Below, piece by piece: positions 1-34,473 of a stretch of DNA of 34,473 nt. How positions within the stretch are numbered: position 1 is the stretch's first letter; every line of letters starts with the position of its first letter. Source of the stretch: a bacterium. Lineage in GTDB: Bacteria; Hydrothermota; Hydrothermia; LBFQ01; DSFT01. The notes under the pieces are model-generated. The model did no database searches. It was not told where the DNA came from and saw only the letters and a program-made list of their open reading frames with translations. The DNA is taken from NCBI GenBank assembly GCA_030550205.1, contig JAUQPS010000009.1, positions 1 through 34,473 of the forward strand. Reading direction: 5' to 3'. Position numbers and translations under genes: made by a program.

Positions 1-2336
1 GAGGGATAAAAAGATAAAAAGGTAAATCGGGGTTTTATCTGAACTATGTGGAATTTAAACAACAGATTAGATGCTTTAGTAATTGCTTATAACAAATGTT
101 TTATCTGAACTATGTGGAATTTAAACAATATTATCAAAAATTACAATATTCTCTATTTTATTTTGTTTTATCTGAACTATGTGGAATTTAAACTTATTTT
201 CTAAATATGAAATATAAGCTAATGCAATAAGTTTTATCTGAACTATGTGGAATTTAAACCTATTCCTTTAGAAAAACTGAATTTAAGTTTAGTGGTTTGT
301 TTTATCTGAACTATGTGGAATTTAAACTTAAATTCAACAACAACATATTCCAAATCCCTAAAATGTTTTATCTGAACTATGTGGAATTTAAACAGCGTAA
401 AATTTAAGTATGTTCCTATACATATTGTAGTGTTTTATCTGAACTATGTGGAATTTAAACTAATTTCTTCTCAAAAAAGTTTTTAATAGAAACTAAATGT
501 TTTATCTGAACTATGTGGAATTTAAACTCTTTCTCAAAAGGTTATCATTAGCGAAAGCAATATCAGTTTTATCTGAACTATGTGGAATTTAAACAGAGAG
601 TAGAACAAAGCATACAAAATTTCAAGAATTATAGTTTTATCTGAACTATGTGGAATTTAAACTTCGTTGAAAACTCTCTTTTAAGAAAAAGAGGCTTATT
701 GTTTTATCTGAACTATGTGGAATTTAAACAGTGTAAAATTTAAGGAAGATTTTGAAAGTTTTGAAAGTTTTATCTGAACTATGTGGAATTTAAACCAAAA
801 AGGAAGTGTAAATCCAAACCATCTGCATATTTGGTTTTATCTGAACTATGTGGAATTTAAACCACGTTAAAAATTGTTGATTACGCTTACAATGATAGAA
901 GTTTTATCTGAACTATGTGGAATTTAAACAAATTTTTCAAGTGAATAAACAGTGAAGACTATGTTTTGTTTTATCTGAACTATGTGGAATTTAAACTGGG
1001 CCCCGCCCAACATATCAATGTCAATACATACTGTTTTATCTGAACTATGTGGAATTTAAACAAAAAATTCAGTATCTTTTTGGGACTACTTTCAACAAGT
1101 TTTATCTGAACTATGTGGAATTTAAACGCTGTAATAAAGCTATCATTCTAAAAGGATTGAAATTTGTTTTATCTGAACTATGTGGAATTTAAACCTCTTT
1201 CTTTCAAGTTTTATGAACTGAGCAAAGATGAGTTTTATCTGAACTATGTGGAATTTAAACTTATTGTGTCAGCAAAAATATCTTCTGCTGTTGGGAGTTT
1301 TATCTGAACTATGTGGAATTTAAACACATAATAGTAATACAAAAGGAATGGAATGAAAAATTGTTTTATCTGAACTATGTGGAATTTAAACGTATAAGCA
1401 TTATTTTACGAAAAGATAATATAAAGCTGTTTTATCTGAACTATGTGGAATTTAAACTTTTTTCAAAAGCTTAGCATTATCAATGAAAGCAATAGTTTTA
1501 TCTGAACTATGTGGAATTTAAACATTAAATTTTGTAAAAAGTATTAGTTATTATAGCAATGTTTTATCTGAACTATGTGGAATTTAAACAAGTGCTCTTA
1601 AAGTGATGGGAAATAGTATAAAATAGTGTTTTATCTGAACTATGTGGAATTTAAACGAAGTGCAGGGAAGTAGGGTTTAACAAAGTAAAATCGTTTTATC
1701 TGAACTATGTGGAATTTAAACCATATTGAAAATAAGATAGACAATATTGTAATTTTTGTTTTATCTGAACTATGTGGAATTTAAACGTATTAAAGAAGTC
1801 AGGAATAGAATTAAAATTATGAGGTTTTATCTGAACTATGTGGAATTTAAACCTTCAAATTACGGGTTTCAAGGTTATTGCAAGTGATAGTTTTATCTGA
1901 ACTATGTGGAATTTAAACTTTAGAAGTTTTAATTCTTCAATGTTATCTTTATTACCGTTTTATCTGAACTATGTGGAATTTAAACGTATCATAACTTCTT
2001 TTTCTAATTGTTAGTGTCAAATGTTTTATCTGAACTATGTGGAATTTAAACCAAAATGAAAAAACTTCAAATCAGAATATATACATAGGTTTTATCTGAA
2101 CTATGTGGAATTTAAACTTAATTTCTCAAAAAAGTTTTTAATAGAAACTAATTCAGGTTTTATCTGAACTATGTGGAATTTAAACGCTCTTTTAGCCTTG
2201 CCATCGCCTTGCCTCCTTGCTCTGTTTTATCTGAACTATGTGGAATTTAAACATATGCATATTCTCCTACTTGATAGTAGCATATACCAGAATTTACTTT
2301 TATTTCAGTTTTATCTGAACTATGTGGAATTTAAGC
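1..2336 (+). CRISPR. CRISPR array, trailer-side part, 35 repeats
   Basis: Thirty-five copies of a 29-bp repeat that begins GTTTTATCTGAAC and ends GGAATTTAAAC. The first is at 32-60 and the last at 2308-2336. The flanking bases vary, which fixes the length at 29. The 34 complete spacers are 36-39 nt except the last, which is 55 nt (2253-2307). Bases 1-31 are part of another spacer, so the array continues left. All repeats look identical except the final one, which has AAGC in place of AAAC; a decayed end repeat marks the trailer. Transcription is therefore left to right, and the last eight bases, ATTTAAAC, would be the crRNA 5' tag, resembling the ATTGAAAC-type tags of other systems. The array points into the cmr operon on the same strand and probably serves both Cmr complexes. 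Cas6 is not in the window. Confidence 0.98.
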
Positions 2337-2487
2337 AAATTTTTCTCCAATACAACTTTATTTAATAGAAGAGAGATGTATTCAAGAGAAAAGTACTTAG
2401 TTATATAATAATTTATATAATAATTAGGGATTTGTTATTGTTTTTTTTGATTGCATTATTATTCTAAGAAAATAAAGGAGGTAAGGC
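2337..2487 (+). promoter_or_regulatory. Spacer between array and module A, with a ribosome binding site
   Basis: This AT-rich stretch separates the trailer repeat from the first ORF of module A. It holds a perfect 12-bp tandem duplication (TTATATAATAAT at 2401-2412 and 2413-2424), then a T-run and a very strong Shine-Dalgarno AAAGGAGGT (2474-2482) five bases before the ATG at 2488. The duplication contains TATAAT-like hexamers and could be the operon promoter, but I see no good -35 element at the right distance. A T-rich tract at 2440-2450 has no convincing hairpin before it, so I do not call a terminator for the array transcript. The array transcript may read through into the operon. Confidence 0.5.
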
Positions 2488-2784
2488 ATGGTAATTGAGA
2501 TAGTTAAGATGTTGCTTGATGATTTCTTAGATAGAGGTGATATATTTTTTGTGTATTATAGTGAAGGGACCACATTTTTTGAATTCTGCGCTACAAGAGA
2601 AAAGATAGAAGAGTTCTTTGATAAAAAAGTAAAAAATATAATAAGCAATATAAGTAAAGTTCAATTAAAATTTCCAGAAGGGAAAGATGCTTTTATAGTA
2701 GCTAATGATAGTGAAAAATTTCTGTTTATTGTTATAAGGCTTTATATGAAATATATGAAATTTAAACCAAATGGGCTTAATTAG
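2488..2784 (+). CDS. Small protein of unknown function, first ORF of Cmr module A
   Basis: A 98-aa ORF between the CRISPR array and cmr5, with a strong AAAGGAGGT ribosome binding site five bases upstream, so it is probably translated. I do not recognise the family. The sequence is mixed charged and hydrophobic with aromatic clusters (DIFFVYY, TTFFEFC), no membrane segment, no Cys pairs and no clear enzyme motif. It looks like a small alpha/beta protein. It is separated from cmr5 by about 96 bp holding another candidate promoter. Its last ten codons are encoded by a sequence that matches the CRISPR repeat at 24 of 29 positions (2739-2767). That raises the possibility that its 3' end, or the whole region, has a regulatory RNA role. 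It could be an accessory Cmr protein, an antitoxin-like product or a chance ORF; the ribosome site argues for a real gene. Confidence 0.6.
   Translation: MVIEIVKMLLDDFLDRGDIFFVYYSEGTTFFEFCATREKIEEFFDKKVKNIISNISKVQLKFPEGKDAFIVANDSEKFLFIVIRLYMKYMKFKPNGLN
2739..2767 (+). repeat. Degenerate CRISPR repeat-like sequence inside orf98
   Basis: Aligned without gaps to the 29-bp repeat, this segment matches at 24 positions; mismatches are at repeat positions 2, 8, 13, 17 and 20. The nine 3'-terminal bases, AATTTAAAC, which contain the whole predicted crRNA tag, are intact. It is in the same orientation as the array and about 400 bp past its last repeat. It encodes the end of the 98-aa ORF. The flanks are not obviously spacer-like and no second copy follows at spacer distance. 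It could be an old array remnant, a solitary repeat used by a regulatory crRNA-like transcript, or a chance match in AT-rich DNA. Confidence 0.5.
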
Positions 2785-2812
2785 TCTATGGTTTTAAAGG
2801 GTGTAAAACTTG

Positions 2813-2824
2813 CTTTAAAATTTC
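2813..2824 (+). promoter_or_regulatory. Candidate promoter element upstream of cmr5 of module A
   Basis: CTTTAAAATTTC with TAAAAT as a -10-like core. The wider string TTGCTTTAAAATTTC is identical to that before nuoC (28922-28936). Here the start codon is 57 bases further on and a good ribosome site, AGGAGG (2866-2871), precedes cmr5, so this transcript would have a leader. Just upstream is a small perfect inverted repeat, GTTTTA-N7-TAAAAC (2791-2809), which might be an operator. Confidence 0.5.
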
Positions 2825-2880
2825 AGATATATTTTTATTTAGAAGGTTGGGGATTATTAAAGTGCAGGAGGATATGAAAA

Positions 2881-3249
2881 ATGAGGACTTTAAATCAAGA
2901 GAGGGGATTATATGCATTAGAAATAGTTAAAGAAGTAAAAAAGAAGCCGGACAAGGCTCAAAAGAAATACAAAAGCTATGCTAAAAAACTTCCTGCTCTC
3001 ATAGCCACCAATGGGCTTATAGCCACTCTTGCCTTTTTGAAATCAAAGAGTGATGCCAAAGATGTTTACGATTCTGTAGTTAGATGGTTGAAACAGCAAG
3101 AATATATAGAAAGTGAGGAAAATGGATTAGAAGAATTACTAAAAGTAGATTATCACAAGCTTCGTTTGGCAACTATGGAGGCTTTGGCTTTTGCCAGTTG
3201 GCTAAAAAGGATAGTGGAGATTGAGATAGAAGAGGATGAAAATGAATAG
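2881..3249 (+). CDS. cmr5: Cmr5, small subunit of type III-B complex (module A)
   Basis: A 122-aa small helical subunit of the Cmr effector, which fills the belly of the crRNA filament and contacts target RNA. Recognised by the family pattern: AKKLPALIATNGLIATLAF in the middle and LRLATMEALAFASWLKRIVE at the C-terminus, both matched by the other Cmr5 in this window. The length is normal for the family. An AGGAGG ribosome site lies nine bases before the ATG. The 3' end overlaps the start of cmr6, so the two are translationally coupled. It follows orf98 and opens the run cmr5-cmr6-csx1-cmr2-cmr1-cmr3-cmr4. Compared with its paralogue in module B it lacks about 75 residues between the first helix and the AKKLP motif; that extra part is the unusual state. 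Confidence 0.93.
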   Translation: MRTLNQERGLYALEIVKEVKKKPDKAQKKYKSYAKKLPALIATNGLIATLAFLKSKSDAKDVYDSVVRWLKQQEYIESEENGLEELLKVDYHKLRLATMEALAFASWLKRIVEIEIEEDENE

Positions 3250-4390
3250 GCATAGCAAAAGTAGGAGGGAAAGAAAGCATAAGATTAAGGGAAGTATTCG
3301 CTTTGGAAGTTGTAATGAGATCTTTCTCAGATATGAAGCTCCTGACGATCTCGTAGATAAAGATGAAGAGAATGTAAAGAATAAGTTCTTTGATAATGCA
3401 ATGAAACACCTTATAAGTAAGGGAGTAGATAGCTTGCCTTTACTGCTTAACAAGTATATTCCAATTCCTGATAATGCTGTGGAAGTTATCACAATAGAAG
3501 AGAAAAATGGTAATCCTAAGGAAAGCAGGAAAGACTTCCTTTCACTTAAAAAAGGTAAAATTATAGAGGAAGGAGTAAAGAGGTTATTCTATAATTCCTT
3601 ATTGAAGCATTTTAGGTATTCAGATCTAACAAAATCTACTATAAAAAACAGACTTGATGAAATTTTAAATACTTCAGAAAGCTCTGGATATGTAAAGGTC
3701 TTTGACAAAACTCTAAAAACTATATCTCCACTTGTCTGTGGGCTTGGGGCAACTCATATATTTGAGACTTCTATAACATTACACCACATATGGGGAGTTC
3801 CTTACATTCCGGGTAGTAGTCTAAAGGGTGTGTGTAGGCAGGTGGCCTTTTGGAAGCTTGTTGAAGAAAGAAAGTTATCAAAGGATGATTTGGAAGAGTT
3901 CCAAAAGAAATTTTATGGTGATTTAATCACCGATGATAAAGAAATTCTAAAATACCAGCTTTTGTTTGGAACGCAGGGCTTTAAAGGACTTTTGCTTTTC
4001 TTAGATGCCTATCCTGAAATACAAGATGGAAGTATAAAAGAACTATTTAAGCTTGACATTATGAATCCGCATTATAGCGAATACTATGGAGAGAAAAGAG
4101 ATATTCCGGGAGATTGGGAAAATCCTGTGCCAGTGTTTTTCCTTACGGTAAAAGAAGGGGTGTCTTTTAGGTTTGTGGTTCTCTTTGACGAATGCAGGTG
4201 GGAGGTGATAAAAAAGAAAGGAATACCTGATAAAGAAGGAAAGAGAAGGCAATTAGCTGATGAGGAAATAAAAGGGGTTGAAGAGTATATGGAAAGTGAG
4301 AAGTTTTATGAGGATATTATAGGGCAAGCTCTGGAGTTCTATGGAGTTGGTTCAAAAACAAGGCTTGGCTATGGATTGTTTAAAATATAA
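3242..4390 (+). CDS. cmr6: Cmr6, RAMP subunit capping the III-B backbone (module A)
   Basis: A 382-aa Cas7-like RAMP protein that sits at the distal end of the Cmr filament. The family signature is the block GLGATHIFETSITLHHIWGVPYIPGSSLKG, where the glycine-rich RAMP loop lies near the middle, followed by LLFGTQGFKGLLLFLDAYP, PGDWENPVPVFFLTVKEGV, and the C-terminal GVGSKTRLGYG loop. I placed the start at 3242 because AGAGG (3231-3235) is then six bases away; an in-frame ATG at 3236 would abut it. The gene overlaps the end of cmr5 and, at its 3' end, the start of csx1. The first 60 residues are rich in Lys and Arg (KSRRERKHKIKG), a likely RNA contact. Collinear with the Cmr6 of module B. Confidence 0.93.
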   Translation: MNRHSKSRRERKHKIKGSIRFGSCNEIFLRYEAPDDLVDKDEENVKNKFFDNAMKHLISKGVDSLPLLLNKYIPIPDNAVEVITIEEKNGNPKESRKDFLSLKKGKIIEEGVKRLFYNSLLKHFRYSDLTKSTIKNRLDEILNTSESSGYVKVFDKTLKTISPLVCGLGATHIFETSITLHHIWGVPYIPGSSLKGVCRQVAFWKLVEERKLSKDDLEEFQKKFYGDLITDDKEILKYQLLFGTQGFKGLLLFLDAYPEIQDGSIKELFKLDIMNPHYSEYYGEKRDIPGDWENPVPVFFLTVKEGVSFRFVVLFDECRWEVIKKKGIPDKEGKRRQLADEEIKGVEEYMESEKFYEDIIGQALEFYGVGSKTRLGYGLFKI

Positions 4391-5708
4391 ATATTATATA
4401 AAAATACTTGTAGCTGTATGGGGTAATTTCTCCGTTTGGAAGGATGCAAACTATAAGTATAAGAATGAAAAACATACTTCAAGTACCACTTTACCTTTAT
4501 TACTTGGTACAATAAATCCTAACTATACTTATATAATCTTGTCTGATACTTTAATGGATAAATACGATAAAATTTCCACATATCAAGAGGGTTTATCAAA
4601 AATAAAGAACGAGGCAGATGCTTTTATTAAAGAAAAAATAAGAAGCTATCCTACTAAACTAAAGGAAGATAACATAAATATTTTGATTTTGCCGGCTGTG
4701 GGCACTTTTTCAAGGTCAAGGTTTGTGGGAAATCCTAATAATTTCTATGCCTTGGTTTATTTTGAACTTGCAAGGAATATTCTAAGGAATTTGGGGTCTA
4801 AACTGGCATTTATAAGCGAAAATAATAAGCCTTGTTTAGAACTTTACCTTGATATAACTCATGGCTTGAACTTTATGACCATGATAACTTACAGGGCGGT
4901 AAAGGATATTTTGCAGATAATTGCCTATTTTTGTAATGTAAGACTAATAGTTTTGAATAGTGATCCTTTGGTGGGTAGTGGAAATATTGACTTGAATATC
5001 AACGAGATTGAGAAAATAAACGTAATACCAGCTTTTAACTTTTATAGGTATAGTGATACTATGCTTCTTATTCCAAGTCCAAGCGGGCATGAAGGTGTAA
5101 ACGCTCTTACAAAAAGGATGGATAGGCTTTATGCCTTTTGCAGTGCCTTTCTACATGGCTTGCCTGTTTATATGTATTATTTTTATGAAAAGCTTAAGGA
5201 AGATGAGATAGAAAGCATAGTTAAGCTGTTTTGCAATTATGTTCATATAAAGGTGAATGTTAATGGAACTTTTGAGATTATTCAAGGGTTAAACTTTGGC
5301 GAGAGTTTTATATCGCTTCTTCAAGGGTTTTTGCTGTCAAACCTTTTAGAATTTTTAAGGGTTGATGTTAAAGATGATGGAGCGATAAGAATGGATGATA
5401 TAGAGAGAATAAAGGGTATCTTTAAACATTCAAAAACAATCCTACAAAGGCTTGAAAGGGAGTTTGAAAAGATAGAAAAGAGAAAAAGACAGATAAGCTC
5501 TGAATTTAAGGACTATGGATTTTATGCAGAGGCCAATTATTCTCCTAATGATAACTTTGATGGGAGAAACTTTTTTGCTCACTGCGGCTTTGCGCATAAT
5601 CTAATTGAGGTGAAAAAGGAAGGAAATACCATATTTATTAAGCCAAAGCAAAGATTTATAGAGGAAATACATGAGGCTCTTTTGGAGAGCCTACCACTTG
5701 GAGGGTAG
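4371..5708 (+). CDS. csx1: Csx1-family CARF-HEPN ribonuclease (module A)
   Basis: Predicted cyclic-oligoadenylate-activated RNase, the downstream effector of Cmr2 signalling. The N-terminal half is CARF-like: a short beta strand KILVAVWGNFSVW after the start, then LDITHGLNFMTMITYRAV, a signature of the Csx1/MJ1666-type family. The C-terminal half carries the HEPN catalytic motif R399-N-F-F-A-H404, followed by CGFAHNLIEV. Length (445 aa) fits the family. I start at ATG 4371, which puts the first CARF strand close to the N-terminus; an in-frame ATG at 4341 would add ten residues and deepen the overlap with cmr6. Two bases separate its stop from cmr2, so it is co-made with the enzyme that should produce its ligand. 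Which ring size it binds cannot be read from sequence. Confidence 0.88.
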   Translation: MDCLKYKYYIKILVAVWGNFSVWKDANYKYKNEKHTSSTTLPLLLGTINPNYTYIILSDTLMDKYDKISTYQEGLSKIKNEADAFIKEKIRSYPTKLKEDNINILILPAVGTFSRSRFVGNPNNFYALVYFELARNILRNLGSKLAFISENNKPCLELYLDITHGLNFMTMITYRAVKDILQIIAYFCNVRLIVLNSDPLVGSGNIDLNINEIEKINVIPAFNFYRYSDTMLLIPSPSGHEGVNALTKRMDRLYAFCSAFLHGLPVYMYYFYEKLKEDEIESIVKLFCNYVHIKVNVNGTFEIIQGLNFGESFISLLQGFLLSNLLEFLRVDVKDDGAIRMDDIERIKGIFKHSKTILQRLEREFEKIEKRKRQISSEFKDYGFYAEANYSPNDNFDGRNFFAHCGFAHNLIEVKKEGNTIFIKPKQRFIEEIHEALLESLPLGG

Positions 5709-5710
5709 CT

Positions 5711-8266
5711 ATGGTACAGGATAATTATTCTGTGGATTATGTTTTGAAGTTAAAGGCTTTAATGCATGATCCTATATATAAAATATCTACTTTGGGAAGC
5801 GGTCATGAAAATATAGCGAAAGAACTTTATAAGCTTCTTATGAATGAAGAATATTCGGAAGATGGTAATTTGAAAAAAGCAGACCATATAAGCTCTGCTA
5901 TATCAAGGATAGTTGTAAAAGACGCACCTTGGGTTGATTTTGAAGAGTCTTATTTTATTGATCCTTTCACTCTTAAAAAAACCGAACCGATAAAAGCTCC
6001 AGAAAAAGAAGAAGATGTAAAAGATATTTTTAAAGAACTTGGAAACAAGCTTCAATGTAAAAATAATCCAAAGTTATGTTTTCTTTTCCTTTGGAGATTT
6101 CTGCCAGATATCTTTCCTTGGATAAAAAAACATCCTGCAGACTCAAGGGCTCCTAACCATTCCATATACGACCACCTTGTGCAAAGCTCTTGTATTGCCA
6201 CATGTCTTGACAAGGGAAATAAACCAGCCTTTTTGCTCTTTACCATTAGTCCTGTGCAATCCTTTGTTGCCATAGCCAGAAAAACTTCCGACCTTTGGGC
6301 TGGGAGTTATTTAATCTCTTATCTAATCTACAAGGCTATTGAAGTAATAATGGATGAGCTTGGACCAGACCATATTATCTTTCCTAATTTAAGAGGGCAA
6401 CCATTGGTGGATTTATGGCTTTATGAAAAGCATTTTAAAAACTTAAACATAGACAAAATTGGTGATTTTGATTTTGAAAAGCGGAAACATAAAGATAATC
6501 TTATAAATGATAAACTTCTTATTGCCAACTTTCCTAATAGATTTTTAGCCATAGTGCCTTATGGTAGGGCAAAAGATATAGCTAAGGAATGTCAAGAAGC
6601 CATAGGAAAGGCAATTGATGAGCTTTTGGAAAAGGTAGAAAGTTTAAATGATGATAAAGTAAAAGAAGAAGTTAAAAAAGTAAAGTATGTTATAAAGGAA
6701 CACCTTACCAAATATCTAAAAATTTATTGGGTAGTTTTGCCTTTTTATGAAAACAATTATACGGATGTTGAACCTATTCTTAAAGATTACAAAAATTTGA
6801 TAGTTGAAAGTGATTTATATAAGGTAGTTAAAACTATTGTATATAATCCTTACTATAAAAATTTAGGACCTAACGTGGGAAGTGCTTATTCTCTCCTTGT
6901 AGAGCTAACAGAAAGGTTTTTGGCAAGCAGAAAAGCAATAAGAGATTTTGAAGTAGTTAAAATAGATAAAGAAAGTATAAAGCAATGCCATCTTTGTGGC
7001 GAGTATGAGGTGCTTGATATAAAATGGGAAAATATTGGTAGGAAGTACGTAGGCGAGAGTGAAAGACTTTGTGGTATGTGCTTTTTCAAAAGGCTTTTGC
7101 CCAAGTTGATAGAAAACAAATTTGGTCTTGAATTAAAATTTCCATCTACTGCTGAAATGGCAACAGTAAAGTATAAGGAGGATCTATATATTGACCTGCG
7201 AAAAATTGAAAAATTTTTAGATAATTATAATCTACCAAAGACTGCAAGTGTGCCAAAGCTAAAAAACAAACCACTATACGACATTGATGGCCAATGGCTA
7301 ATGGAGTCATCATATAGAAAAGAATACCTTAAAAGGGAATATGGGATAAATGTTCCTGAGGAAGAGCTTGAGGAGATGAGAAAATTTTTGAATGAAAAGA
7401 AGATAAAACCACCTACTTATTATGCCATTCTTTCCGTAGATGGTGATAATATGGGTAAGTGGCTAAAGGGTGAATATTTACCGACGGTGGAAAAATTGCT
7501 TCATGAAAAGGTAAGAAATGAGCCAAAACTAACAGAGGATCAGAATATAAAGAGACTTCTTGAAAGCATTCATCCTATGTCTCCATCTTTCCATAACTTG
7601 TTTTCTAGAAGACTATCAGAGTTTGCTTTAGAAAGGGTAAGTAAAAGAGTAGAAAAGGTTTATTATGGCAAGCTTATTTATGCTGGCGGGGATGATGTAT
7701 TAGCCTTTTTGCCGGTAGATGAGGCTTTAAATTGTGCTTGTGATTTAAACAAGGCTTTTAAGATCTTGCTTGGAGAAAAGGCAAGCGTGAGTGCAGGGAT
7801 TGTTTTTGTCCATCATAAATATCCACTATCTTTGGCTTTGAGAGAGGTAAGAGATGCACAAAAGAGGGCAAAAAGGGATTATGGCCGTTCGGCAGTATGC
7901 ATAAAACAGATATCTGGCTCTGGTCAAGTTAGAACCACCGGGTTTAAGTGGGAAGACAAGGATTTCTTTGATAAGATTGTTGAAAAATACTCAAGGGAAG
8001 AGCTTTCTTCTAAGTTTGCTTATGACCTTGTGGATGTGGTGAGGATGTTACAAGGAAAAGAGAATAAGGTTAAGGATGAAACTCTTTCTATCTTGGAGAG
8101 GGAAATTAAGAGGTTATATAGGCGTAAAGTTTCTAAGGATAATGTGGATAAGGACTTTGAAGAGAAGCTTTTGAATACTATGAAAAGGTATAAAGATAAT
8201 ATACTGGCCTTTGCTGATATGTTGATAATTGCAAGGTTTGTGGCTAAGATGGGGGCAGAGGGATGA
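5711..8266 (+). CDS. cmr2: Cmr2/Cas10, cyclase and nuclease subunit (module A)
   Basis: An 851-aa large subunit that makes cyclic oligoadenylates and cuts DNA when target RNA is bound. The HD pair is H19-D20 in LKALMHDP, with a second ADH motif in the KADHISSA stretch. The conserved block HPADSRAPNHSIYDHLVQ follows, then a zinc finger CHLC (426-429) and CGMC (454-457). The first palm domain has AILSVDGDNMGKWL, and the second has the cyclase motif GGDD at 659-662. The C-terminus is helical (D4 domain). All catalytic motifs are present, so both activities should be intact. Codon use shows many AGG arginine codons, unlike the flanking chromosomal genes. It sits two bases after csx1 and overlaps cmr1 by ATGA. 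It is collinear with Cmr2 of module B along the whole length. Confidence 0.97.
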   Translation: MVQDNYSVDYVLKLKALMHDPIYKISTLGSGHENIAKELYKLLMNEEYSEDGNLKKADHISSAISRIVVKDAPWVDFEESYFIDPFTLKKTEPIKAPEKEEDVKDIFKELGNKLQCKNNPKLCFLFLWRFLPDIFPWIKKHPADSRAPNHSIYDHLVQSSCIATCLDKGNKPAFLLFTISPVQSFVAIARKTSDLWAGSYLISYLIYKAIEVIMDELGPDHIIFPNLRGQPLVDLWLYEKHFKNLNIDKIGDFDFEKRKHKDNLINDKLLIANFPNRFLAIVPYGRAKDIAKECQEAIGKAIDELLEKVESLNDDKVKEEVKKVKYVIKEHLTKYLKIYWVVLPFYENNYTDVEPILKDYKNLIVESDLYKVVKTIVYNPYYKNLGPNVGSAYSLLVELTERFLASRKAIRDFEVVKIDKESIKQCHLCGEYEVLDIKWENIGRKYVGESERLCGMCFFKRLLPKLIENKFGLELKFPSTAEMATVKYKEDLYIDLRKIEKFLDNYNLPKTASVPKLKNKPLYDIDGQWLMESSYRKEYLKREYGINVPEEELEEMRKFLNEKKIKPPTYYAILSVDGDNMGKWLKGEYLPTVEKLLHEKVRNEPKLTEDQNIKRLLESIHPMSPSFHNLFSRRLSEFALERVSKRVEKVYYGKLIYAGGDDVLAFLPVDEALNCACDLNKAFKILLGEKASVSAGIVFVHHKYPLSLALREVRDAQKRAKRDYGRSAVCIKQISGSGQVRTTGFKWEDKDFFDKIVEKYSREELSSKFAYDLVDVVRMLQGKENKVKDETLSILEREIKRLYRRKVSKDNVDKDFEEKLLNTMKRYKDNILAFADMLIIARFVAKMGAEG

Positions 8267-9471
8267 AGGAGATTAAACTAAGTTGTGAAGTGATTACTCC
8301 TTTGTTTATGGGCGGTGCTAATATGGAGCCTGAGATAAGGACGCAGTCTATAAATGGGGTTGTAAGATGGTGGTTTAGGACTTTGGGAGGTAGTAAAGAA
8401 GAAGAAAAGAAACTTTTTGGATGGACTGGACAAGAATCCAAGAAGGGTGCGGTGAAATTTGTGGTTTGTAAAGAACCTTATAATTCAAGAGATATACAAT
8501 CTTGCCTAGATAGTTCAAAAAATGGTTTGAATTATCTGGCCTTTTCCTTGAAAAGACAAAATAGACGATGTTTGGATGTAGGTTATAAGTTTGACTTAAG
8601 AATTATTTTCTCTACTATTTTAGAAGAAAAAGAAAAGAAAAAATTTTTGGGAGCGCTTTGGTGTGCTTTTTATTTGGGTAATTTTGGAAGTAGGGCAAGA
8701 AGAGGTTTTGGATCTATTATGGTAAGGGAAATTTCTGGTGATTTTGACAATTTTATTTCCTTTGATCCAAAAGGTGATATAAAAGGGTGGTTAAAGAGTA
8801 ATTATGAAGAAATAAAAAGGCTATTCCCAAAAGCTAACAATATAGAGGTTTACTCCTTTGAAAAAAGAGATGCTAAAACAGTCCAAGATTGGGTAAGTGA
8901 GATTCAACTTCGAAAAGGAATAGATAAACGGAAAATTCAAAAAGATAAGGGTAGTAAATGCTTTGTAGATGATTTTAACCAACAAGATTTAGGAGATTGG
9001 GATGGGTTGCTTAATCTTATGGGCTACACTTTAATGGCTTACAGGAAATGTTTAGGAAAATATGAAGTTCAAGTAGGGAAATATAAAGTTCAAGATTGCT
9101 ATTTTGCAAGGAATATAATACAAAGTCAAGGGAAACTACAAAATTTTACTGAAAAACCTATCATACAAAGAGCTATATTCGGTCTTCCTTTGAATTTTTA
9201 CTTTTTATCCATAAGGCAGGGAAATAATAGGGGAACAGTTTTTCCTGTAAAAGGAGGAGAAAAACTTCGCCGAGCATCGCCTTTAATATATAAGGTGATT
9301 AAAAACGAAGAAAAGTTGGAGGGCTTAATCATTTTTGTAATGGATAAGTTCTTGCCAGATGATGTTGATTTAGAACTAAATGGTGTAAAATTACAAAAGC
9401 CTGATTATACTCTTATTAAAGATTACCTACAAAGCTTGCAAGATAAAAAGATTATCGGGAGGCTTATCTGA
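8263..9471 (+). CDS. cmr1: Cmr1, RAMP subunit of type III-B complex (module A)
   Basis: A RAMP protein that binds near the 3' end of the crRNA and target. The family pattern is clear at the N-terminus: LSCEVITPLFMGGAN, then EIRTQSINGVVRWWFR and KKLFGW, then the glycine-rich YLGNFGSRARRGFGS. At 402 aa it is about 70 residues longer than Cmr1 of module B. The extra length lies mostly in the middle (about residues 200-295) and includes a 21-bp imperfect tandem duplication (9055-9075 and 9076-9096) encoding GKYEVQV then GKYKVQD. The start ATG overlaps the cmr2 stop (ATGA) and the stop shares one base with the cmr3 ATG (TGATG), so translation is coupled on both sides. Confidence 0.94.
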   Translation: MKEIKLSCEVITPLFMGGANMEPEIRTQSINGVVRWWFRTLGGSKEEEKKLFGWTGQESKKGAVKFVVCKEPYNSRDIQSCLDSSKNGLNYLAFSLKRQNRRCLDVGYKFDLRIIFSTILEEKEKKKFLGALWCAFYLGNFGSRARRGFGSIMVREISGDFDNFISFDPKGDIKGWLKSNYEEIKRLFPKANNIEVYSFEKRDAKTVQDWVSEIQLRKGIDKRKIQKDKGSKCFVDDFNQQDLGDWDGLLNLMGYTLMAYRKCLGKYEVQVGKYKVQDCYFARNIIQSQGKLQNFTEKPIIQRAIFGLPLNFYFLSIRQGNNRGTVFPVKGGEKLRRASPLIYKVIKNEEKLEGLIIFVMDKFLPDDVDLELNGVKLQKPDYTLIKDYLQSLQDKKIIGRLI

Positions 9472-10505
9472 TGTTGAAATTCACTATTAAGCCTATTGAT
9501 GTGGTGTTTTTTGGAAGTGGTAAGCCTTTTAACTTGGGGGGATTGGGAGAGAGTATATTTCCACCATTTCCAAACTCCTTTGCCAGTGCAATTTTTGCAA
9601 GGCTTTATGAGGAAGGAATTAAGAACCGTGAAGTATTTGAGAAAGTTTATGGTCCTTTCTTGGAAAAGGATGGTAAATATTACTTTCCTGCGCCTTGTGA
9701 TATAGTCAAGGAAAAGGGAGGCAGTAGGATAAAAGTTTATAAGCCAAGGGAGAGCTCTAATCTTATAAAAGTGGAAAATACAGACCTTGAAAATAAGATA
9801 AAGCTTATGCCTTGGATAAAGCCAGAGTGCCAAGAGGATTACGAACCTTTTAATGGTTTTATAAGCCTTGAAGGGCTTAAAAAGTGGTATTATGGAGAGA
9901 AAATAAATGCTTCTGATTTGCTTTCTGAAGACAGGATTTTTTATATAGAAGATAGAATTTCCATACGCATGGATGATAGCACTGGCACGGTAAAGGGAGA
10001 AGATGGGCTTTATAGGGTAAGGTTTATAAGGCTTGAAAAAGGATTTAGATTTGTCTTTTGGGTGGAACTAAACAACCAAACGCTTACGGAAGATGAAGCA
10101 CTAAAAATTTTCAACCAACATCCAAAGGTCCTAAAGATCGGTGGAGAGGCAAGAACTGCCACTTGTGAAGTGGAAAAAGATGATTTTAAAGATTTATTTA
10201 AAGATTTTCGCTCTAATAATCAAGATAAAAGCTATAAAATTCTTTTTTTAACACCGGGAGTTTTTGAGGAAGAAAAACCAATACTTAACCATTTTGAAAA
10301 TTTAGAATATGCCTGTATTTCTGGATATACTCTTTTATCTATTAGGTCAAAGCATAATTATGGAAACAAAGTTATCCGTGCTATAAAGCCGGGGAGTGTG
10401 TTTGTGATAAAGGATAAGAATTTATCCATACCTATTGACTTTTACAAGCCATCTAATAATTTCATAGGTTCAAATCTTATTTTAGTTAAAAAAGGAGGGA
10501 TTTAA
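9471..10505 (+). CDS. cmr3: Cmr3, Cas5-like subunit of type III-B complex (module A)
   Basis: A 344-aa Cas5-like protein that holds the 5' tag of the crRNA next to Cmr2. Recognised by the opening FTIKPIDVVFFGSGKPFN, then FPPFPNSFASAIFARL, the YGPFLEKDGKYYFPAPCDIV block, EDRISIRMDDSTGTVKG and the late KIGGEARTATCEVE and PGSVF motifs. Its length is normal. A one-base overlap with cmr1 and one untranslated base before cmr4 keep it in the operon. The closest relative in the window is the Cmr3 of module B, which shares the same opening and the same order of motifs but differs in the central region. If the array serves both complexes, both Cmr3 proteins must read the same ATTTAAAC tag. Confidence 0.94.
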   Translation: MLKFTIKPIDVVFFGSGKPFNLGGLGESIFPPFPNSFASAIFARLYEEGIKNREVFEKVYGPFLEKDGKYYFPAPCDIVKEKGGSRIKVYKPRESSNLIKVENTDLENKIKLMPWIKPECQEDYEPFNGFISLEGLKKWYYGEKINASDLLSEDRIFYIEDRISIRMDDSTGTVKGEDGLYRVRFIRLEKGFRFVFWVELNNQTLTEDEALKIFNQHPKVLKIGGEARTATCEVEKDDFKDLFKDFRSNNQDKSYKILFLTPGVFEEEKPILNHFENLEYACISGYTLLSIRSKHNYGNKVIRAIKPGSVFVIKDKNLSIPIDFYKPSNNFIGSNLILVKKGGI

Positions 10506-10506
10506 C

Positions 10507-11424
10507 ATGTATAAAGATTTTGGGATTTTGACATATTATACCTTAACTCCTTTGCATATGGGGTCGGGCAGTAGCGTGCATTATGTAGATTTGACCATCC
10601 AAAGGGAAAGACATACTTCCTTTCCTATAATGGCTGGTAGTGGTATAAAGGGGGTTTTGAGAGATTATGCTAAAATAAAATGGAATGATAATAGCTTGGT
10701 AGATGAGATCTTTGGTTATGAAGATGGAAATAAAGGAGCTTCTATGGTTGCTTTTACTGATGCCAAAATTCTTTTATATCCTGTGCGTAGCTTAAAGGGG
10801 ACTTTTGCTTGGATTACTTGTCCTTTAGTGCTAAAAAGGTTCAAAGAGGAGCTAAAAAGCTTAGGTAAAACAGAAGATACAAACTGGGATGTGCCAAACC
10901 TTGATCCTGATAAGGATAAAGCTTTGGTAAGTAAGGATTCATCCTTGGTAATTGATGATAAATCTATCGGACTTGAAGAGTTTGTATTTGATTGTGAAAA
11001 GAGTGAAAATGTGGATAATATAGCAAAAGCTATAAAGGAATATCTACCACATACAAGCACGGTTAATGAGTTATCTAAAAGGTTAGTGGTAGTTGGTGAT
11101 AATGTCTTTACAGACTTTGTAAACTATGCAGTAGAGATTAGAACAAGGATTAGGATAGACCAAGAGACTGGAACGGTAAAAGAAGGCGCTCTTTTTACTA
11201 TAGAATTTGTGCCATCGGAGGCAATTTTTTATAGTTTTGTGTTTTTTGTGGAGAGAAAGAAGGATGATAGCTTAGACGTAAGGACGAAGTTTGAAGAGCT
11301 TTTTAGCTCCGAAGATAAAGATAAAGCAAACAAAGATAAAGTAAAGGAGTTGGTGCTTCAATTTGGTGGAGATGAAACCATAGGAGCGGGTTTTACAAAG
11401 GTTAGATATAATACGCTTAAGTAA
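10507..11424 (+). CDS. cmr4: Cmr4, backbone RNase subunit of type III-B complex (module A)
   Basis: A Cas7-like protein that multimerises along the crRNA and cuts target RNA at six-base intervals. The opening YTLTPLHMGSGSSVHYVD is typical, and Asp28 in VDLTIQRERHT aligns with the catalytic Asp26 of Pyrococcus furiosus Cmr4, so slicing should be active. The RAMP loop AGSGIKGVLRD follows, and the C-terminal LQFGGDETIGAGFTKV is also conserved. An AAAGGAGGG ribosome site lies upstream of the ATG. It is the last gene of module A. Its 3' end overlaps the 3' end of the convergent sigma-factor gene by eight bases, and I see no terminator there, so the transcripts may interfere. Confidence 0.95.
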   Translation: MYKDFGILTYYTLTPLHMGSGSSVHYVDLTIQRERHTSFPIMAGSGIKGVLRDYAKIKWNDNSLVDEIFGYEDGNKGASMVAFTDAKILLYPVRSLKGTFAWITCPLVLKRFKEELKSLGKTEDTNWDVPNLDPDKDKALVSKDSSLVIDDKSIGLEEFVFDCEKSENVDNIAKAIKEYLPHTSTVNELSKRLVVVGDNVFTDFVNYAVEIRTRIRIDQETGTVKEGALFTIEFVPSEAIFYSFVFFVERKKDDSLDVRTKFEELFSSEDKDKANKDKVKELVLQFGGDETIGAGFTKVRYNTLK

Positions 11425-12259
11425 ATAAGCTATTGCGAAATTTTGCTAATTTGTTCCTTATTTTTGGGTTTTTTATAAGCTTATTTAAAGCTCTATCTTT
11501 TATTTCTCCTACTCTTTGCTTTGAAATGCCACCTAATTCTTTTCCTATCTCTTTAAGTGTTTTCTTGTCATTATAAATACCAAAATAAGAGGAAATAACA
11601 TATCTTTTCCTTTCATCAAGAATATTCAAGTTGAAAATTTGATCTATCACTTCTTTTAATAATTCCTTCATTGCTTTTTCACAAGTATTTGAGGATTTGT
11701 CTTCTATTATATCTCCAAGGGTTATTTCTTCATTTTCTTTATCTTCAATATTAATCGGGGTTTCAAGGCTTATAAGTCTATTATCATTCAATTTCTTTAT
11801 GTCTTCTAATATGTTTCCTTTTATATATTTTTTCGCATATTGAATAAAACTACCTTTGTTATAATCAAACCTATCAATAGCTTCTGAAAACCCCTTTAAA
11901 GCGGAACTATAAATATCATCTCTTAAATATTCACTTTTGGCATATTTTTCAACCGCTTTATTTATAAGACTTTTATTTTCTTCAATTATTTGTTCCTTTA
12001 TCTGCTTGTATTCATTAAGAAGTCTATATATCTCTTTTAAAGTTTCTTTATATTTTTGTTTTTCTCTTAATTTCTCAATAATTTTTAAAACTTGCCTAAA
12101 ATCAGGTTCATTTATAATAGCCTTAGCAATTGAGCTAAAATCATTTTCTTTTTGGCATTCTTGGATTTTATTTAAGAACTCTATAGCTCCAACTTCTGTG
12201 GAAAAAACCAAAAAAGCTATCTTCCTTCTTATTTGAATTAACTTTTTAAGTTTTTCCAT
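11417..12259 (-). CDS. Sigma-70 family RNA polymerase sigma factor inside the CRISPR locus
   Basis: A 280-aa protein with sigma region 2 at about residues 94-157 (ENKSLINKAVEKY, then SALKGFSEAIDRFDYNKGS and FIQYAKKYIKGNI, like the core-binding and -10 regions of primary-type factors). A SLETPI...ITLGDIIEDK linker follows, and region 4 is at about 210-265 (KTLKEIGKELGGISKQRVGEI, a helix-turn-helix). It resembles group 2/3 factors more than ECF factors. The first 90 residues match no sigma region I know; they are helical and charged. It is on the opposite strand to all cmr genes and shares a 161-bp divergent control region with the zinc peptidase. Its promoter is a perfect TTGACA-N17-TATAAT with GGGGG as ribosome site. 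It probably directs polymerase to a defence or stress regulon, possibly released or destroyed by the neighbouring protease; that link is inference. Confidence 0.85.
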   Translation of the reverse strand: MEKLKKLIQIRRKIAFLVFSTEVGAIEFLNKIQECQKENDFSSIAKAIINEPDFRQVLKIIEKLREKQKYKETLKEIYRLLNEYKQIKEQIIEENKSLINKAVEKYAKSEYLRDDIYSSALKGFSEAIDRFDYNKGSFIQYAKKYIKGNILEDIKKLNDNRLISLETPINIEDKENEEITLGDIIEDKSSNTCEKAMKELLKEVIDQIFNLNILDERKRYVISSYFGIYNDKKTLKEIGKELGGISKQRVGEIKDRALNKLIKNPKIRNKLAKFRNSLFT

Positions 12260-12278
12260 ATTACCCCCTTATAGTATA

Positions 12279-12307
12279 ATTATAGGGGCATAGTTTTAAT
12301 TTGTCAA
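12279..12307 (-). promoter_or_regulatory. Consensus sigma-70 promoter of the sigma-factor gene
   Basis: Reading the minus strand: TTGACA (12307-12302), 17-base spacer, TATAAT (12284-12279), then a leader of about a dozen bases with GGGGG just before the ATG at 12259. This is the textbook housekeeping consensus at ideal spacing and it is much stronger than the other promoters I can see here. An imperfect palindrome with CCCC and GGGG ends (12265-12288) overlaps the -10 and the predicted start of transcription. It would be a natural operator for repression. Confidence 0.85.
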
Positions 12308-12312
12308 CCCCC

Positions 12313-12420
12313 CTTTAAAATTTCAAAAAACTTGAATTTAAAATGGAAATTATGAAAGAGTTTTATCAACAAATTGTAAATCAAAAATTGAGTTTGTGTC
12401 TGATTTAAAATTTAAAACTT
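12313..12420 (+). promoter_or_regulatory. Promoter region of the zinc peptidase gene, with a short upstream ORF
   Basis: Three copies of the local promoter element stand in the plus direction: CTTTAAAATTTC at 12313-12324, TTTAAAAT at 12337-12344 and ATTTAAAATTTA at 12403-12414. The last has its TAAAAT core nine bases before the ATG at 12421, so that transcript would be leaderless; there is no Shine-Dalgarno. The middle one has TAAAAT seven bases before an ATG at 12352 that opens an 18-codon ORF (MKEFYQQIVNQKLSLCLI, 12352-12408). This could be a leader peptide or noise. The region is shared with the divergent sigma promoter. Confidence 0.55.
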
Positions 12421-13389
12421 ATGGATGAGTTAATTTGCTTAATTAAAAGTTATGAGAATAATAATTTTGACAAGAGGGGTTGGAAAAATTTGCTTTCAAG
12501 TAAATATAAAAATTGGAAAAAATTACTAAAAGAACCAAATAATTGGAAGTTATTAGATGAGCTAAAAAGTGTAAATAATTCTGATAAACTTTATGAATTA
12601 ATAATAGATGTAGTAGGACCAGAATTGGCTTCATATTGGTTTAATTCTAAAATAAAAGAGCAAAAATTAGCTTCAAGGAAATGGCTTAAAAAATTTTCAA
12701 AAAATCCTAGTGTAGAATTTTGGAATAAACTTAATTATGAAGCAAGAAATTATATAACCAAGGATAAATTTTATGGTTTTAAAATTCGTTTTATTCCTAA
12801 TGATTTTGAAAGAAAACTTATAGCTTATTTACTTGACAAGTTTAGGAAAAATGGATATAAACTAATTGCATTGCCAGAGATTTTATTATCTTATGAAATT
12901 CCACCAATTTTCCTAATTCATCCTGATGAAAAAATAAAAGAAGAGATTAGAATTGAAGAGCTTTTGGGATGTTATATAGCTGATTTAAGGAGCATTATTT
13001 TATATGATAGGGGAATATATTGGTTATCAAAGAGATATAAATTTGATAGTGAAAAACTAAGGGCAGTTGTTCTTATTCATGAAATAGCACATTGGATTTC
13101 GCATCTTTTACCCAAAACAGATTCTCCTGAATGGCCAATTCAAATTTATAAATTAACATCAGATGAAGTTCATGAGGGATGGGCTCAACTTATAACTTAT
13201 TTAGTTGTTAGTCAAACTGATAAAAATCTTTTAAAAGTCTTTGAAAACCTAAATAAAATCCAATCTGATGAATATAGAGTTTTTGAAAAATTTAAGAATA
13301 AAGATGAAAGTAAAATAATTTTATCCCTTGAAAAGCTTAGGTCTATTGGATTTCCTGCAACACTTGAAGATTGGGAGGGTTTAATGTGA
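12421..13389 (+). CDS. HEXXH zinc metallopeptidase of unknown family
   Basis: A 322-aa soluble protein with a zincin motif, H220-E-I-A-H224, in the helix LRAVVLIHEIAHWISHLLP. E249 or E252 in DEVHEGWAQLITYLVV, about 25-28 residues later, is a likely third zinc ligand, a gluzincin-like layout seen also in ImmA/IrrE-type peptidases. Residues 1-200 are not recognisable to me: a lysine- and tryptophan-rich helical start, then a mixed part. I see no CARF, SAVED or Lon domain and no signal peptide or membrane helix. It is divergent from the sigma-factor gene and overlaps orf148 (GTGA), which in turn overlaps cmr3 of module B, so it should be made with that module. A cytoplasmic protease beside a sigma factor in a type III locus suggests cleavage of a regulator, but the substrate and trigger are unknown. 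Confidence 0.8.
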   Translation: MDELICLIKSYENNNFDKRGWKNLLSSKYKNWKKLLKEPNNWKLLDELKSVNNSDKLYELIIDVVGPELASYWFNSKIKEQKLASRKWLKKFSKNPSVEFWNKLNYEARNYITKDKFYGFKIRFIPNDFERKLIAYLLDKFRKNGYKLIALPEILLSYEIPPIFLIHPDEKIKEEIRIEELLGCYIADLRSIILYDRGIYWLSKRYKFDSEKLRAVVLIHEIAHWISHLLPKTDSPEWPIQIYKLTSDEVHEGWAQLITYLVVSQTDKNLLKVFENLNKIQSDEYRVFEKFKNKDESKIILSLEKLRSIGFPATLEDWEGLM

Positions 13390-13832
13390 TAGTTAAAAGG
13401 CATTATAAAAAGAATGTATTTCCTATTAATGAATTTTCTTTAAAAAGTAAAAAGTTTAAAGATGTCTCTTATTATTTTCAGGAACAAGTTTTAACTTTAA
13501 AAAATTTTACTTTCCACTATCATTTTAAAATAATAAAATTTTGGAAAGGATTTAGGATTATGTCATTACATTTTATTTTTGTTTTCGATGCTATTTCAAA
13601 AAGTGGTAGTTCTTATAAGTGTTTCATTTCTTATGAAAATTCAATAATGGAAGTGCCATTATCATTAGCTTTAAAAATCATTGATAAAACAATAAAAACA
13701 ATCATTGAAAATGATAATTTTGATAATGAAGAAAAGGCAAATTTAGAAAAACTTATTAGTAAAGCTTTTGCTAGATTTAGAATGAATATGCCTTTTATAG
13801 CTATAAGCTTAGGTAGGGAATCAGATGATTAA
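13386..13832 (+). CDS. Protein of unknown function between peptidase and cmr3
   Basis: A 148-aa protein starting at GTG 13386, chosen because GGGAGG (13373-13378) sits seven bases upstream and GTGA overlaps the peptidase stop; a TTG at 13371 would lie inside the ribosome site. I do not recognise the family. The N-terminal half is aromatic and beta-rich (FTFHYHFKIIKFWKGF, then LHFIFVFDAIS), and the C-terminal half has helices with NFDNEEKANLEKLISKAFARF. There is no membrane segment or Cys cluster. Its ATG-overlap arrangement with both peptidase and cmr3 makes it part of the module B operon. By position it could be the peptidase's substrate, inhibitor or partner, or an anti-sigma factor; nothing in the sequence proves any of these. 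Confidence 0.75.
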   Translation: MIVKRHYKKNVFPINEFSLKSKKFKDVSYYFQEQVLTLKNFTFHYHFKIIKFWKGFRIMSLHFIFVFDAISKSGSSYKCFISYENSIMEVPLSLALKIIDKTIKTIIENDNFDNEEKANLEKLISKAFARFRMNMPFIAISLGRESDD

Positions 13833-14871
13833 GTTTATTTTAAAGCCTTTTGATGTTTTATTTTTTGGAAGTGGAAAACCTTTTAATTTTAGTGTTCAAG
13901 AAGCATCTTCAATATTTCCATCATTTCCAAATACCTTAGCCTCTTCAATATGTAGTAAAATTTTAGTTGAGAAAGGGATAGATATATCAAGAATAATTAA
14001 AAAGTTCTATGGTCCTTTTTTGGAAAAAAACAATAAAATTTTATTTCCAAAACCACTTGATATTCTTCGTGAGAAGAAGAAAGAAAATGGAGAAATAATT
14101 GTAGGAAAATTATTAAAAAAATTTAGACTAATTAATCCCTCCTATATTGATTCTCAAAACAATTTAAAAGCACTTTTATGGATAGGTAAGCATAATAAGA
14201 ATTTTGAAATTTTTAAAGGATTTATAACCCTACATGGCTTAAAAAAATGGTTAAATAATAGTGAAGTTTCCAGAGAGGATTTAGTTGACGAGAATGAAAT
14301 TTTTGAATTTGAGTCAAGAATTGGAATTAAAATGGATTATTTTAGAAATGTTACAAAAGAAGAAGATGCTATATATAGAATCAACTTCGTAAGATTGAAG
14401 AATGATACAAAAATAGTATTTTTTGTTGAATTTGATTATAATGAAGATAAAATTTTTGAATTTTTTGATAAAAATCCAATAAAAGTTTTAAAACTTGGTG
14501 GTGAAATGAGAAGTGTAAGCTATGAAGTAAGCAAAACAGATATAAATCAAGAATTCAATTTCAGAAAACCAGAAATAAATGAAAATGACATTATAAAAAT
14601 CCTATATTTAACTCCAGGCTCTCTAGATAAAGCCGATAGCTCATTAGAAATTCTTACTGGTGCTGTTTTGACTATCAATTTAGCAAAGTTATCAAAACAT
14701 ACAAAAGAAAGGAAAATCAAAAGAGGACTGGTGCCCGGAAGTGTAATTTACGCGAAAGTCAAGGACAAAAACAAAGTAGAAAATTTCTGGCTAAATCCAC
14801 AAGATGATGATTTTATTGGCACAAATTTAAAAATTTACACAAAAGTTAAGGGGGTGGATGAATATGTTTAA
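13825..14871 (+). CDS. cmr3: Cmr3, Cas5-like subunit of type III-B complex (module B)
   Basis: A 348-aa crRNA-tag-binding subunit. It opens with FILKPFDVLFFGSGKPFNFS, followed by IFPSFPNTLASSI, FYGPFLEKNNKILFPKPLDI, ESRIGIKMDYFRN, VLKLGGEMRSVSYEVS and PGSVIYA, the same motif order as Cmr3 of module A. The start ATG overlaps the orf148 stop by eight bases and has an AGGTAGGG ribosome site just upstream. It is the first effector gene of module B, whereas in module A cmr3 comes near the end. The gene is more AT-rich than its module A counterpart (AGA and AAA codons dominate), closer to the flanking chromosome. Confidence 0.94.
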   Translation: MIKFILKPFDVLFFGSGKPFNFSVQEASSIFPSFPNTLASSICSKILVEKGIDISRIIKKFYGPFLEKNNKILFPKPLDILREKKKENGEIIVGKLLKKFRLINPSYIDSQNNLKALLWIGKHNKNFEIFKGFITLHGLKKWLNNSEVSREDLVDENEIFEFESRIGIKMDYFRNVTKEEDAIYRINFVRLKNDTKIVFFVEFDYNEDKIFEFFDKNPIKVLKLGGEMRSVSYEVSKTDINQEFNFRKPEINENDIIKILYLTPGSLDKADSSLEILTGAVLTINLAKLSKHTKERKIKRGLVPGSVIYAKVKDKNKVENFWLNPQDDDFIGTNLKIYTKVKGVDEYV

Positions 14872-15940
14872 AGAAAAGTTAGTCTTGACCTTCTATGCCC
14901 AAACACCGGTTCATATGGGTTCGGGCACAAGTGTTTCTTATGTTGATAATCCTATTCAAAGAGAAAAACATACAGACTATCCAATTCTTGCAGGAAGTGG
15001 AATCAAAGGGGTCATAAGAGATCTAGCAGAGAGAATATGGAATGATAAAAATAAAGTAAATGTAATTTTCGGACCAGAAGATGGAGCAGAAGAATTCGCT
15101 TCCTGTATCTCTTTTACCGATGCAAAAATTCTGCTTTATCCTGTTCGTTCTGTAAGAGGAGTATTTGCTTATATAACATGTCCTTATGTTTTAAGGAGAT
15201 TTAAAAATGAGCTAAGTAGCTTGGAGATGGATAGTTTGCCAGAAATTTCAGAGTTGGATAGTAAAAAAGATGATAACAAAATTTTTGTTTGTCGTGATTC
15301 AGAATTGAAAATTGATAATAACAAAGTTGCACTTGAAGAATTTGTTTTTGATGTTGATAATTCTAAAAATATTGATGAGTTAGCAAATATTCTTTCTAAA
15401 TTTTTGCCGGATGAAATAAAAAAAGAAGATTTCTTTAAAAAGCATTTTGCCATTGTATCAGATAATGTTTTTAGGGATTTTACAAAATATGCAATAGAAA
15501 TAAGGACAAGGATAAGAATTGAACAAAGTACGGGCACAGTTGCACAAGGGGCGCTATTTTCAATTGAGCTTGTTCCTTCTGAAAGTGTTTTCTACGCGTT
15601 TTTGTTTATAACTAATCCAAGATTTGGAATTGATGAGAAAATATATAGACAGTTAGAGGAACTCAAAAGTAAAGGAAAATCTTGGGAAAGTGTTTTGGGA
15701 GAAGTAAAAGAAGCAGGGGAATTGAACGAAAAAGATAAAGATGAAAGAATAAAGAAGGCTTATGAAGGCGGGTACTTTTCAAGCGATGAGATCAAAAATG
15801 AATTAGAAAAACTTCTCAAAGATAACAATATAATTCAACTTGGCGGAGATGAGACTTTGGGAATGGGGATAATGAAGGTGAAATGTTTGGATAAAGATGA
15901 AGGTTCGCAAACTCAAAATCAACAGGGGGTTCGGTCGTGA
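14864..15940 (+). CDS. cmr4: Cmr4, backbone RNase subunit of type III-B complex (module B)
   Basis: A 358-aa Cas7-like slicer subunit. Opens LTFYAQTPVHMGSGTSVSYVD; with the start at 14864 the catalytic Asp in VDNPIQREKHT is residue 28, exactly as in the other Cmr4. I prefer ATG 14864 over 14858 because AGGGGG (14849-14854) is then nine bases away rather than three. AGSGIKGVIRD and the C-terminal IQLGGDETLGMGIMKV are conserved. It is about 50 residues longer than the module A protein, mostly a charged helical insertion before the C-terminal motif (KSWESVLGEVKEAGELNEKD region) and a short polar tail. It overlaps cmr3 upstream and the GTG start of cmr1 downstream. Confidence 0.95.
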   Translation: MFKEKLVLTFYAQTPVHMGSGTSVSYVDNPIQREKHTDYPILAGSGIKGVIRDLAERIWNDKNKVNVIFGPEDGAEEFASCISFTDAKILLYPVRSVRGVFAYITCPYVLRRFKNELSSLEMDSLPEISELDSKKDDNKIFVCRDSELKIDNNKVALEEFVFDVDNSKNIDELANILSKFLPDEIKKEDFFKKHFAIVSDNVFRDFTKYAIEIRTRIRIEQSTGTVAQGALFSIELVPSESVFYAFLFITNPRFGIDEKIYRQLEELKSKGKSWESVLGEVKEAGELNEKDKDERIKKAYEGGYFSSDEIKNELEKLLKDNNIIQLGGDETLGMGIMKVKCLDKDEGSQTQNQQGVRS

Positions 15941-16935
15941 AAAAAATTTCGTTAAGTTGTAAAATCATTACGCCTTTATTTATGGGTGGAGCGGAACAGC
16001 AAGCAGAATTGAGAACTCAATCTTTTAATGGGTTATTCAGATACTGGTTTAGGTTGCTTGGTGGAAGTTTTGAAGATGAGAAAAGATTGTTTGGATGGGG
16101 AGGGGAGAAGGCAAATAAAGGAGTTGTTAGAATTAGGGTAATAAAAGAAGGAGATATTAATCCTTATCAAGTTACTCACCGAGAACCAACGGGATATAGG
16201 TATTTGGGATTTTCTTTGCAATTGACTGAAAGAAACGGAATAAAAGTTCCATACTATTTTAAAATTTTATTTTCCTTTCATCCAATAGCTACGGATGAAG
16301 ATATTAAAAAATTCCTTTGTGCTGTCTGGTGTGCTTTTTATCTTGGAAATTTTGGGAGTAGAAGCAGGAGAGGATTTGGTTCAATAATGGTTGAAGATAT
16401 AGAGGGGGATATCCCAAGTGGGTTTAATTTGAAATTCAAACCGCAAGGAGATATAGGAAATTGGATAAAGGAGCAATTAAATTATATCAAGGGCTTAAAC
16501 TATTGGAAAGCAAGAAAAGATATTCCATATGTGTTTGAGAATTTAGAAATATATCGCTTTTTCCAGTCTAAACGATACTGCTTTGAAATGTTACATGAAA
16601 TGGGAACCAGATATAGATATTATAGACAAAATCTCCGTTTTCACGAGAGGATATGGTTTGGTTTACCAATTTTGCCAAAAATTAAGGAAGCTCGTCGTGC
16701 TTCACTTTTAATTTTTAAAACTATCCAAAGTAATTCTAATTTTGAGGGATTTATCTTAGTGTTCAAACCAAATGAAAAACATGATTTTAAATTCTTACCG
16801 GATGAAGCGAAAATAAATTTAAAAGGGGTTAATTTAAACATGCCAAGATGGGAGGTTTTAAATGATTTTATGCGAAGTTTAGAAGACTTAAATTTAATAA
16901 AGAAAATTTATCCATCAAAGGAGGTAGAGTTATGA
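15937..16935 (+). CDS. cmr1: Cmr1, RAMP subunit of type III-B complex (module B)
   Basis: A 332-aa RAMP subunit, close to the usual length of smaller Cmr1 proteins. The start is GTG overlapping the cmr4 stop (GTGA), preceded by CAGGGGGTT as ribosome site. Motifs: LSCKIITPLFMGGAE, ELRTQSFNGLFRYWFRLLGG, KRLFGWGGE, then AFYLGNFGSRSRRGFGSI, all matched in the module A copy. The C-terminal part is shorter and diverged (RHEAR-type elements replaced by KIKEARRASLLIFK). In module B it lies between cmr4 and cmr5, while in module A it follows cmr2. This is one of the two differences in gene order between the modules. The stop overlaps the cmr5 start by four bases. Confidence 0.93.
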   Translation: MKKISLSCKIITPLFMGGAEQQAELRTQSFNGLFRYWFRLLGGSFEDEKRLFGWGGEKANKGVVRIRVIKEGDINPYQVTHREPTGYRYLGFSLQLTERNGIKVPYYFKILFSFHPIATDEDIKKFLCAVWCAFYLGNFGSRSRRGFGSIMVEDIEGDIPSGFNLKFKPQGDIGNWIKEQLNYIKGLNYWKARKDIPYVFENLEIYRFFQSKRYCFEMLHEMGTRYRYYRQNLRFHERIWFGLPILPKIKEARRASLLIFKTIQSNSNFEGFILVFKPNEKHDFKFLPDEAKINLKGVNLNMPRWEVLNDFMRSLEDLNLIKKIYPSKEVEL

Positions 16936-17531
16936 ACCAAATTAAAACATTAAATCAGAAGAGAGCAAAACTCTGTCTTATTTGTGTAGAAAGGATAAAA
17001 CTTTTGAAGGAAGGAAAATGGAAGGAGCTTTCCGATGAGAGTGTTAAGGATTTCTTGCCTTCAATTTATGATGAATTTGAGAAATTTAAAAATTTTGATG
17101 GAGCAAAGAAAGAAGCGTATAGATTATTTGAAAGAGAATTGAAAAAGGAAGAAAACAGAAATAAGAAGGAAGAAAAAGTATATGAAGATTTTAGGATAAA
17201 CTTTGAAGGTTTTAACTATACAGATGATTATTCTTCTCATGCTAAAAGGCTTCCCCCAATGATTGTTTCAAATGGTTTAATTCCTACACTTGCTTTTTAT
17301 AAATCAAAGGGAAAAGATAGAGGACAAATTTATCAAGACATCTCGGAAATACTTGAAGCTTTAGAATTTAAACCTTACTGCGAATGGAAAAGTAAAAACC
17401 AAAATAAAGGGCTTCTTGAATTTCTGTTAGATATAGATGCTAACACTTTAAGGCTTGTCACAATGGAAGTACTTTCAATTGCAAATTGGTTAAAAAGAAT
17501 AGTAGAGGTTGAATTGGAGGAGAGAGAATGA
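16932..17531 (+). CDS. cmr5: Cmr5 with a long insertion (module B)
   Basis: Small subunit of the Cmr complex, 199 aa instead of the usual 120-150. The first helix (TLNQKRAKLCLICVERI) and the core from HAKRLPPMIVSNGLIPTLAFYKSK to LRLVTMEVLSIANWLKRIVE match Cmr5 of module A. Between them lies an extra segment of about 75 residues (roughly 25-100), highly charged and probably helical, with runs such as EKFKNFDGAKKEAYRLFERE. It may extend the helical bundle or bind a partner. The ATG overlaps the cmr1 stop and an AAGGAGG site lies upstream. A very short ORF and 76 bases separate it from cmr6, the only real gap in the module. Confidence 0.92.
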   Translation: MNQIKTLNQKRAKLCLICVERIKLLKEGKWKELSDESVKDFLPSIYDEFEKFKNFDGAKKEAYRLFERELKKEENRNKKEEKVYEDFRINFEGFNYTDDYSSHAKRLPPMIVSNGLIPTLAFYKSKGKDRGQIYQDISEILEALEFKPYCEWKSKNQNKGLLEFLLDIDANTLRLVTMEVLSIANWLKRIVEVELEERE

Positions 17532-17590
17532 TAAAAATAGACATAAACAAAAGCATAGAGATTTTTAAAAGCCTTTTGAAGCTTACATAG
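17528..17590 (+). CDS. Possible 20-aa ORF between cmr5 and cmr6
   Basis: An ATG overlapping the cmr5 stop (ATGA) opens a 20-codon frame (MIKIDINKSIEIFKSLL and three more) ending in TAG at 17590. A GGAGG site lies seven bases before the ATG, in the end of cmr5, so ribosomes could restart here. No homology can be judged at this length. It may be the stub of a lost gene, a tiny translated peptide that couples cmr5 to cmr6, or chance. Confidence 0.25.
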   Translation: MIKIDINKSIEIFKSLLKLT

Positions 17591-17607
17591 AATATGGAGG
17601 ATTTGAA

Positions 17608-18705
17608 ATGGAAGAAAAAAGATTTGAAGTTAGAGGGAAAATATGGTGGGGCTTAATCAAAAAAATTGACAGTATTAAAAAAGATAGAAACGAGGAAAAA
17701 GCAAAGGAAAAATTTATTACTGAAAATTTTCCTAAGGAAATAGAAAATTTTTCACTTTTTCTGAATAAATATGTTCCAATTATAGACGCACAAGTTAAAG
17801 ATACCATAAAAAATAAAGAGGAAGTTTGGTTTAGTATTAAAGAAAGTTGTATTGGTGAAGATAGCAAAAAGCCATTCTTGAAGGGGTTGATAGACAGATT
17901 TAACAATAATAACAAATTTAAACAAAGATTTAAAAAGTTTGATGAAATTATTGAATCAATAAAAGTTTCACTAACTCGGCAAGGATATGAGTTAGTTTAT
18001 TCAGATAAATTACAAACCAAATCTCGTCTCATCATTGGACTTGGTTCTTCTCATGTTCTTGAAACCTCAATAGCTTTACATCACATTTATGGAATTCCTT
18101 ATATCCCTGCAAGTGCTTTAAAAGGTGTTTGTAGAACAGTTACTTTTTGGAATGCTGTTAATGAAAGAAAAGGAATTTTAAATGACAAAGAGCAATTTGA
18201 GGAATTTCAAAAGAAATATTATGGCAAGTTATGTCCCGATAAAGATATTTTAAAATATCAACTTCTCTTTGGGGCGCAGAATTTTAAAGGTCTTTTACTA
18301 TTTCTTGATGCGTATCCTGTTATTGAGGAAAATCAGCAGGTTTTTGACTTAGATATTATGAGCGTGCATTATCAAAGTTATTATAAGGATAACTCTGGAA
18401 AAACTCCGCCGGGTGATTGGGAAAATCCAAGACCAATTGTGTTTCTGACCGTCAAAGAAGGAGTAAAATTCAAATTCAATGTACTTTTTGATAAGTTCAG
18501 AGCAAATGAGATTTTAAAAATGGATAATGAAGCTTTGAAGAAAATAATGCCTGATATAGAACCTGAGATAGTCAGGGATTTATTGGGAGAATTTGGGAGG
18601 GGTCAGAATAATTTAAAGGGGAAGATAAAAAATTTACTTGAAGAAGCCTTAAGAGAGTTCGGTGTAGGAGCAAAAACAAAGTTGGGTTATGGAATATTTG
18701 AATGA
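17608..18705 (+). CDS. cmr6: Cmr6, RAMP subunit capping the III-B backbone (module B)
   Basis: A 365-aa RAMP protein collinear with Cmr6 of module A. Signature blocks: IGLGSSHVLETSIALHHIYG followed by IPYIPASALKGVCRTV, KYQLLFGAQNFKGLLLFLDA, PPGDWENPRPIVFLTVKEGV and the C-terminal FGVGAKTKLGYG loop. The N-terminal extension differs: FEVRGKIWWGLIKKI rather than the basic KSRRERKHK start. A TGGAGG ribosome site stands upstream. The last 17 bases overlap the start of csx3, tying the ring nuclease to the effector operon. Confidence 0.93.
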   Translation: MEEKRFEVRGKIWWGLIKKIDSIKKDRNEEKAKEKFITENFPKEIENFSLFLNKYVPIIDAQVKDTIKNKEEVWFSIKESCIGEDSKKPFLKGLIDRFNNNNKFKQRFKKFDEIIESIKVSLTRQGYELVYSDKLQTKSRLIIGLGSSHVLETSIALHHIYGIPYIPASALKGVCRTVTFWNAVNERKGILNDKEQFEEFQKKYYGKLCPDKDILKYQLLFGAQNFKGLLLFLDAYPVIEENQQVFDLDIMSVHYQSYYKDNSGKTPPGDWENPRPIVFLTVKEGVKFKFNVLFDKFRANEILKMDNEALKKIMPDIEPEIVRDLLGEFGRGQNNLKGKIKNLLEEALREFGVGAKTKLGYGIFE

Positions 18706-19015
18706 TTTCATAAAATTTTCGGTAAAAAAGAAGGATGATTTCACTTTAATTGAATTTGAACTTTTGAGAGAACTTGAGCCTTCTGATTTGGAGAATATAA
18801 AGCCTCCTGATCCTGTAAAAGAGGGTTTTTCATCAAGTGCAATTATTTTATCGGGAAGAGGTCCGATATGGTTATACGGTTATTTGATTCATTTTTATCA
18901 TCCGGTAAGGGCGATTGCGATATTTGATCCGAGGTTAGATGGGGCGGTTGTGATTGAGACACATTCAAGAAATTTTAAAGTTGGGGAGGTAATAAAAAGG
19001 GAGGAGTTTGAATGA
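18689..19015 (+). CDS. csx3: Csx3/Crn3, ring nuclease for cyclic tetra-adenylate
   Basis: A 108-aa protein of the Csx3 family, which binds and linearises cA4 in a manganese-dependent way and so switches off CARF effectors. The core SGRGPIWLYGYLIHFYHP followed by AIAIFDPRLDGAVVIETHS is diagnostic. H71 and D80 have the same nine-residue spacing as the catalytic H60 and D69 of Archaeoglobus fulgidus Csx3. The N-terminus FTLIEFELLRELEP also fits. The start is uncertain: ATG 18689 overlaps cmr6, and a TTG at 18698 would give a more typical length. It is followed by csx1 with an ATGA overlap, so the on-switch target and the off-switch are made together. Module A has no such gene. Confidence 0.93.
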   Translation: MEYLNDFIKFSVKKKDDFTLIEFELLRELEPSDLENIKPPDPVKEGFSSSAIILSGRGPIWLYGYLIHFYHPVRAIAIFDPRLDGAVVIETHSRNFKVGEVIKREEFE

Positions 19016-20376
19016 AGCTTATTTATCAAATTGGAAGGTTAGATGCTCAGATGAAAACTTTAAAGTTTTTGTACGAAGGAAAAGAGTATGAAAAGGAATT
19101 GTCTTCATTTGCTTTAAAAGAGCATTTTAGAAGTGATGTTAAGGTTATTTTAATCTACCCTGTTAGTTTGCCTTTTAATAGAGCTTTGGTTAATGATAAA
19201 TCTCAGTTGGGTAATGATTTAAAAAATAAAATTAGGATTATTTTAGAAGATGAAGATCAAAGGAATGGATATTTGGAAAATCCGAGAGGGTTTTTCCAAT
19301 GTCATCCACACTCTAAACCTGAGGATGATTTTATTTTAATTCACTCAATGGGGGAATATGAAGGGGTTAAGTTTGAGAGTTCCTATGATGATATTGTTCT
19401 TGAAATTTTGTTTGACATGATAGATAGATACATAAAGGATAGATTTAGCGAGCTTTACATAGATATTTCAAGTGGGTTGAACATTTATGTTTCAGCTCTT
19501 CTTGAAGCGATGAGGCATTTTGCAATTTTTGATGGTTTGCAAAACTGGAGTGATTCATCAAGGTGTAAAATTTATAAAGTTTTTAGCGACCCTATACTTG
19601 GTTCATCTGCTAATATCTTTCAAATTCACCAAGTAAAAACTGAATTTAAGACTTTCTTTTCCTCGCCAATAAAAAAAGAAGATATTAATAATTATAAATT
19701 GTCCAAGGGTATAACCGAATTTTTATTTAAAGAGGATAGGAGAGACTTTAAGAACAAGCTTCAAAATTATTTTGAAAATTTTGCTATTCATTTCTCAGCA
19801 ATTAAAAACGCTACTCCACTTGCAAATTTTACCTTTGAATTTGATGATAATTCCTCTATTGAAAGTTTTATAAAGGGGATAATAGAAAAAGCCAAAGAAA
19901 GGATTAATGAAAATTGGAAGAAAAGTCCAAATTTATCCAAAGAATACTTTTTGAAAACATTACTTTCATTAAGTTTTTATGGTGGAATTGTGAAAACTTT
20001 TAAAGACAAGAACTTAAAAATTGCTGGAGCTTGCGGGGCAAGTTTGGAAGAAATAAAAAAGTTTGAAGAAATTTATAAGATTTTTGGTCTTAAATTAAAT
20101 GAGACTATCCTGGGGAAGGAACTATATAATTTAAGAGAGGGTAAAGATAGGGAGGGAAAAACATTAATAGAAAAAGCTAATGATGAATGGAAATTACTTA
20201 AAGACTATTTACCTACTGAAAGTGAAACTGAAAGTTTTGAGACTAGAAATCTCTTTGCGCACGCTGGTTTTGAAAAAACGATTACAATGGTAAGAAAATA
20301 TAACGAGAAGCTTTATTTTACATATAAGTTTTCTGCTTGTTCAAAAGTTAAAGAAGCTTTATTGGACAAAGTATAA
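19012..20376 (+). CDS. csx1: Csx1-like CARF-HEPN ribonuclease (module B)
   Basis: A 454-aa predicted cyclic-oligoadenylate-activated RNase. The CARF half contains VILIYPVSLPFN near the start and ELYIDISSGLNIYVSALLEA, equivalent to the LDITHGLN motif of the module A protein. KVFSDPILGSSANI follows, matching VLNSDPLVGSGNI there. The HEPN half ends with R412-N-L-F-A-H417, the RxxxxH catalytic pair, then AGFEKTITMV. The N-terminal 40 residues are unlike the module A protein. The two are homologous but well diverged, so they may differ in ligand preference. Close coupling with csx3 suggests its ligand is cA4. The ribosome site of cmr2 follows its stop. Confidence 0.86.
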   Translation: MKLIYQIGRLDAQMKTLKFLYEGKEYEKELSSFALKEHFRSDVKVILIYPVSLPFNRALVNDKSQLGNDLKNKIRIILEDEDQRNGYLENPRGFFQCHPHSKPEDDFILIHSMGEYEGVKFESSYDDIVLEILFDMIDRYIKDRFSELYIDISSGLNIYVSALLEAMRHFAIFDGLQNWSDSSRCKIYKVFSDPILGSSANIFQIHQVKTEFKTFFSSPIKKEDINNYKLSKGITEFLFKEDRRDFKNKLQNYFENFAIHFSAIKNATPLANFTFEFDDNSSIESFIKGIIEKAKERINENWKKSPNLSKEYFLKTLLSLSFYGGIVKTFKDKNLKIAGACGASLEEIKKFEEIYKIFGLKLNETILGKELYNLREGKDREGKTLIEKANDEWKLLKDYLPTESETESFETRNLFAHAGFEKTITMVRKYNEKLYFTYKFSACSKVKEALLDKV

Positions 20377-20388
20377 AGGAGGTGGGCC

Positions 20389-23016
20389 ATGGCTGATTAT
20401 AAACTTAAACTAAAAGCCTTACTTCATGATCCAATAGATAAGCAATATGTGATGTGGGAGTTGAAAAAAGACCATGAGGAAGTTGCGGAGGAATATTTTA
20501 GAAAACTTATTGCTGAATCTCTTAAGGATGAAAGGATTGAAGAAGCTGATCATCTTGCCTCTGCAATAAGTAGGATTATAGTAGCACCAAAATTTGCTAA
20601 TAAAACCTCAGAAGACAATTTCAAGAAAGAAGCGTCGCCAAAACCAGAGGAAATAAAATTCATTGATCCATTTTCTTTAAAGGTTAAAGATTATGGTAAA
20701 CCATCAAATGAAAGTGAAGTATTTCAATTTTTTGAAGAGTTAAGTAAGTGCACATTTAGGGACCAAGATGAAAGGGCGGAGTTGTATTTTCTTTTCCTTT
20801 GGCGTTTTTTGCCTGAGGTTTTTACATGGGTAAATACACATCCAGCTGATTCAAGAGCCCCCAATCACTCAGTTTATGATCATCTTGTGCAAACTTCGGC
20901 AATTGTTTCAACTTTACCTAATCCAGCCTTTTTACTTTTTACAATTGGGCCTGTTCAGGAATTCATTTCAACTGCAAGAAAAGCATCTGATTTGTGGGCG
21001 GGGAGTTATATTTTGTCTTATTTAACTTATAAAGCGATTGAAGTTATTTTAGAAGAGCTTGGACCGGATAATGTTATTTATCCAAATCTTTTGAGAAATC
21101 CATTGGTGGATAGATGGATTTATGGGAAGGTTAAAGATACAGAGATTGTAGAAAAATTTAAAGATAAAGAATGGTTTAAAAAGTTTATTGATAACGCTTA
21201 TTCAGAAGAATTTTTAACCATTGCTAACTTTCCCAATAGATTTTTAGCGATTGTGCCGTTTGACAAGGCAAAAGAAATTGCCGATAGATGTAAAAATAAA
21301 ATAGAAGAAGAATTTGACAGCTGGACTGAAAAGCTTGGTGAGATTGGAGCCCTTCAAGACAGCAGAATCACAGATAAAATAAAAAACGCGATCAAATCAC
21401 ACTTAAAGAATTACTTTCAGATATATTATGTTTATCTTCCTTGGTTTATCTCAAATTATAAAGATGTTCAAACAATTCTTGATGAATATAAGAACTTAGT
21501 TGGTGAGAATGAAGTTTACAAAGCGATTAAAATTATAAACGAATTTCCCTATTATAAGCCTGCCGATGGTGAAGGCAAGCCCGCTTCTAATGTTGGCTCA
21601 GCTTACTCTCTCCTTTTTGAACTCACAGAAAGATTTTTAGCTTCGAGAAAAATGTATAAGAATTTTGGAGATATTGAAGAGCAAACAAAGGAAAAGTGTC
21701 ATCTATGTGGGAATTATGATGTTTTGGATATCAATTGGGGAAGCCTGGAAAAGGGTATAGTAAAAGAGAATGAAAAACTTTGTGGAGTCTGCTTCATAAA
21801 AAGAGTATTCCCAAAAATCTTGGCCAATATTTTAGAGATAGAAGAAGTTAAATTTCCTTCCACTTCAGAAATGGCAACTGTGATGTTTAAAGTGAGATTA
21901 GATGAAAAAAGTGCGGAGGAGTTTATAGATAAATTTAAGAAATTTAGGGAAAAAGCTAAAGATATTCCTCTGATAAAAAGTGTTCCTGCACTCAAATATC
22001 TTCACAAAAATAAAAAAGAGGATGAAGAATCTCTTTATACCATAGATGGCCAATGGTTCTTTGAAAGTTCATACAGGGAAGATTACTTGATAAAGGAGTA
22101 TGGAATTGATAAAAATGATTTAGCAAAAGCTGAAAATGAAATTAGCAAAATACTTGAATTTTTAAAAAAGCTTTCAAAACCTCCAACTTATTATGCAATT
22201 CTGCTGATGGATGGAGATAAAATAGGTGAATGGCTGAATGGAGAAAAGATGCCTGAAGTAGAAAAGCTATTACATCCGAAAACAAAGAATGCTTTGTTGA
22301 AATATTCTGAGGGTGAAGACAAAAAAAGGCTTCAGGAACTGCTTTGTTTGAAGCATCCTATTTCAGCATCAATTCATCAGAACTTCTCAAGGAGATTGAC
22401 AGAATTTGCATTGAGCAAAGTTAGAAAAATTGTAGAAGATGAGCATTATGGGAAACTTATTTATGCAGGTGGAGATGATTTACTTGCATTCTTACCGACA
22501 GAAAAAGTTTTAGATTGCGCCTATGAATTGCAAAAAACTTTTAAAGAGACAATTAGCGATAGTGCATCTATGAGTGCTGGAATAGTTATTGTTCATCACA
22601 AATATCCATTAAGATTGGCTTTGGATAAATTAAGGGATGCAGAGAAAAAAGCAAAAAACATATATAATAGAAACTCTTTTTATATTACGTATATTTCAAG
22701 AAGTGGTGAGGAGAGAAGCTTTGGAGGAAATTGGAAAATGAAGAAATTTTTTGGTAATTTAATATGTCTTTTTAGAAATGAAAAAATCTCAAAAGGCTTT
22801 GGATATGAGTTTTTGGAAGTTATTGAAAAATTAAATAATTTAGAGCTAATTAAACTTGAATTAAAGAGAATTCTTAAAAGGAAATTTAGTAAGAATATAA
22901 GTTATGAGGAAAGGAAAAGACATGAAGAAGAATTTTTGAATACCTTGGAAGAATATAAGGAAGGAAAACTTAAGGATTTTGCTAATTTTATAATAATAAG
23001 CGAAAAGCTAAGTTAG
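20389..23016 (+). CDS. cmr2: Cmr2/Cas10, cyclase and nuclease subunit (module B)
   Basis: An 875-aa large subunit, last gene of module B, with AAAGGAGGTGG upstream. The HD pair is H13-D14 in LKALLHDP, the same numbering as the HD of Pyrococcus furiosus Cmr2, and the ADHLASA motif follows. The shared block HPADSRAPNHSVYDHLVQ, zinc-finger pairs CHLC (437-440) and CGVC (465-468), a first palm AILLMDGDKIGEWL and the cyclase GGDD at 694-697 are all present. Both DNase and cyclase should work. It is homologous to the module A Cmr2 over its full length, with many substitutions and small indels, so the duplication is old or the modules came in separately. Only 22 bases separate it from murJ, the start of the flanking chromosome. 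Confidence 0.97.
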   Translation: MADYKLKLKALLHDPIDKQYVMWELKKDHEEVAEEYFRKLIAESLKDERIEEADHLASAISRIIVAPKFANKTSEDNFKKEASPKPEEIKFIDPFSLKVKDYGKPSNESEVFQFFEELSKCTFRDQDERAELYFLFLWRFLPEVFTWVNTHPADSRAPNHSVYDHLVQTSAIVSTLPNPAFLLFTIGPVQEFISTARKASDLWAGSYILSYLTYKAIEVILEELGPDNVIYPNLLRNPLVDRWIYGKVKDTEIVEKFKDKEWFKKFIDNAYSEEFLTIANFPNRFLAIVPFDKAKEIADRCKNKIEEEFDSWTEKLGEIGALQDSRITDKIKNAIKSHLKNYFQIYYVYLPWFISNYKDVQTILDEYKNLVGENEVYKAIKIINEFPYYKPADGEGKPASNVGSAYSLLFELTERFLASRKMYKNFGDIEEQTKEKCHLCGNYDVLDINWGSLEKGIVKENEKLCGVCFIKRVFPKILANILEIEEVKFPSTSEMATVMFKVRLDEKSAEEFIDKFKKFREKAKDIPLIKSVPALKYLHKNKKEDEESLYTIDGQWFFESSYREDYLIKEYGIDKNDLAKAENEISKILEFLKKLSKPPTYYAILLMDGDKIGEWLNGEKMPEVEKLLHPKTKNALLKYSEGEDKKRLQELLCLKHPISASIHQNFSRRLTEFALSKVRKIVEDEHYGKLIYAGGDDLLAFLPTEKVLDCAYELQKTFKETISDSASMSAGIVIVHHKYPLRLALDKLRDAEKKAKNIYNRNSFYITYISRSGEERSFGGNWKMKKFFGNLICLFRNEKISKGFGYEFLEVIEKLNNLELIKLELKRILKRKFSKNISYEERKRHEEEFLNTLEEYKEGKLKDFANFIIISEKLS

Positions 23017-23024
23017 CTATTTAC

Positions 23025-23036
23025 CTTTAAAATTTC
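23025..23036 (+). promoter_or_regulatory. Promoter element of murJ
   Basis: CTTTAAAATTTC, in the 22 bases between cmr2 and murJ. The TAAAAT core ends five bases before the ATT at 23039, so transcription would begin at or next to that codon. The same element precedes nuoC, the formiminotransferase gene and the coiled-coil gene. Confidence 0.6.
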
Positions 23037-23038
23037 CC

Positions 23039-24271
23039 ATTAAACTCAAATCCTTTTTAAGTTTCTCTGTTGGCACAATTATTAGTAGAATTACTGGACT
23101 TTTAAGAGAAATGGTTATTGCTTACTTGCTTGGCTCTTCAAATAAATCAGATGCTTTTCTTGTAGCATTTAGAATACCTAATTTATTTAGGGATTTATTG
23201 GGGGATCAAGCTTTAAATAATGCATTTATTCCAGCTTATGCTCAATCTAATTATTCTAAAGGTTTTCTTTGGGCAATTTCTATTCAATTTCTATCTATTG
23301 TATTTCTCATAAATTTAATTTTAATAATTTTTGCAAAACCCCTTGTTATGATAACCGCTCCTGGATTTATTAAAGACCCTGAAAAATTCCAACTAACCTT
23401 AATTTTAACTTATATTACTTTACCTTCATTATTTTTCTTTTCAATATCTGCTTTATTTTCTGCCATTTTAAATACCAAAAGGAAATTTTTCTTAACATCA
23501 ATAGCTCCAAGCATTATAAATTTATCTATTATGACTTTTGGCATTTTTTTAAACTTACAAAAAGAAATTTCACTTGCTATCGGATTTATATTAGGAACAA
23601 TAATTCAAAGTATGTTTTTATTTTTGTTTTTAAATGAGAAATTTCAAAAGCCCGATTTTAAAGATGAAAATATAAAAACTTTTTATAAGCTTTTAATTCC
23701 TGTCCTTTTAGCATATGGATTTAATGAGATAAATTTATTTGTTAGCACAATTATTGCTTCATTTTTTGGAGAAGGGGCTATTAGTTATTTAAATTATGCT
23801 TTTAGGGTTTTTCACTTTCCATTTGCTATTACTGGAATAGCTATATCTACAATTGCAATTGTAGATTTTACAAGTTCCAAAGAACCCAAGAAAGATTTAA
23901 ACAAAGCTTTGAAAATAAATTTTTTAATTACAATTCCAATTACCCTTATTTTTATTTTACTTTCTAAATTTCTCATTCAAGTTTTATATCAAAGGGGAAA
24001 TTTTACTGCTTATGATACCGAGATTACTTCTATTGTTTTAATAATTTATCTTTTAAGCTTACCATTTGCTAGCTCTTCAAAAATTCTAACAAGTTATGCA
24101 TTTGCTACAAAAGATATTAAAAGGGCAAATATCTCATTTATAATTGGAACAATTACAGATATTTTAACCGCTATTATTTTCTCATTTTTTATTGGATTTT
24201 ATGCAGTTGCTTTTGGGAATTTTACAAGTTCTCTTTTAAGACATATTTATTTAACAAGATGCTTTCGCTAA
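23039..24271 (+). CDS. murJ: MurJ-type lipid II flippase, short form, apparent ATT start
   Basis: A MOP-superfamily integral membrane protein that flips lipid II across the inner membrane for peptidoglycan synthesis. The diagnostic N-terminus KSFLSFSVGTIISRITGLLRE runs into MVIAYLLGSSNKSDAFLVAFRIPN and DQALNNAFIPAY. The first ATG (23111) is too late, because 24 conserved family residues precede it. The only plausible upstream start before the stop at 23009 is ATT 23039, which lies at the predicted transcription start. At about 410 aa it is some 90 residues shorter than usual MurJ; the end stops after roughly twelve membrane helices, so the last two helices appear to be missing. Its 3' end overlaps the convergent ZnuA-like gene by 50 bases. 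Confidence 0.85.
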   Translation: MKLKSFLSFSVGTIISRITGLLREMVIAYLLGSSNKSDAFLVAFRIPNLFRDLLGDQALNNAFIPAYAQSNYSKGFLWAISIQFLSIVFLINLILIIFAKPLVMITAPGFIKDPEKFQLTLILTYITLPSLFFFSISALFSAILNTKRKFFLTSIAPSIINLSIMTFGIFLNLQKEISLAIGFILGTIIQSMFLFLFLNEKFQKPDFKDENIKTFYKLLIPVLLAYGFNEINLFVSTIIASFFGEGAISYLNYAFRVFHFPFAITGIAISTIAIVDFTSSKEPKKDLNKALKINFLITIPITLIFILLSKFLIQVLYQRGNFTAYDTEITSIVLIIYLLSLPFASSSKILTSYAFATKDIKRANISFIIGTITDILTAIIFSFFIGFYAVAFGNFTSSLLRHIYLTRCFR

Positions 24272-24992
24272 TAAATTTAATAAATTCAGTATAATTTTTA
24301 AAATTTGTTCCAAGTGGGTCAATTGAAATAATTTTAAAGTTATTTTTTATAAAAGGTTTTAGCATTTGCTCGCTATAATAACTTTCTACAATTAAAATTT
24401 TATCTTTTGAATTCAATGCTTTTTCTAAATCACTTGGCAGAATATCACCATGCCCTTCTTTTAATAATATTGCTTCAATTTTTAAATTGTAATGCCTTAA
24501 AAATGGTTCAAATGATGTATGAAATAATATAAAACTTTTTTTAACATCCTTTGAATAAATTTTATTTAAACTATCAATTGATTTTAATTTTTCTTTAAGT
24601 TCTATAAGCTTTTGCTTTTCATAGGAAATTTTGCATTTTAATAAAATATCTTCAATTTTATCTAAATTATTTAAGATGAAAGTGGGATTTGTCCAAATAT
24701 GTGGATTTTGTTCGCTTTGTAATAGTTTTAATTTATATTTTGCTTTTATATTTTTTGCCCAAGTTTCAAAATTATCTGAAATATATATAAAAGCACAACT
24801 ATTTTGAGCATTTAAAATTTTTTTAATAGAAGGCTCAAAACTATGAATATCCAAAGGATTTTCAATAATAGCTTCTGAATTAACTGAAATTTCATTTAAA
24901 ACAAGCTTTAATGGATATATTGAAACAAAAACTTTTTCATCCTTTACATTTTTACAAGCAATTAAAATAAGTAATAAAATTAAATTTCGCAT
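24222..24992 (-). CDS. ZnuA-like zinc/manganese-binding lipoprotein
   Basis: A 256-aa solute-binding protein of the cluster A-I (metal ABC) family. The signal peptide MRNLILLLILIAC ends in a lipobox with Cys13 as the lipid anchor. Metal ligand positions match the family: H50 in LDIHSFEPS, H98 in QNPHIWTNP, H158 in FHTSFEPFL, and an acidic residue near D225 in SIDPLGTNF. The Glu-rich, His-rich loop seen in some ZnuA proteins is absent. It should capture Zn or Mn for an ABC importer, but no permease or ATPase is adjacent. It starts two bases after the stop of the coiled-coil gene, so both are one transcript, and it converges on murJ with a 50-base overlap. Confidence 0.85.
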   Translation of the reverse strand: MRNLILLLILIACKNVKDEKVFVSIYPLKLVLNEISVNSEAIIENPLDIHSFEPSIKKILNAQNSCAFIYISDNFETWAKNIKAKYKLKLLQSEQNPHIWTNPTFILNNLDKIEDILLKCKISYEKQKLIELKEKLKSIDSLNKIYSKDVKKSFILFHTSFEPFLRHYNLKIEAILLKEGHGDILPSDLEKALNSKDKILIVESYYSEQMLKPFIKNNFKIISIDPLGTNFKNYTEFIKFISESILLNKYVLKENL

Positions 24993-24994
24993 AA

Positions 24995-26140
24995 TTACAT
25001 TTTCAATTCTTCCGCTTCATTAATAATTTTTATATTAAATTCTTGTGCAAGCTCTAAAACTCCACCTGGATAAACAAATGGACTTATAAAAATTTTATCA
25101 TCAATTTTCCTTTTAAATTTCATTTCATATAATTGAACCTTTTTTTCAAATGCAAATATATCTGATTTATCAACAGAAGATTTTATTTCTATTGCTATTG
25201 TTTTACCATTTGTTATAATAAGGTCTATTTCAATAGTTGAGGGTTTTGAGAATACATAACCTTCATCATCAAAGAAAATTAATTTTTCTACCTTAAATCC
25301 CATGTCCTTTAATAAATAAGCAATTGAATTTCTGAAAGTATTTTCTGATTCAATTCCCCATCGCGCTCCAAGAGAACTTATTTTGTTATCTATGTATTTT
25401 TTCATTTCATCAAATTTTTTATTTATTCTTTCAAATTGTTCTTGATTAGCTTTTCTCATTTCTTCAATTGCCTGTGTTAAGTTATTTACCCTTTCAGTTA
25501 GTTCGGCTAATGCTTTTTCTAATCTATCAATTCTTTCACCATGTTCTTTTGTTATTTCTCTTAATTCACCAACTGCTTGTGTTAATTCAATTACTACTTT
25601 TTCCAATTTTTCTATTCTTTCACCATGTTGTTTTGTTATTTCTCTTAATTCATTAACAGATTGTCTTAATTCACTAACTGCTTGTGTTAGTTCCATTACT
25701 GCTTTTTCCAATTTTTCTATCCTTTCACTATGTTGTTTTGTTATTTCTCTTAATTCATTTACTGCTTGTGTTAAACTTTCAATAGCTTTCCATATTCTTT
25801 GAAATTCTTCATTCATCCTTTGTTCTATTCTATCCATTCTTTCATTGCTTTCCCTAATAGCTTGTGTTAATTCCATTATTTTTTCACCTTGCTCTTTCGT
25901 TATTTGCCTTAATTCATTTACTGCTTGTGTTAGATTATCTACTCTCTGACCAAGAACTTCAACAGTTTTCCATAACCTTTCATTTACTCTATTCCCTTCT
26001 CTAATTATATCCCACAATTCTTGTATCATTTTCCTATTTTGCTCTATCTCTTCCTTTATTATGATTTCTACAATCTCCCTTATAGATTCTCTATACTCCT
26101 CTGGAAGTTTTTCTAATATCTTGTTTATTTTCTCTATCAT
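24995..26140 (-). CDS. Coiled-coil protein with C-terminal PD-(D/E)XK nuclease-like domain
   Basis: A 381-aa protein in two parts. Residues about 30-260 form a long coiled coil built from near-repeats of the type ELTQAVNELREITKQHGERI. The C-terminal part (about 265-381) resembles a restriction-endonuclease fold: WGIESENTFRNSIAYLLKDMGF, then EIDLIITNGKTIAIEIKSS with the D...ExK signature. This matches the DUF3782-type proteins that are frequent in thermophilic archaea and hot-spring bacteria; their function is not known. It may be a nuclease or a structural DNA-binding protein. The start ATG follows TAAAAT by seven bases with no ribosome site, so it is predicted leaderless. It is divergent from the FadN-type gene across 46 bases. 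Confidence 0.8.
   Translation of the reverse strand: MIEKINKILEKLPEEYRESIREIVEIIIKEEIEQNRKMIQELWDIIREGNRVNERLWKTVEVLGQRVDNLTQAVNELRQITKEQGEKIMELTQAIRESNERMDRIEQRMNEEFQRIWKAIESLTQAVNELREITKQHSERIEKLEKAVMELTQAVSELRQSVNELREITKQHGERIEKLEKVVIELTQAVGELREITKEHGERIDRLEKALAELTERVNNLTQAIEEMRKANQEQFERINKKFDEMKKYIDNKISSLGARWGIESENTFRNSIAYLLKDMGFKVEKLIFFDDEGYVFSKPSTIEIDLIITNGKTIAIEIKSSVDKSDIFAFEKKVQLYEMKFKRKIDDKIFISPFVYPGGVLELAQEFNIKIINEAEELKM
25450..25960 (-). repeat. In-gene tandem near-repeats encoding the coiled coil
   Basis: Units of roughly 75-105 bases recur four to six times, each encoding variants of LTQAVNELREITKQHGERIE. They differ by point changes and by length, consistent with expansion by slippage or unequal exchange. 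The repeated DNA could change copy number between strains. Confidence 0.7.
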
Positions 26141-26186
26141 AAGGAAAATTTTAAAGCTTATTAAAATCCTTTAAACTTTTAAAACT
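26141..26186. promoter_or_regulatory. Divergent promoters, coiled-coil gene and fadN-type gene
   Basis: A 46-base gap serves both genes. On the minus strand CTTTAAAATTTTC (26156-26144) has its TAAAAT seven bases from the ATG at 26140. On the plus strand TTTAAACTTT places TAAACT nine bases before the ATG at 26187. There is no Shine-Dalgarno on either side. Both transcripts are predicted to begin at or within a few bases of the start codon. Confidence 0.55.
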
Positions 26187-28493
26187 ATGAGAATAAAAAA
26201 AGTTGCTGTTCTTGGAGCTGGAACAATGGGCTCACAGATTGCTGCCCATTTAGCAAATGCTGGATTGGATGTAATTCTTTTAGACTTAAATAAAGAAGTT
26301 GCAAGAAATGGACTTAAAAGAGCTCTTGAAATTAACCCTCCTGCTTTTATGGATAAGAATTTTAGATATTTTATAAAGGTTGGTGGATTTGATGAAAATT
26401 TTGATATGATAAAAGATGCAGATTGGATTATAGAAGCAGTTGTTGAAAAATTGGATATTAAAAGAGAAATTTTTGAAAAAGTTGAAAAATATAGAAAGCC
26501 TTCAAGTATTGTATCAAGTAATACTTCTGGAATTCCCATTCATTTATTAGCTGAAAATAGAAGTGATAATTTTAAGGAGAATTTTTTAGGAACACACTTC
26601 TTTAATCCCCCAAGGTATATGAAATTGCTTGAAATTATTCCTACTAAATGGACTAAAAAAGAAGTTATAGAAGAAATTAAAGCATTTTGTGAAGAATATC
26701 TTGGAAAGGGTGTAGTTATAGCAAAGGATACACCAAATTTTATAGCAAATAGAATTGGTATATTTTCAATAATGATGGTATTTAAATTGATGAAAGAAAT
26801 GGATTTGACAATAGAGGAGGTAGATTATCTTACTGGGGAGATTATTGGAAGGCCAAGAACCGCTACATTTAGATTAGCAGATTTAGTTGGAGTTGATGTT
26901 TTATATAATGTTGCAAAAAATTTAAACATTTTATTGAAAGATGATGAATTTAAAGATGTTTTTGAAATTCCACAATTTTTACAAGAAATGATTAATAGGA
27001 ATTTAATTGGTGATAAAGTGAAAGCTGGATTTTATAAGAAGGAGAATGATAAGCGTTTTGTTTTAGATTTAAATACGCTTGAATATAGAGAGCAAAAGCA
27101 AGTTAATTTACCAGAATTTATGCAAATTCAAAATATAGAAAATCTTGAAGATAGAATAAGAGCGATATTTAACTTAAATACTAAACATGCAGAATTTTTG
27201 AAAAAGTTAATCATTTCAATTTCTCTTTATAGCTTAAATAGAGTTGGTGAGATTGCTGATGATATAGTAAATATTGATAATGGTATGAAATGGGGGTTTA
27301 ATTGGAAAGTAGGACCATTTGAAACTATTGATATTATTACTACTGAAAAGTTTAAAAATTATGTCAAAGAGTATAATTTGCCCTTAAATAAGGAAATTCC
27401 AGATAGGTTTTATAAGGATAATAACTATTATGATTTTAATTCAAAAAGTTATAAGCCTATTGAAAGAAGGAAAGAAATTATAATTATTTCTGAAATTAAA
27501 GCAAAAAATAAGGTTATTATTGAAAATCCAGAAGCAAGCATTATTGATTTGGATGATGGCGTTTTATTATTGGAATTTCATTCAAAAGCAAATTCTATTG
27601 GAATTGGAACAATCAGTATGCTAAATACTGCTTTGGATATACTTGAAAAGGAAAAAAGGTTTATAGGGCTTGTTATAACAAATGATGATGAAAGGACATT
27701 TTCAGCAGGTGCTAATTTAGGTTTAATTGCAATGTCAATAGGAGAAGGAGCTTTTGATGAAGTTGAAAGGGCGGTTGTATCATTTCAAAAAGTTAATATG
27801 AGAATGAAATACTCAAAAAAGCCAATTGTAGCTGGTGCATTTGGTATAGCGGTTGGTGGAGGATGTGAGGTATTATTACATACCCATAGAATTGTTTCTC
27901 ATAGTGAGCTTTATACTGGACTTGTTGAGGTTGGTGTGGGATTAATTCCTGCTGGTGGTGGAACAAAAGAATTTACAATAAGAGCTTTGAATTATCCTGA
28001 AAATGTTGAAAATTATGATATTTTCCCTATATTTAGATTATATCTTGAAAATATAGGAACTGCAAAAGTTAGTTCATCTGCTTTTGAGGCAAAGAAAATG
28101 GGAATTTTAAGGGAGGGAGATATAATTGTTTTTAATAGGGATTTCTTAACATATTATGCTAAAAATATGGTTATTGGACTTTATAATAGTGGATTTAAAG
28201 GTTTTTATGGACCTGCACGGGTTAGAATGCTTGGATGGGATGGATATAGTGCAGTTTTGGCAAGTTTAGTAAATCTTAAAAAAGGTAAATTTATAACTGA
28301 ATATGATGCATTTATTATAGAGAAATTGGCTTATGTTATGACAGGTGGTCCTGATGTTGCACCTGGAACGATATTTGATGAATGGCAAATTTTGGAATTA
28401 GAAAAGAAAGTTTTTATGGAGCTTGTGAAACAAAAGAAGACACAAGAAAGGATATTTTATTTCTTGAAAAATAGAAAGCCTTTAAGAAATTAG
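26187..28493 (+). CDS. 3-hydroxyacyl-CoA dehydrogenase/enoyl-CoA hydratase fusion, FadN type
   Basis: A 768-aa bifunctional beta-oxidation enzyme with the dehydrogenase first and the hydratase second, as in Bacillus FadN. The Rossmann motif G10-A-G-T-M-G15 binds NAD, and H137 in GTHFFNPPRYMKLLEI is the predicted catalytic His. A second dehydrogenase-type helical part runs to about residue 400. The hydratase begins near residue 450; E561 in GGGCE and E581 in GLVEVGVG have the same 20-residue spacing as the two catalytic glutamates of crotonase. It hydrates enoyl-CoA and oxidises the hydroxyacyl-CoA, in fatty-acid breakdown or, in reverse, in synthesis of short acyl-CoAs. Thiolase and acyl-CoA dehydrogenase genes are not in the window. 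A small membrane-protein gene follows nine bases later. Confidence 0.93.
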   Translation: MRIKKVAVLGAGTMGSQIAAHLANAGLDVILLDLNKEVARNGLKRALEINPPAFMDKNFRYFIKVGGFDENFDMIKDADWIIEAVVEKLDIKREIFEKVEKYRKPSSIVSSNTSGIPIHLLAENRSDNFKENFLGTHFFNPPRYMKLLEIIPTKWTKKEVIEEIKAFCEEYLGKGVVIAKDTPNFIANRIGIFSIMMVFKLMKEMDLTIEEVDYLTGEIIGRPRTATFRLADLVGVDVLYNVAKNLNILLKDDEFKDVFEIPQFLQEMINRNLIGDKVKAGFYKKENDKRFVLDLNTLEYREQKQVNLPEFMQIQNIENLEDRIRAIFNLNTKHAEFLKKLIISISLYSLNRVGEIADDIVNIDNGMKWGFNWKVGPFETIDIITTEKFKNYVKEYNLPLNKEIPDRFYKDNNYYDFNSKSYKPIERRKEIIIISEIKAKNKVIIENPEASIIDLDDGVLLLEFHSKANSIGIGTISMLNTALDILEKEKRFIGLVITNDDERTFSAGANLGLIAMSIGEGAFDEVERAVVSFQKVNMRMKYSKKPIVAGAFGIAVGGGCEVLLHTHRIVSHSELYTGLVEVGVGLIPAGGGTKEFTIRALNYPENVENYDIFPIFRLYLENIGTAKVSSSAFEAKKMGILREGDIIVFNRDFLTYYAKNMVIGLYNSGFKGFYGPARVRMLGWDGYSAVLASLVNLKKGKFITEYDAFIIEKLAYVMTGGPDVAPGTIFDEWQILELEKKVFMELVKQKKTQERIFYFLKNRKPLRN

Positions 28494-28502
28494 GAGGAAA
28501 TT

Positions 28503-28907
28503 ATGAGACTTACAGAAGGCGAAGAGAAAATTGCAGAATATCATTTTAAGAAGGGTGGTAAAATACTTATACTTACAAATAAGAGGTTAGTTGTAATTTA
28601 TAAAAATTCAGAAGAAAGTTATCCATTAAATAAAATTATAAGTGTTAAAATTTCTCAATATCGCTTTTGGATTTGGAGTGTAATAGGATTAGCTATGATA
28701 ATTTTAGGTTTTTTCTCTTTGCCTTCTGATTTTAGTATAATTGGACTTATATTAATAATCTCAGGAATTTTGCTTGTATTTTTTGGTTTGCAAAAAAAGC
28801 TTTTAGTTGTCATAACACATCAAGGAGGACAAAAGAAGTTTGAAGGAGGAAGTAAAGATAAAGAGTTAATAGATTTTATAGATGCAGTAAATTCAAAGTT
28901 GTCATAA
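28503..28907 (+). CDS. Small membrane protein with PH-like domain
   Basis: A 134-aa protein. Residues 1-50 look like a bacterial PH-like (GRAM/YdbT-type) fold: GEEKIAEYHFKKGGKILILT followed by NKRLVVIYKNS. Two membrane helices follow, WIWSVIGLAMIILGFFSL and FSIIGLILIISGILLVFF, then a cytoplasmic end with VITHQGGQKKFEGGS. It has an AGGAGG site and follows the FadN-type gene closely, so it belongs to that transcript. Function unknown; such proteins are thought to act at the membrane in stress or lipid sensing. No catalytic motif is visible. Confidence 0.65.
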   Translation: MRLTEGEEKIAEYHFKKGGKILILTNKRLVVIYKNSEESYPLNKIISVKISQYRFWIWSVIGLAMIILGFFSLPSDFSIIGLILIISGILLVFFGLQKKLLVVITHQGGQKKFEGGSKDKELIDFIDAVNSKLS

Positions 28908-28924
28908 GTTGTTATAATAATTTG

Positions 28925-28936
28925 CTTTAAAATTTC
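28925..28936 (+). promoter_or_regulatory. Promoter element of nuoC
   Basis: CTTTAAAATTTC within TTGCTTTAAAATTTC. The TAAAAT core ends nine bases before the ATG at 28943 and there is no Shine-Dalgarno, so the nuoC transcript is predicted to be leaderless. Confidence 0.6.
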
Positions 28937-28942
28937 AAAACT

Positions 28943-29401
28943 ATGCTTGAAAATATCAAACAGGAATTAAGTGATTATTTAATAGATTATGTTGAGGGGA
29001 TAGATATGCCAACATTTATAATTAAAAAAGAAGCTCTTTTAAATGCTATTAAAATCTTATATGATAAATTTAACTTTAAAATGCTTATAGATATAACTGC
29101 GGTTGATTGGTTAAATAAAAAACCAAAACGATTTGAAGTTGTTTATCATTTGAGAAATATTGATGAAAATATAAGAATTAGAATTAAGGTGCCAACTGAT
29201 GAGAATGAAGAAGTTGATAGTATTACTTCAATTTATAAAGGAGCAAATTGGCTTGAAAGAGAAGTTTATGATATGTTTGGAATTAAATTTAAAAATCATC
29301 CAAACCTTGAAAGAATACTTCTTTGGGATAATTTCCCAGGACATCCATTAAGAAAAGACTTCTTTATTAGGACGGAAGTTCCACTTCCAGAGAATGAATA
29401 A
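28943..29401 (+). CDS. nuoC: NADH dehydrogenase/hydrogenase subunit NuoC (30 kDa)
   Basis: A 152-aa protein of the respiratory-chain 30-kDa subunit family, part of the peripheral arm of complex I and of related membrane-bound hydrogenases. The signature WLEREVYDMFGIKFKNHPNL with GHPLRKDF near the C-terminus is complete. No nuoB, nuoD or other complex I gene is beside it, which is unusual, since nuoC normally lies between them. It may serve a complex encoded elsewhere. Its predicted transcript is leaderless. The stop shares its last base with the start of the phosphoesterase gene (TAATG), so the two are coupled. Confidence 0.88.
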   Translation: MLENIKQELSDYLIDYVEGIDMPTFIIKKEALLNAIKILYDKFNFKMLIDITAVDWLNKKPKRFEVVYHLRNIDENIRIRIKVPTDENEEVDSITSIYKGANWLEREVYDMFGIKFKNHPNLERILLWDNFPGHPLRKDFFIRTEVPLPENE

Positions 29402-30135
29402 TGAAAATTGCTATTTTATCTGATATTCATGGAAATTTAGAAGCTTTGGAAAGTGTATTAAGGGAAGTTTATAAAAGGAGAGTTGATAAAATAATATGTC
29501 TTGGAGATTTAATAGATTATGGACCTAATCCTAATGAAGTTGTAGAAATTTCAAAAAGAGAATTTGATATTATAGTAATGGGAAATCACGATTATGCAGT
29601 AATTGATAGAAATATAATTGAGGAATTTACACTTATTGCAAGAAGTTCAATAATTTGGACCTTGAATGTTCTTGAAGAAGAAAATAAACTATTTATTTCA
29701 TCTTTAAAATTTGAAGAATTTTTAAAAGATATTCATATTGTTCATGCTTGTCCAAAATATCCTTTGGATTGGACATATATTTTAAGTGTTTATGAAGCAA
29801 AAATTTACTTTCAATATACTGAAAGTTTTATAACTCTTATAGGTCATACTCATATTCCCGCTATGTTTGTAAAACATTTCTCAAAAATTGAGCATATTAT
29901 TCCTGAACCATTTGAAATTTATGAACTAAACGAAAATTATCAATATATGCTAAATCCAGGCAGTGTGGGACAACCAAGAGATAGGGATTATAGAGCAAGT
30001 TTTGCAATTCTTGATTTAAATAACCTTACTTTTCAAATTATAAAAGTTGATTATGATTTTCAAACCACAAAGAAAAAAATTTTAGAAAATAATTTGCCCC
30101 ATATACTAGCTTATAGATTGGAAACTGGGAGTTAA
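29401..30135 (+). CDS. Calcineurin-like metallophosphoesterase, YfcE/MJ0936 type
   Basis: A 244-aa two-metal phosphoesterase. The metal motifs are in order: D8-x-H10 in LSDIHGN, G35-D36 in CLGDLIDYG, G61-N-H-D64, a HACP segment and GHTHIP. LNPGSVGQPRDRDYRASFAILD near the end is typical of the YfcE/MJ0936 branch. These enzymes hydrolyse phosphodiesters or phosphomonoesters; some act on cyclic nucleotides, but the natural substrate here cannot be told. Cytoplasmic, no signal peptide. The ATG overlaps the nuoC stop by one base. Next comes the formiminotransferase gene with its own promoter element. Confidence 0.88.
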   Translation: MKIAILSDIHGNLEALESVLREVYKRRVDKIICLGDLIDYGPNPNEVVEISKREFDIIVMGNHDYAVIDRNIIEEFTLIARSSIIWTLNVLEEENKLFISSLKFEEFLKDIHIVHACPKYPLDWTYILSVYEAKIYFQYTESFITLIGHTHIPAMFVKHFSKIEHIIPEPFEIYELNENYQYMLNPGSVGQPRDRDYRASFAILDLNNLTFQIIKVDYDFQTTKKKILENNLPHILAYRLETGS

Positions 30136-30150
30136 GTCATACTAATTTAA

Positions 30151-30162
30151 CTTTAAAATTTC
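30151..30162 (+). promoter_or_regulatory. Promoter element of the formiminotransferase gene
   Basis: CTTTAAAATTTC, with the TAAAAT core ending 11 bases before the ATG at 30171. No ribosome site lies between, so initiation is probably leaderless or nearly so. Confidence 0.6.
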
Positions 30163-30170
30163 AGAACTTT

Positions 30171-31610
30171 ATGAAGATGCCTTTAATAGAGTGTATTCCA
30201 AATTTTTCAGAAGGAAGAAGAAAAGATGTAATTGAAGAGATTGTAAATAGTGTTAAGATCCTGGGAATTGAAATTTTAGATGTTCATTCAGATGAAGACC
30301 ATAATAGGAGTGTAATTACATTTGTTGGCATTCCAAATCAAGTTGAAGAAGCAATTTTAAGAATGTTCGAAAAAGCTGTTAAGTTAATTGATTTAAATCA
30401 TCATACAGGAACGCATCCAAGAATAGGAGCAATTGATGTTGTTCCACTTGTTCCAATTAGAGATGTTAAAATTGAAGATGCTGTTAAATTATCAAGAAGG
30501 ATTGGAAAGAAAGTTTATGAATATTTTGGAATTCCTGTTTATTTTTATGAATTATCTGCAATTAGAGATGATAGAAAAGATTTACCAAGTATAAGAAATA
30601 TAGGTTTTGAGCGCTTAAAAGATGAGATTATGTATGATGATTATAGAATACCAGATATTGGAGAAAGAAAATTACATCCCACAGCAGGTGCAACTGTAAT
30701 AGGGGTTAGAGATTATTTAATAGCTTATAATGTTATATTAGATACGGATGACCTTGAAATTGCTAAAAAAATTGCAAGAAAAGTTAGAGAAAAAACTGGA
30801 TATTTTAAGGGGGTTAGAATTATTGCTATGTTTTTAGCAAGTAAAAAGAAATGTCAAATTTCTATGAATATATATCAACCAGATATTGTGGATTTAGATA
30901 TTTTATTGTATAATCTTGAAATTGTTGCAAAACGCTATGGAGTTAATATTATAAATAGTGAGATAATTGGGCTTGTTCCTTATAAAAAAATTGAAAGTGT
31001 TTTTAAAAATACACTTAGAATACCTGATGAAGTTGAAAATTTATCTATTGAAAAGAGAATATTTGATAATGTAAATGATGTTAAATTGTTAGTTTCCGCT
31101 ATTGGTTCAAAAATGCCATCAGCAGGTGGAGGATTAGCAGGAGCTATAAGCCTTGCTCTTGGAATTTCATTATTAAGAAAAGTTATTATTTTGTCTAAGG
31201 GAATATATTTTGATATTAAGAAGATTGATGAATTTATAGATAAGTCCTTTGAACTTGCCAAAAAGGATGGAGAAGCGTTTGAAAAATTATTAAAATTGAA
31301 GAGTTTTCAAGCACTTTCAGAATGCATAGATGTGTCTATGGAAATGGCTAATTTATGTTTGGAATGTGTAATGGATGTTGAAAAAATAATTGATAATGTT
31401 AGTGAAAATATAATTAGTGATTTAGGAATTGCACTTGAGTTAATGAGAAGTGCTATAAATTCTGCTAAATATAACATCTTGATAAATTTAAAATTTTCTG
31501 ATAATGAGGAGTTCAATATAAAAGTCTTAAATAGTTTTAGAGAGATTGAAGAAAAGTTCATATTCTTTTATGAAGCTTTTTCTTCAAAAATTTCATTAAG
31601 GCTATATTAA
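30171..31610 (+). CDS. Glutamate formiminotransferase/formimino-THF cyclodeaminase fusion
   Basis: A 479-aa bifunctional folate enzyme. The N-terminal domain (about 1-290) moves the formimino group of formiminoglutamate to tetrahydrofolate. It opens LIECIPNFSEGRR and has NHHTGTHPRIGAIDVVPLVP, in which H82 has the same number as the catalytic His of the mammalian enzyme. The C-terminal domain (about 300-479) is the cyclodeaminase, which releases ammonia to give 5,10-methenyl-THF; PSAGGG at 316-321 is its glycine-rich motif. The fusion is somewhat shorter than the mammalian protein of about 540 aa. It normally ends the histidine-degradation route; no other hut gene is here. Two bases separate it from purL, so it may feed one-carbon units toward purine synthesis. 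Confidence 0.92.
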   Translation: MKMPLIECIPNFSEGRRKDVIEEIVNSVKILGIEILDVHSDEDHNRSVITFVGIPNQVEEAILRMFEKAVKLIDLNHHTGTHPRIGAIDVVPLVPIRDVKIEDAVKLSRRIGKKVYEYFGIPVYFYELSAIRDDRKDLPSIRNIGFERLKDEIMYDDYRIPDIGERKLHPTAGATVIGVRDYLIAYNVILDTDDLEIAKKIARKVREKTGYFKGVRIIAMFLASKKKCQISMNIYQPDIVDLDILLYNLEIVAKRYGVNIINSEIIGLVPYKKIESVFKNTLRIPDEVENLSIEKRIFDNVNDVKLLVSAIGSKMPSAGGGLAGAISLALGISLLRKVIILSKGIYFDIKKIDEFIDKSFELAKKDGEAFEKLLKLKSFQALSECIDVSMEMANLCLECVMDVEKIIDNVSENIISDLGIALELMRSAINSAKYNILINLKFSDNEEFNIKVLNSFREIEEKFIFFYEAFSSKISLRLY

Positions 31611-31612
31611 CT

Positions 31613-33736
31613 ATGAAGTATGGATTTACGAAAGAAGAATGGAATAAAATTTTAAGTATATTAAAAAGAGAACCTACGGAATTAGAAATTGGGATATTTA
31701 AGTTAAATTGGTCAGAACATTGTTCTTATAAAACATCCAAAATATTTTTAAGAGAGCTTCCCAAAACATCTGAAAGGTTAATTTTTGGATTTGGTGAAAA
31801 TGCTGGCGTTTTAAAATTGAAAGAGGATTGGGTAGTTGCATTTAAGGTTGAAAGTCATAATCATCCATCCGCTATTGAGCCATTTAATGGGGCTGCAACA
31901 GGTGTTGGGGGTATTGTGAGGGATATTTTAGCAACAGGTTTAAGACCTATTGCTTTGCTTGATAGTTTAAGATTTGGAGATTATAATAGCTCAAAGACAA
32001 AAAAATTATTAAATGGAGTAGTAAGGGGTATTAGTGCTTATGGTAATTCTATTGGAATTCCAACAGTAGCGGGAGAGGTTTATTTTGAAGAATGTTATGA
32101 AGATAATCCATTAGTTAATGTAATGTGTGTAGGAATCGGAAAAATTTCAGATATAAGAACATCAAAAGCACAAGGTATTGGAAATAAAATTATTATGTTT
32201 GGGAATTTAACAGGTAGAGATGGAATTGGAGGAGCAGCATTTGCAAGTGAGGTTTTGGAAGATGAGGAAGATTTATCTGCTATTCAGATAGCGGATCCAT
32301 TTACAGAAAAGTTATTAATTGAAATTATTTCTGAAATTGTAAATTTTAAGGAATTAATTGCTATACAGGACCTTGGCGCAGGAGGTCTTTCTACTGCAAT
32401 TCCTGAAATGGCTAAAAAGGGTGGTGTAGGTATTAAATTATATCTACATAAAGTGCCATTAAGAGATAAGAATTTAAAACCTATTGAAATTTTACTTTCA
32501 GAAAGTCAAGAAAGAATGGTTATATGTGTTGAGAAGGGTAGTGAAAATAAGTTTTTTGAAGTTTTTGAAAAATGGAATGTTCATTATGCAGTAATTGGAG
32601 AAGTTATTGAAGAGAAAAAATTTTTGGTTTTATATAAAGATGAAGTTTTGGCAGATATTCCTATTGATGAAATGTTTGATGTTCCTATAAGAGTTTATAA
32701 GCCTAAAAAACCTGATTTAAATATAAAAAATTTTGAAATTCCGAAGAAAAATTATAATTTTAAAGAAGTTTTATTAACTCTTTTAAGCTCTCCAAACTTA
32801 TGCTCACGATTTTCTATATATGAGCAATATGATTATATGGTAAATATAAATACGGTTATTGAGCCTGGTTTTGGTGATTGTGCAGTTTTAAGAATTAAAG
32901 ATGAGAATTTTGGAATTGCTGTTAAAATTGATGGAAATGGAAGATATATTTATTTGGATCCATATAATGGAGCAAAAATTGCAGTTTATGAATGTTCAAG
33001 AAATTTATCAACTGTTTCTGCTATTCCTCTCGGTATAACTGATAATATAAACTTTCCGAATCCAGAAATTGAAGAAAATTATTATTATTTTGAGCCAATT
33101 ATAAGGGGTTTAAAAGATAGTGCAAATAAACTTAATATTCCTTTTATTTCAGGCAATGTATCCCTTTATAATGAGAGTAAAAGATATAGGATTTATCCAA
33201 CAATTACAATTGGAATGGTAGGTTATATTGAAAATATAAATGATGTTTTAAAACTTAAAGTGAAGGAAAATGATAGCATTTACCTTATAGGTAAAATGGA
33301 GGGAGATATTGGAGGTAGTGAATTTTTGAAAGTTTTATTTAATTATGTTGGAGGAAAGGTTGATGTTATTGATGATGATTTTGAAGTTAAATTACAAAAA
33401 GTAGTAATTGATTTAATTAAGAAAGATTTAATTAGCTTTGCAAAAGATGTTTCAGAAGGTGGTATTTTGATAGCAATTTGTGAGGTTTTGATAAATCAAA
33501 ATAAAGGAGCAAAATTGTATAATTTAAGAAATTCCTTAGAATGGTTATTTGGTGAATGGCAAAGTAGATACATAGTTTTTACAAGTAAAAATGAAGAATT
33601 TGAGAAATTTTTAAAAGAAAAAGAAATTCCATTTTTGGAAATTGGAAAAGTTTTTGGAAATAGTTTAGAGTTTTTTGATTATAAAATTGATTTAGAGGAT
33701 TTGAAAAAGGCATATTTTATTAATTTAATAAATTAA
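31613..33736 (+). CDS. purL: Phosphoribosylformylglycinamidine synthase subunit PurL
   Basis: A 707-aa small-type PurL that amidates FGAR to FGAM with ATP, using ammonia from PurQ within the PurLSQ complex. Motifs include LNWSEHCSYKTSK (H36), KVESHNHPSAIEPFNGAATG, VGGIVRDILATGLRPIALLD, a second ATP-grasp-like repeat IQDLGAGGLSTAIPEMA, GFGDCAVLRIK and FAKDVSEGGILIAICE. Length and motif order are normal. purS and purQ are not in the window. It follows the fused formiminotransferase gene by two bases in the same operon and ends in a bidirectional terminator shared with groEL. Confidence 0.95.
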   Translation: MKYGFTKEEWNKILSILKREPTELEIGIFKLNWSEHCSYKTSKIFLRELPKTSERLIFGFGENAGVLKLKEDWVVAFKVESHNHPSAIEPFNGAATGVGGIVRDILATGLRPIALLDSLRFGDYNSSKTKKLLNGVVRGISAYGNSIGIPTVAGEVYFEECYEDNPLVNVMCVGIGKISDIRTSKAQGIGNKIIMFGNLTGRDGIGGAAFASEVLEDEEDLSAIQIADPFTEKLLIEIISEIVNFKELIAIQDLGAGGLSTAIPEMAKKGGVGIKLYLHKVPLRDKNLKPIEILLSESQERMVICVEKGSENKFFEVFEKWNVHYAVIGEVIEEKKFLVLYKDEVLADIPIDEMFDVPIRVYKPKKPDLNIKNFEIPKKNYNFKEVLLTLLSSPNLCSRFSIYEQYDYMVNINTVIEPGFGDCAVLRIKDENFGIAVKIDGNGRYIYLDPYNGAKIAVYECSRNLSTVSAIPLGITDNINFPNPEIEENYYYFEPIIRGLKDSANKLNIPFISGNVSLYNESKRYRIYPTITIGMVGYIENINDVLKLKVKENDSIYLIGKMEGDIGGSEFLKVLFNYVGGKVDVIDDDFEVKLQKVVIDLIKKDLISFAKDVSEGGILIAICEVLINQNKGAKLYNLRNSLEWLFGEWQSRYIVFTSKNEEFEKFLKEKEIPFLEIGKVFGNSLEFFDYKIDLEDLKKAYFINLIN

Positions 33737-33755
33737 GCCCCACGAGGGGGCTTTT
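33735..33755. terminator. Bidirectional intrinsic terminator between purL and groEL
   Basis: A perfect 7-bp stem, AAGCCCC (33735-33741) and GGGGCTT (33747-33753), with a five-base loop, followed by T residues on the plus strand and preceded by A/T-rich sequence that gives a U-rich stretch on the minus strand. It begins inside the purL stop codon and lies just past the groEL stop, so it can end both convergent transcripts. It is the clearest terminator in the window. Confidence 0.85.
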
Positions 33756-33759
33756 AAAT

Positions 33760-34473
33760 TTAGTATTCTTCTGGAATGTTGGGTGTAATTTTTTCTTTCT
33801 CTTTTTCCTTCTTTTCTACTACAATTGCTTCTGTTGTTAATAATAGACTACTAATAGATGCAGCATTTTGTAAAGCAATTCTTTCTACCTTAGTAGGATC
33901 AATAATTCCATTTTCAAGCATATCTACATATTCACCAGTAAGAGCATTAAATCCTATATTAATATTTTCTTTTCCTCTTCTCTTAACTTCTTCTACTACA
34001 AGTGTTCCTTCATATCCAGCATTATAAGCAATTTGCTTTAATGGTTCTTCAAGAGCCTTCTTAACAATTTTTACGCCAATTTTCTTATCTCCTTCGACTT
34101 CATTTTCTAACTTTTCAAGCACTTCTACCGCCCTTATATATGCAACACCACCACCAGGAACAATTCCTTCCTCAACAGCAGCTTTTGTAGCATGGAGAGC
34201 ATCTTCAATTCTCATTTTCTTTTCTTTCATTTCAGTTTCAGTAGATGCTCCAACATATATAACCGCTACACCTCCTGAGAGCTTTGCAAGTCTCTCTTGA
34301 AGTTTTTCTCTATCATAATCACTCTTTGTTTCTTCAATTTGCTTCTTAATTTGCTTAATTCTTGCCTCAATATCTTCCTTTCTACCATATCCTTCTATGA
34401 TTGTAGTATTCTCTTTATCAATTACAACTTTCTTAGCCTTTCCAAGGTCATCAAGTCTTACATTCTCAAATTT
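33760..34473 (-). CDS. groEL: Chaperonin GroEL, C-terminal part, cut by the window edge
   Basis: About 237 C-terminal residues of the 60-kDa chaperonin; the 5' part is beyond the right edge. The visible part opens with [20 protein letters not shown] in the apical/intermediate region and continues with [20 protein letters not shown], then [20 protein letters not shown] and the equatorial [33 protein letters not shown] and a later [20 protein letters not shown] are typical. The protein ends [14 protein letters not shown] and lacks the GGM-rich tail common in GroEL, which may alter how the folding chamber handles substrate but is known in some lineages. Confidence 0.96.

Follow-up and report, generated by a model that had tools for sequence, protein, structure and literature searches.

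The window, that is the whole 34,473-nt stretch of DNA that was analysed, is contig C186 of a WOR-3 genome of 1.89 Mb in 210 contigs. The host is assigned to candidate division WOR-3 on its PurL protein, which shares 78% identity with the PurL of one WOR-3 genome, against 47% for the next best match. Because this genome is 86% complete with 6.7% contamination, some contig may belong to another organism. The window begins with a CRISPR array, which is followed by two type III-B operons; their positions and those of the spacers discussed here are summarized in Table 1. The array is cut at the left, where the contig starts within a partial spacer. Thirty-three of its spacers have lengths of 36–39 nt, and the last, W33, has 55 nt. 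The last repeat (2308–2336) has one change, and together with the 55-nt spacer this supports a trailer end at the right. A reading of the window made from the sequence alone (the sequence-only reading) had placed one spacer of interest, W6, near the leader and another, W31, close to the trailer. The second placement is supported by this trailer end; no leader is present in the window. A second array lies on contig C5 of the same genome. Its repeat is identical to that of the window array and its terminal repeat is also mutated. The direction of the crRNA is inferred from two features, the mutated terminal repeat that each array has and the 3′ end of the repeat, which we take to resemble that of type I-B repeats.

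Table 1. Positions of the array, selected spacers and type III-B operons in the window
Feature	Position	Strand	Description
CRISPR array	32..2336	+	35 repeats of 29 nt (GTTTTATCTGAACTATGTGGAATTTAAAC); 34 complete spacers, named W0–W33
Spacer W1	127..164	+	Opposite-orientation partner of W25 (27/29)
Spacer W6	461..498	+	38 nt; complement reads LVSIKNFFEKKL
Spacer W7	528..565	+	Same-orientation partner of W21, with a 3-nt indel; adjoins W6
Spacer W21	1458..1494	+	Partner of W7
Spacer W25	1722..1757	+	Partner of W1
Spacer W28	1919..1956	+	Reverse complement of C5 spacer A7, exact over 36 nt
Spacer W31	2118..2156	+	39 nt; complement reads ELVSIKNFFEKL; 29-nt exact block common with W6
First type III-B operon	2881..11424	+	Cmr5, Cmr6, Csx1-like CARF-HEPN, Cmr2/Cas10, Cmr1, Cmr3, Cmr4
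Second type III-B operon	13825..23016	+	Cmr3, Cmr4, Cmr1, Cmr5, Cmr6, Csx3/Crn3 ring nuclease, CARF-HEPN, Cmr2/Cas10

Both III-B operons contain Cas10/Cmr2 with Cmr1 and Cmr3–Cmr6 (PADLOC and NCBIfam matches), and no Cas6 or Cas1 was found among the proteins scanned in the first. The two operons are separated (11417–13832) by a sigma-70-family gene read from the other strand, by a protein without a Pfam match that has an HExxH-like stretch, and by an unknown 153-residue ORF. A third effector system is found elsewhere in the genome. Contig C174 carries a type I-B (Tneap-like) locus in which Cas8b, Cas7, Cas5, Cas6 and Cas3 are all present together with Cas11b, the Cas3 being the HD part, cut by the contig end. 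The Cas6 on C174 is the one match in the genome. No match to the Cas3 core over the cut-off was found in the genome, and none to Cas1 (at 86% completeness). Between cas7 and cas5 on C174 (L077 1374–2960) lie two further genes, one ATPase-like with a PADLOC PDC-S01 match and the other AbiEii-like. As the genome has two III-B operons and, in its type I-B locus, only one Cas6, both arrays are probably used by I-B and III-B alike. This one Cas6 would probably cut the crRNAs of the array, and these would probably go both to the I-B DNA-targeting complex and to the two III-B RNA-targeting complexes. For the latter, a spacer would have to be antisense to a transcript to be of use.

Spacers W6 and W31 lie within the 35-repeat array exactly where the sequence-only reading had put them. 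They had been described as sharing an identical core of 26 bases. An identical core is present, but it extends over 29 nt (TTCTCAAAAAAGTTTTTAATAGAAACTAA) rather than 26, as the alignment allows more than one position for the 3-nt gap. The remaining differences are as described, i.e. one 3-nt indel and the bases at the edges. W31 carries extra bases at both ends that are absent from W6. Since the edge bases differ and extend differently, W31 is no simple copy of W6. CRISPR arrays can duplicate repeat-spacer units, and the two might on that basis be one spacer that was duplicated within the array and later changed. Yet the extra bases at both ends of W31 and the 3-nt indel argue against such an origin, as does the finding that the spacers adjoining W6 and W31 are not duplicated, and we consider it very improbable.

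The complements of W6 and W31 encode the peptides reported for them, LVSIKNFFEKKL and LVSIKNFFEKL respectively, yet the other strand is open as well. Each strand has one frame that is open in both spacers, and on the other strand this reads NFFSKKFLIETK and NFSKKFLIETNS. The sole aligned edge mismatch falls at codon position 3 in either open frame. As both strands are open, the coding strand of W6/W31 is only weakly favored.

We aligned the 48 spacers of both arrays locally in all pairs (match 1, mismatch −2, gap −3/−1). The null was provided by 100 dinucleotide-shuffled sets of all 48 spacers, in which the best pair in any set scored 15. Four pairs exceed this value: W28/A7 with 36, W6/W31 with 29, W1/W25 with 23 and W7/W21 with 16, the last being marginal against the shuffle maximum. 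The null represents unrelated sequence of equal composition, and it cannot separate re-acquisition from paralogy. W6/W31 and W7/W21 are in the same orientation, both with a 3-nt indel, and W28/A7 and W1/W25 are in opposite orientations. W28 and A7 are reverse complements at 36 of 36 positions, beyond which A7 extends by one base and W28 by two. The same segment was therefore inserted both ways in two arrays with the same repeat.

The sequence-only reading held that a clean loss of a codon implies a translated target. In favor of this, the indel is of 3 nt in both of the two gapped pairs, which would suit translation, though two indels are few. Both of the two differences in W1/W25 fall at position 3 in the frame NKIENIVIF / HIENKIDNIVIF, but the other strand has an open frame for which the same is true. 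Against it, the differences between W7 and W21 are not mainly at the third position, falling at codon positions 2, 2, 3, 2 and 3 in the presumed frame. We judge the target to be probably coding.

W6 and W31 might have come, in a single infection or several, from paralogous copies inside one element, for example members of a gene family or a repeat. Such copies would also yield same-site pairs with small indels. The odds of this are lowered by the pairing of four separate sites, and by the identity of W6 and W31 over 29 nt with a single 3-nt indel, and we think it unlikely. We consider it likely that W6/W31 reflects re-acquisition from diverged versions of one element, into an array that is probably common to I-B and III-B. 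One short segment, probably of a protein-coding viral gene, would have been acquired twice, independently and at different times, from two diverged versions of one invader. The array would have repeatedly resampled the same sites of related elements, giving W6/W31, W7/W21, W1/W25 and W28 with A7, and spacers would have been taken in either orientation. The earlier suggestion that the host met two versions of one sequence separately is supported to this extent, as independent acquisitions of what is probably coding sequence. Under re-acquisition, a host from an uncultured phylum would have met relatives of the same elements as these diverged. With pairs in both orientations, the array is an ordinary history of repeated infection and does not prove that RNA alone is targeted.

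The ends of the segments agree within 1–3 bases in three of the four pairs. The starts are ≤2 bases apart in three of four, for which P is about 0.018 if overlapping picks are uniform, a post hoc value from four pairs. The near-identical boundaries suggest a fixed selection signal, which would be testable once target genomes are known. Because the segment ends nearly agree in these three pairs, adaptation might preferentially re-capture the segment of an old spacer from a diverged escape variant, i.e. a site-anchored renewal of obsolete spacers in which cuts would be made at nearly the same bases and insertion would occur in either orientation. We regard this as a doubtful extension. In the probable order of acquisition, the newer members of the pairs (W1, W6 and W7) and the older (W21, W25 and W31) cluster in the array with P about 0.11, which is not significant.

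The strand of the spacers was examined with a codon-usage score trained on 17 genes of the window, which gave the right strand in 80% of 2,000 fragments (nine C5 phage genes). We scored 50 sequences: the 34 W spacers, 13 spacers of the C5 array (without A13), one partial spacer and two junctions. A3 lacks an open frame and was counted as sense. With the host table 27 were called antisense and 23 sense, or 20 and 14 respectively at a margin >3 bits. The phage table gave 26 of 50 as antisense. W6 scores 4.5 antisense versus 1.4 sense with the host table and W31 scores 5.3 versus 1.5, and with the phage table W6 scores 2.4 on each of the two strands. The host table favors the antisense reading of W6/W31, whereas the phage table scarcely does.

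These data bear on whether the array serves RNA targeting only, with spacers selected antisense to transcripts. Two III-B operons, which encode Cas10, CARF-HEPN proteins and a ring nuclease, adjoin the array, the host codon table gives W6/W31 and W7/W21 higher scores as antisense, and spacer A-1 of the C5 array is antisense to a phage gene, gpF (see below). Yet whatever the direction of the transcript, one member of each opposite-orientation pair cannot pair with an mRNA from one strand. The sequence-only reading had taken the spacers to be antisense, as RNA targeting requires. For the array as a whole that does not hold, because the opposite frame of W6/W31 is open, two pairs are in opposite orientation, just 27 of 50 sequences are called antisense, and the only Cas6 found in the genome sits in a type I-B effector locus. 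RNA-only targeting is thus improbable. An array beside a type III operon is no basis for a strand argument when the same genome holds a type I system at another site.

Array sharing, mixed strands and acquisition in either orientation have already been published, in passages of Vink 2021 (PMC8482600) and Silas 2017 (PMC5576922). Passages of the former describe arrays and adaptation common to type I and type III with mixed strands, and give mean coding-strand shares of 55% for I-B and 65% for III. The present genome is similar to what those passages describe in having I-B and III-B effectors together, with III-B lacking Cas6 and Cas1 among the proteins scanned, and in having spacers on both strands with an antisense excess that is at most weak. 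It differs in that two III-B operons adjoin one array here, and that we suggest sharing from the effector genes, where the main criterion in those passages is PAM compatibility. In passages of Silas 2017 (PMC5576922), the type III-B system of Marinomonas mediterranea acquires spacers in either orientation. As here, there are III-B spacers in both orientations, some of which cannot pair with mRNA, and type I and III systems in one cell. However, the M. mediterranea III-B system has its own RT-Cas1 according to the same passages, whereas no Cas1 was found in our genome, and its partner is I-F rather than I-B. A literature search combining WOR-3 with type III-B yielded no paper on these arrays; in its single match the two terms stand apart.

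We searched for the sources of the paired spacers. The proposed search with W6, W31 and their peptide gave no protospacer in viral, phage, plasmid or relative-genome sequences. The exact 26-mer of W6/W31 has no match in viral_contigs, and with 3 mismatches it recovers just its own two copies in the array among 147 genomes of the phylum. The patterns for W28/A7 and W1/W25 are likewise absent from viral_contigs, and W28/A7 is found in the 147 genomes as its two array copies only. A 10-residue pattern gave no match in genome_contigs, and none of the matches to a 7-residue pattern reaches the full peptide in the 80 of 86 stretches scanned. The whole array gave weak or repeat-like matches only against phages and plasmids. 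Among 150 relatives it matches six genomes including its own, the other five over 33–58 bases at 80–91%. As W6/W31, W28/A7 and W1/W25 gave no protospacer, we judge that their members come from the same element, and from coding sequence, on the spacers themselves.

Several candidate matches were rejected. Among phages (137 records), W31 has its best blastn match in the endonuclease of a Pelagibacter phage, at 90% over 31 bases, and this was judged to be chance. A degenerate 9-residue pattern matched twice in viral_contigs (L025 and L026), neither match lying in frame inside a listed ORF. L026 scores 22 against W6 with a shuffle maximum of 17, having been selected by the pattern itself. The best DNA match from the 7-residue pattern, in L234 among the 80 of 86 stretches scanned, covers 22 nt, and is mostly the 21-nt pattern that selected it. 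Spacer peptides were also compared with the phage genes of C5 and C49. The self-match of A-1 aside, the 55-nt W33 gave the two highest scores, 44 and 40, where three rounds of shuffled spacers reached at most 39; neither was accepted as a match. Contigs C200, C65, C201 and C180, which match the phage region weakly, look like host chromosome. Neither viral_contigs nor the other 99 genomes searched yielded a relative of the phage tape-measure protein.

One protospacer was mapped. The C5 array runs, exactly at a repeat boundary, into a Mu F-like gene (PF04233) that has no start, and the complete 538-residue gpF gene is present in two IMG/VR contigs, L079 and L080. The 38 bases beside the C5 repeat, spacer A-1 (L009 8202–8239 = C5:14201–14238), match L080 10000–10037 at 38/38 and L079 at 37/38. 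The simplest reading of these sequences is that the assembler walked from spacer A-1 into its phage protospacer, so that C5 would be chimeric there. A-1 is antisense to the gpF gene of this Mu-like phage, and the match indicates that the arrays of the host draw on tailed phages. By analogy with A-1, and from general knowledge of CRISPR arrays, the source of W6/W31 is probably viral. GCC or CCA lies just 5′ of the likely start of the A-1 spacer, but with an uncertain boundary and a single mapped protospacer this gives no PAM.

Contig C49 ends in a lone repeat (L010 4992–5058) beside phage-like amidase and RusA genes, and an open frame runs from the repeat in the sense direction. This end could possibly be a second bridge from spacer to protospacer. 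The amidase has a best identity of 45% among 80 of 86 relatives, which is of no help with the junction. Spacer A13 (C5:13278–13314), at the trailer end, matches several contigs of its own genome over 33–36 bases at 86–92%. One such match is in the window at 26065–26098, antisense to a DUF3782/PD-(D/E)XK gene (28/37 ungapped). Spacer A3 (C5:13937–13974) includes a palindrome of 22 nt that is found at many sites of the host genome. The spacer also matches phage contig L079 over 19 nt directly after gpF. The palindrome is perhaps a terminator-like dispersed repeat.

Follow-up and report, generated by a model that had tools for sequence, protein, structure and literature searches.

The window, a stretch of 34,473 nucleotides, is the whole of contig C186 from a fragmented genome (1.89 Mb in 210 contigs, 86% complete, 6.7% contamination). 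It carries a CRISPR array, followed by a short open reading frame, orf98, and by two type III-B modules (Table 1), with a sigma-70-like gene lying between the modules on the opposite strand. The final array repeat (2308-2336) agrees with the array repeat at 28/29 positions and ends in AAGC. Additionally, the final spacer (2253-2307) is 55 nt long, compared with 36-39 nt for all others. Overlapping the 3' end of orf98 is a degenerate match to the array repeat, here called the pseudo-repeat, and module A starts 113 bp past it. Module B opens with two ORFs that could be assigned to no family (322 and 153 aa; 12421-13832); in the translation of the first, a HEIAH motif resembling that of a zinc metalloprotease was read by eye.

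Table 1. Features of the window discussed in the text, with positions counted from its first nucleotide.
Feature	Position	Strand	Description
CRISPR array	32..2336	+	35 repeats of GTTTTATCTGAACTATGTGGAATTTAAAC; spacers of 36-39 nt except the last; truncated on the left by the contig edge
orf98	2488..2784	+	ORFan of 98 aa; AAGGAGG ribosome site; coding-like codon usage; residues 85-93 from the pseudo-repeat
Pseudo-repeat (probable ectopic degenerate CRISPR repeat)	2739..2767	+	24/29 to the array repeat; tag ATTTAAAC intact; putative Cas6 cut at 2759/2760
Type III-B module A	2881..11424	+	cmr5, cmr6, csx1, cas10/cmr2, cmr1, cmr3, cmr4
Second type III-B module (module B)	12421-23016		with csx3 and csx1

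The same array repeat occurs elsewhere in the genome, 14 times in an array on contig C5 and once at the end of contig C49, and within the phylum its family, CRISPR-DR43, was found in this genome only. None of the genes in the window encodes Cas6. The genome has one, a Cas6b (G000:C174:5527-6288), which belongs to a type I-B operon. In that operon, an AbiEii-like gene, a small unknown gene and an ATPase-like gene are placed between cas7 and cas5 (L117 1374-3198).

The preliminary description had reported an ungapped 24/29 match at this site, in array orientation and with the tag intact, about 400 bp from the array and overlapping the end of orf98. We reproduced each of these points: the distance from the last array repeat measures 402 bp, and the overlap encodes residues 85-93 of 98, running from the third position of codon 84 to the first position of codon 94. 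The sequence of the pseudo-repeat, GCTTTATATGAAATATATGAAATTTAAAC, differs from GTTTTATCTGAACTATGTGGAATTTAAAC by five substitutions (2 T>C, 8 C>A, 13 C>A, 17 G>A and 20 G>A), four of which turn G or C into A. The 8-nt tag ATTTAAAC is identical at 8/8 positions (2760-2767), as are all of the last nine bases, and 10/12 are kept in the first 12 nt, with mismatches at 2 and 8. The pseudo-repeat forms a weak hairpin (-2.3 kcal/mol), unlike the array repeat, which is unstructured.

Judged by its codon usage, orf98 looks like a coding gene; its codon score is 0.40, compared with an in-frame mean of 0.37 and an off-frame 95th percentile of 0.14. Its G+C content (26%) is nearer to that of housekeeping genes (27-29%) than to that of module A (33-36%), and for this reason orf98 may not have been acquired together with the module. 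Searches of 146 other genomes from the phylum, and of collections of genome contigs, viral contigs, phages and plasmids, gave no homolog of orf98; candidates at E values of 0.002-0.04 lay mostly inside much longer frames and were rejected. The DNA of 2337-2880 shares nothing within the phylum beyond short matches of 25-60 bases. In a single-sequence AlphaFold2 model, residues 1-86 are folded into a helix-strand-strand-helix-three-strand domain, and residues 88-98 form a disordered tail (pLDDT <50); this was the one confident model of five (pLDDT 81.0, the other four scoring 43-53). When it was used as the query of a fold search, neither the PDB nor the viral models contained a match at E up to 0.001. 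Since the predicted domain stops at residue 86 and the tail beyond is disordered, the domain ends where the repeat begins; the repeat-encoded tail is a region of predicted disorder. Read in the frame of orf98, the array repeat would give FYLNYVEFK, whereas orf98 has LYMKYMKFK, and all five base changes alter the protein.

Several backgrounds bear on the possibility of chance similarity, in which the AT-rich coding sequence of a Lys/Tyr/Met-rich tail happens to resemble a repeat that is itself AT-rich. The best other non-array score in the window was 19/29 (32 kb, both strands). Markov simulations of orders 1-4, 4 Mb each, gave scores of 22-23 three times and 24 never, and none of 150 shuffled repeats scored as high as 24 in 678 kb. 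The preliminary description had proposed a scan of the genome with the repeat; in the 646 kb of genome stretches that we used as background, on both strands, equal matches are not frequent, with 76 matches of 19, 16 of 20 and none of 21-22, and the sole 23/29 belongs to the sister array on C5, where it is a terminal repeat in decay at the trailer end. Furthermore, when up to 3 mismatches were allowed, neither the array repeat nor the pseudo-repeat had a further ectopic copy anywhere in the genome. Extrapolation from the tail of the scores, which falls about 4-5 fold per step, gives about 0.03-0.06 matches per 1.25 Mb-strand, that is, about 0.1 in the genome and about 0.002 in the window, but only about 1e-5 in a 0.5 kb flank on one strand, as is the case here. 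A match by chance is therefore unlikely, and it is disfavored because the pseudo-repeat stands beside the array. We nevertheless leave this explanation a small probability, because of the genome-wide figure and because many windows were presumably scanned at the first stage.

The main alternative to a relic is that the pseudo-repeat may function as a Cas6 site within the orf98-cmr message. A cut at 2759/2760 would fall just ahead of the orf98 stop codon, detach the cmr5-cmr4 part and tie the output of cmr (or of orf98) to free Cas6. We regard this as rather unlikely, although the tag and the cleavage step between two A residues are intact and the site is the sole one of its kind in the genome within the limits searched, 113 bp ahead of cmr5. 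Because a Cas6 gene exists in the genome, on C174, and the 8-nt tag is intact, cleavage keeps some plausibility. Among synonymous versions of the peptide drawn from local codon usage, 24 matches is the maximum reached, but 9% of the versions get there, which is not significant. The primary binding of Cas6 involves repeat nucleotides 2-8 (PMC9458426), and two of these seven, 2 and 8, are changed in the pseudo-repeat; it also has a weak hairpin of its own, and, as neither a homolog of orf98 nor a shared locus was found, conservation lends it no support. The fuller proposal, that a repeat captured at the stop-codon end of orf98 would serve as a Cas6 site splitting the orf98-cmr message, and would thereby place the level of the III-B effector operon under the control of the crRNA-processing enzyme, seems to us quite unlikely.

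It is also highly doubtful that the pseudo-repeat is the first repeat of a guide RNA, CreA-like or cas-regulating, steering the effector of type I-B or III-B to a promoter or transcript in the vicinity. Standalone guide-like repeats are already known to occur beside cas genes, and CRISPR-derived RNA regulatory elements near cas genes are, by its title, the subject of Shmakov et al. 2023 (doi 10.1093/nar/gkad495). The pseudo-repeat is likewise a standalone repeat-like sequence in a cas locus, but it overlaps a coding end and has no identified target. Its intact tag and eroded Cas6 region agree with what has been described for the first pseudo-repeat of CreA (PMC9458426); however, the probability that all five mismatches avoid the last nine bases by chance is 0.13. 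No second pseudo-repeat was found within 113 nt downstream; the best score in 2768-2900, 13/21, is in the ordinary range, and no terminator-like site was found on the + strand in 2200-3300. CreA requires a seed match to the promoter region (PMC8501985). With nt 1-5 and 7-11 of the pseudo-spacer taken as the seed, the best match in 2337-2900 is 8/11, which is ordinary, as 189/200 random pseudo-spacers do equally well or better in their own surroundings; a 10/11 match at 3008 falls in the cmr5 coding sequence, at about the chance rate. A CreR/CreA-like or cas-regulating RNA, the kind of regulator raised in the preliminary description, is thus reduced to a resemblance, with no second pseudo-repeat, no seed match above background, and positions 2 and 8 changed. 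The likeness to CreTA (CreA psi-R1; PMC9458426, PMC8501985) consists of an ectopic degenerate repeat by cas genes that retains its 8-nt 5' handle but is eroded in the Cas6-binding part, whereas psi-R2, a promoter seed match and a toxin RNA were not seen at this locus and the adjacent effector is III-B. Racr, the solitary repeat units of phages (PMC10651486), are also single repeat mimics, but the pseudo-repeat lies next to an array and cas genes that belong to the host itself, with no adjoining phage gene.

On balance, we lean towards reading the pseudo-repeat as a true but degenerating copy of the array repeat outside the array, fused to the 3' end of orf98 and probably inert. Its similarity is far above background, and it lies on the array strand less than 0.5 kb past the trailer end. 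On C5, the in-phase repeat that closes the sister array is itself decayed (L056 13249-13277, minus strand, 23/29), and a worse one follows beyond it, so trailer-end repeats do decay in this genome. Three of the changed positions of the pseudo-repeat (8, 13 and 17) are also altered in the C5 relic, and G/C-to-A is the direction of change expected in a genome of 28% G+C. Like such decayed trailer-end repeats, of which the C5 array is the in-genome example, the pseudo-repeat is a degenerate same-strand copy on the distal side; unlike them, it is well separated from the array, out of phase (its distance from the array is not a multiple of the array unit) and inside an ORF. No further repeat remnants were found between 2337 and 2880, and its flanks are unlike repeat-spacer units, with 15% of random sites equal or better. 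Given the 402 bp gap, the lack of remnants and the ordinary flanks, we class it as ectopic and not as a plain array-end repeat.

In the simplest history, which is inferred, one terminal repeat would have become joined to the 3' end of orf98 through a rearrangement at the trailer end of the array. The captured repeat would now code for the floppy C-terminal tail of the protein and would be decaying through G/C-to-A changes, like the terminal repeats of the sister C5 array. It probably has no RNA function today, with weak Cas6 cleavage of the orf98-cmr transcript conceivable. Against a relic, the intact tag and the open frame through the element also fit a retained functional site.

Other sequences and origins were considered and set aside. 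A 19/29 repeat match over the ribosome site and start of cmr5 (2867..2895, + strand) was judged a coincidence, as it encodes the conserved Cmr5 start (M..TLNQ) in a comparison that took in module B, L109 and L110. A local DNA match pointed to the array unit at 2011-2055 as a source, with flank likeness no better than at random sites. Another repeat type of the genome as parent was likewise rejected, with no match to the pseudo-repeat within 3 mismatches elsewhere. Viral contigs contained no copy of the repeat or the pseudo-repeat. Neither of the two relatives that have both cmr genes and an array nearby (L161 and L166) shows an ectopic repeat, but they carry repeats of another sequence and lack orf98.

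Ectopic repeats beside cas genes are already known, and the sole unusual feature here is the overlap with a coding end. If the element is a relic only, its interest is modest, as an example of the end of an array becoming part of a protein gene. Cleavage by Cas6 at this site, should it occur, would provide a direct link from crRNA processing to the level of a type III effector; we found no description of such a link through a repeat inside a coding sequence in the literature searched.

The arrays themselves offered some additional observations. The C5 array (L056, 14201 and beyond) and the single C49 repeat (L057 4940-5058) both abut phage-like genes, namely a MuF-like frame that stays open up to the C5 array and an amidase at the C49 repeat. 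Such neighbors point either to spacers that match phage from the same sample and were joined to it by assembly, or to true insertions. The spacer at 1919-1956 of the window and C5 spacer C08 are mutual reverse complements over 36 nt, which is one target acquired in both orientations, in different arrays. Within the window, the spacers at 461-498 and 2118-2156 are alike over 31 nt, as would be expected had they come from variants of a single target. Spacer C14, the oldest on C5, has a 28/37 match to a DUF3782/PD-(D/E)XK gene at 26064 of the window.
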